Shown here in pieces: positions 1-64,000 of a stretch of 64,000 bases of DNA (the stretch's first letter is position 1; every line of letters starts with the position of its first letter). This DNA comes from Liquidambar formosana. Taxonomy: Eukaryota; Streptophyta; Magnoliopsida; Saxifragales; Altingiaceae. Below the pieces are notes generated by a model. That model made no database searches, was not told where the DNA came from, and was given only the letters and a program-made list of their open reading frames with translations. The stretch spans positions 19,324,717 to 19,388,716 of the forward strand of contig CM077828.1 in the NCBI GenBank assembly GCA_039720395.1, written 5' to 3'. The position numbers were made by a program, and so were the translations under genes.

Positions 1-1680
1 ATCATTTATGAAAAATATGTCAAAAAGATGGTTGAATAGCCAGTCAAAGTGAATTTGAAGGAGGTGGCATCTCATCTATGAGATGATGAGATCCGACCAA
101 ATAATTTCAGTGCTGAATAAAAACAGCCTCCGGAATTGGAAATTTTAACACCTTTATTTCGTGTTTATGTGGCATATCATCCTCTTCACTGATGCTATTT
201 CCGATCAAAAATAATTTTGAGTTGGACTAAGGAAGATTGAAGGACACAACCAACCAGCTTTTCATATATTGTGTTGAAAAAGTTGTACATCTTTCTTGAC
301 ACACCAAGGCACCTAATTGGCTGATTGGCTGATTGCCTGGGTTACCTAGCCTATTAGTGCCAAGACCGGTTTTGAGTTATTGGTGTCCTAAGCGAACTCC
401 TAAAATGGAATCCTTTATACATATTTCAAAAAACAAAAAAGGTTCTAAGTATCATATATATTTTTTCCTAGTACCAACATAAAGTGTTTTTGCATATAAA
501 ATTACTAAAATTTGCTTTTTTAGATTAAGATGACAGGAGATCGTTACAAAACTTGAAGAGATATAATGCATATTTCTTTGCTTTAGAATTGAGCAAAATC
601 CACTTTTACAACAAAAAAGAGAAAAAGAAAACAAATACCAAATAAATTCTAAAGCTATAATACCAAAGAGAAATTAATCGATTACAACAAAGTGTCATTT
701 AAACATTACTCTTCTTACATGTTTTTTGTTTTTGATTTGGGCTTGAGTTGAGTACTTGATTGAATTCGTCCGTGGGCTACAGCCAGTAGAACTTAAGATG
801 GGGTCTTTGAATTTTGTTTGAGTCCCTCAACAATCAAGGTTTTTTTGAAAAAGAGAATAGCTATCGCAACCCCTTAACTTTCTTTGCACACCCCACTAAT
901 TTTCATTTCTTAAGATTTAAGAAAAATATAAATGGGTTTATGAAAAATGGTTGCATCGTTTATTAGAAAACATTATTTTGAACAACTTTACAGAAGAAAT
1001 TTTTCTTAAAATATTTCATTTAAGTGGACTTTTTGACTAAAAATGAAACAGAAATAGTAAATGTTCAAAAAATGCACTTAAACAATAGATTTTGGAACTT
1101 CTATAAAGTTGTTCAAAATGATGTTTTCTAGTAGATAACATGACCAATTTTTATAAAATCTTTTAATATTTTTTTAAAACCTTAAGAAATTAAAATTAGT
1201 TGGATGTAAATATAAAATTAAGACATTACAATAACCGCTCTCTTTGAAATTTTTTCCCTTTTTTAGGCCTACTACAAGTGTTGGTCTGAGAATAGGGCCC
1301 TTATTTTTGGCTCAAAATATGGGGCCTAGGCGACCATAACCGGCCCTGATTAATGCTGCCCTCTCTGTTCAAAAGAATCAAAACCACAGTCGGCCTTGGT
1401 GAGAAGAACCCACAGCCATGGCTATCTATAATTATCAGCCCCCCCGACCCCCACAACAAGAACCAATATATGGTCGTTCTTGTGGCATACTTGGAAATAG
1501 CAGCCTTGACGATCAAGTTCTTTACAGATCCGCATGCTTTTTGGGTGGGGTTTGTTATAAAGCAGTTTTGTTCTTACTTACCCAACAAAAAAAAAAAAAA
1601 AAAAGCAAAAAATGCAATTTTGTTCTCGATGATAACTTGCACACAAATAAAGACTTGAAACATGGTAGATAGGGTGTTAC
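1..1680 (-). other. Intron 2 (part) of WAKL copy A
   Basis: This stretch lies downstream of the exon 2 donor of WAKL copy A on the minus strand. I see no coding exon in it. It is homologous in pieces to the equivalent intron of copy B: the left-end sequence containing 'tatggttgaat' resembles about 27950-28000, and the 'gatgctatttcc' and 'gcatgctttttgggtgggg' stretches resemble 38303-38455. The kinase exon of copy A should therefore lie just off the left edge. A foldback MITE sits inside. Short reading frames here overlap A- or T-rich runs and are not supported. Confidence 0.6.
853..1242. mobile_element. Foldback MITE (Mutator-type), diverged copy
   Basis: This is an imperfect inverted repeat of about 390 bp whose halves mirror each other around 1050. 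It starts 'gagaatagctatcgcaacc' and ends with the mirrored 'aataaccgctctc'. It shares the order of motifs ('gttcaaaatgatgttttcta' and its inverse) with the two younger copies at 60252-60651 and 60661-61059. The flanks 'tttgaaaaa' and 'tttgaaatt' suggest a decayed target duplication of about 9 bp, which fits Mutator-like MITEs. No transposase is present. Confidence 0.6.
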
Positions 1681-2842
1681 CTAGAATGACGGCCTTTAAC
1701 GATTTTTCGCAGTGATATACATAATCATATGTGCCGTTGCTACTGCGTATGTAGTCCTGCACGCAACTTCCCTTACAGCCGCGGCATGCTTCAACAACTG
1801 ACACAAAAAAATAGATTAAAAATTAATACAAGCCAGTTATTGACGCTTTTTTTAAATTTAAAAAAAAAATCTCTTTGATTGTAAATAATTAAAAATGAGC
1901 ACTCATAATCCATAAATCATAATGGAGTATGACATATTTGAAAGGTGAGATACCCCCAAGCTACTAACATCATGCCTTAGCTAAATTTTACGGTAAAAAG
2001 TTGGGCAATGAAATATCATGCATGTTCCAAAAAATAAAGAAAAAAGTTGTACCTTGACATCCATTGGGAATATAAGGGTTCCCTTCATACGTGGAAGCAC
2101 ATCGGCAGTAATGAGTTGTCCTCGCATCCGAACTTGTTACCTCGTAACAGTATTGATTCGAATTACGGAGTCTGTGGAGGTTGTCTACACTTATTATCCC
2201 TTCCAAAAGCACTGGAGTAGACGAATTTGAAAAGTTGCCAAGAATTGGAGACTGGGCTGAGTACGACAAAAAGGAAGACGTACATTCCTCTGTTGAAGTT
2301 GTGACATTAATGTTGTAGATAGCAAGACCTGACGGAATTGAGGTTTCGCAACAGTTGATGCCATAGCAACCTTCTGTAGTGATATTGTTATTGCAACTCG
2401 ACGTGCAACCTCCCACTATTACTCCACTCTGGTTGGTGAGGAGGGCATTACCACAACCCTTTACTATGAATGAATTCATATAGAAGAAGCGAAAAGGGCT
2501 TTCTGTCAAATTGGGGCTCGTCCATGGAATACCTTTACAGATACGAGCTACTGGAACCGCCACCGTCACTGTCAACCATTGTGAATAGAAATCAAGGTCT
2601 ATGCGTAACACCTCCAGATTGAATTCACTTAAAATTGGTTTTGGGGATTTGACAGATTTGTCACAGGTTATTTTGAACCATTTATTATGGTAACACTGCT
2701 TCATCCCGAAACCAAACGGGAAGGGAATAGAAACATTGCCGCATACATCTTGACAACCAGGCAGTGCCATAGATGGAGCAGCTGCTGATGATTGAAATAG
2801 GCATAGTAAGGAGATGAGGTGAAGCACCAACTCCACAATCAT
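1681..2842 (-). CDS. WAK-like receptor kinase copy A, exons 1-2 (kinase exon outside window)
   Basis: This is the extracellular part of a wall-associated-kinase-like receptor, a family that binds cell-wall pectins or acts in pathogen signalling at the plasma membrane. Exon 1 (2053-2842) starts at an ATG followed by a signal peptide (about residues 1-22). A GUB_WAK_bind domain follows (CGNVSIPFPFG near residue 35 and paired cysteines), then a WAK-associated region (GINCCETSIP) and an EGF-like end (YEGNPYIPNGC). The donor is CAAG|GTACAA. Exon 2 (1681-1797) has acceptor GTGTCAG and donor CTAG|GTAACA and encodes a short cysteine-rich piece (CRGCKGSC). Exon 1 ends in phase 1, and joining restores one frame. 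Domain identity is seen in the sequence; ligand and function are inferred. The transmembrane and kinase exon is not in the window. No stop or frameshift is visible in these exons, so this copy may be functional. Confidence 0.85.
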
Positions 2843-2875
2843 TGCTTCTTTGGAAGTGGAATGAGAATAGAAATT

Positions 2876-4130
2876 TGGGCAAGCAATGCCCCCTCAAGAA
2901 ATTCTTCAATTCTCTTTATAGGAGAGCAATTTAGGACACTAGGAAGCCCATTCGATCTGATTTGACTTCTTCCTTGCCAATAACCGCGTATTTTATTTCT
3001 TTTGGATTTTCATCGTTTAGCAACATGCATATTCCATTTTTCCTACTTTGAAAATGAAAAGCAACAGTATCGGAAACCTGCACGATCCATCCTCCAAGCG
3101 CCAACAGAGTCTTATAAGTCAATGTGAAGGCAATTACCAAAGAAGATTTTCAGAGTTCTGATAATTACGTCAAACCCTCGTGGGAAGGAGACTATTTAAC
3201 TTCAGAAAGTGTTTTGATTATTGGATTTTGAAAACATGAGTTTAACATGCTGTTGCCGATTTCTAGATTGGATTTTTGTAGAGTTTAGAATTCTCTGATT
3301 AACCCACACTTAACCTCCAAAGGGGCCAATCTCTTGAACGAGGGGTAGAATTTCTTTTGGTTTATGTCACATATATAGGCTTCTTCATTTGTATGTTGTG
3401 TATGTTTTTTCCCTATGTGCGTAAAGAAAAAAGATTTGTTTTGAAGTGTAAAGTCCCAAATCAACTAGCTAAGATTAGCCTTAGAAGTTATAAGATTCCA
3501 CGTCTTCTTCAAGAGTAAGACTTTTTGGAAATTGAGTGTAACTATATGAATTATTGGGCCCTCTTTTGGTCTAAGAATTCTCTAGTTGAACTTTCAAGAG
3601 AGAGGCCGTGTAACTATATGTTTGATGTGGCAACTGCCATGTAAGTTATACGTGCACGCAAATTTAAGCAAAAATTTGGATGACTTATATATTCTATAAA
3701 GAAAAAGATTGAAATTTAGGCTACATATTTTTGGTATGTTCTTGCACGTCCTTATTTAATTATACGGAGTAAGATATATGGAGCTAGTCAATGGAAATGT
3801 AATTGATTTTTCTCTAGTTCTATTCTTTTTTATAGTTTTATATATATATTTATTTTGTGTCAAACATTAGGAGTGAACGTACACATGCAACTACACACGC
3901 ACATAATTAAGTAGAGTCAAAACCAAGACCTAATCGGTTAATATACCATACAATGTTTCTTCAACGTCATGAATTGGGGCTTTTGTCATAAGAAGCTTCA
4001 AAGAAATCCTCAATAGATATTTTGCTTGGATGCAATGGTCAATTCCAAAACTGTCCCACATTAAGATTTTTTAAACCTAATTAATGGGAAATAAGTGGTG
4101 GCAATTAAAGGACAAGTATGTTGCATTGCA
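2876..4130 (-). repeat. WAKL upstream region, duplicated at 5752-6960
   Basis: The WAKL copy A upstream region from 'gggcaagcaatgccccctca' onward recurs at 5752-6960 in the same orientation at high similarity. The pieces include 'cctgcacgatccatcctcca', 'aaaccctcgtgggaaggaga', 'atgtttgatgtggcaact' and 'aagaccta.tcggtt'. Shorter parts recur at 9221-9560, 12832-13150, 13690-14540, 14590-15060, 17550-18060 and 58795-59100. These are remnants of tandem duplication of WAKL genes or their promoters. Reading frames in it (for example 2931-3140) are upstream sequence, not genes. Confidence 0.7.
2913..2921 (-). promoter_or_regulatory. TATA box of WAKL copy A
   Basis: On the minus strand this reads CTATAAAGA, about 75 bp upstream of the copy A start codon at 2842. 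The same box occurs at 5791-5803 in a duplicated promoter and at 13704-13713, about 70 bp upstream of the copy A2 start, which supports its being the core promoter. Confidence 0.55.
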
Positions 4131-4515
4131 TGCAGGAGCAATGGCTCCTCAAATGTAAAGAGTCAAGTATTGTCCTTTTCTTAATCTACATGTTATTTCA
4201 ACGATGCCTTTTTTTATGAGATGGAGGGAGTAATTAAATAAATTACAAGTATACCATGGACACATAAGCAAATATAACAATTTGATAACTCAAACCGTAA
4301 TACTTTAGAATTTTTCCTATATAGAATCAAGGGAAATGTAATTGACCTTTCTCTAATTCTACTCTTAAGTACAATACTTCTTGTGTGCTTAAAAAGCTCT
4401 AGTCAACATCACTAATTGTGGCTTTTGTAAAATTGCATGATGAGAAGGTTCAAGGAATTTCTCAGTAGATAATTAGCTTGGACGCCAAACAAAATGAAAA
4501 ATGGTAAATTCAAAT

Positions 4516-5104
4516 AGTGGTGGCAATTAAAAGACAAGTTGCTTTTGTTTTTGTTTTCAATCCACTTTCTTTGAAATTTAAACAGAGACTAAAATGATGC
4601 AAGTAGAAAATTTCGCAGGCAGATTTCATACTTATCAAAGGGCACCAAATCGGCACAAAAATTTAAGAGCTCGGAATTAAAGCTCTAGCCCTCTTGGTAC
4701 GTAATTAGACTTGATTATTTTCCAGAGAATTTTCTCCTATATTTTGGCTGGAAAAGATTTGCCTCCTCCACCCTTGGGTGCCCTTTGTCCAAATAAATAG
4801 GGAGAATTAATTGTGTGCATCCATTCCATGTGAAATTAAAACCCCCACTGATGATTTTTTAACCTTCTTGACCGGAATTAAGTGGTGGCAATTAAAAGAC
4901 AAGTCGCTTTTGTTTTAATTTGTTTTCAATCGCTTGTCTTTGAAATTTAAACGGAGACTAAATGACGCAAGTAGGAATTTTGCAGGCAGATTTCAAACTT
5001 ATCAAAGGCCACCAAATCGGCACAAAAATTTTAGAGCTCGAAATTAAAGTTCTAGCCCTCTTGGTACGTAATTGGACTTAATTATTTTCCAGAGAATTTT
5101 CTCC
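4516..5104. repeat. Tandem duplication of about 225 bp
   Basis: The block at 4516-4740 recurs at 4879-5104 with the same order of words: 'agtggtggcaattaaaagac', 'caccaaatcggcacaaaaat' and 'ctagccctcttggtacgtaa'. The intervening 140 bp is unique. No coding potential is evident. The starting words also occur in other WAKL-upstream copies, so this is local re-duplication of promoter-derived sequence. Confidence 0.6.
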
Positions 5105-5543
5105 TTTTTTTGGCTAAGGTTATCTTTAAGTCCAAATCGGCACAAAACGTTTGAGAACACGTCTAACAATTTTATTTTTATTTTTTTTTATGTCTTTCTT
5201 TAAACCCCGACAGTCTTAACCTAGTGGTGACTTCTAGTCCCTATGGAGTGGATGAGATGGTTCAAATGGACTTAATTAATGGCCACGTACATAAAAAAAT
5301 TCTAAAATTAATTTCCTCATAATTCCACTTTTATATGAAAATTTATTTTTGTAATTTCAAAGCCTTTTGAATATTGTGAGAGTTAAGATACTAAGGGCCT
5401 GTTTGCTTTCTAATTTTTTTTTCAGTTTTTCGTTTTTATTTTCAATGAAAATAGAAAACTAATAAAAAAATATGTTCATTTGAAAAAAAAAAAATTTAAA
5501 AACTTAACAAAAAACTAAAAAGGTGAAAATTTAGGAAACTAAA
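5105..5543. other. AT-rich intergenic sequence
   Basis: No gene is visible. The stretch at 5397-5540 begins 'gggcctgtttgctttctaat', a start typical of plant hAT-like MITEs, and its right part is partly complementary. I could not define its ends. Confidence 0.3.
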
Positions 5544-5668
5544 ATGTTGGGATCCCTACCATAGTCCTGTTGGAAAATGAATAGAAAGAAAGAACCTACA
5601 GAGTAAGAGAAAATCCAAACAATTTTCATTCAAATTTTTTCCAAAAGGACTATGGTAGGGATCCCAGC
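5544..5668. mobile_element. Small hairpin MITE
   Basis: An inverted repeat of about 31 bp (left 'gttgggatccctaccatagt', right 'actatggtagggatcccagc', both extended by matching bases) encloses about 60 bp. It is flanked by A-rich sequence. The middle resembles sequence at 8981-9060 and 18630-18720, so related material was present nearby. No coding capacity. Confidence 0.55.
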
Positions 5669-5751
5669 AAAAATTTGGACGATTTAATATTTTCTGATAA
5701 CAAATAGATTGATATTTAGGTTGCATATTTTCGGCGTATTTTCGTTTTTGG

Positions 5752-6639
5752 GCAAGCAATGCCCCCTCAAGCAATCCTAGCCTTCCAATTCTCTTTATAG
5801 GAAGCCCATTCGGATTTGACTTCTTCCTTGCCAATTACGCTGTATTTTCCTTCTTTTGGATTTTCATCGTTTAGCAACATGCATATTCCATTTTTCCTAC
5901 TTTGAAAATGAAAAGCAACAATATCGGAAACCTGCACGATCCATCCTCCAAGCGCCAACAGAGTCTTATAAGTCAATGTGAAGGCAATTACCAAAGAAGA
6001 TTTTAGAGTTTTGATAATTACGTCAAACCCTCGTGGGAAGGAGACTTTTTAACTTCAGAAAGTGTTTTGATTATTGGATTTTGAAAACATGAATTTAACA
6101 TGCTGTTGCCGATTTCTAGGTTGGGTTTTTGTAGAGTTTAGAATTCTCTGATTGAACATCTCCTTTGGTCTATGTCATGTATATGGGCTTCTTCATTTGT
6201 GTGTTGTGTATGTGTGTTTTCCCTATGTGTGTGTAACAAAAAAGATATATTTAGAGGTGTAAGGTCCCACATCAACTAGCCAAGATTAGCCTTAGGAGTT
6301 ATAAGGTTTCACATGTTCTTCAAGAGTTAGATCTTTTAGAAATTGAGTGTGGCTTAACTTTATGAATTATTGGGCCCTCCTTTGGTCTAAGAATCCTCTA
6401 GTTGAACTTTCAAGAGAGGCTGCATGTGTAACTATATGTTTGATGTGGCAACTGTCATGTAAGTTCCACGTGCACGCAAATTTAAGCAAAAATTTGGATT
6501 TAATATCTTCTGAAAAGAAAAAGATTGATATTTAGGCTGCATATTTTTGGTATGTTCTTACACGTCTTATTTAATTATACAAAGTATGATATGTGGAGCC
6601 AAGGGAAATGTATTTGACTTTTCTCTAAATCTTTTTCTT

Positions 6640-6688
<49 letters not shown>

Positions 6689-6960
6689 TGTTAGACATTA
6701 GGAGTGAATACATGCAACCACACATGCACCTAAGTAGAGTCAAAACCAAGACCTAATCGGTTGATATACCATATAATATTTCTTCGACTTCATGAATTGG
6801 GGCTTTTGTCATAAGAAGCTTCAAAGAAATCCTCAATAGATATTTTGCTTGGATGCCAAGCAAAAATGTGAATGGTCAATTCCAAAATTATCCCACATTA
6901 AGATTTTTTAAACCTAATTGATGGGAAATAAGTGGTGGCAATTAAAGGACAAGTACGTCG
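5752..6960 (-). repeat. Second copy of the WAKL upstream region, without a gene
   Basis: This is a direct duplicate of 2876-4130, including the TATA-like 'tctctttatagg' at about 5793-5804. On its left, where exon 1 would be expected, there is the hairpin MITE and AT-rich sequence instead. It is an orphan promoter. A run of about 45 T (6643-6687) interrupts it. Confidence 0.6.
6643..6687. repeat. Poly-T tract of about 45 bp
   Basis: An uninterrupted T homopolymer replaces 'tttttatagttttatatata' of the paralogous block at 3829-3855. It produces spurious poly-F and poly-K reading frames on the two strands. Its length is uncertain in any assembly. Confidence 0.8.
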
Positions 6961-7149
6961 CTTTTGTGTTTCTTTTCAATCACTTGTCTTTGAAAATTAA
7001 AGTGGGCCAAAATGACGCGTTGTTAGTTAGAACCATAGTTAGTAAAATACGGAATGGCATATGTACAAAGTATAATTTGGTTTTTCTTAACAAAAATTCA
7101 ATGAAAAATTCGGTACAAAAAACGGAAATGGAAATAATATGGATATAAG

Positions 7150-7328
7150 CATATACGGTTATAATATGAATTTCAATTAAAAATTCGAAAAAGAAAATAA
7201 GTGAATGTATTATGTTATTTCATTTAGTATATCACTATTAATTAATATTTTATATTGTTTTATTTAAATATTCATAAAATTTTGTTAAAAAATCAATCAC
7301 ATATAAAATAATAATCAATATTATTATT

Positions 7329-7376
<48 letters not shown>

Positions 7377-8015
7377 ATATTTTTTTTTTTTACATTTGCT
7401 TAGTAAAGAATAGGAATTTGACCAAGAAGATAACTAAAAATTTATAAGTATGTAAGTCTTGATCTATATATATTTTCACATTATATTTCCTTCCTAAATT
7501 ATTTTATAGTTTTGTCCTAAAATCATATGAAACGTGGTCTATATAGCAAAAGAGTAGATAAAATTATCTAATCTTTAATTGATCCAAAAAAAAAATAATA
7601 ATATAAAGATAGGAGATTATAATAGAAAAATTATAAATTAGATCTTGACTTAACAAAATAAAGATAAGAATCAATATATTTTAAATATTGGCAGTAGTAT
7701 TATCGATGATTACAGTAAGAGTCGACTTGTCGACACTATAATTAAGAGTATTTTAACAAACGTACAATACGGAATATGTCAAATAAGTGAACCATGTGTT
7801 TGTTATTAAAAAAAAAAAAAAATGTGTCTTTTTAATTATGTTTGAACTTTGTACAGCAAACATGAGTTTTTTTTTTTTTTTTTTTTTTAATATAATAAAT
7901 ACGTAGATATGTGTATTATACAATTATAAAATGAGTATTTACTAACTAGGGTTAGAACATAAATAATTAAATATAGTGGTCCGTTGGGTATGTGGAACCA
8001 TTTTCTAGTTTGGGG
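7150..8015. other. AT-rich spacer with a TA microsatellite
   Basis: No gene. The (TA)n tract lies at about 7329-7380, broken once by TTTA and followed by a T run. Further A and T runs occur at 7588, 7810 and 7868. The remainder is unique low-GC sequence. Confidence 0.6.
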
Positions 8016-8157
8016 GAATTTTAGATTGGTCAGGCTACCAGAAAATAATTACAGTTCAATCAAAATTACTATAAACTTTCTAAAAATGACTAATAACTTA
8101 ACTAACAATGACTACAAACTGTAATTATTTTCCGTTAGCCCGACCAATCTAAAATTC
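8016..8157. mobile_element. MITE with TIRs of about 42 bp, copy 1
   Basis: The left terminus 'gaattttagattggtcaggc' and the right terminus (its inverse) pair over about 42 bp, with a short AT-rich centre containing 'actaacaatgactac'. Two further copies lie at 9590-12221 (split by a solo LTR) and 13243-13385. The copies share flanking sequence, so they spread by segmental duplication rather than by separate insertions. Confidence 0.6.
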
Positions 8158-8570
8158 GCACTTATCATTTTTGTTTTTGAAGGCTCCTGAAACGCCATCT
8201 AATCTTTTTTGTTTTTTGGATGGACCACCTTATCTTTTTTCCCGGAAATTGTCCTCCTTTCTAGGTCCACTAAGCCCCTTACAATTGATCTCACGATTTT
8301 TCCCAGAAATTGTCCTCCTTTTTTGGTCCACTAAGTGCCCCCTACAATTGATCTCACGAATAAAAGTATCCTCTTCTTTTATGTCTTCTTTTTAACCAAG
8401 ATTGTCTAGTTAATGGTAACTTTTAATTCTTATTATGGGGTATGCGATATAGTTTAATTCGATCCACTAAATGACCACATAAAAAAGTAAAATGCTATGG
8501 ATTCCCAAGTTTCTATTTCTAATATTTCCTTGATGATGTAGTTTAAAAAAAAAAAATTTTAAATCTTTTT
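8158..8570. repeat. Segment with internal 60-bp direct repeats
   Basis: The words 'aattgtcctcctttctaggt' and 'cttacaattgatctcacga' occur twice in tandem (about 8245-8300 and 8305-8362). The whole block recurs at 12223-12630 and in part at 13386-13520. No gene. A reading frame at 8171-8395 is repeat-derived. Confidence 0.55.
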
Positions 8571-9147
8571 TGATGGACCACCTTATCATTTTTCCTAGGG
8601 AATGTCCTCCTCTATAATTGCCCCTTGCATTTGATGGCACAGTCTAACATTATCCTATTATTTTATGTCTTCTTTTTAACGACGACTGTCTTGAGTTAAT
8701 GGTAAGTTTTAGTTCTCATGGAGTGGATGATGTGGTTGAATTCCACTTAATGACCACATAAAAAATTCAAAAATTAATTCATTTCCTAATTAGTCCACTA
8801 TATTAAGCAAATTATATTTTCTTAATTTGCAACCCTTTTGAATGATGTAAAGATTTAAGCTACTAAGCTATTGGGTTTAAGAGCCAAAATACTGGTTAAT
8901 CAGCACAATGAATAAATAAAAATATTGGTTAGCATAATGTTAAAGCCTTAAAGGTCTTCATAAGGGTTAGGTGGGTTAAGGTTGAGTGAAAAAGGAAAGA
9001 AACTACATAGGAATAGAAAATTCAAACAGTTTTCATACCCTTCATTCAAATTTATCCCCAATTCACCATAGGAATACCTAAAAATATTGATTATATGTTT
9101 AGTTTTAAAATTCAAGATGGTTTCTGTTAGAGATATTGGCCAATTTG
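8571..9147. repeat. Segmental duplicate of 18232-18797
   Basis: About 570 bp, from 'gatggaccaccttatcattt' to 'gagatattggccaa', recurs at 18232-18797 at high similarity in the same orientation. The second copy is interrupted at its end by the repeat that starts 'gttttgtgagggggg'. No coding signal. Confidence 0.65.
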
Positions 9148-9220
9148 TTAATGTGGGTCTCATGTGTAATTTGAGATGGGTTCACATTGGAATTGTTAAT
9201 CTTCATATGGATCAAATATG

Positions 9221-9706
9221 TGTTGATCAAATATTAGAAGTGAAACACATAAAACCACACATGCACCTAAACAGAGTCGAAATCAAGACCTAATCGGTTG
9301 ATATACCATACAACGTTTCTTCAACATCACAAATTGGGGCTTTTGTGATAGGAAGCTTCAAGGAAATCCTCAATAGATATTTTGCTCGGATGCCAAGCAA
9401 AAATGCGAATGGTCAATTCCAAAATAGTCCCACATTAAGATTTTTTAAACCTAATTGATGGGAAATAAGTGGTAGCAATTAAAGGACAAGTATATCGCTT
9501 TTGTGTTTCTTTTCAATCACTTGTCTTTGAAAATTAAAAGTGGGACAAAATAACGCGTTGTTATTTAGAACCATTTTCTAGTTTGGGGGGATTTCAGATT
9601 GGTCAAGCTATCAGAAAATAATTACACTTTCAATTAAAATTACTATAAACTTTCTAATAAATGACTAGTAACTTAACTAACAATGACTACTAACTGTAAT
9701 TATTTT
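9221..9706. repeat. WAKL-upstream-derived repeat, left part (continues at 12193)
   Basis: Once the solo LTR at 9707-12192 is removed, 9221-9706 joined to 12193-12640 matches 12832-13520. It contains the 'aagacctaatcggttgatat' word, the 'caaattggggcttttgtgat' word and the TIR MITE. This is one unit of a tandem duplication that predates the LTR insertion. Confidence 0.6.
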
Positions 9707-12192
9707 TGTAACGACCCGAAATTGGGACCGTTAGTTAAGTAGTAAGAAAACCATTTTTAAAGCCAAATTTGGTGGATGTTTAATAAAAATATTTATTTTG
9801 GAAACCTTTTTAGAAAATCTGGCATGGTCCTGTTTGTAAATAGGACATACCTAGTTATCGACTATTTGCAAACCTGTCAAAAACACAATAATAATATTTC
9901 CAATTCATCCACACAGTATTCCAAAAATAAATAAAACAATAGGCTGTATCGTAGTCACATGGGTTTCATCCTCATTCTCAGAATGAATGTATGAATGCTG
10001 ATGTGCTTCCCAACCCCAGGTCAAGTTAAACTTTGAAAAACATGACCTGCAAGATAAACTGTGGGGGTATGAGCTACACGCTCAGTAGGAAAACATTTCT
10101 CAAAATAACCCAAGGTTTTAAAAACCATAGTTTATATACATTTCAATAACCCTGCAAAACCATTTATTAGTTTGCAATATAATCTCTCCGTAAATAAAAC
10201 TGATACGAATATAATGAAATAAACTGCGAAAGTTAAATCATTTAATACCAATGCCCCTTTTTCCTTTTCAAAGAGGTTATCAAAATCATCATTTTACAAA
10301 TAATTTATCTATCATTTTCTGATATGACATCACAGCCTTATAAGCCAATAATCATCACCCGCCATATCTGGCAATCTATCACATCAGTCTTTCAAACTGA
10401 TAAATCCTCCCCAGGTCATGCGGGGCCCTCGCGCGCGGAAATAAGAGGAAACACTATGGATCCTACTTGGACCCAGAAAGTAACCTCAAGAGGAAACACT
10501 ATGGATCTGCTTTGATCCAGAAAGTAACCTCATTTCGGGAACACTACGGTCGTTGGGACCGGAAAGTACCCCTTGTCATCACATCCATACATCACCACTT
10601 GTCTATTCATTTATCAATTCCATAATTCTCCCATAATCCGGAAAATTATATATAAATTTTCCAAAACCACATAATAGGTTTGTTCTTAGAAAACCATATA
10701 ATAGGTGGGTTCATAAAATCACAATAAATAACTTCCATAAATCATTTCCAAATGAATGATTTCAAAAACAACATTTTTATGACAAAAATAATGTGAATCA
10801 AACCCTAGGTTTCCCACAATTTGTAAAACCTAGCAAATAAATACCCCATGCATGATATTTATGCCAAAAACTACCAAATACATGTAAAACTACATGATTA
10901 TACCCAAACCCCCATGCAACAAGGGTTTAAAATGAGAAAATGTCCCCTACCTCAATGATGAGTGATGAAAATGCAATACCACTGCCATAGACATGTAGAT
11001 CAGGCCTAAGATGCACATGAAAGCTTCCCAAAAGCAAGCCTTAGCTTCCAAATGCCATGCTTGATGAAGTGAACGGAGATTCCAACTCCAAGATGCAACC
11101 AAACCTCACAAATCACATGAATAAACACAAGATATGAGGGTATGTAGACTAAAACCCAAAAGAAATGCAAACCCTAGCCTTATATATGGAAAATTACCTC
11201 TCAAATCCGAAAGGGAGGTAAACCATGAGTGAATCCAAGCTAGAAATGTTGAAATCCAAACCCTTATGCTTGAAATCCAAGCAAAAGTAGAGAGAGAACT
11301 CCCTCTCTCTCCTTCGTACACCCCAAGAGCTCTCCCAAGCTCACTCTCCCTCTCTCTCACTCTAAAACGCAGGAATGAGGGTTACAAGTCGGGGTTGAGG
11401 GGTTTTATAACCTCAAAGGGCACATGCGTCATTTCAGCAAAAATGAGCCTTCAGACCTAATTCAGTCGACTCATTTAGCAATTCAGTCGACTGAAATGAC
11501 AATTCAGTCGACTGAATTGAGGATTCAGTCAACTGAAAATCCCAGAATTGGAACTCCTCAGCTTCTGTGTAATTCAGTCGACTGAAATCACACTTCAGTC
11601 GACTCAAACAGGCAGAATACACTCCACAGTCTTATTTTCATTCAAAACATTTAAGTAATCTTCTCCACAGTCTTTTATTCTCCCTTTTACTTTAAGTTAT
11701 TTAATGAAAATAAGCAAATAACCCCCCATTTGAATCCAAATAAAATATCAGAAAAATCAAATACCCAATATATCAAAATCTCATTTCCAAGTTTTAGTAC
11801 AAAATCCGTCTCCCGACAGATTTTCCTAAAACAAACATGTGAGGAAACCAATCCAAACATGCTAATAAAATCCCATAAAATCACCAATGTCTTATAATAT
11901 TATAAACTCCCATTACCGCCAAAAATTATCCTTTAAAACGAAGATTTACGAAAATTCATTTTTTCCCCAACACTTAGCCAAATTTCAGCAGCTTAGACCC
12001 GAAGCTGCAAATAAGGCCAAACACGCACTTAAAACACTTGATGCATAAAAACGAGCATTAAATCACAAATAAAATTATATTATCATACACATAGATTACC
12101 CATACATGGGGTTATTCAACAAATCAAGGGATTAACTACGCTAATCATACATTAAGCCGTAATAATCCCTATTAAGGAAACGGGTCCTCACA
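9707..12192. mobile_element. Solo LTR 1 (LTR retrotransposon, about 2.49 kb)
   Basis: The element begins TGTAACGACCCG and ends GGGTCCTCACA, so it has TG...CA ends. It is flanked by a perfect 5-bp duplication ATTTT (9702-9706 and 12193-12197). It interrupts a TIR MITE whose uninterrupted form is seen at 13243-13385. No second LTR, primer site or polyprotein is present, so it is a solo LTR left by LTR-LTR recombination. It matches 15101-17544 almost throughout. It carries a palindrome array at 11463-11605. The original strand cannot be fixed. Confidence 0.85.
11463..11605. repeat. 21-bp-phased palindrome array, core CAGTCGACTG
   Basis: Six copies of a self-complementary decamer begin at 11463, 11484, 11505, 11526, 11575 and 11596. 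Steps are 21, 21, 21, 49 and 21 bp. Four read TTCAGTC(G/A)ACTGAA as 14-mers; the fourth copy has CAGTCAACTG, a CpG-to-CpA change. The 11-bp spacers differ. The period of 7 codons also creates a repetitive STEL-type reading frame on the minus strand that is not a gene. Confidence 0.9.
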
Positions 12193-12640
12193 ATTTTCCA
12201 TTAACCCAACCCATCTAAAATTCGCCCTTGATTTAAGTCTCAAGGAAGTAAGAATTTTGAAGGCTCATTAAACGCCATCTAATCATTTTTGTTTTTTGGA
12301 TGGACCACCTTATCATTTTTCCCGGAAATTGTCCTCCTTTCTAGGTCCACAAAGTGCCCCCTACAATTGATCTCACGATTTTTCCCAGAAATTGTCCTCC
12401 TTTTTAGGTCCACAAAATGCCCCCTACAATGATCTCACGAATAAAAGTATCCTCTTCTTTTATGTCTTCTTTTTAACCAAGATTGTCTAGTTAATGATAA
12501 CTTTTGATTCTTATTATGGGGTAGGCGATATAGTTTAATTCGATCCAATAAATGACCACATAAAAATGTAAAATGCTATGAATCCCCAGTTTCTATTTCT
12601 AATATTTCCCTGATGATGTAGCTACTAACATAGCAAGCAT
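12193..12640. repeat. Right part of the interrupted duplication unit
   Basis: Starts with the second ATTTT target duplication and the end of the split MITE (to 12221), then the same 'gtcctcctttctaggtccac' block as at 8158-8570. No gene. Confidence 0.55.
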
Positions 12641-13518
12641 TTAGAAAACGCTAAAAAAGTCATGTGTTGATTATGATTGTTGTTACATAATTAGAAAAAG
12701 AAATTAGAGATAAAATTTAAAGATCGATCAATAGCACTACTCCATAAATAATTAAAAGATTCCACTTTATTAAGAAAATTATATTTTCCAATTTGCAACC
12801 GCTTTCAATGGATTTTTTATTTTTTATGTGTCGATCAAATACTAGAAGTGAAACACATACAACCACACACACACCTAAACAGAGTCGAAACCAAGACCTA
12901 ATTGGTTGATATACCACACAACGTTTCTTCAACGTCACGAATTGGGGCTTTTGTGATAGGAAGCTTCAAAGAAATCCTCAATAGATATTTTGCTAGGATG
13001 CCAAGCAAAAATGCGAATGGTCAATTCCAAAATAGTCCCACATTAAGATTTTTTAAAACTAATCGATGGGAAATAAGTGGTGGCAATTAAACAACAAGTA
13101 TATCTTGTTTCTTTTCAATCACTTGTCTTTGAAAATTAAAAGGGGGACAAAATAACGCTTTGTTAGTTAGAACATGTAAACTTTCTGATAAATGACTAAT
13201 AACTTAATTAAAAGGTGTGCGGAACCATTTTCCGGTTTGGGGGAATTTTAGATTGGTCAAGCTACCAGAAAATAATTACAGTTCAATCAAAATTACTATA
13301 AACTTTCTAATAAATGACTAATAACTTAACTAACAGTGACTACTAACTGTAATTATTTTCCGTTAACCCCACCAATCTAAAATTCGCACTTTATTTAAGT
13401 CTCGAGGAAGTAAGAATTTTGAAGGCTCCTGAAACGCCACCTTATCATTTTTCCCAGAAATTGTCCTCCTATCTAGGTCCACTAAGTGCCCCTTACAATT
13501 GATCTCACGATTTTCCCA
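12641..13518. repeat. WAKL-upstream-derived duplicate with MITE copy 3
   Basis: 12641-12831 is unique AT-rich sequence. 12832-13518 repeats the unit at 9221-9706 plus 12193-12450, including an uninterrupted TIR MITE at 13243-13385. It serves as the empty-site reference for solo LTR 1. No gene is seen. Confidence 0.55.
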
Positions 13519-13636
13519 GAATACCAACATTGCCACATGAATCGTTACAACCGGGCATTGTCCTAGGTGGAGCAGCTACTAATGGTTCCATTAGCCATAG
13601 TGAGGAGATGAGCACAAGCACCAACTCCACAACCAT
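13519..13636 (-). pseudogene. WAKL copy A2: truncated exon 1
   Basis: From an ATG at 13636 the minus strand encodes a signal peptide (MVVELVLVLISSLWLMEPLV, then AAPP) and the first GUB_WAK residues (PGCNDSCGNV). It is closely similar to residues 1-36 of copy A. After CGNV the frame runs into the 'tctcacgattttcccag' intergenic repeat instead of IPFPFG, and all later domains are absent. A deletion or rearrangement joined exon 1 to repeat DNA at about 13520. A TATA-like box is kept about 70 bp upstream. No downstream exon on the minus strand belongs to it. Confidence 0.75.
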
Positions 13637-13703
13637 TTTTCTCTTTTCTTCCATCTGAGTTATTTGGAAGTGGGATGAGAGTGTAGATTTAGGCAAGTAA
13701 ATC

Positions 13704-15100
13704 CTCTTTATAGCCCACCGGATTATATTTGACTTCTTCGTGCCTTTTATTTTTATTTTATTTTTTGAATTTCATGGTCCACATATTAATCCACTAGGCA
13801 CTTTTATTTTTTTACTTTGAAAATGAGAAACAGGAGTGGAAACCTGCGCGATGCGTCCCCGAAGGGCAGGCACAATTAATTAATATTAAGCTTCGCCATA
13901 AGGAAATTTTTGAAGTTGTAAACAGGCATTTAACACGCAATTGCGGATTTCTTGATTGGATTTTTTACAGCCCAGGGAATAGAAATCTTCTTTGGTTAAA
14001 CTTCCAAGAGAGGCTTTATAGTTACATGAAATTAACACTATGATCAAAATAAAACTATACTTATTCAGTATAAATTTGTAATCAATAAGAGTAGTGGCCT
14101 GCTGACGTCTCTTACATGTCATGCAGGAAAAAAAACAAAAACAAAAACAAAAAGGGTAGTGCCATATTCTCCCGTTGTGGAAATAGTTTGATCAAATCCT
14201 CCTATCCAAACAATGTGGGAATTGGCCTAATAAATTAAAATATTTATCAAAAAAATAAATATTCATAGTGGTTTTGTGACAATTGCAATGTCGGTTGTTC
14301 AACCAATTTAAACAAAAAATTGGGCGATTAAACATTTCCCTAGGAAAAAAAAAAAAAAAAGATTGCTATTTAGGCTGCATATTTTTTAGTATGTTCTCGC
14401 TTGAATTTATTTAAATATATGATATATAGAGTCTAAGGAAATGTAATTGACCTTTCTCTAATTTTATTTATTCATTATGTGTCAAACATTAGGAGTAAAC
14501 ACATGCACCCAAACAAAGTCGAAACTAACACCCCCGCAATAGATAATTCTACTCTTAGTTAATTAGTTGATACATTGTGCAATGTTTCTTCAACGTCACG
14601 ATGAATAGCTAAATGAATGCGCGATGCTTTCAGCATGTCCTTATCTTAAATGAAAAGTAGCAGTATCGGAAACAATACGTCGAGCAAACATGATAGAATT
14701 AATTTGCGTACAAAAGGGTTTTGGAATTCATGCGTCGTCTAGCTACATGCATATTCCATTTCTCCTACTTTGAAAATGCAAGGAAACAGTATTAGAAACC
14801 TACTTTGAAAGCAATTGAAAAGTATTCGCTAAAGAACACTTTAGAGTTTTGATAATCAAGTCAAACCCTCGTGGGAAGGAGATTATTAACTTCTGGAATT
14901 ATTTTGATTTTTAATTGGATTTTGAAAACAAGCATGTATTTAGCACCTTGGGTGGCTTTTTCTAAGTCCACAGTTTAGAAATTTTTTGGTCAACCATTGA
15001 AAAGAGGCTGTCTAGCTACATGAAAACGATGCAACCGGTTGTAACTTTTATAGATAGTTATCTATAAAATTTAACATAGAAAATTTTGTTTTGTTCGAAT
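13704..15100 (-). other. Upstream region of WAKL copy A2, with rearranged extra copies
   Basis: The TATA-like 'ctctttatag' (13704-13713), 'cccaccggatt', 'aacctgcgcgatgcgtcccc' and 'aacacgcaattgcggatttc' match the WAKL upstream regions at 2.9, 5.8 and 58.8 kb. A second, rearranged copy lies at 14590-15060 ('atgcatattccatttctcct', 'caaaccctcgtgggaagg'). The reading frame at 13886-14122 is antisense to this promoter and I do not regard it as a gene. Confidence 0.55.
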
Positions 15101-17544
15101 TGTAACGACCCGAAGTGGGGGCCATTAGTTAAGTAGTAAAAAAAACCATTTTTAAAGCCAAATTTTGGTGGATGTTTAATAAAAATATTTATTTTGGAAA
15201 CCTTTTTAGAAAATCTGGCATGGTCCTGTTTGTAAATAGGACATACCTAGTTATCGACTATTTGCAAACCTGTCAAAAACACAATAATAATATTTCCAAT
15301 TCATCCACACAGTATTCCAAAAATAAATAAAACAATAGGCTGTATCGTAGTCACATGGGTTTCATCCTCATCCTCAGAATGAATGTATGAATGCTGATGT
15401 GCTTCCCAACCCCAGGTGAAGTTAAACTTTGAAAAACATGACCTGCAAGATAAACTGTGGGGGTATGAGCTACACGCTCAGTAGGAAAACATTTCTCAAA
15501 ATAACCCTGCAAAACCATTTATTAGTTTGCAATATAATCTTTCCGTAAATAAAACTGATACGAATATAATGAAATAAACTGCGAAAGTTAAATCATTTAA
15601 TACCAATGCCCCTTTTTCCTTTTCAAAGAGGTTATCAAAATCATCATTTTACAAATAATTTATCTATCATTTTCTGATATGACATCACAGCCTTATAAGC
15701 CAATAATCATCACCCGCCATATCCGGCAATCTATAACATCAGTCTTTCAAACTGATAAATCCTCCCCAGGTCATGCGGGGCCCTCGCGCGCGGAAATAAG
15801 AGGAAACACTATGGATCCTACTTGGACCCAGAAAGTAACCTCAAGAGGAAACACTATGGATCTGCTTTGATCCAGAAAGTAACCTCATTTCGGGAACACT
15901 ACGGTCGTTGGGACCGGAAAGTACCCCTTGTCATCACATCCATACATCACCACTTGTCTATTCATTTATCAATTCCATAATTCTCCCATAATCCGGAAAA
16001 TTATATATAAATTTTCCAAAACCACATAATAGGTTTGTTCTTAGAAAACCATATAATAGGTGGGTTCATAAAATCACAATAAATAACTTCCATAAATCAT
16101 TTCCAAATGAATGATTTCAAAAACAACATTTTTATGACAAAAATAATGTGAATCAAACCCTAGGTTTCCCACAATTTGTAAAACCTAGCAAATAAATACC
16201 CCATGCATGATATTTATGCCAAAAACTACCAAATACATGTAAAACTACATGATTATACCCAAACCCCCATGCAACAAGGGTTTAAAATGAGAAAATGTCC
16301 CCTACCTCAATGATGAGTGATGAAAATGCAATACCACTGCCATAGACATGTAGATCAGGCCTAGGATGCACATGAAAGCTTCCCAAAGCAAGCCCTAGCT
16401 TCCAAATGCCATGCTTGATGAAGTGAACGGAGATTCCAACTCCAAGATGCAACCAAACCTCACAAATCACATGAATAAACACAAGATATGAGGGTATGTA
16501 GACTAAAACCCAAAAGAAATGCAAACCCTAGCCTTATATATGGAAAATTACCTCTCAAATCCGAAAGGGAGGTAAACCATGAGTGAATCCAAGCTAGAAA
16601 TGTTGAAATCCAAACCCTTATGCTTGAAATCCAAGCAAAAGTAGAGAGAAAACCCCCCTCTCTCTCCTTCGTACGCCCCAAGAGCTCTCCCAAGCTCACT
16701 CTCCCTCTCTCTCGCTCTAAAATGCAGGAATGAGGGTTACGAGTCGGGGTTGAGGGGTTTTATAACCTCAGAGGGCACATGCGTCATTTCAGCAAAAAGA
16801 AGCCTTCAGACCTAATTCAGTCGACTCATTTAGCAATTCAGTCGACTGAAATGACAATTCAGTCGACTGAATTGAGGATTCAGTCAACTGAAAATCCCAG
16901 AATTGGAGCTCCTCAGCTTCTGTGTAATTCAGTCGACTGAAATCACACTTCAGTCGACTCAAACAGGCAGAATACACTCCACAGTCTTATTTTCATTCAA
17001 AACATTTAAGTAATCTTCTCCATTCTTTTATTCTCCCTTTTACTTTAAGTTATTTAATGAAAATAAGCAAACAACCCCCCATTTGAATTCAAATAAAATA
17101 TCAGAAAAATCAAATACCCAATATATCAAAATCTCATTTCCAAGTTTTAGTACAAAATCCGTCTCCCGACAGATTTTCCTAAAACAAACATGTGAGGAAA
17201 CCAATCCAAACATGCTAATAAAATCCCATAAAATCACCAATGTCTTATAATATTATAAACTCCCATTACCGCCAAAAATTATCCTTTAAAACGAAGATTT
17301 ACGAAAATTCATCTTTTCCCAACACTTAGCCAAATTTCAACAGCTTAGACCCGAAGCTGCAAATAAGGCCAAACACGCACTTAAAACACTTGATGCATAA
17401 AAACGAGCATCAAATCACAAATAAAATTATATTATCATACACATAGATTACCCATACATGGGGTTATCCAACAAATCAAGGGATTAACTACGCTAATCAT
17501 ACATTAAGCCGTAATAATCCCTATTAAGGAAACGGGTCCTCACA
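15101..17544. mobile_element. Solo LTR 2, same family as solo LTR 1
   Basis: Begins TGTAACGACCCG and ends GGGTCCTCACA, flanked by a perfect 5-bp duplication CGAAT (15096-15100 and 17545-17549). It is nearly identical to 9707-12192 except for small indels, such as absence of the stretch equivalent to 10111-10150. The target duplications are independent, so both copies arose by transposition and each then lost its interior by recombination. Repeat-derived reading frames occur at matching places in both copies. Confidence 0.85.
16818..16960. repeat. 21-bp-phased palindrome array in solo LTR 2
   Basis: Decamers start at 16818, 16839, 16860, 16881, 16930 and 16951, with the same 21, 21, 21, 49 and 21-bp steps as solo LTR 1. 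The CAGTCAACTG variant is in the same fourth place, so it predates both insertions. Confidence 0.9.
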
Positions 17545-17549
17545 CGAAT

Positions 17550-18231
17550 ATTATGACACTGTGATCAAAATGAAACTAATTCACTATTATTTTTCAATCA
17601 CTAATATTTGTGGCTTGACGTCTTACAAGTCATGCGCAAAATAAAAAAAAATAAAAAAGAAGCCTAATAGCCCAAATCGTCAATCTTCCCGGATGACATG
17701 GCAGTGGCCTAGCTAATTAGATTTCCCTGCATATATTTATCTAGCTATACCATATTTAATTGACCTTTCTCCAATTCTACTCTTAATTAAACAGTTGATA
17801 TACCGTTCAATGATTTTTCAAAGTCACTAATTGGGCCTTTTGTCATGAGAGGCCTCAAGCAAAAATGCAAAATGGTCATTTGAAAGAGTCCCACATTAAG
17901 AATTTTCAAACCTAACCGGGATTATGTGGTGACAATTAAAGAACGAGTATGTGGCTATTGTGTCTCTTTTCAATCAACTGTCTTTGAAAATTAAACGGAG
18001 AAGAAATGACGCAATGTTTGAACAAAAATACAGTGGTTGGGTGTGATGAACCATTTTCAGTCGAACTAAGTTTCCATAGGAAGTAAGAATTTTGAAGGTG
18101 GCTCATGAAACTTCAGCACAAGAAGTTAGAGTTTGAAAGTTTGAGGTTACGTAATTGGACTTGCCATGCTTATTGTGGAGTATTTCGTTTGTCCCTTTTT
18201 TAAATAAAAAAAATTGAATTAAGTTTTTTTT
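17550..18231. other. WAKL-upstream-derived sequence, no gene
   Basis: Contains 'tatgacactgtgatcaaaat', 'gcttgacgtcttacaagtca' and 'agtcccacattaag' words shared with other WAKL-upstream copies at 14.0 and 4.0 kb. No coding exon is visible. Confidence 0.45.
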
Positions 18232-18797
18232 TATGGACCACCTTATCATTTTTCCTGGGGAATGTCCTCCTCTATAATTGCCCCCTACATTTGATGGCAC
18301 AGTCTAACATTATCCTGTTCTTTTATGTTTTCTTTTTAACGACGACTGTCTTGAGTTAATGGTAAGTTTTAGTTCTCATGAAGTGGATGATGTGGTCGAA
18401 ATCCACTTAATGACCACATAAAAAATTCAAAAATTAATTCCTTTCCTAATTAGTCCACTATATTAAGCAAATTATATTTTCTTAATTTGCAACCCTTTTG
18501 AATGATGTAAAGATTTAAGATACTAAGCTATCGGGTTTAAGAGCCAAAATACTAGTTAATTAGCACGATGAATAGCTAAAAATATTGGTTAGCATAATGT
18601 TAAAGGTCTTCATAGGGGTTAATTATGTGGGTTAAGGTTGAGTTAAAAAGGAAAGAAACTACATAGGAATAGAAAATTCAAACAATTTTCATACTTTTCA
18701 TTCAAATTTATCCCCAATTCACAATAGGAATACCTAAAAATATTGATTCTTTGTTTATTTTAAAATTTAGGATGGTTTCTGTTAGAGATATTGGCCA
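18232..18797. repeat. Segmental duplicate of 8571-9147
   Basis: Same order and orientation as 8571-9147. It is interrupted exactly after 'gatattggccaa' by the TATA-bearing repeat at 18798. The 8571 copy shows the uninterrupted continuation. Confidence 0.65.
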
Positions 18798-20170
18798 AGT
18801 TTTGTGAGGGGGGAGGACCTAGCCAACATTGCGTTTGGACCGAAAAACACATGCGCCCGCCCAAACCTAGCAGGGCCGGGTGTTAAGAAGACCGACCCAT
18901 GTGTGTTATTTTTTAAGCAAAATTTTATTTTTTCTAATTAAATTATTACTGTTAAGTGTTGTGTTTGTCTGTAATTCCAGAATAGTCATGTTCATAAGAC
19001 GCATCTAATCAACATGCCTTATGGCTATTTTGGAGAGTCACTTAGAGTTTATATAAACCTTATTTCACACACAATAAAACACTGAAATTTTCGCAACATT
19101 TTTGAGTCGTCATTAGAGAAAGAGTATAAACACAGTGGTTCGCCAGATGCACAGATTGCAGTGCTTCTTCCGTGCATACAAATCATTGTATCATAGGAAG
19201 CAGACGTCTGAGCAACTCAAAGCACCAAGTGAGGGGCAAAATCTGTCTTAAAGACATAGCATCAAATGTTAGCCTTGATCAATCCGCTTCTGTTTCAATC
19301 ATCTTCTGGTACTGTAAGTTTGTTTTATTTCAGAATGTATTTTGGTTTGTTTGTGATTTAATATATACTTACTATTTTGGCAAAATTATAAAAGTAACAC
19401 ATATTTTCCAACAGTTTCATGAAACTGGCCTATGGTTCAAGGGCTCTAGTGTAATTTACTCTTTTTTATTTCAATAGCTAAGATATCATCAGTAATATGT
19501 TTACATGTAGTTGTTTAGAACTTCATTTACATATAGCTATGAAATGGCATTTGTGAACTTTAAGAACAATAGAGAGAGCTATTGTTTAATTCATTTATAA
19601 GATAGTTAGGGTATACAATAAAGTACAAGAAAAAGAGAGAATTCAAGAAAATCTCAAATAACCCTTTCATCGAAATAGATCCCTCTCTTAAAAAGATGTG
19701 CCCTGAATTCATAGTTGAACTTCATGAACCAATCCATATAACCTCATAAGATTAGAAAAAAAAAAAAACCAATAATAAGAACATCAATCACTCAAAGGGG
19801 TTAGTGAAAGTATCCAAATTTTAATACACAACAAATCTAACAAAACCGGTTGAAATAAATGACCTAAAATTAATTTATTAATGTTAAATTGGGAGCAAAA
19901 TAATAAGGTAATCATAAACTTGAACAACGACCTATATGAGAATCAAATTAAAAAATAAATCATGAATTCTCAAAAAACAAAAAAACAAAAAATGGTAATT
20001 ATAAATGTAGTACATGGTATTAAAACTTTATTATAAAAATTAAAATAAATAGAGACTCCATTGAGCCTTTTCAATTTTGGTTTTCTTTTTCCTTGAAACT
20101 AGTACATGGTTGTTTTTCAATTTCAGTGTTTTTTTTTCCTTGAATCTAGTACATTGGGTTATGGTTTGGG
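18798..20170 (+). repeat. LTR-like repeat R1
   Basis: Starts 'gttttgtgagggggg'. It contains a TATA-like 'gagtttatataaacc' near 19050, a polyadenylation-like 'acaataaaac' near 19070, and 'aacacagtggttcgccagat', so it resembles an LTR with promoter and 3'-end signals. The same sequence recurs at 20182-20905 (R2), and its later part at 25075-25850 (R3). No protein domains are seen; reading frames here (19172-19477) are not supported by a family match. Confidence 0.45.
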
Positions 20171-20181
20171 CCCGGCACCCA

Positions 20182-20905
20182 AGTTTTGTGAAGGTGGAGG
20201 ACCTAGCCAACATTGGGTTTGGACCCAAAAACACATGCGCCTACCCACACTGAGTCAAGTTGGGTCGGGTGGGGTTAAGAAGACTGACCCATGTGTGTTA
20301 TTTTTTAAGAAAAATTTTATTTTTGCTAATTAAATTATTACTGTTTCATGTTGTGGCTATCTATAATTCCAGAACAGTCCTATTCATAAGTCGCATCTAA
20401 TCAACGTGCCTTATGACTATTTTGGAGAGTCACTTAGAGTCTATATAAACCTCATTTTGCACACAATTAAACATTGAAATTTTTGGAACATTTTTGAGTC
20501 ATCATTAGAGAGAAAGTATAAACACAGTGGTTTACTAGACACGCAGATTGCAGTGCTTCTTCCGTTCGTGCAAATCATTGTATCCTATGAGGCAGATGTC
20601 CGAACGACTCAAAACACTAAGTGAGTTGCGAAATCTGTTTTAAGGACATAGCGTCAAACGTTAGCCTTGATCAATCCGTTTCTATTTCAATCATCTTCTC
20701 ATATTGTAAGTTTGTTATATTTTAGAATTTATTTTGGTTTGTTTGTGATTTATATACTTACTATTTTGACAAAATTATAAAAGTAACACATATTTTCCAA
20801 TAGTTTCATGATACTGGCCTATAGTTCAAGGGGCTCTAGTGTAATTTACTCTTTTTTATTTCGATAGCTAAGATATCATCAGTAATATGTTTACATTAGT
20901 TTCAA
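20182..20905 (+). repeat. LTR-like repeat R2, partial direct copy of R1
   Basis: Begins 'caagttttgtgaaggtgg' and follows R1 through the TATA-like 'gagtctatataaacc' to 'agtaatatgtttacat', where the Helitron-like array begins. It is about half the length of R1. Confidence 0.5.
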
Positions 20906-23900
20906 AACCCGTGCAATGCACGGATTTATTTATAAAAATAATATAATATATATACTACATATAGCACACGTGAGTTGCACATGAATATTTTTAAATAATA
21001 TTAGTTATACAAAATAATAAATACATAAACATTTTATATTTTTTTCATAAATTTTTTAAAGATAAACATTTTATATTTTTTTATATTTTATATTTTAAGG
21101 TATGTGTTTTAGAATTATAGTTTCCATATTCCTATATATTTCTATTTATTATATAGGAATTATAGTTTCCGTTTCTTTTGAATTCCTATTTGTGTTTTAT
21201 ATATTAAGGTATGTGTTTTAGAATTATAGTTTCCATATTGCTATATTTCCTATATAGTCAGAAGGGTGGGTAGTTGTGTATTTAAAAATTAAAATAAGGG
21301 TATATTAGTCAATCAAAAGTTTTTCTTACATTCACCTTTTTATAGGTAGTATATATATATATATATTTTTTTTGGTGCTAAATGATAAGAACACACCCAC
21401 GCGAAGTCGAAATCAAAACCTTTGTAAATCCTATACCCTTATTCGGATAGGACATGCCATTAGATCCAATGACCATCGACTAATTTGAATTTTAACAGAA
21501 TACTTATTTTCTAAAATAATAAAATGTATTTCTTAATATAATATGTCAATTAAATTTAAAAGATATAAACAAAAATAAATAAAATAATTAATTATGGAAA
21601 CTTGTGAAAAAAAGAAAGAACTGACACGCTATGGTATTTGGTGAAAAAGGATTAAGATTCTTTAAAATCTAGTCTATCCCATGGTTACAGTTTTAACATT
21701 TTGGTACATACCAAAGCAAGTATAGCCATCGAAAGTGTCTTGAAATCCAACACTACAGCTTGTAGGATGCATGATACTGATGAATCTTGACTTTCTATGA
21801 GGGTTTCGAGTGGGTTTCGCAAAAACTATAAAACCGAGGGAAAAAAATATTGAAAAATTGTTTGAGATTAGAGCAAAAAAAGTGGAGATAAAAGTTTTGA
21901 GAAATAAAGAAAACCGGATAAGCAAAGGGGGAAGGAGAAAAATATAAGAGAAAGCATAGATATTTTCAACTTTGGGTAATTAACCATCTTAAAGAATTTT
22001 GATTAAAACGGTTTCTTTTTTTTTTTTTTTTTTTTGGTCAGATGCAAATCAGAAGAATTTGAAGATTCCAGCATGCCACATTTTTTTTTTTTTTTTAACC
22101 TTTATTTCCTCGATTTGTCTCTCTTATTGATTATGACTATTTATAATTTTATATGTTCATTTTTTGGAGAGGAGATGAATAAGCATAAAGAAATGGAAGA
22201 AATATGATAGTCTACTAAGTTTGGGTTGAACATTATATAGTGTGGGCTTTCGATTCACCGTATTAAGTTGGAAAGTGGTGTTTTGGGAAAATTACTTTTT
22301 AGTGATCACTTTCTAACTTAATACACAAAAAAGAAATTAGTAGTCATTTTGATGTACGTATATAGTACGTTTTTAGCTAGTTGATAGATCATATTCTTTT
22401 TTTGGTATTAAAATGGAAAATGATCACCAAAAGGGAATTTTTCAAAAAGTTTTCTACACCGCCGTCCACTATTTGAGCATGTGGTTTGCACAAAAAAAAA
22501 AAAAAAAAAAAAAAAAGGTGAAAACTTCTTATGTTGACACGTGGCACAACTATAGGTTTCCCATTCCTCTGTTGTATATATAGTACTAGCTTCAAAATCT
22601 ATGCGATGCACAGATTTATTTATAAAAATAAGATTATTAGAAAATTAAAACTTTAACAAAATATTTATTCTCTAAAATAGTAAAATGTATTTGTTAATTT
22701 AATATGTCAATTAAATTTAAAAGATATAGACAAAAATAAATTAAATAGTTAAATCAAAAAAATCTTTGGTGTGATGTTAGCGTAATGTCTCACACAAAAT
22801 TTATGAATACTTCCAAAAATGATAAATTATTTTTTTTTAAATTAATTTAATTGTGGAAACTTGTGAAAAAAATGAAGGAGGTGACACGCTATAGTATTTG
22901 GTGGAAAAAAATTAAGACTCTTTAGAGCCTAATCCATCCTATGATCATGGTTTTGATTTGTTAGTACGTATTCCAACGTGTCATGTTTCACGTTTTCTTT
23001 TTTAATTACCATCGCTTCTAGTTGTCTCTCTTTTTTATTATAACTATTTATAATTTTATACGTTTAATTTTTGGAAAAGAAAATGATTAGGCATAAAGAA
23101 AACGAAGAAATATGGTACAGTCTACTAAGTTTGGGTTAAACATTGTACAGTATAGGTTTTTCGATTCTTCCACATAAAAATAAAGAGATATACAGTGTAC
23201 ACCAAGAGTCAACCTACCAATATCGTGAGAAAAAGAGCAGTGAAAACCAAAAAAAAAAAAAAAAAAAAGAGAGAGAAATTACTTTTTGGCATTCATTTCC
23301 CAACGTAATACAAAACAAAGAAAATTGGTAGTCCTTTTGAAGTTTGGATACAGTCAATTTGTATTACGTTGCCAAATAATATTCTTTCTTTGGCATTAAG
23401 CTAGAAAGTGATTACTAAAATGTAATTTCTCCAAAAGTCACTAAAAGGAGCTATCTTTTTGGAAAAATTACGTTGTAGTGACTCTTTTCGAACTTAATAC
23501 GAAACAAAGAAAATTAATAGTTATTTTGACATAAGTATATAGATAATTTGTAGCAAGTTGATAGATATTATCCTTTTTTGGTATTAAGTTAGAAAGTGAA
23601 TACTAAAATGTAATTTTTGCCTTTTCTCTAACAGTGCTTCACTGTTTTAGTATGTGATTTGAATTTTTTTTTTTTTTTTTGAAACTGTATTATATTGACA
23701 CATGGCATCAACAAGTTTTGTTTCCTCTATTATATATATAGTCCTAGCTTCAAAACCTGTGCGATGCACAAATTTATTTATAAAAATAAGATTATTAGAA
23801 AATTAAAACTTTAACAAAATATTTATTCTCTAAAATAGTAAAATGTATTTGTTAATTTAATATGTTAACTAAATTTTAAAAATATAGACAAAAGTAAATT

Positions 23901-24833
23901 AAATAGTTAAATCAAAAAAATCTTTGGTGCAATGTTAGCGTAATGTATCACCCAAAATTTATGAATAATTCTAGAAATGATAAATTTTAAAAAAATAATA
24001 ATAATAATTTAATTTTGAAGAAATGAAAAAAGTGACACGTTATGATATTTGGTGAAAAAAGATTAAGACTCTTTAGAGCCTAGTCCATCCTATGATCATG
24101 GTTTTGATTTGTTAGTACGTATTCCGATGTGTTATGTGTCGCGTTTTCTTTTTTAATTACCGTTGCTTCTATTTGTCTCTTTTTCTGATTATAACTATTT
24201 ATAATTTTATACATTCAATTTTTGGAAAAGAAAATGAATAGGCATAAAGAAAACGAGAAATATGGTACAATCTACTAAGTTTGGGCTAAACATTGTACAG
24301 TGTAAGTTTTCCGATTCTCCTACATAAAAATAAAGAGATATACAGTGTACACCAAGCAAAAAAAAAAAAAGAAGGAGAAATTACGTTTTGGTGTTCATGT
24401 CACAACGTAATACCAAACAAAGAAAAGAGCAGTCCTTTTGAAGTACATATACAATCAATTTGTATTAAGTTGGCAGATAATATTCTTTCTTTGGCATTAA
24501 GTTGAAAAGTGATCACTAAAATGTAATTTCTCCAAAAGTCACTAAAAGTAGCTTTCTTTCTAGAAACATTACGTTTTAGTGACTCTTTTCTAACTTAATA
24601 CGAAACAAAGAAAGTTGGTAGTTATTTTGACGTAAGCATATAGTTACTTTGTAGCAAGTTGACAAACATTATCCTTGTTTGATATTAAGTTGAAAAGTGA
24701 TCACTAAAATGTAATTTTTGCCTTTTCTCTAACAGTGCTTCATTGTTTCAGCATGTGATTTGCCAAAAAAAAAAAAATTTGAAACTATATTATATTGACA
24801 TGTGGCATCAACAGGTTTTGTTTCCTCCGTTAT
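20896..24833 (-). mobile_element. Tandem array of three Helitron-like non-autonomous units
   Basis: On the minus strand three units end in a short GC hairpin (for example CCGTGCATTGCACGG), about 8 bases, then CTAA or CTAG. The ends lie at 20896, 22586 and 23744, and the first is followed by T, as at Helitron 3' ends. Units span about 20896-22585, 22586-23743 and 23744-24833. The last two are clearly similar along their length and the first is diverged. The 5' ends read like 'TCTATATATATAATAGAGGA', a Helitron-type start. No Rep/helicase gene is present. Classification rests on the termini and is tentative. Confidence 0.5.
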
Positions 24834-25061
24834 TTCTTTCCTAAAGTTATAGTTCTAGTCGAATTAGGTTTTGCAGCCTATATAAAGACTGTTTCTTTTC
24901 ATTGTAAGATTAACTTTCATTCAATAAAAAATTTTCTTTCTGAGATTTTATTCTCTGAGCTCGTAGATTCGAGTGTGTTACTTTTTTGTTCGTGGATTCG
25001 AACTATTTTCCAAGAAGCAAGCGGTGCCCTACTTCTTCATAAGCTTCCACTACGTTAATTT
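24834..25061 (+). repeat. LTR-like fragment with TATA and poly(A) signals
   Basis: Contains 'gcagcctatataaagactg' and 'tcattcaataaaaaattttc', an arrangement common in plant copia LTRs, followed by 'gattcgagtgtgttactttt'. No flanking LTR partner is found in the window. Confidence 0.35.
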
Positions 25062-25850
25062 TAAAATTCAGGATGGTTTCATGATACTGGCCTATAGTTC
25101 AAGGGCTCTAGTGTAATTTACTCTTTTTATTTCGATAGCTAAGATATCATTGATCATTAGTTATATGTTTACATGTAGGTGTTTAGAACTTCGATCGTTT
25201 ACATACAACTATGAATATGGCATTTGTGAGCTTTAAGAACAATAGAGAGAGCTCTGGTTTAATTCATTTATAAGATAGTAAGGGTATACAATAAAAGTAC
25301 AAGAAAAAGAGAGAATCCGAGAAAAACTCAAATAACCCTTTCATCGAAATAGATCCCTCTCTTAAAAAGATGAGTGTCCCGAATTCATAGCTGAACTTCA
25401 TGAACCAATCCATATAACCTCATGAGATTAGAAACAAACCAATAAGAAGAACAGCAATCACTCAAAGGGGTTAGTGAAAGTATCCAAATTTTAATACACA
25501 ACAAATCTAATAAAACCAGCTGAAATAAATGACCTAAAATTAATTTATGAATGTTAAATTGGGAGCAAAATAATAAGGTATCATAAACTTGAACAACGAC
25601 CTATATGAGAATCAAATTAAAAACTAAATGATGAACTCTCAAAAAAAAAAAAAAATAGTAATTATAAATGTAGATGTGTAAACAAGGAATTAAAACCTTA
25701 TTATAAAAAGTAAAATAAATAGAGACTCCATTGAGCCTTTTCAATTTTGGTTTTCTTTTTCCTTGAATCTAGTACATGGTTGTTTTTCAATTTGGGTGTT
25801 TTTTTTACCTTGAATCTAGTACATGGTTGTCTTTTTCAGTCTATCATGAC
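25062..25850 (+). repeat. LTR-like repeat R3, internally deleted copy of R1
   Basis: Starts 'aaaattcaggatggtttc' (as at 18766) and jumps directly to 'atgatactggcctatagttc' (as at 19417), so about 640 bp is missing at a short 'ggtttc' microhomology. The rest follows 19430-20170. Confidence 0.5.
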
Positions 25851-26513
25851 TCATAGAACTTTATCTTCAACTTCATTAATCTTTTGGGCAACACTTTACC
25901 TTATTTCTCAATCAGTCTCATTATTCTTACACAAGTATTCTAAAATTGACTTTAAGCCAGTTGAATGAGGGTAAAACCTGAATTTGGATCTGAGATGGCT
26001 GAGGGAGCAGGACTGATTTAAAATAAATGTAAGGACTAACCACCCATTACTCCGGCAAGATTTATACGTACCACTTCAAAATCCATTTTGTTCTAAGCCT
26101 CCCAAATCAAATGAATCACCAGGACTTCACATAGCCAAAAAAAAGAATAACCACAGATTCCATGTAGTTTGACTAAAAATGAGTGATTTAGTTGCCGGCC
26201 CGAAATATTTTGATCAAACCATGCGAAAAGAACTAATTCTTCTTGCATGTCTAATATCTGTAAAGTGAATCTCTTCAGCTTCATTGTTAGGTCACCAATT
26301 TCAATTACAAAATAATTAATTAGTTTACCAACTAGATGATCTTACCATTCTGTTTTTGTAAGGTGTTATACATTACCGTTTGGGCTTCTTTGGAATATGC
26401 TCATGTTAAAGAGGTTATATATAAATTATTCAGAGTCTTTGGTTTCAAATCCTATAAAATCTCATTTGATTCTTGAAAGAATGAGAGAATATAAAATAAA
26501 ATGCTCTAAGAAG
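25851..26513. other. Intergenic sequence downstream of WAKL copy B
   Basis: I see no recognisable gene or repeat. The missing 3' end of the copy B kinase (subdomains X-XI) is not found here. Confidence 0.4.
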
Positions 26514-27463
26514 CTAGGCTTGCTTTCTCAAAACAATTTTTTTTTTTTTTTTACATGAGCATATTCCAAAGATATCAAATAGACGGTTTTCCTCTAATGA
26601 CAAAATAAAATGTGTTGCTAGGCTTCTCTCTTCTTGTAATCTTATTGATGAAATTGGCTTCTGTCCCATTAGAAGTTTAGTAAGAACAACTCCAAAGCTG
26701 TAAACATCGCTTTTTTCTGTGAATTGACTTGATTGAAAATACTCAGGATCTAAGTAGCCAAAGGTGCCGTGGACAAGGGTAGTCAAGTAAGTTTGTTCGA
26801 TTGCAATGGATCTTGAAGTCCCAAAATCTAACACTTTTGCTCTATATTTATCATCTAAAAGTATATTTGTAGACTTAATGTCTCTATGATATATGGACAT
26901 GAAAGATGCCGAGTGTAGATAAGCAACCGCTCCTACAACCTCTATAGCAATTTGTAACCGCCTTTCCCATGAAAGTGGAAATTCCTCATTTTGATCATGG
27001 ATAAGCTCAAAAAGAGTTCCATTGGAGATGAACTCATAAACTAATAGAGGAACTTCTATCTCCAAGCAACACCCTAATAGTTTAACTACATTCCTATGGT
27101 TAATTTGTGAAAGAATCACAACCTCATTAATGAATTGTTCTAATTGGTTTTCATCAACTAGCTTCGATTTTTTAATTGCGACAATTCTTCCATCAGTTAA
27201 CATTCCTTTGTAAACTATTTCTTGACCTCCTTGACCGAGAATGCGATTCTTGTTAAAATTGTCAGTTGCTTTTTCCAACTCTTCAGAAGTAAAAACTTTG
27301 TCGACAACACCTTCATCGGACTTTATTTGCTGTTGTAACAACAAACCACCATTTCTTTTAAAGAACTTATTTCTGATTTTGGTTTTCCTTATTTTCCTTA
27401 TTACTTTATACAACCAAAAACTACCAAGGAATAGTAATAATGATCCTCTGCTTATGCTGACTC
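26514..27463 (-). pseudogene. WAKL copy B: transmembrane and kinase exon, truncated
   Basis: Exon 3 of a WAK-like receptor kinase begins after acceptor GATTGTGTAG, in the phase expected from exon 2. It has a transmembrane segment ([15 protein letters not shown]) and then a Ser/Thr kinase domain. Numbered in the open frame from its first Met (27482), the ATP lysine is VAIK at about 104, the catalytic loop is [12 protein letters not shown] near 199-209 and DFG is at about 219. The loop [11 protein letters not shown] has Glu in place of the third glycine. The protein ends prematurely after [10 protein letters not shown] in a lysine run encoded by a poly-A tract, so the C-lobe helices kept in copy C are lost. 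With a mutated exon 2 donor and no exon 1, this is most likely a pseudogene. Confidence 0.8.
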
Positions 27464-28605
27464 CTACACAATCCAAGAACAATTAAAGTCACATCAATGT
27501 CTATAATTAATTTATGAAGAAAGTTAAAAAAAATTACATCATGACACTATAAAAATGATTGTCTTTCTCGTCACTATGTTACTTTTGTATGCCCATTCTC
27601 TAATATTTGGTATTGACAGACTATTGCAAACAGATTCTTTTGTCTGGATGAGGTTAGGGAAATGCTAAGAAGAATGTAACTCAAAATACATAATCTGTAT
27701 AATAAGTGAATTTCTTATGTCTGAAATTGTACTAAACATTGGAACGATTTGGTTTTTTTTTTTTTTTTTTCCTAAAAAATATTAGAAAACTTAAATTTTT
27801 ACCTTATTTGGTTTCTCAACTGATATAACAGTAGCCACTTTAGCCAATTCTGGATGGTTATTTTTCTAATAAAAGTTTTAATTAGTTAGCTAACAGCCAC
27901 ATTATTTGAGCAAACAAATTTGGGCAAATGATTGAGTGTGTTTGAAAAATATACAAAAAATATGGTTGAATCGCCAAAATGAATTTGGATCTATTAAATA
28001 GCATCTATGGGAGCATCTCCAAGGGGCTAGCTATCTACTTCCCTTGACTTAAGTACATTTAGCTAGCGAATATTCATAAGCTAAACTTCTTTTAATAAAA
28101 AATTGACACTCTCTCTATTTTAGTGCATCATTCCTTCTTTCTTTTTCCACCAAATGATTAAAAAAAGTATATTCCATCCGTTCCTATTTGACTATCCCTT
28201 TGAAAAAACATGCTTTTTAGGTAACTCTATTAAATGTTTTCAAATCAACACTTAAGTTTTAAAATTCCAATTTTGCCCTCAAGTGTACAAAACATGGGAA
28301 AGAGAAAAAAGATATTTTTAAGGGTGGTATAGGAAATCTAACAAAAAGAATCATTGACTTTTTAAATGTGACAATTATTTTAGAACATTCCAAAATGAAA
28401 ACGAGGCCACTTCAATAGAACGGAGGGAGTATATTATTAATAAAAAAAATTGAAATAACTGAAAAATAACATAACTAGTGTCCTCAGAATATTACTCACT
28501 TGATAACTAAGTTAGCTAATTTAAAAAATATCATTTTACTAATTAAAGTAGATAGAAAATAACTAGCATCCTTAGAGGATGAGACCTTATCATTGAATTG
28601 GTGCA
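27464..28605 (-). other. Intron 2 of WAKL copy B, part downstream of the copia insertion
   Basis: Homologous to 63709-64000 near the exon ('attgtctttctc') and to 1-200 further out, so it is the same intron in three paralogues. 28010-28590 looks like a larger MITE ('gggagcatctccaaggggct' to 'atccttagaggatgag'). The last five bases, GTGCA, are the copia target site. Confidence 0.55.
28165..28437. mobile_element. Stowaway-like MITE
   Basis: Ends 'tattccatccgttcc' and 'gaacggagggagtata' are inverted copies of the CTCCCTCCGTTC motif typical of plant Stowaway MITEs, with TA flanks. It appears nested in the larger MITE of this intron. Confidence 0.5.
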
Positions 28606-30263
28606 TGTTAGGATTATGCCCTAGAGCCAATCATAGAGATGATTGTTTAGGGATTAGGAACAATCATTTGATTTCATTTATGTATGTCACATTTATTATT
28701 GATTTAATAAAAGGGCTTATTCTATTATGTTTATATGCATCATTTATATTTACATAATATGTCCATGGAGTTAGAGTTGAGAATATGGAATTACAAAGAG
28801 TTGTAATTTTGAGACTATAGATATATCTCTGTACTAAACTCCTTAAGCATTCCTAGTTGAAGGTTCACTATGATGGACAGTAATGAACCATAGGACTAGC
28901 ACTTGTTAGGTTGACTCTATAGGAGGATAGCTAGTCTCAAGCTATTTGTGTGGAGACACTACAACCAACAAGTGGGTGCCTATTATAAGAATAGGTACAC
29001 TGAATGTGACCGAAGATATGAGATAAACTGAATGGAGTTTTATCCTGCCTGTCAATCAGTTTCTCATTGTTATAGTGGTACAAGTAATCCTTAGACCTGA
29101 GACACCATAGTTGCCTTATGCATGTAGCTTTAGAAGTTTGATAACACTAAGTGCAGATCCTATTCAGGGGTCTGCAAAGGTGTTCATTGGCCCTACTGCT
29201 ATGTGTATGAAGGCATGTGAGTGATCAACAAGGGATCCATCACTCTCAGGAAAAAGAGAGAGAATGTCTCATATAGCATTCATAATATAACTCATTAAAT
29301 CCATGGCCATGGTAGGATGAATATGAAAAGAGTTTCATGAGTTCATCAATGAGTTGATATCTATGAATGAGTATAAAGTAATTGAACTAGGGACTTGACA
29401 GACTTCCATGTCCTATTAGTTCAATTGGAGACATTGTGTTGAAGGAAGGATGCAATTGTAACCTATAAACTATAATAGAAGGGTTCTTTGTAAATGACTA
29501 TTCACCTCATTAAGGACCACACCATGAGCCATATGCTAGGTGTTACTCATGGTTAGTAGAAGCCCTAATTGATATAAGTGAGTTATAATCAATTAGGGAA
29601 TTGGAAGGAGTTCCAATTAGACCCTAAATGGAAAGAGTTCCATTGTGCACACCTCGTGCTATTCCTACTACTTAATGATGTGAACCCAATGGGTCACACA
29701 CTGATCATGCAAGAAGGGCTTTAAAGTCTATGAGAGAAAGGGTTTTAGTGAATAAAGAATAGTTCTTTATAGGCCTATTTGTATTTGATACAAATAATAG
29801 GGGTTAATGTGCAATTAAGTGTAATTACACATAACCCTATTAGGGTTTCTTCCCCATGGCCAGCCCCCTTTAGTGGGCTGCCTATATAAGTCACACTTAT
29901 GTGTGACATGGCATAAGAGGCTTGCACAATAAACCCTAGCCGTCCAGCCCCTTGGAGGCTCTCTTCTCTCTCTCTCTCTTCTCCACCTCTAGCAACAACA
30001 AGGAAGAAGAAAGAAAGGACTTGGAGCTCTAGCTAGGTGTGGATACCGTTGGAGGCAGCACACTTGGGCTGCTCATTCACCGCTGTCCGGAATCAAAGCT
30101 TGGAGCAAAAAGGAGAAGACAAAAATTCTGTAAGTGTTCTAACCCTCTTTGTAGTTAGGGTTTGATTTTGTGTTATGCATAGTTAGATTCATGGGATTGG
30201 GAATCGTAGGAAAAAATTTTATATTCCGCACTTCGATTTTTCCCTCTTGTTCGATTCCCAACA
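28606..30263 (+). repeat. 5' LTR of the copia-type element (1658 bp)
   Basis: Starts TGTTAGGATTATGCCC and ends CGATTCCCAACA. It has a TATA-like 'ctgcctatataagtcacac' near 29880. Identical in length to 36635-38292; by eye I find about four substitutions (near 29525, 30118, 30188 and 30194). Confidence 0.9.
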
Positions 30264-30264
30264 G

Positions 30265-30280
30265 TGGTATCAGAGCCATG
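30265..30280 (+). other. Primer binding site, initiator tRNA-Met type
   Basis: TGGTATCAGAGCCATG directly follows the 5' LTR after one G. TGGTATCAGAGC is the standard site complementary to the 3' end of plant initiator methionine tRNA. Confidence 0.85.
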
Positions 30281-33200
30281 ATTATGCATAATACAAAATA
30301 CATATGGGCTGGTAATTATGGTGTAGTTGAATGATTCAAAAATCTGGAAAATTTTTCTGCATAATTGGTTTTCCTCCATGGCTGAACCTAGGGTTTGGAA
30401 CCCTAGGTCAATTCTCTTCTACTCCTCTTCTAATTGATGGTTAAGTGTAGCCATGGATGCAATAGGTTGCATAGGGTTTGAGTTTGGAGAAGAAGAATAA
30501 GGAAACTAGGGTTTTATAAAACTGTTATGAACAGTTTTCATGGTTGCCATGAAAAACCGTCATCTTGTTTTGCATGCCGAATTCCGAGTTCTTCTCCAAA
30601 ATTTTCGAGCCATATATGGTTAGAAAGCTCTTCGAATAAGCTTTCCAACCCAACAAACGGTGCGTCAATCCGAGTTCTGTAGTGAAAGTTATGAATTTTT
30701 TACTACAGGCTGTCTGGAAAGACAATTTTGCTCGGGAATGATGCAATAGCCACAACTTTGAGTTATTGATGGAGATCAAAGGCATGGCAATGGTTGCCAC
30801 CACTTGGGTTATGTTCTAGACATGGTAGGGAAAGGTTCCCAAGCATTTAGATGCATCATAATTGGATTAAGATGCTAGAACAGAAGGAAGAAGGAGAAGA
30901 ACACCATGGAGGCTGAATCTGGGTTTTAGAACCCTAAGGTTCTTGCAATTAATTCTAATTAAAGCTGCTGTATTTATGATGGAAAATCATTGTAGGATCA
31001 TTATATATCATGTGTATATGATTTTCTTTAAGTTTCAAAAAGGTTTTGATGGAAAAAGATTCAAAAAGTTTGAAAATTTTTCATAAACAGCATAGCAGAA
31101 TTTTTCTGCAGAAAAGTCATCAATGGAGTTTTGATTAGAACTTGAGTTAGGGAACTCCAAATTGCATGAAACCAATTGCATTAGTTTCCTAAGACATGTA
31201 GGATACTGGGAAAATTCGTTTGGTAGCCTAATTCATTCATCTTGCTGGGTTTTAAATCAATTTCTGATCATGGACAGTGTGCTGTCAAATTCTGGGCAGC
31301 CTACTGTTGTTTTAATTGTTTAGAACAATTGGTGATGATTTGATCATCCAAACCTCTTCTATTAGCTTAGTATTTCATGTAGGGACATGATACAAAAGCT
31401 GGTTTCAATGGAGGAGTCGAATTGATAAGGATTTAGATGCTATTGTGACCTTCAAGGTCTGCAACAATGGCTCCAGCAATGGGTTTTGGAAACCCTGATT
31501 GTTCTTGATGATGGCAGCCACTTCCACCACTTCTCACGTGTCCAGAGGCTTGTCCCACACCCCTAGGATGTTCTCCCATGACTGGCCATGGCCTCCCACA
31601 GTCGTTGGTGGCCATGGCAGCCTAGCCAAGCTCAGGCAGCCCCCTGGTAGTGACGGCTGCATAGAGTTAAGGATGAAACCCTAATTTTGAGTTAATGATG
31701 AAACCCTAATTTCATTATACCATTAATTAAAACCCTAATTGGAATATTAATTACCTTAATTAAGAGTTAATGATTGGTCATTAAATGACCAATCATGGTT
31801 ATTGATTGTTAGGGCATAATTAATACCATTAATGATGTCTAGGGTTAGGGTTTTGGAAACCCTAATTAGTGTAATTAATTAAGGGTAATTAATACCCTAT
31901 TTGGCATTAATTAAACCCTAATCCCTTTTATTAAATACCATATGAACCTAGGGTTTTAATGATTGGACATTAAATGACCAATCATAAGGCATTTAATGAT
32001 TAGGGCTTGCATTTAGGGTTTAGGGTTATGCATTTAGGGTTTAGGGTTTTAGGAAACCCTAATACACTAATTCATCATTTTAATGATTTTATTTAATTCC
32101 TATATTAATTATTTAATTAATATTGATTAATTTTATAATGTTTTAAATGGTTTAAAACACAATTAGGGATTAAATTAAAATCTGGAAATTCTTAATTAAA
32201 TGAAATTGTTTTGTTTAATTAAGGAAACCCTAATATTGGATATTAGAGTTATTTTAGGAAACTTTACATGTTTTAAATTAATTTGATTAATTGAAACTGT
32301 AATGTCTTAAATGTTAAGACTTTATTTAATTCTGGATATTTTTGTTAAAACCTAATAAGATTAGGATGCATTAATGAGATTAATGTAAATCATTCAAGAG
32401 AATTACCATAATGCCCATATGTTTTAATGCTTACAGTTTTTCTTTACATTATGCAATGAGATTGTATGTATGTGCTTGGATGATGATTATGGACTATACC
32501 CTTTAAACCAATTGTGATTGGCCGTCTTATGAATGGGATGTTATTATTTACAAGAGTTGTAATTTTATTAAGGTGATGTAATTTATTTGGGGCTTGCATG
32601 CCACCTTCCCTCTCCCTCTCTCTCTATCATTCTCTTATGTACCCCACATTCCCCTTATGTATCCCTTTCTTTAAATTATGTAAATGTTATGTAATCGAGA
32701 GCGCACTAAGGAGCATGGTGGACCCAAAGGAGCATGATAGAGCCCAACAAGCCAATGGTGGAGACCATCAAGCCAAGGGAGCAGGACTTGAAAGCTTAGA
32801 GAAGTGTTTCAAGAAAGCATGCATGTTACGAATGGTTTATTTTACGATCACCTTCACCCACCTTAGACCTTGGATTCAATCCATTGGCTTGGATTGAATC
32901 CTCTCAAAGTCCATAATCATCATAGTGGGAGCTTAAATTTATGAGATAATTGTATTAGCTCCAATACCATAGTTTGGTATATGTTACCTATTCACTTAGG
33001 GACTAATATCAAAATATGGTACTTTATATATGTTGATATATAATAGCATGCGATGTATGATTTATAATAGCATGAGATGTATGATTATAAATAGCATAAT
33101 TTATATGTTTAAATTTTGATACATAGGATGCATTTTAATTTGATGAGACCCTTTAAAACCCCTCTTATTTAATATTAAGTTGAAAATAGAGAAGTCATTG

Positions 33201-36200
33201 GGGAATGAATTCTTCATTGCCTTCCATCATTATAGGATCATCTAACGTCCCTTAATGTGGGTACCTGGCTGCAGACATGTAGGAGCTACCCATATTAAAG
33301 ACATTACTTGAAACTATCACATATGTAGATATCATGGGGTGCCTAAGCTGGTATATACCAAGAAACTAACATGTGAGGTATATATTTGGTGAAACATACC
33401 TGTGTGAATGATGGGCTTAACTTAACTAGGGAAGTATTCCAAGAAACTAACATGTGAGGAGTATGTACCCTAGAGGCAAAACGATTGGAATTTGCTTATG
33501 AAGCAATAGACAAAGAGTTGTCTTCTTATTGTGGGTTAGAAGCCAAGAAACTAACATGTGAGGCTTCTAGGTCACAGTGGGACCCCAATCCCCATTAGGA
33601 ATGAGATTCACGAATTCCATTAGAGGGTGTATGGAATTTGATAAAATAGTGGGAGGTACCATATGATTAAAGACCCAATCATTATGGATAAAAATGAAAT
33701 CTAATTCTCTGTTTATGTAGATTACCTAATTACTCACCTCAAAACCCCTATTTCCTAATATATAGGATATTGATAGTTTGACTAAACCCGATTTCTTTGA
33801 TTGACTTAGGAAATTGAGAATTGTTCTCAATTTCAAAAGATTGTTTATATGCTATTAGGCCTTTTCTTAAAGGCCCTCCATAAAACATCCTAAGAAGAAA
33901 AAGACACTATGCGCAATTGGCATCTTGTTGCCATGCTATATGATAGTATTGATGACTAATGAGCTTCAGAAGCAAAATTAGTCAATGCAAGTGCCTTTGA
34001 TGTCCTACATCACATACAAAGGTTGTATTGTGAGTAAAATAATACTATAAAGTATAGTACTTGTAAAGGACTTCTTCTGGACTAGGATGTAATAAAAGTT
34101 GTTTATTAATAATCATTCTTTTGAAAAATGATTAATCACATTGAATAGCTTGAGAAGCTAGATGTGATTTAAAATGGAAGCATAGAGGAAAGCAAGTCTT
34201 GAAAAGTCAAAGACAAAGAAATATAATTATTTTGTAGTAAACATAAGGTATTGTAAAGGGAAATTGATAAAGTATCAGTCTTCCTAGAAGAACCAAACTT
34301 TTGAAGTTTTGGTTAATGCTCTAAACTAAATTGTTGGTTAGTTCTGCTTCTTGGTTTTTGGATTATAGTGTAATCTAAATGGAAGCAGAAAGTTAAGTAG
34401 ATAATAAGTTACCTTTAAAAATTTTAATAGAGCAAGAGTTGCTAGATTAATTTTGGGAACTTATTTCTTAACTAGGTCATTTAAGACATTCTAGAAATTT
34501 GATTTCTGAATTTAAATGACTAATTAGAGCGAATGCAACGTATTCTGAGAATACAAGAGATGTAGAGACTCTCATTTAAATGTAACGATTATGACTTGGT
34601 TATGAGATGACCAAACCCATCTTTTACTTGGTGAAGTGAAAGAGTTACATTTATAATTTGATTAATACATTGTGATGTATATAGTCATGTAGAGCATGCA
34701 TTCAATTACAGTAGACTCATCTTAGAATACCATAGCTCAATGGTGAATCTAAGAGAACGAATTGAACCCTATTAAGATATGGTTTGATCCATGATGAGTT
34801 TTACTAATGTATCCATCTAGGATATACCTTAAAATTGCTACATATTGATAATTTAGGGTTCACTCCAGTTTTGTCCCAATTATATCAGATATGATATGGG
34901 AAGAAACCCAACTTAAACAAGTTAAGGCTTGGGCTTGGGCTACATATGTCTGGAAACATAATGTAGACAATCTGGAAATACGGTCAAGTAAGTGTTGAAT
35001 TGTGGTATATCCCAAAAGTGGTTGGGATAGTATTTCTATTACCCTAATAAACAAAAGTTGTCCATTAGGATGATTGCTGGATTTTCTTGAGAAAGAGTTC
35101 ATTCAAGAAAGATGCAAAAGTAGATAGAATTTACAGAATTGTTTGTAAAGCCACAAACCAACAAAGATCCAACCCTTGCCCCTATTGAGGCAAAACCTTT
35201 AATTACACCACATTCTTTTCATAGATCGAATTGGATATTTCTTTAACATAAGAGAGATATTGTATCTCCATTAGAATGTGAAAGAATTGTTCTTTGGTGA
35301 TAAAGATCACCAAGATAATCCTATTGATTATGATTAGGCGATGTTTGACATCAACTTGAGAAATGACTAAGAGTCATTAAATCCAATATGGACAGGTAGA
35401 GACCTAAAAGGCTTGGCTATTTAAGAATATTTTCAACATAGGCAAAAAGTTGTCTATAAAGAAACTTGTTTGATAATAGTTATGCTGAAATCCATTTGGA
35501 TCTTGTTATCTATAAACACACATTTTGAATATGAGATATGTCAAAAAGGATATAAAGATGTTATATCAAATGGTGAAAAACCATAAAAGTGTGTAAGTTA
35601 TAGAAGTCTATTAATAGACTACAAGGTTCTCATAATTAGAACATCTATAAAGTTAAAGTAATCAAATTGTTTGATTTCTCTCATTGTATAGATGGACCAT
35701 GAGTGTATAAAAGGTTAGTGGGAGTGCGATCGTTTTTCTTTATCCTAAGTATGGATGACATCATAATCATTATGAATGATATATGAATGTTATCTAATGT
35801 AAAGTTTTAGTTTTTGGAGAAAAACTAATTCATGAAAGATTTGGCAAAAGCATCCAATAAGATCTATAGAGATAGATCATATAGATTGCTAAGTATCTCC
35901 AAATCATCAAACATAGTTGAAATGTTGAAGGAGTTCAACATGGAGAATTCTAAGGGAGGTCTGATTTACTTCAGATAAGAATTCATTATTCAAGGGCATG
36001 TGCCCTAGGATAACACAAGTAAGGTTCTTAAAGTGTTAAGAAGCCTTATTCTACACTATGTATTGAACTTGATATCTATTATGTTGTAATTGTTACAAAT
36101 AGTTATCAATCAATTCAAATTTGGAATATTGGATTGTATATGCAAATTGTAAACTCATAGTAGATGGGTATATGGATTTGGATATAATCCATATGGGGTA

Positions 36201-36623
36201 TATTTTATATTCACTTTAGTTGGTGAAATACTTAATGGAAGAACTGTATGAAAGATACAGTGGATTCCATTATTAAGGGTGAATTAATTGTCACATTGTC
36301 TAGGAGACTGTTTGGATCTATAAGTTCATTTAGAACTTGGAGTTGTTCCTTCCATTGAGTTGCCCACACCTTGTTTGTGACAACAATGGGTCTATAGCTC
36401 AAGTATAGGAATCACGGTCTCATCAAAAGTCCAAACACATAGAGTGACAATTCCAAGTGATTAGAGGAATCATTGGAAGAGGTAATAGATACATTACAGA
36501 AGATATTGTCTACATAAGTTTTTGTAGACCTACTGACTAAAGCTTTAAAACATAATTGGTTATGTCTAAGACCAACATCTTGAGAAGATAGGTATGCGAT
36601 ACATGGTCGATTGGCTTTAGTGC
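30281..36623 (+). pseudogene. Decayed copia internal region
   Basis: No intact gag-pol. About 30380-32300 is leader-like and rich in 'aaccctaattt' words. Sequence from roughly 33.4 kb rightwards shows scattered copia pol similarity with many stops and frameshifts, ending in an RNase H remnant at about 36370-36540 ('ctactgactaaagctttaaa' corresponds to the LTKAL motif). Short reading frames here (30525-30803, 32598-32897, 34860-35102) are not supported as genes. Confidence 0.65.
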
Positions 36624-36634
36624 AAGTGGGAGAT
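36624..36634 (+). other. Polypurine tract of the copia-type element
   Basis: AAGTGGGAGAT immediately precedes the 3' LTR, the usual copia form. Confidence 0.8.
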
Positions 36635-38292
36635 TGTTAGGATTATGCCCTAGAGCCAATCATAGAGATGATTGTTTAGGGATTAGGAACAATCATTTGA
36701 TTTCATTTATGTATGTCACATTTATTATTGATTTAATAAAAGGGCTTATTCTATTATGTTTATATGCATCATTTATATTTACATAATATGTCCATGGAGT
36801 TAGAGTTGAGAATATGGAATTACAAAGAGTTGTAATTTTGAGACTATAGATATATCTCTGTACTAAACTCCTTAAGCATTCCTAGTTGAAGGTTCACTAT
36901 GATGGACAGTAATGAACCATAGGACTAGCACTTGTTAGGTTGACTCTATAGGAGGATAGCTAGTCTCAAGCTATTTGTGTGGAGACACTACAACCAACAA
37001 GTGGGTGCCTATTATAAGAATAGGTACACTGAATGTGACCGAAGATATGAGATAAACTGAATGGAGTTTTATCCTGCCTGTCAATCAGTTTCTCATTGTT
37101 ATAGTGGTACAAGTAATCCTTAGACCTGAGACACCATAGTTGCCTTATGCATGTAGCTTTAGAAGTTTGATAACACTAAGTGCAGATCCTATTCAGGGGT
37201 CTGCAAAGGTGTTCATTGGCCCTACTGCTATGTGTATGAAGGCATGTGAGTGATCAACAAGGGATCCATCACTCTCAGGAAAAAGAGAGAGAATGTCTCA
37301 TATAGCATTCATAATATAACTCATTAAATCCATGGCCATGGTAGGATGAATATGAAAAGAGTTTCATGAGTTCATCAATGAGTTGATATCTATGAATGAG
37401 TATAAAGTAATTGAACTAGGGACTTGACAGACTTCCATGTCCTATTAGTTCAATTGGAGACATTGTGTTGAAGGAAGGATGCAATTGTAACCTATAAACT
37501 ATAATAGAAGGGTTCTTTGTAAATGACTATTCACCTCATTAAGGACCACACCATAAGCCATATGCTAGGTGTTACTCATGGTTAGTAGAAGCCCTAATTG
37601 ATATAAGTGAGTTATAATCAATTAGGGAATTGGAAGGAGTTCCAATTAGACCCTAAATGGAAAGAGTTCCATTGTGCACACCTCGTGCTATTCCTACTAC
37701 TTAATGATGTGAACCCAATGGGTCACACACTGATCATGCAAGAAGGGCTTTAAAGTCTATGAGAGAAAGGGTTTTAGTGAATAAAGAATAGTTCTTTATA
37801 GGCCTATTTGTATTTGATACAAATAATAGGGGTTAATGTGCAATTAAGTGTAATTACACATAACCCTATTAGGGTTTCTTCCCCATGGCCAGCCCCCTTT
37901 AGTGGGCTGCCTATATAAGTCACACTTATGTGTGACATGGCATAAGAGGCTTGCACAATAAACCCTAGCCGTCCAGCCCCTTGGAGGCTCTCTTCTCTCT
38001 CTCTCTCTTCTCCACCTCTAGCAACAACAAGGAAGAAGAAAGAAAGGACTTGGAGCTCTAGCTAGGTGTGGATACCGTTGGAGGCAGCACACTTGGGCTG
38101 CTCATTCACCGCTGTCCGGAATCAAAGCTTGGAGCAAAAAGGAGAAGATAAAAATTCTGTAAGTGTTCTAACCCTCTTTGTAGTTAGGGTTTGATTTTGT
38201 GTTATGCATAGTTAGATTCATAGGATTAGGAATCGTAGGAAAAAATTTTATATTCCGCACTTCGATTTTTCCCTCTTGTTCGATTCCCAACA
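36635..38292 (+). repeat. 3' LTR of the copia-type element (1658 bp)
   Basis: Matches 28606-30263 end to end and is followed by the GTGCA target duplication. Confidence 0.9.
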
Positions 38293-38297
38293 GTGCA

Positions 38298-39033
38298 ATG
38301 GTGCTATTTCCACACACAAAAAAAAAAAATTGTGTTGACTTGGACTACCGAAGATTGGGGGACCCAACCCACAATTGGTCCTGCTCATGGTGAGCAGGAC
38401 TCACAACCATGACCAATTTCTAGTCCGTATAATAAAATGCTTTTTGGGTGGGGTTCATAATGCAATTTTTATTGTCAGATGATAATTTACGCATGGTTAT
38501 TTAATGAGTTTTCTTAACATTTGCCTTAGTAGTAATCAAAGGTTCAATAATTATATTATAAATGATGAAAATGCATAGTATATAATAAAAATTATTTGGA
38601 AAAATATGAATATTTGTAAAACTATGAAAATATATTTTCGTATGCAGTGATTGAGTTATTAATTACAACTTAACCTATATTTTAGGGGACACGTTAAGAA
38701 ACATATGAATCATAAAGGTTTATTTTCCCCAAAAAAAAAATGATTTTCTTAATGTGTGAATTTAATGAAGCAATGATTACATTGAAAAATAGTGAAAATA
38801 CATAAAATATGATGCAAATTACTTATAAAAATATAAAAATACTTAGCAAACGATGAAAATACATTAAAAAAAAATTGAGCAAATTACTTAAAAAGACATG
38901 AAAGTATTTAGAAAATTGCATAAATATATTTCACAATACAATGATTATGATTGTTTCATTAAGTGTAGTTATTACATGTACCCAAAAGACATTAAGAAGA
39001 CCCAAATATATAAATAAGGGTTATTGGGTTTAG
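38298..39033 (-). other. Intron 2 of WAKL copy B, part next to exon 2
   Basis: Continues the intron interrupted by the copia element. 'atggtgctatttcc' and 'atgctttttgggtggggttc' match copy A intron 2 near 194 and 1538. The rest is AT-rich without coding signal. Confidence 0.6.
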
Positions 39034-39144
39034 CTAGAATGACAGCCCTTGCCGATGTTTTATTGTCGCAGTAATATTCGTCTCTGCCGTTGCGTGTTCC
39101 TAGGAACATACATCTTCCCTTGCAGCCGGCACATACTCCAACAA
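39034..39144 (-). pseudogene. WAKL copy B: exon 2 with mutated splice donor
   Basis: On the minus strand, acceptor TTTCTCAG is followed by TTGTTGGAGTATGTGCCGGC, encoding VVGVCAGCKGRC and ending SARAVILA. It is a clear paralogue of copy A exon 2 (VVEACRGCKGSC ... AVILG). Where copy A has CTAG|GTAACA, this copy has CTAG|CTAAAC, so the invariant GT donor is CT (39032-39033). Its kinase exon lies 11.6 kb downstream beyond the copia element, and exon 1 is absent upstream. It cannot be spliced normally. Confidence 0.8.
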
Positions 39145-39463
39145 CTGAGAAACAAAAATAGATTAAAAAAAAAAAAGACAAATTTATTAGTCATTTGTTG
39201 GCGCTTTTTCAAGGAAAATGTTTTTCTAAAATCAAGATTTTGTGGGGGAACTAATCGAGACGAAGATGGTTACTTTGATTTTAAAAATTAGTACTTCTGA
39301 CATCACAGTCAAAGAGCATCACAGACATCAAAAACCCATTCACAACACATAAGTTTAAGGCAAAATTACCTAAACATTCCACTCTTTGTAGTAATTTTTT
39401 TAACTATTGACTTGTAACAAACTGACTACTAACTTTACTATAAACTACTACAAACAAAACAAG
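39145..39463 (-). other. Intron 1 remnant of WAKL copy B
   Basis: The first 70 bp resembles intron 1 of copy A ('aaaaatagattaaaaa', 'ttggcgctttt'), then becomes unique. No exon 1 follows; mobile DNA begins at 39464. Confidence 0.5.
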
Positions 39464-39774
39464 TTTTTTTTTTTTTTTTTTCTGATAATCAAATGAATTA
39501 TATTGAAGGGGGCAAAGTTACAGTTTCTTCCCCATCCTCATCATCCAACTCCGCAAGAAGAACTGACGAAGGGATGTAATAGGGATGGAGCCAAAACAAT
39601 TACAAAATGCAGTCCATTGGACTAGTTCATGGGCTGCTCTATTAACAAGCCTGGGGATAGCAAAAACATTCCAAACAGAAAAAGAATTTAACAAGGATCT
39701 AGCTACTTTGGTTAAAAGGAGTTTAACAAGGATCTATTAGCAAGTTGGTTTAAATGGAGTACCGCCTTATTAAT
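39464..39774 (-). mobile_element. 5'-truncated LINE tail
   Basis: On the minus strand it ends with 'caatataattcatttgatta', then 'tcagaaaaaaa' and a poly-A tail (T run 39464-39481), the common 3' end of plant L1-type LINEs. Upstream codons resemble the C-terminal RNase H-like part of LINE ORF2 (VNRAAHELVQWTAFCNCFGS, read in the copy at 58287-58456). Its 5' side is cut at 39774 by the Tat element. 39525-39774 is duplicated at 58287-58536. Confidence 0.65.
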
Positions 39775-40145
39775 TGTGAGCGCAAGCGGGAGTCGCCACC
39801 CAATTTAGCTTTGGGAACTGTGTTTTTTGGTCAAATTCGAGGTCCAGAGATTCAAGTCCGGAGCTAGGGTACATTATTGGGAAGGTATTAGGCACCCAAA
39901 AATGCCCGGTCGAAACCGGCCTCCGTGAATAATTGTTGGCTTTAATTAATCAAGGTATTTAATCGAATTTAACCCTAAGCATGTGAAAATGCAACAATAT
40001 GCCAAGCACGCGAATGATTATGCAAATAAGAAAATGATCAAGTGGAGAAATGGTTAGTAGCACATGGCATGACAGAATATACAGGAGATAATAACTCACG
40101 GAAAGCAAAAATAAATAAACAGATAAAAGAGTGCCTAAACTACAA

Positions 40146-40670
40146 TGCGTACGCACCATGTGTTGGTGCGTGCGCACCGTATGGTGGTGCGTGCGCACCA
40201 AGTGGATTCAAAATGGCCATTTGAAGCAGACGAATTTTTTCTGTCAGAGCACAGGGTGCGTACGCACCATGAAGTGGTGCGTACGCATCAGCAAGACAAT
40301 TTCCCTACATTTTCCACTAACATGCATTTTATAAATAAAATATTAACACTACTAACATTAATTTAATCTACAAAACTACCAATCAGCATACACTAATATT
40401 AAACAAAAGATACAACCATTAATATATACAAAAAATACTCACACTAACATTAAATATTCTAACCATACTTAATAAAATAACCTAACTAATATTATAATGA
40501 TATAATCTAATCTATTTTAATCAAAACCAGAATAAATTATGATAAACAATATAACCCACACGTACTCACATTAAACCCACGAATATAATATTAAAACTAA
40601 TTACTCTAACATTAACTAATTCTCTACCAGGAGAAGTGGTGCGTACGCATCACGCAGTGGTGCGTACGTA
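40146..40670. repeat. 21-bp-phased palindrome arrays in LTR, core TGCGTACGCA
   Basis: Decamers start at 40146, 40167 and 40188 (the last two are TGCGTGCGCA), 40257 and 40278, then 40640 and 40661 (last variant TGCGTACGTA). Steps within each group are exactly 21 bp. The same sites occur in the other LTR at 57068, 57089, 57110, 57179, 57200, 57562 and 57583. Confidence 0.95.
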
Positions 40671-41520
40671 CCAACTTAGCTTAAATGATGAACGGTCAAA
40701 GTTGGTCAAACTGTGGTCAAAATGACCAACCAAAGGTCCCACATGATAGGTCTCAACAAGACGAATTCGCCTGTCAAATTTGGAGTCAATCGGGCCAACC
40801 TAAGGTCTTCAAATGCTAGGGAACACGGTACCTGTGGGTGAGTACGCCCACACTGGATCACTGTCCACTTCACCTTCAACCTCAGAACGGGTTGAAGCTG
40901 AAAAATGCAGTATTGAGCTTTGTCCCGTGCTAACTTCTCCCTAACTTATCTTACTCATTTCTTAACCGAATTTAATGATTCAAAAACCAAATTGAAGCTC
41001 TTGCAGCGTACTACAAGCGCGCATAAATCGTTCATCCAAAAACTTGCAGAATCATGATTATTTTTTGGGTCAAAGTTTTGAGTTTATAACCCGAAAACCC
41101 GTCAATTCAAGAACTCATGTCACGGCTATTTTCCTTCAAATCTAACATTACCAATGATTTTCTTGACCTTAACAATGTAACATGGCATCATTATATTAAA
41201 CAATAACTCATAGAAACAAATATGCAGTATAAATTTACAGTGCATATATATATGTGTGTCTGTGATACGTACCCCTCAGGTTTGAATGCTTCCAATATCA
41301 ACGCAGCAATTCCCTTCTCGCAGCTTCAGATTACAACACTCAACCCTCCTTTCTCTCTTCTGGTTTTCTGGTGTTTTGGTGGGTATTTGGTTTCTCTCAC
41401 TCTCTCTTTCTGGCCGTTCTCCCTTAAGCCTCTATCAAAAAAGGAAATAGCTCTATCTCTAAAAAAAAAGGACCCCTCCCGACTGATTGATTGATCTCCT
41501 CTCCAGTCCCATCAGTAGAG

Positions 41521-41529
41521 TATAAATAG
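41521..41529 (+). promoter_or_regulatory. Plus-strand TATA box inside the LTR
   Basis: TATAAATAG in a GC-mixed context, antisense to the retrotransposon and oriented towards the antisense genes 1.8 kb downstream. It lies in the LTR part that the truncated 5' LTR has lost. Activity is inferred only. Confidence 0.4.
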
Positions 41530-41686
41530 GGCTCAATTAGGTTTTGAAAACATCCCCTGACTGGCCCATCCCCTACCCATGCGGGGAACACCCGTGGGAA
41601 TCTCCCCACTCCCCCCCCCATACTCTCCCCCATGCTCTCATGTTTAGTGGGAGACAGATCTGAAGGGGCCTGAAAAAGGCTTAAGG

Positions 41687-41738
41687 TGCGTACGCATGGA
41701 AACTTGGTGCGTACGCACCACCCATTGGTGCGTACGCA
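41687..41738. repeat. 21-bp-phased palindrome array near the LTR edge
   Basis: Three TGCGTACGCA decamers start at 41687, 41708 and 41729, exactly 21 bp apart, with unrelated spacers. Confidence 0.95.
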
Positions 41739-41893
41739 TGAAATGTAGGTGGACAGTATTTTCCTGTTGTAATCTTGGCTACTCGTCGGGAATTGCTTTG
41801 TCATTATCTCAAAACATACAATAAACCTCATCATTGGGTTTCCAAAATACGTGATTTCAAATTAATTAGGTGGTACAAAATGGGGTGTCTACA

Positions 41894-41908
41894 GTTGCCC
41901 CTCTTTCG
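41894..41908 (-). other. Polypurine tract of the Tat element
   Basis: On the minus strand CGAAAGAGGGGCAAC directly precedes the LTR start TGTAGACACC. This defines the inner end of the 3' LTR. Confidence 0.8.
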
Positions 41909-42212
41909 ATTTCACTCGCTCCTTCGAGTGGTGTCGAAAGATTCCATAGACCCAATCATTTTAACCGCCTAACAACTCAAAATCAAATGTAACCATGCAT
42001 GGGGTCGAATTAGGGATCACCTAACTACCTACGTACCCTTTTGTAAGGGATCAGACCCGCCGTAGTTCATGCATATGTGAGAATCCGACCTCGTTTGGGC
42101 TATAACGAGGATGGTAATAGGTATAAATCAATGGATGACAGTTACCATGAAGAATAAAGCAGACCCCAGAGCGGGTTAAAAGGATACATCGGGCCCCAGG
42201 GTGGGCGTAGAT

Positions 42213-42992
42213 TCAGTCATATCGGACCTCGGATTAGGTACGATTTCCTTCGCATCGGACCTCAGATTAGGTACGATTTCAGTCGTATCGGACCTCAGAT
42301 TAGGTGCGATTTCAGTCGTATCAAACCTCAGATTAGGTAACATTTCAGTCATATCGGACCTCAGATTAGGTACGATTTCCTTCGTATCGGACCTCAGATT
42401 AGGTACGATTTCCTTCGTATCGGACCTCAGATTAGGTACGATTTCCTTCGTATCGGACCTCAGATTAGGTACGATTTCCTCCATTTCGGACCTCAGATTA
42501 GGTTTTGGACCTCAGATTAGGTACGATTTCAGTCGCATCGGACCTCAGATTAGGTGCGATTTCAGTCGTATCGGACCTCAGATTAGATACGATTTCATTC
42601 ATATCGGACCTCAGATTAGGTTTCGGACCTCAGATTAGGTACGATTTCCTTCGTATCGGACCTCAGATTAGGTACGATTTCAGTCGTATCGGACCCCAGA
42701 TTAGGTACGATTTCATTCGTATCGGACCTCAGATTAGGTACGATTTCATTCCTATCGCACCTCAGATTAGGTACGATTTCATTCCTATCGGACCTCAGAT
42801 TAGGTACGATTTCATTCCTATCGGACCTCAGATTAGGTGCGATTTCAGTCGTATCGGACCTCAGATTAGGTACGATTTCAGTCGTATCGGACCCCAGATT
42901 AGGTACGATTTCATTCGTATCGGACCTCAGATTAGGTACGATTTCATTCCTATCGCACCTCAGATTAGGTACAATTTTATTCGTATCGGGTT
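42213..42992. repeat. 33-bp minisatellite in the 3' untranslated region
   Basis: About 23 head-to-tail units of a 33-bp monomer built on 'tcggacctcagattaggtac' plus 'gatttcattcgta'. Two units (near 42500 and 42620) are shortened to about 17 bp. The unit is 11 codons and lacks stops in several phases, so long repetitive reading frames appear on both strands (42201-42638, 42505-43053, 42616-43068). I treat them as by-products. Tandem repeats at this place are characteristic of Tat/Ogre elements. Confidence 0.9.
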
Positions 42993-43036
42993 TGTCACAC
43001 GGCGACGCGATTTGAGGAATACGTGGGAAGGTTTGA

Positions 43037-43088
43037 TGCGTACGCATGAATAACTGGTGCGTACGCACCCGTATCTAGTGCGTACGCA
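43037..43088. repeat. 21-bp-phased palindrome array upstream of antisense gene 1
   Basis: TGCGTACGCA at 43037, 43058 and 43079, exactly 21 bp apart, about 280 bp upstream of the gene 1 start codon. Confidence 0.95.
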
Positions 43089-43366
43089 TTAGATGCAATT
43101 CTGCCAAAATTTTTTCCCGAGACGGCACCGTTTCTTTTAAGGGGTGTTTCAAATTCTGAAACGACCTCTTCTTCTCCGGCGACGCTTCCCATTACCCCGA
43201 AAATCACTCCCCACTCCTCCATAACTCCCTCTCCCACTCACTCCTATTTCATAAAAAACTCATTCTCTTGCAAACCCATTCCCAACCCACTGTTCTCCTT
43301 CCTCTGTCTCTCATTCTTCCCATTCTTTTCTTCTTACTTTCTCTCTGCAACTTCCCGCCGGCAAAC

Positions 43367-45812
43367 ATGCCTCCCAAGAACAAACGGTTTCGCGGCGATG
43401 ATGAAGGGTTCACCATCAACCGTTGGGATCCACGGCTCAACCCGCAGCAAATCCCCGACATCACCTTCAGGCCACAGGAGCATCTCTCCCACATTGCACG
43501 GCAACAAAGAGTAAGTCTTGAAACCCATTCCTCCATTGTTGAATATGCATGCCTTCAAAGATCTGATTTTTATCTCTCACCGTCCATAAAAATGTGAACT
43601 TTATCCTCAAATGATCATAGTATGTCTGTATATATCATAAAAACTGGAGAAAACTTGTGAAATCTGAGTTTGGAGGTTGAGGGGGTTCACGGTCCCGAGG
43701 TTGAAGACGAACCAGGGTCCTGAGTGCGTACGCATAAGTCCCACATGCGTACGCACAAGCCCCGCATGCGTACGCATTGGGGTGTAGTGCGTACGCACCT
43801 CGAATTAATGTAACAAAATAAAAATAAAACAGAAATCTGATGGACTTAAGCATCGATGCGTACGCACTGCCTCGCCTATTCGTACGCAGTCTCCTCCTAT
43901 GCGTACGCACTGTGACCAATGCGTACGCACCATAGGTCATGCGTACGCACCGAACTTGTGTTTGATAGAATTGATCTGAACCTGTACTTACCTGTATCTG
44001 TACTTACCTGGGTTCTCCTTCTTTCCAGATTCCAAAGAAGAAAAGTGGACGTGGCAGTCTGGAGAGTTTGACTACTTGGTGGGACCGGTTGACCCCCGAT
44101 ACTCAGCAATTGGTGTCGGATGTCGGGTTTGGGACCGTGGCTGCAGTGACGATTCATCGGGCTACCAGCAACACCTTGGTTTTCTGCCTGGCAGAGAGAT
44201 GGTGGGACACCACCCATACCCTTCATTTAGCGGGTAGGGAGTGGACTCTCACCCCTTACGACTTCCACCGTCTGACAGGTCTACGGATGAGGGGGAGGCC
44301 CTTCACTTTTGAGCTGACTGAGGATCAGAGGAAGGCGTTGACCTAGCGTTTGTTGGGCATGCCTTGCCCCAATGCCACCATGAAGTATCCAGCTTTGTAC
44401 AATGAGTTTCTTGGGAGAGGGCAGGACTCTGTGGAGGAGCGTGTTATCATGGCTCGAGCTTTCATCCTCTACCTTATAGGGGCTTTCCTAGTCCCTAATG
44501 CTGCGCAGACTTTTGAGCCAGGTTGGCTCTTAGCATTGGAGGACCTTGAGGCTGCATATGAGTATGGATGGGGGTCGGCTGTCTTGGCACACCTTTATGC
44601 CACCACGGATGCCCTTAGTCGGGTAAAATCCGACTCTTTGATAGGCTGCTGGAGGCTTTGGGCGGTAAGTAACCGTATATGGGTTCCATTCTCTTCTATT
44701 TTCATGCTTTGCTCTCTCCTCAAGATGTTTATTGATTCTCTTTGTTTGTCTTGCAGCTATGGGCCCAGGAGTACATTGACTTGAGACCTCTGGGCGACCA
44801 GGAGGACTTGTCCCACATTGGAGTCCGAGAGTTCCTAGACAGGCTTGAGCGTGTATGGGTCCACTTTTGCTTTCTATTGTTCTCTTTCCCCTTTTTGTTT
44901 CCTTTTGGCTGATCATGTCCTGACAATAGGTGAATCCCCGCCCTTGGGTTGGTCGAGCCGAGGTTGGTCCCCCAGAGTGGGAGGAGGACGCGCACGCTAT
45001 GGCTGAGGTGTCCTGTTTGCTGTCCTATCCCCGTGCCCGGGCCTTTTACTTTGCCGAAAGGGTCGTGCCCCAGCTGACTACAGATCTTGAGTTGTGTGCC
45101 CGAGTCCCCTATGATCCTCCTGCCTTCTCCTTGGTGCCCTATCAGATGGGTGAGCTAGATTTGGATGAGTGGCGAGGTGGCATTCATTACATTTCTCGTC
45201 TGCTGAGCCTAGAGCATGACTATGCCACCTTTGCCAGGGAGCGCCTCATGCCCCGCTTCATTGGTCACCAGGTATCCATTCTGTTCCATTCTTGTCACTG
45301 TTTTGCTTTCCATAAGCTTGCCCCTGTCATTGCACTTTTTTCATACCCAGGTTCCTGATGCGGGCATTCCTCCCGAGGGACTTCCTCCTGCATTCCCCTC
45401 GTGGTCGGTTCCTCTTTATGATGAGAAGGGCGAGGCGTATGAGGAGTCCATTGTCCCCGACCCGCGAGCGCATCCACTCCCTTTCCCTCCTGGCACGCGT
45501 CAGGTAGCATTTCTTCTTTCTCTTGACAGGTCCTGCAAAATAGTTAGTTCGAAATATGCATGCCCTAATCGCACTTTGATTTTTCAGCTTACCCTTGCGG
45601 AGATGGAGCTTGTATACCAGATGTTTGGTGGGCTCAAGCGGATGTTGACTGCTCATTCCGCGACAATCTTGCGCATGCGGGGAGGGCCGGCACCCGGAGG
45701 TGCAGCAGATGCAGGGGGAGGTGGTGATGATGAGGGTGGTGATGATGGTGGGCATGGTGGTGGTGGGGCTGGTTCATCCAGCGGTCCATCTTATCGCCCT
45801 AGGGGCTTTTAG
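43367..45812 (+). CDS. Antisense gene 1: plant mobile domain (PMD)-like protein, six exons, one in-frame stop
   Basis: Six exons join without a frameshift, all in phase 0: 43367-43510, 44029-44664, 44757-44852, 44930-45271, 45351-45503 and 45588-45812. Introns have GT..AG ends (for example AGA|GTAAGT, CCAG|ATT, GCG|GTAAGT, GCAG|CTA, CAG|GTATCC). The product is about 531 residues. It starts MPPKNKRFRGDDEG, has the PMD (aminotransferase-like) core in exon 2 (LAERWWDTTHTLHLAGREWT, then HRLTGLRMRG), and ends in a Gly/Asp-rich tail. PMD proteins such as MAIN/MAIL act in plant nuclei in silencing and meristem maintenance, and PMDs are often found within transposons. A TAG at 44344-44346 (codon 154) interrupts it. 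It is antisense to the Tat element, between pol and the 3' LTR. The domain call is fairly sure; function is unknown. Confidence 0.7.
43725..43949. repeat. 21-bp-phased palindrome arrays in intron 1 of antisense gene 1
   Basis: TGCGTACGCA starts at 43725, 43746, 43767 and 43788 (steps of 21), then 43857, 43879 (variant TTCGTACGCA), 43900, 43920 and 43940 (steps 22, 21, 20, 20). The array lies wholly inside the 43511-44028 intron. Confidence 0.95.
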
Positions 45813-46039
45813 ACTCTATCTCTCTTTACTTTGAACAATTTGCAATTTCAATTTCGGGGTTATGTACTTAAACATTTGCACTTGGTTTTTATTTCAGTAT
45901 GTGCTTTTCTTGCTTTGAATTGCTGTGTGCTGCCTGAAATGATTTTGAAGTTGCATTGATCTGCTTAGTGTAAATATAGATGAAACCAGGTGGCTCGGTT
46001 ACTGAAACAGGGTGTTCTGACAGTGTAGGAAACACGTAA

Positions 46040-46112
46040 TGCGTACGCACCCACTATTAATGCGTACGCACTTGGAATTAATGCGTACGCATCTCCCACA
46101 GATGCGTACGCA
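46040..46112. repeat. 21-bp-phased palindrome array between antisense genes 1 and 2
   Basis: Four decamers at 46040, 46061, 46082 and 46103, each exactly 21 bp apart, 90 bp upstream of the gene 2 TATA box. Confidence 0.95.
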
Positions 46113-46200
46113 TCAAATGAAATTCTGTCCTTTTTTAGGGCCCACAGCAGTCTCTCTTGTTTGTCTCTTTCCCAAAAGGGCATTTGCTGTACTTTTTCTT

Positions 46201-46207
46201 TATAAAG
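46201..46207 (+). promoter_or_regulatory. TATA box of antisense gene 2
   Basis: TATAAAG in 'tttctttataaaggcttc', about 75 bp before the ATG at 46281. Good position for a plant core promoter. Confidence 0.5.
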
Positions 46208-46280
46208 GCTTCTTCTTCATTACCCTAGCCGCCACTTGAACTCTACCAGCATCATCCCTTCCACCTCCTATTTTTCACTA

Positions 46281-47589
46281 ATGGCGAACCTTTCTAACTG
46301 GCTCAAATCTTTGGATGGCCAATCTCGCAGGGAATTTAAATCCCAGTTTCAACTGTCTTCTTTGCTTGATTATTCCCAAGTGCGGGTTAACCAAGACTTT
46401 CTCAAACTGGCTACCGAGTTTTGGGATCCTTCTCGTCATGTGTTCCGCTTCAATAACACGGAAGTGTGTCCCACCATGGAGGAATTTGGGGCCATCCTTG
46501 GGCGTCCAGATTTCGACCATATATTACTACCACCCGTAGTACCGCTCAAAGTCGAGGGCCTAATTTCTTCTTTATTCGGCATTCCAACCAGGGTAGCTCG
46601 GGGATGGTTTTCAAATTCAAGGATAGACTTCCAACTTGTAGTTTCGCACTTCAGCCAACTTCCTCCTATAGTTACAGGTAATCAACTCCAACACCGTTTG
46701 AATGCCCTTTGCTTTTGTATCTTGGCATGTTACTTGTTTGTGGATGCCCCCGACTCCGCCGACGTGGCCCTATTGCAGATCCTTCCTTTATTGAGGGAAT
46801 CCAATCCAAGCATGATGGTCTTAGCCGGAACTCTCAATGCTCTAGATAGGTTTGTGAGGGGTGAGGTCCCCTTTGTTGGTGGCAGTCCCTTGCTGTTGCA
46901 GGTAAATTCCCCTTCATTCCCGTCCATCCTTTCTTTTTCATTCTGTATGGCTGCTTTTTTGTTCATCAGTGCGTACGCATGTGGATATGATGCGTACGCA
47001 TGAAATCTTGATGCGTACGCAAAAAGGGTTTGATCCACTTTTCCCAATTTTTCAGATTTGGTTATTCGAACGCTTGCAGCTTATAGTAGAACCCCACGTG
47101 AGTCCGTGGGCGTACCAACCACAACTTTACCGCCGTCGGGCCTTGATTAAACCTTTTCCTGGCATCGAGGAGCTTCGCGGCATGCTTTCTAACATTTCCT
47201 GTCATGGTATTCGGTGGAACTGTCCTTGGTGGAGAATATCCGACATGACTCTAGGTCTGATTTTTTCTCACAGCGTGATACTAGCTGGCCTTCGGGAAGT
47301 GTCCTACTGTCCCGTGCTTCGCATCCAACGGCAATTCGGCAGGCCTCAAAGATCGCTGCTTAAAGAGCACATGGGATATGTCTGTCCACTCGGGGCCCGC
47401 CTTGTTGAGCGCATTCAAGGGGCATGGCCCAACAGGATGCGGGTTTTATCCGTCGCCGCCCCTGAGCTGATTAGTCCCTCTGCTGCTTACTACGGCTGGC
47501 TCGCCTCCGACATTGGGGGATCGAAAGAGGATGAAGTTCATCGTAAAAGAAAAAGACTGAATCAAGACGGTCATGATGGTAGTGGATGA
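46281..47589 (+). CDS. Antisense gene 2: DUF7745/PMD-like protein, two exons
   Basis: Exon 1 (46281-46901) begins ATGGCGAACCTTTC and ends at donor GCAG|GTAAATT. Exon 2 (47056-47589) follows acceptor TTTTTCAG and ends TGA. Both are phase 0, giving about 384 residues without a stop. The N-terminal half has the pattern of plant DUF7745 proteins related to the plant mobile domain (FWDPSRHVFRF, then CPTMEEFGAILGRP). The C-terminal half (WWRISDMTLGLIFSHS, QRQFGRPQ) ends in a basic stretch (HRKRKRLNQD). The gene is antisense to the Tat element and convergent with gag-pol, whose stop codon lies 180 bp away. A palindrome array sits in its intron. The domain assignment is from memory of the family pattern; function is unknown. 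Confidence 0.7.
46970..47021. repeat. 21-bp-phased palindrome array in the intron of antisense gene 2
   Basis: Decamers at 46970, 46991 and 47012, exactly 21 bp apart, inside the 46902-47055 intron. Confidence 0.95.
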
Positions 47590-47768
47590 GGGAATGATTT
47601 CCAACGCTGATGTGTCTCTTGTCGATTATATTGCATTTCATGTCATTTCCATTTTAGTTCACAATAACAAGGCAAGATGTACCATTTGTTCCCATTTAAT
47701 GGATGAAACTTATTTCAATTAACTTTGCATTGATTTAAATTCCTTCGTAATACAAGATAGGGTCTACA
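47590..47768. other. Convergent spacer between antisense gene 2 and pol
   Basis: AT-rich, about 180 bp, probably holding the 3' end of antisense gene 2. No coding signal. Confidence 0.4.
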
Positions 47769-50700
47769 TCATATATAGTATTTGCGCAAACGATCCAGAT
47801 TGACAGGTTGCGTAAACTCATTTCCCTCTTCGTCCATTAGCCTGACTGCTCCTCCTGACAATATAGCCTTGATGATATACGGGCCTACCCAATTGGGCCT
47901 AAACTTGCCCCTAGGATCCGATACCCGAGTCAACATTTCCTTGAGCACTAGGTCTCCTTCCTTCAGATTTCTCGGCCTCACCTTTTTGTTAAAAGCCCTG
48001 GCAACCCTCCTTTGATACCCTTGTACATGGTACAGTGACTTAAGTCTTCTTTCGTCCAACAGTGCCAATTGTTCGTACCGGTCCCTTTTCCATTCAACTT
48101 CAGGGATTTGGCTTTCTACCATGACCCTTAATGATTGAACTTCTAATTCCACCGGTAAAACTGCTTCCATCCCGTATACCAACGCGTAAGGCGTTGCCCC
48201 AGTAGACGTCCTTACTGATGTTCGATATCCCCACAATGCTCCTGGCAACTTTTCTGCCCAATCCTTGTAAGTCTTTGCGGACTTTTCTAGGATGTGCTTT
48301 ATGTTCTTATTGGCTGCTTCTACAGCTCCGTTGGTCTGTGGCCGGTAAGGGGAGGATTTGTGGTGCTTAATACTGTACTTCTCGAAAATACTTTGGACTT
48401 CCCCCTGAAAATGTGATCCATTATCTGAAATGACCTCGTGTGGCACCCCATACCTGTAGATAATGTGAGTCTCGATGAACTTAGCCACGTGCTTGGCTTT
48501 CAACTCCGTGTAGGCTTTTGCTTCTACCCATTTTGTGAAGTAGTCGATGGCTACCAATATGTACTCGTGTCCACCCGTAGCCTTCGGGGTAATCTTACCT
48601 ATAACATCTATGCCCCAGACAGAGAAGGGCCACGACGATGTCAATTGGTGTAACTCGACCGGAGGTGTGTACTGCATGTTGGAATAGACCTGACATTGGT
48701 GACATTTTCTCACGTACTCCACGCAATCCATTTCCATGGTAGTCCAGTAATATCCCAACCGAATCAGCTTTTTAGCTAGCATCCTCCCGTTCATGTGGGG
48801 TCCACAATCCCCTCCGTGTACTTCACTAACCAGTGTTTGGGCTGCTTCTTTATCGACACACAACAGATGAATGCCATTGGCTGACCTTTTGAACAGGTTT
48901 CCACTGCATAAAACATACTGTGTTGCTAACAACCTCAGTGCCCGCCGGTCTTTCCTGGTAGCTTCCTCAGGGTACACTTCTCGCTCCAGGAAGTTCAAAA
49001 TATCAAAATACCAAGGTTTCCCATCGTCAAATTCTTCTTCTATGAACATAATGGTGGCTTCATGGGCAGGTCGAGAGCTCTGTTGTATGATCAAGGGTTG
49101 CAATTGGGCTTTTTCTGGGATGTGGATCAACGAGGCTAAAGTGGCTAGGGCATCGGCAAATTGATTTTGGGATCGAGGTAGAGGAGTGAAGGTTATTTTC
49201 TGGAACTTTAGAGCTAATTTCTCGAGGTAGCTTTGGTAGGGTTTCAGATGTTCTTCCTTGGTTTTCCAAATATTTTGAACTTGAGCGATCACTAATGCCG
49301 AATCTCCATAGACCTCGACTTCTTCCACATTAAGGGCTAGCAACGCCTCCAATCCCGCGATACAGGCCTCATACTCGGTAGTGTTGTTTGAATTGTGGAA
49401 GTTGAGTTTAATTGACAAGGGTACATGCAGGTTGTCTGGTGTGATCAAGATAACTCCAACTCCATTCCCGTATTGGTTCGATGCTCCATCAAAATACATC
49501 TTCCACGTTCGTACACATTCAATGTTCAAGAGGTTTTCGTCGGGGAAGTCGTCGTCGAGGGCCTGTCCTGGGACTGAATGTTCGGCACAAAAATCGGCTA
49601 CTGCTCCCCCTTTAATTGCCTTCTGGGTGACGTAAGTCAATTCAAATCCTGCGAGGAGGAATAACCAACGCGATAATCGCCCATTGAGTGTTTGTTTCTC
49701 GAACAGGTACTTGAGCGGATCCATGCGGCATATTATCCACACCTCATAATTTATCAGGATATGCTTCAACTTCTGAACAGCCCAGACTAGCGCGAAGCAT
49801 GATTTCTCCACTGCAGTATACCTCACTTCGTACTCGTGCAACTTTTTGCTCAGGTAATAGATAGCATGCTCACGTCCTTGGTCATCGTGCTGAGCTAACA
49901 TGCTCCCTAGAGCCTCCTCAAATACTGATAGATACAACAACAGCGGCTTTCCAGGGCGTGGTGGGACTAGTATCGGTGGTTTCAACAAGTATTCCTTTAT
50001 TACTTCGAAGGCTCGTTGACATTGATCGTTCCATTCCTTGGGTTCCCCTTTCTTTAACAGTTTGAAAATAGGCTCGCAGGTCGAAGTGAGTCCTGCTATA
50101 AATCTGCTGATGTATTGCAATCTCCCCAGGAAACCCCGAACCTCTTTCTCTGTCTTGGGCGGCGGCATCTCCATAATTGCCTTGATCTTAACAGGGTCAA
50201 CCTCTATGCCTCTGTTTGTCACCATATACCCTAATAGTTTCCCTGATGTTACTCCAAAGGTGCACTTCTGCGGGTTCAACCTCAGTTTATACTCCCTGAT
50301 TCGCTCGAAGAACTTTTGAAGGTTGTCTAGATGACTCTCCCTGGTTTCTGACTTTACAATCATGTCATCGACGTACACTTCCACTTCTCGGTGCATCATA
50401 TCATGTAACAAAGTAGTAGCCATTCTCTGGTAAGTGGCCCCGGCATTCTTTAACCCAAATGGCATAACCGTATAACAGTAAGTCCCCCATCCCGTGGTGA
50501 AGGTTGTCTTGGTCATATCTTCAGGTGCCATCTGAATCTGGTTGTATCCCGAGAATCCATCCATAAATGACATTAGCGCACTTCCCGCAGTGTTATCCAC
50601 TAGGACATCAATATGTGGGAGGGGGAAGTCATCCTTTGGGCAAGCTTTGTTGAGGTCACGAAAATCCACACATACTCGGACTCGCCCATCTTTCTTCGGT

Positions 50701-53700
50701 ACTGGCACTATGTTGGCGACCCAATCTGCTTGATCAACTGCCCGTATGAATCCCACCTCTAATAACTTCGAGACTTCTTCCTTTACTTTGATTGACCATT
50801 CAGGTTGCATTCTTCTCAACCGCTGCTTGACAGGCTTAGATCCTTCTTTGACGATGATGCGATGTTGCACTATCTCCGGATCTATGCCAGGCATGTCTGC
50901 GTATGACCAAGCAAATACATCTTGGAATTCCTGCAATAAGGTGCTAAGACTAGACCGTTCTTGCGTGGATAGTGTAGACCCAACTTGTATTTCCTTAGGA
51001 TTTTCATTAGTGCCTAAGTTAATTAAAATAGTTTCGCTTTTAATGGGTTCAAAATTTCTTTCTTGGTTGTCATTGATTATTTTGTTTAAATCAGGATCCT
51101 CAGACATTTGTGCAATATATTCCTCAAGAGACACGTCAACATAAGCAAAATCAGAATCCATTTCATTGGCAATAGGGGTGGTTACAGCAGTAGTGTTCTC
51201 GAGAAACTTAGGAACAGAGCTAGTGGTGAGTTTGTCCTTGGCTGGAGGGGATTTGTCACCCGCGTTGGAGTACGCGCGGATCTCAGCTCCTTTCTTCCAA
51301 ACCCACAGGCTTGTGCCCCCATTTGCTTCAGTGATCAGCTTAGTCAAGTTTGTGACGGCCTCTTCTTCAGTCAGGACTAGTATATCTAAACCCTGCTCAG
51401 ACAGCAGTAGACTCAGATTCCCCAGATTTTCAGCCCAGTCTACTTCTAGCACCTCTTTCCCTAGAGGTTTTCCTTTGGTGATGCCCAACCTCAGTTCTGC
51501 GGCGAAGAAAACTTCCAGCCCCGGCACCCTTCTCTTGCTATATTTGTCAAACCATGGCTCGGGGAATCCGCAATAGGGGAAGTCTTCCCCTTCCTTGACG
51601 AAATTCCCGTTAAGGGTATTCTTGTTTTTTGGCAGTTCTTCCTCCTCGGCATAACCTATTCCCTTACGGTTTGTCTGCATGCGGAAATCCGGGAGTTCAG
51701 TGACTCCTTGACCTCTTTTTCCCATCCCCATACCTGGCATGTACCCCATCTTTTTCATGATGTGAGCTACCGTGTGTCTGATCCCCTCCCCGAAATCAGG
51801 GTGAACCTCTTCCATCCCTTCATCTTTTCTTTCCAGCATTTGGACCAGTTCGAAACCTCTCCACCCTGGATTTTCCTCTCCTGCTTTTATTCCCGATACT
51901 TGGCCCGTGATTTCTCCGTCGCCATGAATTATCAAGACACCTCCTTCCCATGGCAGCTTAATCTTTTGATGTACAGTGGACGGGACGGCTTCTAGTGGGT
52001 GCAGCCACGTTCTCCCCAAGAGCAAATTGTAATTGGCGGGTATGTCCATGACACAAAATTCAACAACGGATATAACAGGTCCCACCTTACAGCATGCTTG
52101 GAAGGTCCCTAATACTGGTCTGGAGCTATTGTCATACCCCCTTACTGTTATTGCAGATGGCGCCAAATCTTCATTGCCAAACCCTAACCTGGTTGCTGTG
52201 CGCATGGGGCATACATTCAAGGCTGATCCGTTGTCCACCAATACCACTGGGATTTTCAAGTCTTTGCATTCAACAGTAATATACAAAGGTTTTGCATGCT
52301 CCGATCCTTCAGCGGGGAGATCTCCCTTCGAAAAAGTTAAGATAACCTCGTCTGGAGACTCCCCCACCCTCATTAGGGAGAGGATCTGCTGAGGTGTAGT
52401 TTCAATTGGAACCTCTTGTTTCGCCAATGCGTCTAACACTGCCTGTCTGTGTTTTCTTGAAGCCACTAGTAGCCCCCATAGACTGATGTTTGCTTGTGTT
52501 TTCTTGAGTTGCTTCAGAACCCTATCCTCTTCCTCTTCTTGCTCCAAGATCCGCATTCGCTGCCTTAGTTCTTCCCCATCCCCTTCTTGATTTACCTCTC
52601 TCCCAGGATGGTCGCCTTCTAGGTGAGAAGGTTTGAAATGTCTCCCTGCGCGGGTGAGGTGCATGGAGTCTTCGGTGTCATCTGCCTTGATCTCAGCCCA
52701 AATATTTTTTGTCGTCCCATCTCTTTCTTCGTCGCTGTCTTCCCATGGTGCACATACAGCTACTATCAAAGCCAACGGGTCGTAACCTTCCGCACCTTCC
52801 GCAAGCATGTTCACATATGGCGGTGTGGCACCTTTGTAGTTGGGGAGAGGATTCTGATGTACGTTGGGCTTTTTCTCTTCCCCGGGTGGTGGTAGCTTGC
52901 CTGTGTCAATAAGATCTTGGATCTCGTGCCTCAGTCGGACACAGTTGTCAGTCCGATGCCCGATGCGCTGGTGGAAATCACAGAACTCGTTTTGTTTCCA
53001 GAATGATGGAATAGGATTAGGCAATGACCTTACTTCTAATGCTTGCAGATGTCCTCTTTTCATTAGGTTAACAAAGGCTTTGGAGAGAGGGACCCCCAAA
53101 TCATGAAAAAACCTTGGTTTCCTTTCAGCTTGTTGCACGGCACTGACCGTAGCTTGCGTGGGCCCATTAGCCCGATTTGCCCCACTTGGAGCGCTGTTAC
53201 TTGCCCCAAATACTCTTCTGGGCTTGCCCTCTATCTGCCCCTTGTGAATTGCATCTTCTATCCTTGTTCCACACTGGTACAACTGTTGAAAATCCATAAC
53301 TGATGAAGTCAACATTTTATCGAAGTAGACCGGCGTCAAGTTCCTCAGTATCATGTTGACCTGGTCTATTTCAGCAGGACGGCTCACCATTTTTACTGCC
53401 TTTGTCCTCCAACGGCTTAGGAAGTCTGAAAAAGTCTCGTCTGGCTTCTGCCTTGTCATTTCCAAATCTCTCAATGTCACGTCTAACATGGTGTTGTAGT
53501 TGTATTTGTCCGTGAATTCTTGAGTCAATGCCTCCCAAGAATCAGTGATCTTCTTGTCCACTGCGTAATACCATTTGGAAGCGTCTCCTGATAGTGAGAG
53601 GGGGAAGGCGCACAAGACTTGATCCGAATTTAGCCCCCTCATTTTAGTTATGCTCAAGTATTGACGCAAGTGTTGCTTGGGGTCCCCGGTTCCATCAAAT

Positions 53701-54230
53701 TTCTCATAATTTGCGATCTTGAATTTTTCCGGAAGCTGAGTCTTTGATTCAGAAGTGATCCCATCCATGGAGAACATGAAGCTGTCTAAGCCTTGTGACT
53801 TCCGCCAGGCGGTTTTCATTTGGTTCATCTGTTCTTTCATTTCTTGGTTTTCTGTTTCCAGTTTGTCCATCCTTGGATCTTTTCCCTTTGCCCTCACATC
53901 CCTCTTGGCTTGGTATTCTTCATAGTCTCCGTCATCCCATATGCCATCAGTGCCTCCGGTTCTTTGGATAACTATTCCTTCTCCTTCCTCCCTACTGGGT
54001 GCTTCTGGGCTTTTAGGCTTGTCTTTCCCTGTTTCCAAGACGCTCAGCCTCTCACTCATCTTGGTAACCATTTCTTTCATTTCAGCTCTGTCACGCACCA
54101 TCATGGCCATGAGTTCTGCCAAGGTTGGTTCTGTCGTCTGTCCGCGTTCCATCACTACTAGCTCGGTTTCTGCTTTTCTTAAACGGTTCGATGTAGGGGA
54201 ACGGACCCAAGCCCAGCCTGGTGTACGCAA
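47769..54230 (-). CDS. Ty3/gypsy Tat-lineage gag-pol polyprotein, uninterrupted
   Basis: The frame is 2153 residues; the likely start is Met27 (54152). Domains in order: coiled-coil and Retrotrans_gag (about 30-340); a zinc-knuckle-like CX2HX4HX4C (417-430); aspartic protease with active site VDNGSALN (Asp666); a G-patch-like segment (about 816-860, GMGMGKRGQG); reverse transcriptase with Asp1224 and YVDD (1286-1289). A first RNase H (about 1430-1550) has LYLSVFEEALG where the catalytic Asp is expected. A second, archaeal-type RNase H (about 1576-1700) keeps D1581, E1619, D1643 and D1693. Integrase has the HHCC finger (H1805, H1812, C1843, C1846) and a D1875, D1936, E1971 triad with the canonical 35-residue spacing, then a GPY motif near 2116. 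No chromodomain is present. All these motifs are intact, so the protein may be active. It makes element particles and new DNA copies. Confidence 0.95.
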   Translation of the reverse strand: MRTPGWAWVRSPTSNRLRKAETELVVMERGQTTEPTLAELMAMMVRDRAEMKEMVTKMSERLSVLETGKDKPKSPEAPSREEGEGIVIQRTGGTDGIWDDGDYEEYQAKRDVRAKGKDPRMDKLETENQEMKEQMNQMKTAWRKSQGLDSFMFSMDGITSESKTQLPEKFKIANYEKFDGTGDPKQHLRQYLSITKMRGLNSDQVLCAFPLSLSGDASKWYYAVDKKITDSWEALTQEFTDKYNYNTMLDVTLRDLEMTRQKPDETFSDFLSRWRTKAVKMVSRPAEIDQVNMILRNLTPVYFDKMLTSSVMDFQQLYQCGTRIEDAIHKGQIEGKPRRVFGASNSAPSGANRANGPTQATVSAVQQAERKPRFFHDLGVPLSKAFVNLMKRGHLQALEVRSLPNPIPSFWKQNEFCDFHQRIGHRTDNCVRLRHEIQDLIDTGKLPPPGEEKKPNVHQNPLPNYKGATPPYVNMLAEGAEGYDPLALIVAVCAPWEDSDEERDGTTKNIWAEIKADDTEDSMHLTRAGRHFKPSHLEGDHPGREVNQEGDGEELRQRMRILEQEEEEDRVLKQLKKTQANISLWGLLVASRKHRQAVLDALAKQEVPIETTPQQILSLMRVGESPDEVILTFSKGDLPAEGSEHAKPLYITVECKDLKIPVVLVDNGSALNVCPMRTATRLGFGNEDLAPSAITVRGYDNSSRPVLGTFQACCKVGPVISVVEFCVMDIPANYNLLLGRTWLHPLEAVPSTVHQKIKLPWEGGVLIIHGDGEITGQVSGIKAGEENPGWRGFELVQMLERKDEGMEEVHPDFGEGIRHTVAHIMKKMGYMPGMGMGKRGQGVTELPDFRMQTNRKGIGYAEEEELPKNKNTLNGNFVKEGEDFPYCGFPEPWFDKYSKRRVPGLEVFFAAELRLGITKGKPLGKEVLEVDWAENLGNLSLLLSEQGLDILVLTEEEAVTNLTKLITEANGGTSLWVWKKGAEIRAYSNAGDKSPPAKDKLTTSSVPKFLENTTAVTTPIANEMDSDFAYVDVSLEEYIAQMSEDPDLNKIINDNQERNFEPIKSETILINLGTNENPKEIQVGSTLSTQERSSLSTLLQEFQDVFAWSYADMPGIDPEIVQHRIIVKEGSKPVKQRLRRMQPEWSIKVKEEVSKLLEVGFIRAVDQADWVANIVPVPKKDGRVRVCVDFRDLNKACPKDDFPLPHIDVLVDNTAGSALMSFMDGFSGYNQIQMAPEDMTKTTFTTGWGTYCYTVMPFGLKNAGATYQRMATTLLHDMMHREVEVYVDDMIVKSETRESHLDNLQKFFERIREYKLRLNPQKCTFGVTSGKLLGYMVTNRGIEVDPVKIKAIMEMPPPKTEKEVRGFLGRLQYISRFIAGLTSTCEPIFKLLKKGEPKEWNDQCQRAFEVIKEYLLKPPILVPPRPGKPLLLYLSVFEEALGSMLAQHDDQGREHAIYYLSKKLHEYEVRYTAVEKSCFALVWAVQKLKHILINYEVWIICRMDPLKYLFEKQTLNGRLSRWLFLLAGFELTYVTQKAIKGGAVADFCAEHSVPGQALDDDFPDENLLNIECVRTWKMYFDGASNQYGNGVGVILITPDNLHVPLSIKLNFHNSNNTTEYEACIAGLEALLALNVEEVEVYGDSALVIAQVQNIWKTKEEHLKPYQSYLEKLALKFQKITFTPLPRSQNQFADALATLASLIHIPEKAQLQPLIIQQSSRPAHEATIMFIEEEFDDGKPWYFDILNFLEREVYPEEATRKDRRALRLLATQYVLCSGNLFKRSANGIHLLCVDKEAAQTLVSEVHGGDCGPHMNGRMLAKKLIRLGYYWTTMEMDCVEYVRKCHQCQVYSNMQYTPPVELHQLTSSWPFSVWGIDVIGKITPKATGGHEYILVAIDYFTKWVEAKAYTELKAKHVAKFIETHIIYRYGVPHEVISDNGSHFQGEVQSIFEKYSIKHHKSSPYRPQTNGAVEAANKNIKHILEKSAKTYKDWAEKLPGALWGYRTSVRTSTGATPYALVYGMEAVLPVELEVQSLRVMVESQIPEVEWKRDRYEQLALLDERRLKSLYHVQGYQRRVARAFNKKVRPRNLKEGDLVLKEMLTRVSDPRGKFRPNWVGPYIIKAILSGGAVRLMDEEGNEFTQPVNLDRLRKYYI

Positions 54231-54480
54231 ATCTGACCGTGAGTGCTCAATTCTTTACTGAAATTTTGACCAAGGCAAGTGATTAAGTTCATGCCCCTTT
54301 TATTGAATGAGAGCTTTATTAGGCTTTACCCAATTCTGTCCTATCATACCTTGGGCCTCGTCATGTTTACTAAATCTTTCAAGTGCCCAAGGTTTGACAG
54401 GTACACAAAGTAGATCATTTTCCAAGCTTAGGCCCATTACAAATGCTCTCATCTCACAAACTCTTTTGGATCCAAGCCCA

Positions 54481-54513
<33 letters not shown>

Positions 54514-55193
54514 GGCTTGAGTCCAATTTCAAAAATCACACACCTTACTCTCATTGGGCCTAAGCTTAATAAATAATCAACTTCGAATTTCAATTTTAAA
54601 TTGGATTTGCTTTTGTTCATCAAATCGGGTGAATCCTAATGCCTACTCGGTCCATGCAGTCCATTAGCCTTTTCAATTTGAGCCCAACATTCACACACCT
54701 CACCTCTCATTGAATCAAAGGCCCAAAAATTTATATTTCTTTTTCTTTTTTTTTAGGTTTGACCTGTTTGGGCTTTCCTATTCCCATTGGTAGATGAAAA
54801 AGTGGGCTAGTGCTCCTCTAGCCCGACAACACTTGACGACCCGAAAACTTGCTACGTTCGAATTTAACCCAAACCCGAAAGCCCGTTTGCTCGCTCGACA
54901 GCCTAGCCCGTGGCTGTCGACCGACGCTATTTCGGCGATTGACAGCCTAAGTGTCGCTTTGTCAATAAAGTGGCAACGTCAGCCGCTAACCACGGATCTC
55001 GAGGGGATTAATTTAATCCCCTACCACTGGTAGTGTAGGGTTTCTGATAGCGTGTCGGGCCTCCCGACAATGCATCAGCCCTCGAGTCCCTCCCTTGACT
55101 CTTAGCTTTAAAAACGAAAATCGATCGCCGGCGATCCAAAATTATTTGACACTCAAACCCTTACCTCCTCAAATCTCTTACTCTCCTAGATCT
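54231..55193 (-). other. 5' leader of the Tat element, part next to gag
   Basis: No sense reading frame precedes gag, unlike Ogre ORF1. It contains a T run of about 30 (54483-54512). Short frames over the run are artefacts. A TATA-like 'gctttaaaaacg' near 55106 on the plus strand could serve the antisense frame at 55194. Confidence 0.5.
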
Positions 55194-55742
55194 ATGGCCT
55201 CTTCCTCCGCTTCCCGAAATCGTCCTGACCTGAACGCTGTGCCAGAGGCACAACCAGACATATGGCGACCAATGTTCCCAACCCAAAATCAACTTATCAC
55301 GGTCAATGATACCGTGGTACACAACCCTACAAACGCGACGGCGGTAGCCGCGGGACTCATCACTCCTCGTGATGAAAGGATTTTAAACGCTAGGTCCGAC
55401 ATGGACCTTATGGGGGACGCCATGGCCTTGAGTGTTCGGGCCACCATAGTCACCTCTAGCATGGCTCGGCGTCTCCACACTAAGGGTGTGGAAGTCGGGA
55501 GGTTAAACCACCATATTCTCAGCCTTCAACGAACCATCCGTCAATCCGGTCGGACGATAAGGACTTTGAGAGAGGAGAACAGAGTACTGAAAGACATGGT
55601 GGACGCTTATGCCAGGGGCGTCACACCTAGGGTTGTGGCTCTAGAAGGGCTCGAGGATCAGATTCGGGACCAACTTGAGAGTCTCCGGAAACGGCCCGAA
55701 GCTGGTCCCTCCAATCCTACTCAAAATACTACTAACGAGTAG
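55194..55742 (+). CDS. Antisense ORF 3: coiled-coil protein in the 5' leader
   Basis: An uninterrupted plus-strand frame gives 182 residues from the ATG at 55194 (MASSSASRNRPDLNAVPEAQ). A longer version starts at 55095; I prefer 55194 because the sequence before it is low-complexity and pyrimidine-rich like a 5' leader. The C-terminal half has heptad-like character (LHTKGVEVGRLNHHILSLQR, then ENRVLKDMVDAY) and a second helix (LEGLEDQIRDQLESLRKR), suggesting a coiled coil and self-association. I recognise no family. It is antisense to the retrotransposon, like genes 1 and 2, but on the other side of gag-pol. It may be a real third passenger gene or an accidental frame. Confidence 0.5.
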   Translation: MASSSASRNRPDLNAVPEAQPDIWRPMFPTQNQLITVNDTVVHNPTNATAVAAGLITPRDERILNARSDMDLMGDAMALSVRATIVTSSMARRLHTKGVEVGRLNHHILSLQRTIRQSGRTIRTLREENRVLKDMVDAYARGVTPRVVALEGLEDQIRDQLESLRKRPEAGPSNPTQNTTNE

Positions 55743-56677
55743 CATCTTTCTCCTTCTCCGTTTTGTTGTTCTTTTTCTGGGTCTTTGTTTTTTTCTTTTC
55801 TTTTTCTGGAGTATAGTAAATGAACATAAAAGGAAATTATATTCACATGCATGAACTAAAACCAGACTACATATTCTGCACTACTAGCTACAGTAAGCCA
55901 AAATACAAAATACATATTAACTCCCAAAGTAGTGCATGTAAACGGGCAAAAGTCCGATGATTGCCAGAACTGGAATCATCCTCCTGAATGGGATCCTCTC
56001 ACATGCGCAGAAATAGGCCACTTGGAGGGTAAGCACAGTGAACAGGATAGCGAAGACGACGGGACCCCAGGAACACATTGTGGTGGAGGAATGAGCCTTG
56101 GTGGGGTGACAAAAAGGAGCACTTATAGATGATTTTCCGACGACTAGGAATAGTAGGCCTACGAACAGAAAAACCCTTTTTTATTTTATTTTACTTTTGG
56201 GCCTAGGTCCAATAACAATATCTCACATCTTCCCTCAATCGGGCTCAACTTGAAACGGCTAATGAGTAGCATGGGCCTCGCCCCGTACTCGCGATAAATG
56301 CCTAATCATGGATGCATTATGACACACAACATGACACATATTCAAACAAGGTTATGCAAAAAGCGGCTGGTTGGGGTTTTCTATGTGGATTTAGGCAATG
56401 GGTACTTCAACTTCAAGGGTCACCCAAGCTAGGACGCTCAATGAGCAATCCGTTAACGTACTCACTAGCTTATCACAGGCTAGTGGCACAGGCTGTGGGT
56501 TAGTGATGCCAACTTTCAGTAACCATAGGCGCGAATGGGGCCCGGTACCTTCCGTCAGACTTTCACCGAGGGTATAAGGGTAATCGTGCCCGTGTGTGCA
56601 ATTTGTGGTTTCATTCAATTAAATTCCTTTGTTTTAATTAAAGCCAACAATTTATCACATGGAGTCTAGCTCTCAAA
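55743..56677 (-). other. 5' leader of the Tat element, part next to the primer site
   Basis: No gene recognised. Plus-strand short frames (55932-56132, 56312-56503) have no family features. Confidence 0.4.
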
Positions 56678-56695
56678 TCCCCAGTGGAGTCGCCA
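56678..56695 (-). other. Primer binding site, tRNA-Arg type
   Basis: On the minus strand TGGCGACTCCACTGGGGA follows the 5' LTR after one base. The first ten bases pair with the acceptor end of plant tRNA-Arg (GGAGUCG plus CCA), the primer reported for Tat/Ogre elements. Confidence 0.75.
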
Positions 56696-56696
56696 C

Positions 56697-58250
56697 TGTG
56701 AGCGCAAGCGGGAGTCGCCACCCAATTTAGCTTTGGGAACTGTGTTTTTTGGTCAAATTCGAGGTCCAGAGATTCAAGTCCGGAGCTAGGGTACATTATT
56801 GGGAAGGTATTAGGCACCCAAAAATGCCCGGTCGAAACCGGCCTCCGTGAATAATTGTTGGCTTTAATTAATCAAGGTATTTAATCGAATTTAACCCTAA
56901 GCATGCGAAAATGCAACAATATGCCAAGCACGCGAATGATTATGCAAATAAGAAAATGATCAAGTGGAGAAATGGTTAGTAGCACATGGCATGACAGAAT
57001 ATACAGGAGATAATAACTCACGGAAAGCAAAAATAAATAAACAGATAAAAGAGTGCCTAAACTACAATGCGTACGCACCATGTGTTGGTGCGTGCGCACC
57101 GTATGGTGGTGCGTGCGCACCAAGTGGATTCAAAATGGCCATTTGAAGCAGACGAATTTTTTCTGTCAGAGCACAGGGTGCGTACGCACCATGAAGTGGT
57201 GCGTACGCATCAGCAAGACAATTTCCCTACATTTTCCACTAACATGCATTTTATAAATAAAATATTAACACTACTAACATTAATTTAATCTACAAAACTA
57301 CCAATCAGCATACACTAATATTAAACAAAAGATACAACCATTAATATATACAAAAAATACTCACACTAACATTAAATATTCTAACCATACTTAATAAAAT
57401 AACCTAACTAATATTATAATGATATAATCTAATCTATTTTAATCAAAACCAGAATAAATTATGATAAACAATATAACCCACACGTACTCACATTAAACCC
57501 ACGAATATAATATTAAAACTAATTACTCTAACATTAACTAATTCTCTACCAGGAGAAGTGGTGCGTACGCATCACGCAGTGGTGCGTACGTACCAACTTA
57601 GCTTAAATGATGAACGGTCAAAGTTGGTCAAACTGTGGTCAAAATGACCAACCAAAGGTCCCACATGATAGGTCTCAACAAGACGAATTCGCCTGTCAAA
57701 TTTGGAGTCAATCGGGCCAACCTAAGGTCTTCAAATGCTAGGGAACACGGTACCTGTGGGTGAGTACGCCCACACTGGATCACTGTCCACTTCACCTTCA
57801 ACCTCAGAACGGGTTGAAGCTGAAAAATGCAGTATTGAGCTTTGTCCCGTGCTAACTTCTCCCTAACTTATCTTACTCATTTCTTAACCGAATTTAATGA
57901 TTCAAAAACCAAATTGAAGCTCTTGCAGTGTACTACAAGCGCGCATAAATCGTTCATCCAAAAACTTGCAGAATCATGATTATTTTTTGGGTCAAAGTTT
58001 TGAGTTTATAACCCGAAAACCCGTCAATTCAAGAACTCATGTCACGGCTATTTTCCTTCAAATCTAACATTACCAATGATTTTCTTGACCTTAACAATGT
58101 AACATGGCATCATTATATTAAACAATAACTCATAGAAACAAATATGCAGTATAAATTTACAGTGCATATATATATGTGTGTCTGTGATACGTACCCCTCA
58201 GGTTTGAATGCTTCCAATATCAACGGGCAAAATTCCCTTCTCGCAGCTTC
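56697..58250 (-). repeat. Partial 5' LTR of the Tat element
   Basis: Matches 39775-41327 with very few differences (for example near 56906 and 57930). It stops at 58250, so about 566 bp of the outer (U3) part is missing. Seven palindrome decamers are kept. A short rearranged stretch lies near 58225-58232. Confidence 0.9.
57068..57592. repeat. 21-bp-phased palindrome arrays in the 5' LTR
   Basis: Same sites as 40146-40670, at 57068, 57089, 57110, 57179, 57200, 57562 and 57583. Confidence 0.95.
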
Positions 58251-58289
58251 CAATATCAACTGTTGATGTATGCTCTAACACCTGGCTTC
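58251..58289. other. Filler DNA at the broken end of the Tat element
   Basis: 58251-58260 repeats 'caatatcaac' from 58214 just inside the LTR. 58260-58289 is a perfect 30-bp inverted copy of 59324-59353. Together they look like templated filler made during double-strand-break repair. Confidence 0.75.
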
Positions 58290-58536
58290 TTCCCCATCCT
58301 CATCATCCAACTCCGCAAGAAGAACTGACGAAGGGATGTAATAGGGATGGAGCCAAAACAATTACAAAATGCAGTCCATTGGACTAGTTCATGGGCTGCT
58401 CTATTAACAAGCCTGGGGATAGCAAAAACATTCCAAACAGAAAAAGAATTTAACAAGGATCTAGCTACTTTGGTTAAAAGGAGTTTAACAAGGATCTATT
58501 AGCAAGTTGGTTTAAATGGAGTACCGCCTTATTAAT
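58287..58536 (-). repeat. Second copy of the left flank (LINE tail), 250 bp
   Basis: Matches 39525-39774 base for base as far as I can see, both ending ...CCTTATTAAT. It encodes, on the minus strand, the LINE RNase H-like remnant (VNRAAHELVQWTAFCNCFGS). Confidence 0.85.
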
Positions 58537-58794
58537 ATCACGCCTTGTTAAAATGTGGTACTATGTTTAAAATATCTTTGTCATAAATATTTTTGTCAAA
58601 TGACATGGTCGTTTAGTAGCATTTGCTTGACTTATTAAGCGAATGATTTCAAATTCAATTTCATAAATGAAAAACATTAATACCCATTTATTGATATTAA
58701 AAGTTTAAGAGTAGAAGGTAAATTCCATAGAGATTGAGGGACTCAAGAAATACATGAATCCTTTTTCTAGAAGGGCAATTATGGAGAATATGGG
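58537..58794. other. Right flank of the Tat insertion
   Basis: AT-rich. This is where WAKL copy B exon 1 would be expected, but I see no signal peptide or GUB_WAK codons. Confidence 0.4.
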
Positions 58795-59100
58795 ACACCC
58801 ACCGGATTTGAATTCTTCAATTCGTGTCTTTTTTTTTTCCTTTTAATTCTAGCTTGTTTTTTGAATTTCATGATCCACATAATTTATTGAGGCTTTTGAC
58901 TTTTTTTCTACTTTGAAAATGAAACATAGCAGCAGAAGCCTGCGCGATGCTTCCCCGAAAAGGACCAGCGCAATCTTACAAGTCAATATAAAAAGGAGGA
59001 TGAGATATTTTACCAAAGAAGATTTCACTCTTGATAATAAGTTTATTTATTTATTAAGAATTATAGATATACTTTTGAGAAGCACACCTAAAACTTAACC
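58795..59100 (-). pseudogene. WAKL copy B upstream (promoter) remnant
   Basis: 'cacccaccggatt', 'gaatttcatgatccacataa', 'tactttgaaaatg' and 'agcctgcgcgatgcttcccc' match the copy A2 upstream region at 13711-13860 in the same orientation. The TATA-like 'ctctttatag' is not kept. It is the 5' flank of copy B, separated from exon 2 by 19.6 kb of mobile DNA, with exon 1 lost. The plus-strand frame 58913-59098 is not a gene. Confidence 0.6.
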
Positions 59101-59490
59101 TCTCAACCAGCCAATTAATCTCACAAGGATGATGATAATTTTTTTTTATCATTTTTTTTTTCTTTTGGACAATCAATAGAACTTACCTCTATCAATCTAT
59201 ATCCCTAACACTTCTTTAATATCAATAAATACGTATTAATATTTTTCCATGAGCCCGAACTCAGTATCGTTCGGTTACCTAGTGAGGCAAATACATACCA
59301 CTAGACAATTTCTTCATAAGCTTGAAGCCAGGTGTTAGAGCATACATCAACAGCTGTACTTATGTAAACTCAATGTTATGAGAGGCAACAAGGAAACTCT
59401 CAGAAAAGTAATTTGTTGGGATGCCAAGCATACTAGAAATGGTCAATTTAAAATAAAACGTCAAACATACTAGAAATGATCCCCATTAAT
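59101..59490. other. AT-rich sequence with the filler donor site
   Basis: No gene. 59324-59353 is the source, or the inverted partner, of the 30-bp filler at 58260-58289. Confidence 0.5.
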
Positions 59491-60251
59491 GTTGGAAATA
59501 TACCACATCTCACACCGATTAAATATCAAGTTTAACATGTCTTTATATACTTGTTTGAGCTCTCCACTTATAAGCTTAGACTTTTAAGTTAGAAACTTAA
59601 CATAGTATCAGATAAGGGTGTAAAATTGGCCCATTGGCCCATGGCCCACTCTAGCCCAACTCGAAAAGATAAGGTTAAGCCCACCTCGAAACCCGTTTAG
59701 GTCCAGACCAACCCTAGCCCAATCTTAAAGATGGGCTTAGGATTTGTAGCCCAACTTAGCTCAAAGCCCAACCCAAGGTCCAGCCCAAAGTTAGCCCATT
59801 TTATAGTGAATAATATATTATTATTTTATGACTATATGAGTTATATTTATTGCTAGATTCACATGAGATTAAAAATAATTAAATAAAATTTTCAAATGTT
59901 ACAAACAAGCAAGAAAAGACACCCAATGATTATATTTATATCTTCTATTTTATTTTTTTCTCAATTAACAGAATGAATATATTTTAGCCAACGATTCATT
60001 TGCAAATGTCATATTATAAATAATAAAAGTTATTAAATCATATAAACATTGACATAATGTTTGTAAATGTCTTTATAAATTATAAATATTTTACATATAG
60101 AAACTTTAAACTTTAAAGAATTTAAATGTTACTTAATAAAGAAATCATTAAAAAGGAAATTAGCCTGAATTAGGCCCAATCCGAGGCCCGACGTAAGCCC
60201 GAAGCATGTCTTAAGCCCAAGATTAGGCGCGGGCTTAAGTTTTTTTTTTAT

Positions 60252-60651
60252 GGGAACGGCTATTGCAACCCCCCATTCCTATAAGCCCACCCCCCATCCT
60301 TTAGGTTTTTAAGGTTTTATACAAAATATAAAAAGTTTTTATGAAAACCGGCCGTAATGTCCACTAGAAAACATCATTTTGAACAACTTTGCAGAAGAAA
60401 GTTTTACCAAAATCTATCGTTTAAATATACTTTTTAACCATTTATAACATTTATTTCATTTTTTGCCAAAAAGTCTACCTAAACGATAAATTTTGGAAAA
60501 ACTTTCTTCTATAAAGTTGTTCAAAATGATGTTTTCTAGTGGATATGATGGTTGGTTTTCATAAAAACTTTTTATATTTTGCATAAAACCTTAAAAACCT
60601 AAAGGATGAGGGGTGGGCTTATAGGAATGGGGGGTTGAAATAGCCGTTCCC
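60252..60651. mobile_element. Foldback MITE copy 1 (Mutator-type)
   Basis: Nearly perfect hairpin of about 400 bp with arms of about 180 bp. Starts 'gggaacggctattgcaaccc' and ends with the mirrored 'aatagccgttccc'. Flanked by TTTTTTTAT on both sides, a likely 9-bp target duplication. Confidence 0.75.
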
Positions 60652-60660
60652 TTTTTTTAT

Positions 60661-61059
60661 GGAAACGGCTATTGCAACCCCCCATTCCTATAAGCCCACC
60701 CCTCATCCTTTAGGTTTTTAAGGTTTTATGCAAAATATAAAAAGTTTTTATGAAAACGGGCCGTGATGTCCACTAGAAAACATCATTTTGAACAATTTTG
60801 CAAAAGAAAGTTTTTCCAAAATCTATCGTTTAAATATACTTTTTAACCATTTATAGCCTTTATTTCTTTTTTTGCCAAAAAGTCTACCTAAACGATAAAT
60901 TTTGGAAAAACTTTCTTCTGCAAAGTTGTTCAAAATGATGTTTTCTAGTGGAAATCACAACCGGTTTTCATAAAAACTTGTTATATTTTGCATAAAACCT
61001 TAAAAACCTAAAGGATTGGGGTGGGCTTATAGGAATGGGGGGTTGCAATAGCCGTTCCC
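60661..61059. mobile_element. Foldback MITE copy 2, head-to-tail with copy 1
   Basis: Same ends and interior as 60252-60651 with a few substitutions, separated from it only by the TTTTTTTAT-type spacer. Confidence 0.75.
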
Positions 61060-61396
61060 TTTTTTTATTTAGCCCAGCCTAAGCCCGGCCCAAATAATAC
61101 TAAAGCTCGATTAAGCCCAGCCCAAGCCCAGTACAGCTCGCACGAAGTGTAGCCCAACCCATTTTAAACCCCAAGTATCAAAGCATGTTGTTCTTGACCC
61201 GTTTCACTTGTGATCCCGTCTTTATTGTTCACGTGACAAGTCCGTTATTATCTTGTTAGGCTACACATGAGGGGGAGGGTTAAAAATATACTACATCCCA
61301 TATCAATTAAATATTAAGTTTAATATGTTTTTATATTCCTATTTGAAACCGTCTACTTATAAGTTTAAATTTTTAAATTAGAAACTTAACAATTAA

Positions 61397-62538
61397 TTCG
61401 AAGAAATTTGAAACCTATTGAACCGGCAATGGTGAGCCGTTAAAAGGACATGGGGCTTGTTTTTCTTTTCAATTAGTTGTCATTGAAAGTAGATGATCGA
61501 CGAAACAGAGGCATTGTCGAAATAAAAATATAGTGGCTACGTGGAAACATCGATTTGAGGCTGAAAAATAAGTGTTTTAATTGTGCTTTTTTTTTTTTTT
61601 TTCTTTTTTCTTCATTTCATTTTTTTTATATTTTATTTTAACGAAAAAAATAAGAGAACATACAGCCACATGAATGGTAGTATGTTACCTCATTACTTTT
61701 TCCCGGATAATGCATGTTGCCCTCTTTAAATTCACTAGGTGCCTGTACATTTGAGTGCTTGTCTAACAATTTCCTGTTTCCTGTTCTTTTTTTTAGTTAT
61801 CTTCTCAACCACGGGTTTCTTAACCTAATGCTAATTTTCAATCTTGTGCAGTGGACGACATGATTCACTTAAATTAGCAGAATTTATTTGTTTAAATATG
61901 GAAGGGGCGAAGATGAATAGTGAAATTTCTTAAGTTCGATAAAAATTTCATAACTTTTTTAATTAAAACAGAAATTACAATCTTTAAAGTCAATAAATTC
62001 TGTTGGATAAATTCACACCATGTAAATTTATCTATTGAGAAAAAAAAAAAAAAATCAAATCAAATCAAATCAAATTTGCAAAAAAATTTCACTAAAATTG
62101 ACAGAATTTATCTTACTAAATACAAAAGGGATGGAGATGGGTAATGAAGTTTCTCGAGTTGGATTAAACTTTCTTAATTTTTTAACTAAAATAGTTTTTA
62201 CACTCTTTAAAGACAATAGATAAATTCTGCTAGTAGCAGATAAATTTTATCAGCAACACATGCATACAATCACACATGGACCCACACGGAGTTGAAACTA
62301 ACACATTTGCAAAGTCTACACTTTATTGGGACAAGACATGCTATTAGGTCCTTAATGAACATAAATGTTTCAAAGATGGAGTTACGAGATAGCATGAAAC
62401 TCTTACACAATTACAATATAAAACAAATATGGAACCAAGAATCATATTCTTAATTGATCGTCATATCATGTTATATAATAGTGGAGAGGCATCTGATGAG
62501 ATCGTTTTAGTGCAGCCCAACGAAGAACTTGTTGAAGT
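61397..62538. other. Intergenic AT-rich sequence downstream of WAKL copy C
   Basis: No gene recognised. It holds T runs near 61588, a short (ATCAA)n repeat near 62056-62075, and a 'acacggagttgaaactaaca' word related to the WAKL-upstream repeats. Confidence 0.4.
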
Positions 62539-63708
62539 TTAAGCACCGTCCAAGGGCCCCGTTAACTCGACAATGCATTCACCTTGTTGGAAATTTTGTT
62601 GAGTATTCAAAGGCACATGATATTTGACAATATTGCACTCACCCTCTTCAAAATTTTGTTGAGCAATCAAAGGTATATGAGACATTTTGATCGCTTCTAA
62701 TTCCATTGTTACCTCCTTCATTGTAGGCCTTTTCTTCCTATTCAAGTTCAAACATCGTTTTGCAGGGCTAGCAAATGCCATTATCTCTTCTTTCCACCTG
62801 TTTTCATAACCTGAGCATCAAGAATATCAAACAAACGGTTCTCTTTTAACGACACAATAAAATGTGTTGCTAGGCTTTTCTCTTCTTGTGATCTTGTTAA
62901 ACAAATTGGCTTATGTCCAATTAGAAGTTCAATAAGAACAACTCCGAAACTATATACATCACTCTTATCAGTGAATTGACTTGATTGGAAATACTCGGGA
63001 TCCAAGTAGCCAAGGTGCCCTGGACCATGGTAGTTAAGTTAGTTTGTTCAATAGAAATGGATCTTGATGTCCTAAAATCTGAAACCTTTGTGCTATATTT
63101 TTCATCTAAAAGTATATTTGTGAACTTAATGTCTCTATGATAAATAAATGGGTATTGAGGAGGTTGAGTACAAGTAGGCAACTGCTTTTGCAACCTCCAT
63201 AGAAATTTGTAACCGCCTTTCCCATGAAAATGGAAACTCCTCATTTTGATCATGAATTAGCTGGGAAAAGGGTTCCATTTGAGATGAATTTGTAAAATAG
63301 TAGAGGAACTTCTGTTTCCAAAAAACACCCTAATAGCTTAACTACATTCCTATGGTTGATTTATGAAAGAATGACAACCTCATTAATGAATTGCTCTAAC
63401 TGGCTTCATCAGCTAGCTTTGACGTCTTAATCGCAACAATCCTACCATCGTTAACAATCCTTTGTAAACCGTTCCTTGACCAAGAATTTGATTCTTGTTA
63501 AAATTGTCAATTGTTTTTTGTAGCTCTTCGGAAGTGAAAACTTTGTCAAAAACACCTTCATTAGATACCATTTGTTGTTGTAACAAGAAACCACCATTTC
63601 TTCCGAAGAACTTGTTTCTGAGTTTGATGTTCCTTATTTTCGTTATTCCTTTGTACAACAAGAAAGCACTTAAGAGTAGAAACATCGATCCTCCACTTGT
63701 GCTGACAG
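62539..63708 (-). pseudogene. WAKL copy C: kinase exon with frameshifts
   Basis: Exon 3 starts after acceptor TTGTGCAG in the same phase as copy B. The transmembrane segment (MFLLLSAFLLYKGI) and juxtamembrane part are intact. The ATP loop is shortened to GQGTVYKG, lacking three residues. The frame then shifts near 63440 and again within 63005-63253 and 62781-62800. The catalytic [12 protein letters not shown] is still readable, but DFG is DFR. The C-lobe (KRCLNLNRKKRPTMKEVTME) and a tail with an imperfect repeat (QQNFEEGEC, QQNFQQGEC) end at 62539. Upstream exons lie off the right edge. Several independent lesions make this a pseudogene. Its 3' end shows what copy B has lost. Confidence 0.85.
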
Positions 63709-64000
63709 CTGCACAACACAAATACAATGAAAGAGTCACGTTATTGTCTAAAATGCGTGAGGAAAGTCGAAAAATTAGATCATAACAAAATGTATAAAAA
63801 TTATTGTCTTTCTCATTACTATATTATTTTTCCTTTCTCATTGTCCAATATTTGGCGTTGACAGACCTTTGCAAACCCTTGAACAGGCTAATTAGGGAAA
63901 CAATATTAAAATTGTAATTTTAAATACATATATCATTGTATAATAAGTGAATTTCTTAATTATATCTGAATTTTTTACTAAATTAAATTAAACAATTAAA
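63709..64000 (-). other. Intron 2 (start) of WAKL copy C
   Basis: Homologous to 27464-27700 ('attgtctttctc', 'ccaatatttggcgttgacag'), confirming it as the paralogous intron. The window ends inside it. Confidence 0.6.

Follow-up and report, generated by a model that had tools for sequence, protein, structure and literature searches.

VANDALs are Mutator-type DNA transposons. VANC21, one of their proteins, binds arrays of family-specific motifs that lie in the noncoding DNA of its own transposon (introns, intergenic and terminal regions), the same kind of binding was inferred for VANC6 and the motif arrays of its own transposon, and DUF1985 is present in VANC (Hosaka 2017, PMC5735166). In Sireviruses, which are Ty1/copia elements, high-copy family-specific palindromes, the repeated motifs (RM), occupy the LTR and the region preceding an extra gene, and most of them bear CpG (Bousios 2010, PMC2829016). 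The long elements of the Ogre lineage carry an additional RNase H domain, situated between RH and INT (Neumann 2019, PMC6317226; Ikeda 2017, PMC5418596), and 57% of Ogre elements have an extra ORF coding for a plant mobile domain (PMD; PMC6317226). Between their pol and their 3' LTR, Retand elements carry antisense genes whose products were proposed to act as DNA-binding regulators, and tandem repeats lie near these genes (Vicient 2025, PMC11963269).

The element described here, found in a window of Liquidambar formosana DNA (the whole stretch that was analysed, 64,000 nucleotides), resembles each of these in part. Like the VANC/VANDAL system (PMC5735166; Sasaki 2023, PMC10398659), it has dense, repeated, family-specific short motifs placed in noncoding DNA, both internal (introns, spacers) and terminal, and motif sets that differ between related families, as they do in the Arabidopsis system; the PMD encoded by its gene g1 may be a distant relative of VANC's DUF1985, the match lying under the curated cut-off. 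It is, however, an LTR retrotransposon (gag-pol and LTRs) and no VANDAL element. VANC motifs are directional 8-9-mers, whereas the present ones are palindromes in a 21-bp phase; DUF287, the other VANC domain, finds no match in g1, g2 or g3 even at E values as high as 1; and binding and hypomethylation, demonstrated for VANC, would be predictions for the present system.

The RM of Sireviruses are the closest relatives in cis, sharing high copy number, family specificity, location and, for most RM, the presence of CpG. The present element differs in its Ty3/gypsy order RT-RH-INT, and its palindrome TGCGTACGCA is without the CGG...CCG signature of the RM, like Tnd-1 among the 13 listed; the consulted parts of the Sirevirus account give no spacing rule and no antisense-gene introns (PMC2829016). 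The second RNase H, the length and the PMD-coding extra ORF (here g1) are shared with the Ogre lineage, for which the consulted parts of the published accounts describe no phased palindromes (the main text of PMC6317226 contains no instance of the string 'palindrom'). Antisense genes with tandem repeats nearby are shared with Retand, which has TRP28 rather than PMD; 'palindrom' stands twice in the consulted text, both times in one cited title (PMC11963269).

The element and its genes

The element is classified as an Ogre-type (Tat) Ty3/gypsy retrotransposon on the minus strand, with genes g1 and g2 on the plus strand (Table 1). The pol half contains RT_RNaseH (350-453), RVT_3 (505-622), Integrase_H2C2 (716-773) and rve (792-888) domains; RVT_3 probably represents the aRH between RH and INT. 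The model of g1 exon 2 has one in-frame stop, and the DUF1985 match of this gene (E 1.8e-4, 22 bits) is under the curated cut-off of 35.1. Residues ~72-120 of g2 (46494-46640) show a weak homeodomain-like helix-turn-helix (best E 0.034). The chains listed for this place were homeodomains in 17 of 17 cases in one search and 12 of 13 in another, which count as one piece of evidence because the chains are redundant; in Pfam, the helix-turn-helix was matched by one of seven g2 sequences. Structure models of P0007, a PMD relative belonging to the family of the window, and of g2 exon 1 were of unusably low quality (mean pLDDT 44 and 46), and PMD relatives used as profile queries against the PDB returned one chain, at E 0.65.

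Table 1. Features of the window (steps are start-to-start distances in bp)
Feature	Position	Strand	Details
CAGTCGACTG array (up to one mismatch)	11463..11605		in solo LTR 9707-12192; steps 21, 21, 21, 49, 21
Same CAGTCGACTG array	16818..16960		in sister solo LTR 15101-17544
3' LTR	39776..41893	-	TG...CA ends; polypurine tract immediately inside, from 41894
LTR array 1	40146..40197		3 sites, one exact and two TGCGTGCGCA; steps 21, 21; copy at 57068-57119
LTR array 2	40257..40287		2 sites; step 21; copy at 57179-57209
LTR array 3	40640..40670		2 sites; step 21; copy at 57562-57592
LTR array 4	41687..41738		3 sites; steps 21, 21; counterpart missing owing to 5' LTR truncation
33-bp tandem repeat	42212..42989		~23 copies, between 3' LTR and g1
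Array in leader 5' of g1	43037..43088		3 sites; steps 21, 21
g1	43367..45812	+	PMD (PF10536, E 6.8e-24); six modelled exons
g1 intron 1 array	43725..43797		4 sites; steps 21, 21, 21
g1 intron 1 array	43857..43949		5 sites; steps 22, 21, 20, 20
g1-g2 intergenic array, upstream of g2	46040..46112		4 sites; steps 21, 21, 21
g2	46281..47589	+	DUF7745 (PF24924, E 4e-10); two exons, open frame; PMD match below cut-off
g2 intron array	46970..47021		3 sites; steps 21, 21
gag-pol frame	47769..54254	-	gag, G-patch, RT, RNase H, second RNase H between RH and INT, integrase
g3, small ORF on strand opposite gag-pol	55194..55742	+	only sub-cut-off match: FUSC, E 0.0013
5' LTR	56697..58250	-	outer end truncated; 99.6% identity with 39775-41327
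Site set in 5' LTR copy	57068..57592		seven sites

Phased palindromes in noncoding regions

Allowing up to one mismatch to TGCGTACGCA, we recovered all 29 sites, in nine groups, that an earlier, sequence-only reading of this DNA had listed. Our recount of the 20 within-group steps gave the same figures, with 17 steps of 21 bp, two of 20 bp and one of 22 bp. That reading had missed the seven sites of the second LTR copy, which are not independent because this LTR duplicates the left one. With up to two mismatches, the whole window holds 44 sites versus 7.6 expected and a maximum of 13 in 100 shuffles. A blind scan of the window for any 10-bp palindrome repeated within 60 bp yielded 42 pairs, of which 24 had a spacing of 21 bp and 11 a spacing of 42 bp, and the same scan found 0 or 1 pair in total in each of ten Markov simulations. 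A chance origin of the arrays was rejected on the basis of the shuffles, these simulations and the 10-mer control given below.

Confinement of the sites to noncoding parts was likewise borne out: none of 36 (the 29 and the seven in the second LTR) falls in a predicted exon, with exon models built from splice signals and homology. When 12 blocks were randomly placed in the element, such placement had P = 5e-5 (one in 20,000 placements), and for the five internal blocks only, P = 0.0024.

Site shape and conservation between copies

The two-fold symmetry of the sites reaches past 10 bp. In the window, the core is preceded by R at -1 in 29 of 29 sites and followed by Y at +10 in 27 of 29, and among 142 distinct contexts the same bases were found in 134 and 137, respectively. 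The spacers had been described as unrelated, which needs correction: the bases flanking the core are constrained, and the central 5 bp are slightly alike within arrays (0.36 over 10 pairs versus 0.24 expected; shuffle P 0.03), although between arrays their likeness is at chance level (0.24 over 126 pairs). Local duplication therefore probably contributed somewhat.

Pairwise alignments of copies gave 51 differences in 3,151 core positions (1.6%), 209 in 2,806 spacer positions (7.4%) and 11,260 in 205,427 positions elsewhere. The CpG-rich core is indeed preserved: its CpG cytosines differ at 17 of 629 aligned positions, as compared with 477 of 5,580 for CpG outside arrays and five of 14 for spacer CpG. 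The number of units in an array varies between copies, and odd numbers are common.

Spacing across the genome

In the 718 Mb host genome, 4,376 exact TGCGTACGCA pairs are 21 bp apart, whereas the ten distances of 10-19 bp together hold 278 pairs and the seventeen distances of 22-38 bp hold 786. The histogram of spacings (10-19 and 21-42 bp) thus has the peak at 21 bp that the sequence-only reading expected of a genuine system, and the outcome which that reading had named as refuting, a histogram lacking this peak, did not arise. A second palindrome, CACGTACGTG, forms 1,025 pairs at 21 bp genome-wide. These pair counts overstate the number of independent events, because copies of one family are not independent.

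We further studied 200 kb in stretches (L020-L039) picked for carrying a 21-bp TGCGTACGCA pair, several of which are copies of one family. Here 35 of the 134 steps of up to 70 bp are of 20 bp, and steps of 22 and 31 bp were also seen; owing to the way the stretches were picked, these step counts are biased toward 21, a selection of which the counts for other palindromes in the same stretches and the genome-wide counts are free. Non-palindromic identical 10-mers in the same 200 kb, excluding windows near CGTACG, TCGA or ACGT, have no 21-bp peak (2, 10 and 8 pairs at 20, 21 and 22 bp, and 287 at 52 bp). A search of viral contigs for the motif pair found 0 stretches and one for P0007 found 24 pattern stretches, none related; genome contigs searched for the motif pair gave four bacterial stretches of a chance-like kind.

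Relatives and change of motif

A PMD protein search using residues 55-420 identified seven relatives. Among five of the seven that were scanned, four have a DUF1985 match (E 3e-5 to 2.7e-3) and the fifth has none; the scores, 18-25 bits (24.5 for P0007), are all under the curated cut-off of 35.1. Distant relatives with a PMD 41-48% identical carry arrays at corresponding places, and in four of five such elements (L020, L027, L038, L031 and L034) the PMD pieces are 47-49% identical to P0007. In L020, L027, L038 and L031, arrays or single sites lie before g1 exon 1, between exon 1 and the PMD exon and before g2, and in L031 also between both g2 exons. In L034, which yielded no g1 exon 1, arrays precede the PMD exon and g2.

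L034, the one CACGTACGTG element studied in detail, carries CACGTACGTG in place of TGCGTACGCA, in eight groups of two to three at 21 bp, not all independent since the group at 9203 sits in a stretch 85% like the LTR part of L034. The TGCGTACGCA groups in the same stretch belong to a nested solo LTR of another element (3527-5102, with a 5-bp duplication), and one mixed group consists of CACGTACGTA, CGCGTACGTG and, 17 bp further, TGCGTGCGCA. The PMD tree places L034 beside L031, a TGCGTACGCA element, and within the TGCGTACGCA elements with support 93/93, slightly below the usual mark in a tree of few rows and long branches. The putative reading helix of g2 differs among three families with a common motif, so g2 is not favoured as the motif reader.

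Other LTR families have palindromes of their own. One in the window, absent from the sequence-only reading, has CAGTCGACTG, also at 21-bp spacing (Table 1). A different family, the second LTR family, known here from its LTRs alone, shows a switch between TTCAGTCGACTGAA and TTCAGACGTCTGAA; identity between two of these LTRs is 44-50% in the pair of 250-column windows around the array, as against 75-94% in the nine remaining windows.

Alternative explanations

The main rival to an element-encoded reader is a host transcription factor, adopted by the elements, that reads the arrays as enhancers; we hold this host account to be rather unlikely. The CGTACG centre of both Ogre motifs resembles the GTAC core recognised by plant SBP-box (SPL) factors. 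A host factor would suit the recurrence of one 10-bp motif across elements with PMD pieces of 41-49% identity, and the position of one LTR array ~165 bp downstream of a TATA-like box and of further arrays upstream of g1 and g2; Sirevirus palindromes have themselves been compared to stress-factor sites (PMC2829016). Other arrayed palindromes, however, have TCGA or ACGT centres, and the arrays extend beyond promoters into introns and spacers. The change of motif in nearly all groups of one element together would also be easier if the reader changed too, which argues against a host factor. That the arrays are ordinary minisatellites, a 21-bp unit duplicated in tandem whose palindrome persists through chance, gene conversion or recent origin, is very improbable. 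The weak likeness of spacer centres within arrays, the varying unit number and the 33-bp tandem repeat of the same element agree with it, but the core is 4.6 times less divergent than the spacers between copies, the window has four substitutions in 290 core bases although spacers of different arrays are at chance likeness, non-palindromic 10-mers lack the 21-bp peak, and one word stands at many separate places of a single element. Core and spacer divergence, chance-level spacers and the 10-mer control counter plain tandem duplication as a full account; the sequence-only reading was right to this extent, but duplication may still be how units multiply.

Two further readings were set aside by argument. 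RNA hairpins (10-bp stem, 11-nt loop), or Z-DNA or cruciforms formed by the alternating core, have a very remote chance of being the cause: neighbouring palindromes can pair and TGCGTACGCA and CACGTACGTG are strict pyrimidine-purine alternations, but CAGTCGACTG is not, arrays with odd unit numbers occur commonly, and hairpins require neither a common word across arrays nor single palindromes nor exact spacing. The least credible account is that the arrays assist or evade phased siRNAs of 21 nt, a link which the sequence-only reading had raised. It draws on the number 21 itself and on a Camellia phased-siRNA paper that names the plant mobile domain 16 times (PMC10673657), yet about 10-12 of the 21 bases are fixed and palindromic, which a 21-nt model does not need, and steps of 20, 22 and 31 bp occur.

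Proposed mechanism

We regard as about evenly balanced the proposal that the arrays are phased candidate sites for a dimeric sequence-specific DNA-binding protein, most likely element-encoded and anti-silencing or activating. On the best reading, an element regulator would act in the manner of VANC, which counters silencing in VANDALs. We infer protein binding, the origin of the protein in the element and the effect of binding. Each site forms a dyad 12 to 16 bp long, made of RTGCGTACGCAY with weaker positions on its outer sides. The sites lie about two helical turns apart, and therefore two to six dimers could sit on one face of the DNA and might bind cooperatively; in this respect the spacing fits the dimeric protein that had been suggested from the first. 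The reader would most likely be made by the element from the strand opposite gag-pol, by g1, g2 or both: g1 is a candidate through its PMD, distantly like the DUF1985 of VANC proteins, and g2 through its DUF7745 with the weak helix-turn-helix. This distant likeness to a known anti-silencing family was not part of the sequence-only reading. The protein would occupy the LTRs as well as leader and intron sequences of its own genes, where it may protect these regulatory parts from silencing by holding them open, or activate them, with a specificity that differs by family.

Implications

Palindromes in LTRs and family-specific target arrays were already known separately. In our searches of open-access literature, we found no report of a 21-bp phase common to LTR families with different palindromes, nor any linking such arrays to the PMD genes of Ogre elements. 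More tentatively, LTR retrotransposons of this genome may run a private control, consisting of a family palindromic address at two helical turns and their own dimeric reader, a PMD/DUF1985-like or DUF7745 protein of a VANDAL/VANC-like kind, with address and reader changed together. If so, families would escape each other and the host by joint change of the two, the plant mobile domain in transposable elements would read DNA addresses or partner a protein that does so, and the host silencing proteins MAIN/MAIL would be related to a selfish factor that counteracts silencing. With the proposed mechanism, the additional genes of Ogre elements gain a testable function, and the coexistence of fast-changing introns and spacers with fixed short words in these elements may find an explanation. 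Any palindrome repeated at 20-21 bp would offer a simple genome-wide signature for such systems in other plants.

Palindrome arrays and the element that carries them

All 29 sites of the self-complementary word TGCGTACGCA counted in the sequence-only reading were recovered at the same positions in nine groups (40146..47021), with 17 of 20 within-group steps at exactly 21 bp and the remaining three at 22, 20 and 20 bp. Allowing up to two mismatches, the window holds 44 sites, against a mean of 7.6 and a maximum of 13 in shuffles. A blind scan for any 10-bp palindrome recurring within 60 bp with at most one mismatch returned 42 pairs, of which 24 were spaced 21 bp and 11 were spaced 42 bp; pairs in the two LTRs are non-independent, the LTRs being copies of each other, and so are those in the two sister solo LTRs. 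Only two words, TGCGTACGCA and CAGTCGACTG, formed arrays; two others gave single pairs, at 26 and 16 bp, and ten simulated sequences yielded 0 or 1 recurring pair each.

The dyad exceeds 10 bp, with R at −1 in 29/29 and Y at +10 in 27/29 window sites and a weaker G/C and T/A preference farther out. Among 142 distinct contexts taken from 20 further stretches of the host genome (200 kb, each chosen for a 21-bp TGCGTACGCA pair), R was present in 134 and Y in 137; the outer G/C and T/A preference of the window did not hold there.

The arrays lie in a minus-strand Ty3/gypsy element of Ogre (Tat) type. Its left LTR is the 3' LTR, because a minus-strand polypurine tract precedes it and because of the direction of gag-pol. 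A second RNase H domain (RVT_3) lies between RNase H and integrase, and this domain order, together with an extra ORF predicted to code for a plant mobile domain (PMD), fits the description of Ogre elements given in Neumann 2019 (PMC6317226). Of the nine groups of sites, four are in the LTR and two in intron 1 of g1; the regions upstream of g1 and of g2 and the g2 intron hold one each. None of 36 sites, counting seven in the second LTR copy, falls in coding sequence predicted by our exon models, which bears out the proposed restriction to noncoding DNA. Within the LTR, a plus-strand TATA-like box (41521) points toward g1 and g2 and hints at an antisense LTR promoter.

Features of the window and of related stretches
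Feature	Coordinates	Strand	Remarks
Left LTR	39776-41893		3' LTR of minus-strand element
Right LTR copy	56697-58250		99.6% identical to left LTR over 1,555 aligned columns
gag-pol	54254 to 47769	minus	
G-patch domain	51003-54254	minus	between gag and RT in polyprotein; E 2.4e-7
33-bp repeat	42212-42989		~23 copies, between 3' LTR and g1
g1		plus	six predicted exons, one in-frame stop; PMD E 6.8e-24
g2		plus	two predicted exons; DUF7745 E 4e-10; PMD match below cut-off
g3		plus	small ORF
Direct target duplication	39525-39774 and 58251-58536		250 bp, flanks element
Direct repeat	28606-30266 and 36635-38295		1,661 bp, 99.8% identical, 8 kb apart
Solo LTR	9707-12192		5-bp duplication ATTTT; TTCAGTCGACTGAA-like array
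Sister solo LTR	15101-17544		5-bp duplication CGAAT; TTCAGTCGACTGAA-like array
CACGTACGTG groups	L034		three before PMD exon, three from there to g2, two in likely LTR
Nested solo LTR	L034:3527-5102		5-bp duplication CACGT
Relative of solo LTRs	L039:1669-4165		inserted in L039, opposite orientation
Two adjoining palindrome repeats	L022:1977-2147		unclassified DNA

The target duplication is 250 bp, not 5 bp. The 5' LTR is truncated and separated from it by a 36-bp filler, about 27 bp of which match inverted DNA at 59324-59353; the arrangement resembles what insertion or repair at a broken end would leave if the filler were copied from a template. The 1,661-bp direct repeat possibly represents the LTRs of another young element.

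Genome-wide spacing

The sequence-only reading had proposed a genome-wide distance histogram. In the single host assembly (718 Mb, 370 contigs), exact TGCGTACGCA pairs occurred at 4,376 places at 21 bp, against 278 summed over the ten distances 10-19 and 786 over the seventeen distances 22-38, all counts including copies of the same families; among spacings of 10-19 and 21-42 bp a peak at 21 was found, and reversed-pattern control pairs at 21 bp numbered 0 in this assembly. The total over 22-42 was 4,175, therefore most of these pairs lie at 39-42, that is, two steps, if one match was counted per start. At off-peak distances a few spacer sequences recur among the matches listed, so recurrent families account for part of these pairs. 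The fetched 200 kb, selected for holding a 21-bp pair, contained 191 sites giving 134 steps of ≤70 bp: 81 of 21, 35 of 20 and at most four of any further length.

Palindromes other than TGCGTACGCA formed 25 pairs in these stretches, 14 at 21 bp and mostly of CACGTACGTG and CAGACGTCTG, against at most two in simulations of the same 200 kb; non-palindromic identical 10-mers there showed no peak at 21. Genome-wide, CACGTACGTG and CAGTCGACTG gave 1,025 and 292 pairs at 21 bp. In L022, CAATCGATTG and GGATCGATCC are each repeated at 21-22 bp, and one of them resembles the Tnd-1 Sirevirus palindrome as given in PMC2829016.

Relatives of the element and a different motif

Five placed elements among the 20 stretches (L020, L027, L038, L031 and L034) have recognisable g1 and g2 pieces; L036 has a g2 piece only, with sites in LTR-like DNA. 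L020, L027 and L038 were counted as one family because their DNA is 92-95% identical, and carry arrays ahead of g1 exon 1, between that exon and the PMD exon, and ahead of g2. In L031 a lone site precedes g1 exon 1; arrays occupy the latter two places, and one more array lies between its two g2 exons. Between families, PMD pieces share 41-49% identity, and those of L031 and L034 share 56%. Protein relatives in other assemblies, read by eye from translated introns as protein letters only, gave array steps of 22, 20 and 20 (P0007, g1 98-99% identical) and 21 (P0001, g2 99%); P0004, whose g2 aligns over 53% of the query at only 41% identity, has three motif-like stretches seven codons apart.

In L034 the arrayed word is CACGTACGTG, present as eight groups, each with two or three sites 21 bp apart. 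The last group ahead of g2 lies 124 bp before the g2 start, and one mixed group ends in TGCGTGCGCA. Recurrence of the same spacers 18 kb apart suggests that two groups are in its LTR; the stretch around the group at 9203 is 85% like L034's LTR part. The three TGCGTACGCA groups of L034 are foreign to it, because they lie inside a nested solo LTR whose ends, TGTGAGCGC...GGTGTCTACA, are like those of the window's element. A PMD tree of eight rows joins L034 to L031, a TGCGTACGCA element, with support of 93/93, just under the usual mark, and a long-branch warning. An element-wide switch of motif would be the simplest reading. The nested LTR was inserted at a CACGTACGTG site, a whole site following its duplication at 5103; an array of one palindrome may draw in a different element, or the position is due to chance.

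The two window solo LTRs are 98.8% identical, each with TTCAGTCGACTGAA-like sites at steps of 21, 21, 21, 49 and 21. Their relative in L039 has identical LTR ends and carries TTCAGACGTCTGAA at steps of 20, 22, 21, 47 and 21 (in L039 coordinates). Aligned to the window LTR it is 80% identical overall, at 75-94% in nine 250-column windows but only 44-50% in the two that surround the array, where the units stand in a different order.

Conservation of core and spacers

Pairwise alignments of ≥400 bp among the fetched stretches, taking as core the positions of exact sites in the query, gave differences at 51/3,151 core, 209/2,806 spacer and 11,260/205,427 remaining positions, the pairs being non-independent. 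CpG cytosines differed in 17/629 (core), 5/14 (spacers) and 477/5,580 (elsewhere). When up to one mismatch was tolerated and the site could be in either copy (88 alignments), the counts were 58/2,294, 106/1,414 and 5,596/101,984, with 0/5 spacer CpG differing; pairs below 90% identity gave 11/420, 44/239 and 1,951/17,236.

Possible function of the arrays

Cooperative binding of a dimeric protein is the best explanation for dyads that are clustered, stand at two-turn steps and are kept as their spacers change, and we consider it highly probable that the arrays serve as such sites. Whether the element itself would make this reader protein is evenly balanced. In favour, arrays stand on either side of the extra genes that the element carries and also within them; where the motif differs, it does so throughout an element; and PMD is distantly similar to a domain (DUF1985) found in VANC, the anti-silencing proteins of Arabidopsis VANDAL transposons. 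Against it, DUF287 was not found in the element proteins, the DUF1985 match of g1 (E 1.8e-4) is below the cut-off, structure models are of poor quality, and the putative reading helix of g2 varies among families with the same motif. The g2 homeodomain-like signal is weak: all 17 PDB chains among the matches listed are homeodomains (best E 0.034), as are 12/13 of those listed with another alignment (best E 0.23).

The nearest cis feature is the set of palindromic repeated motifs (RM) of Sireviruses, family-specific in 13 elements, located in LTRs and before ENV, and with a CGG-CCG signature in 12 (PMC2829016). Compared with the RM as that source presents them, our arrays belong to another lineage, use another word, keep a strict phase and also occur in antisense-gene introns; lineage and signature rule out identity. 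A VANC/VANDAL system by definition is likewise ruled out, there being no VANDAL and no DUF287 in the element.

The targets of VANC proteins, which lift silencing, are family-specific arrays in the introns, spacers and termini of VANDALs (PMC5735166). An anti-silencing role for MULE-captured PMDs was raised as speculation by Ikeda 2017 (PMC5418596), and a Kakutani lecture, according to a meeting report (PMC12859917), described unpublished findings on the structure of VANC and on target DNA that point to co-evolution. The arrays of the Liquidambar element likely work like a VANC target array.
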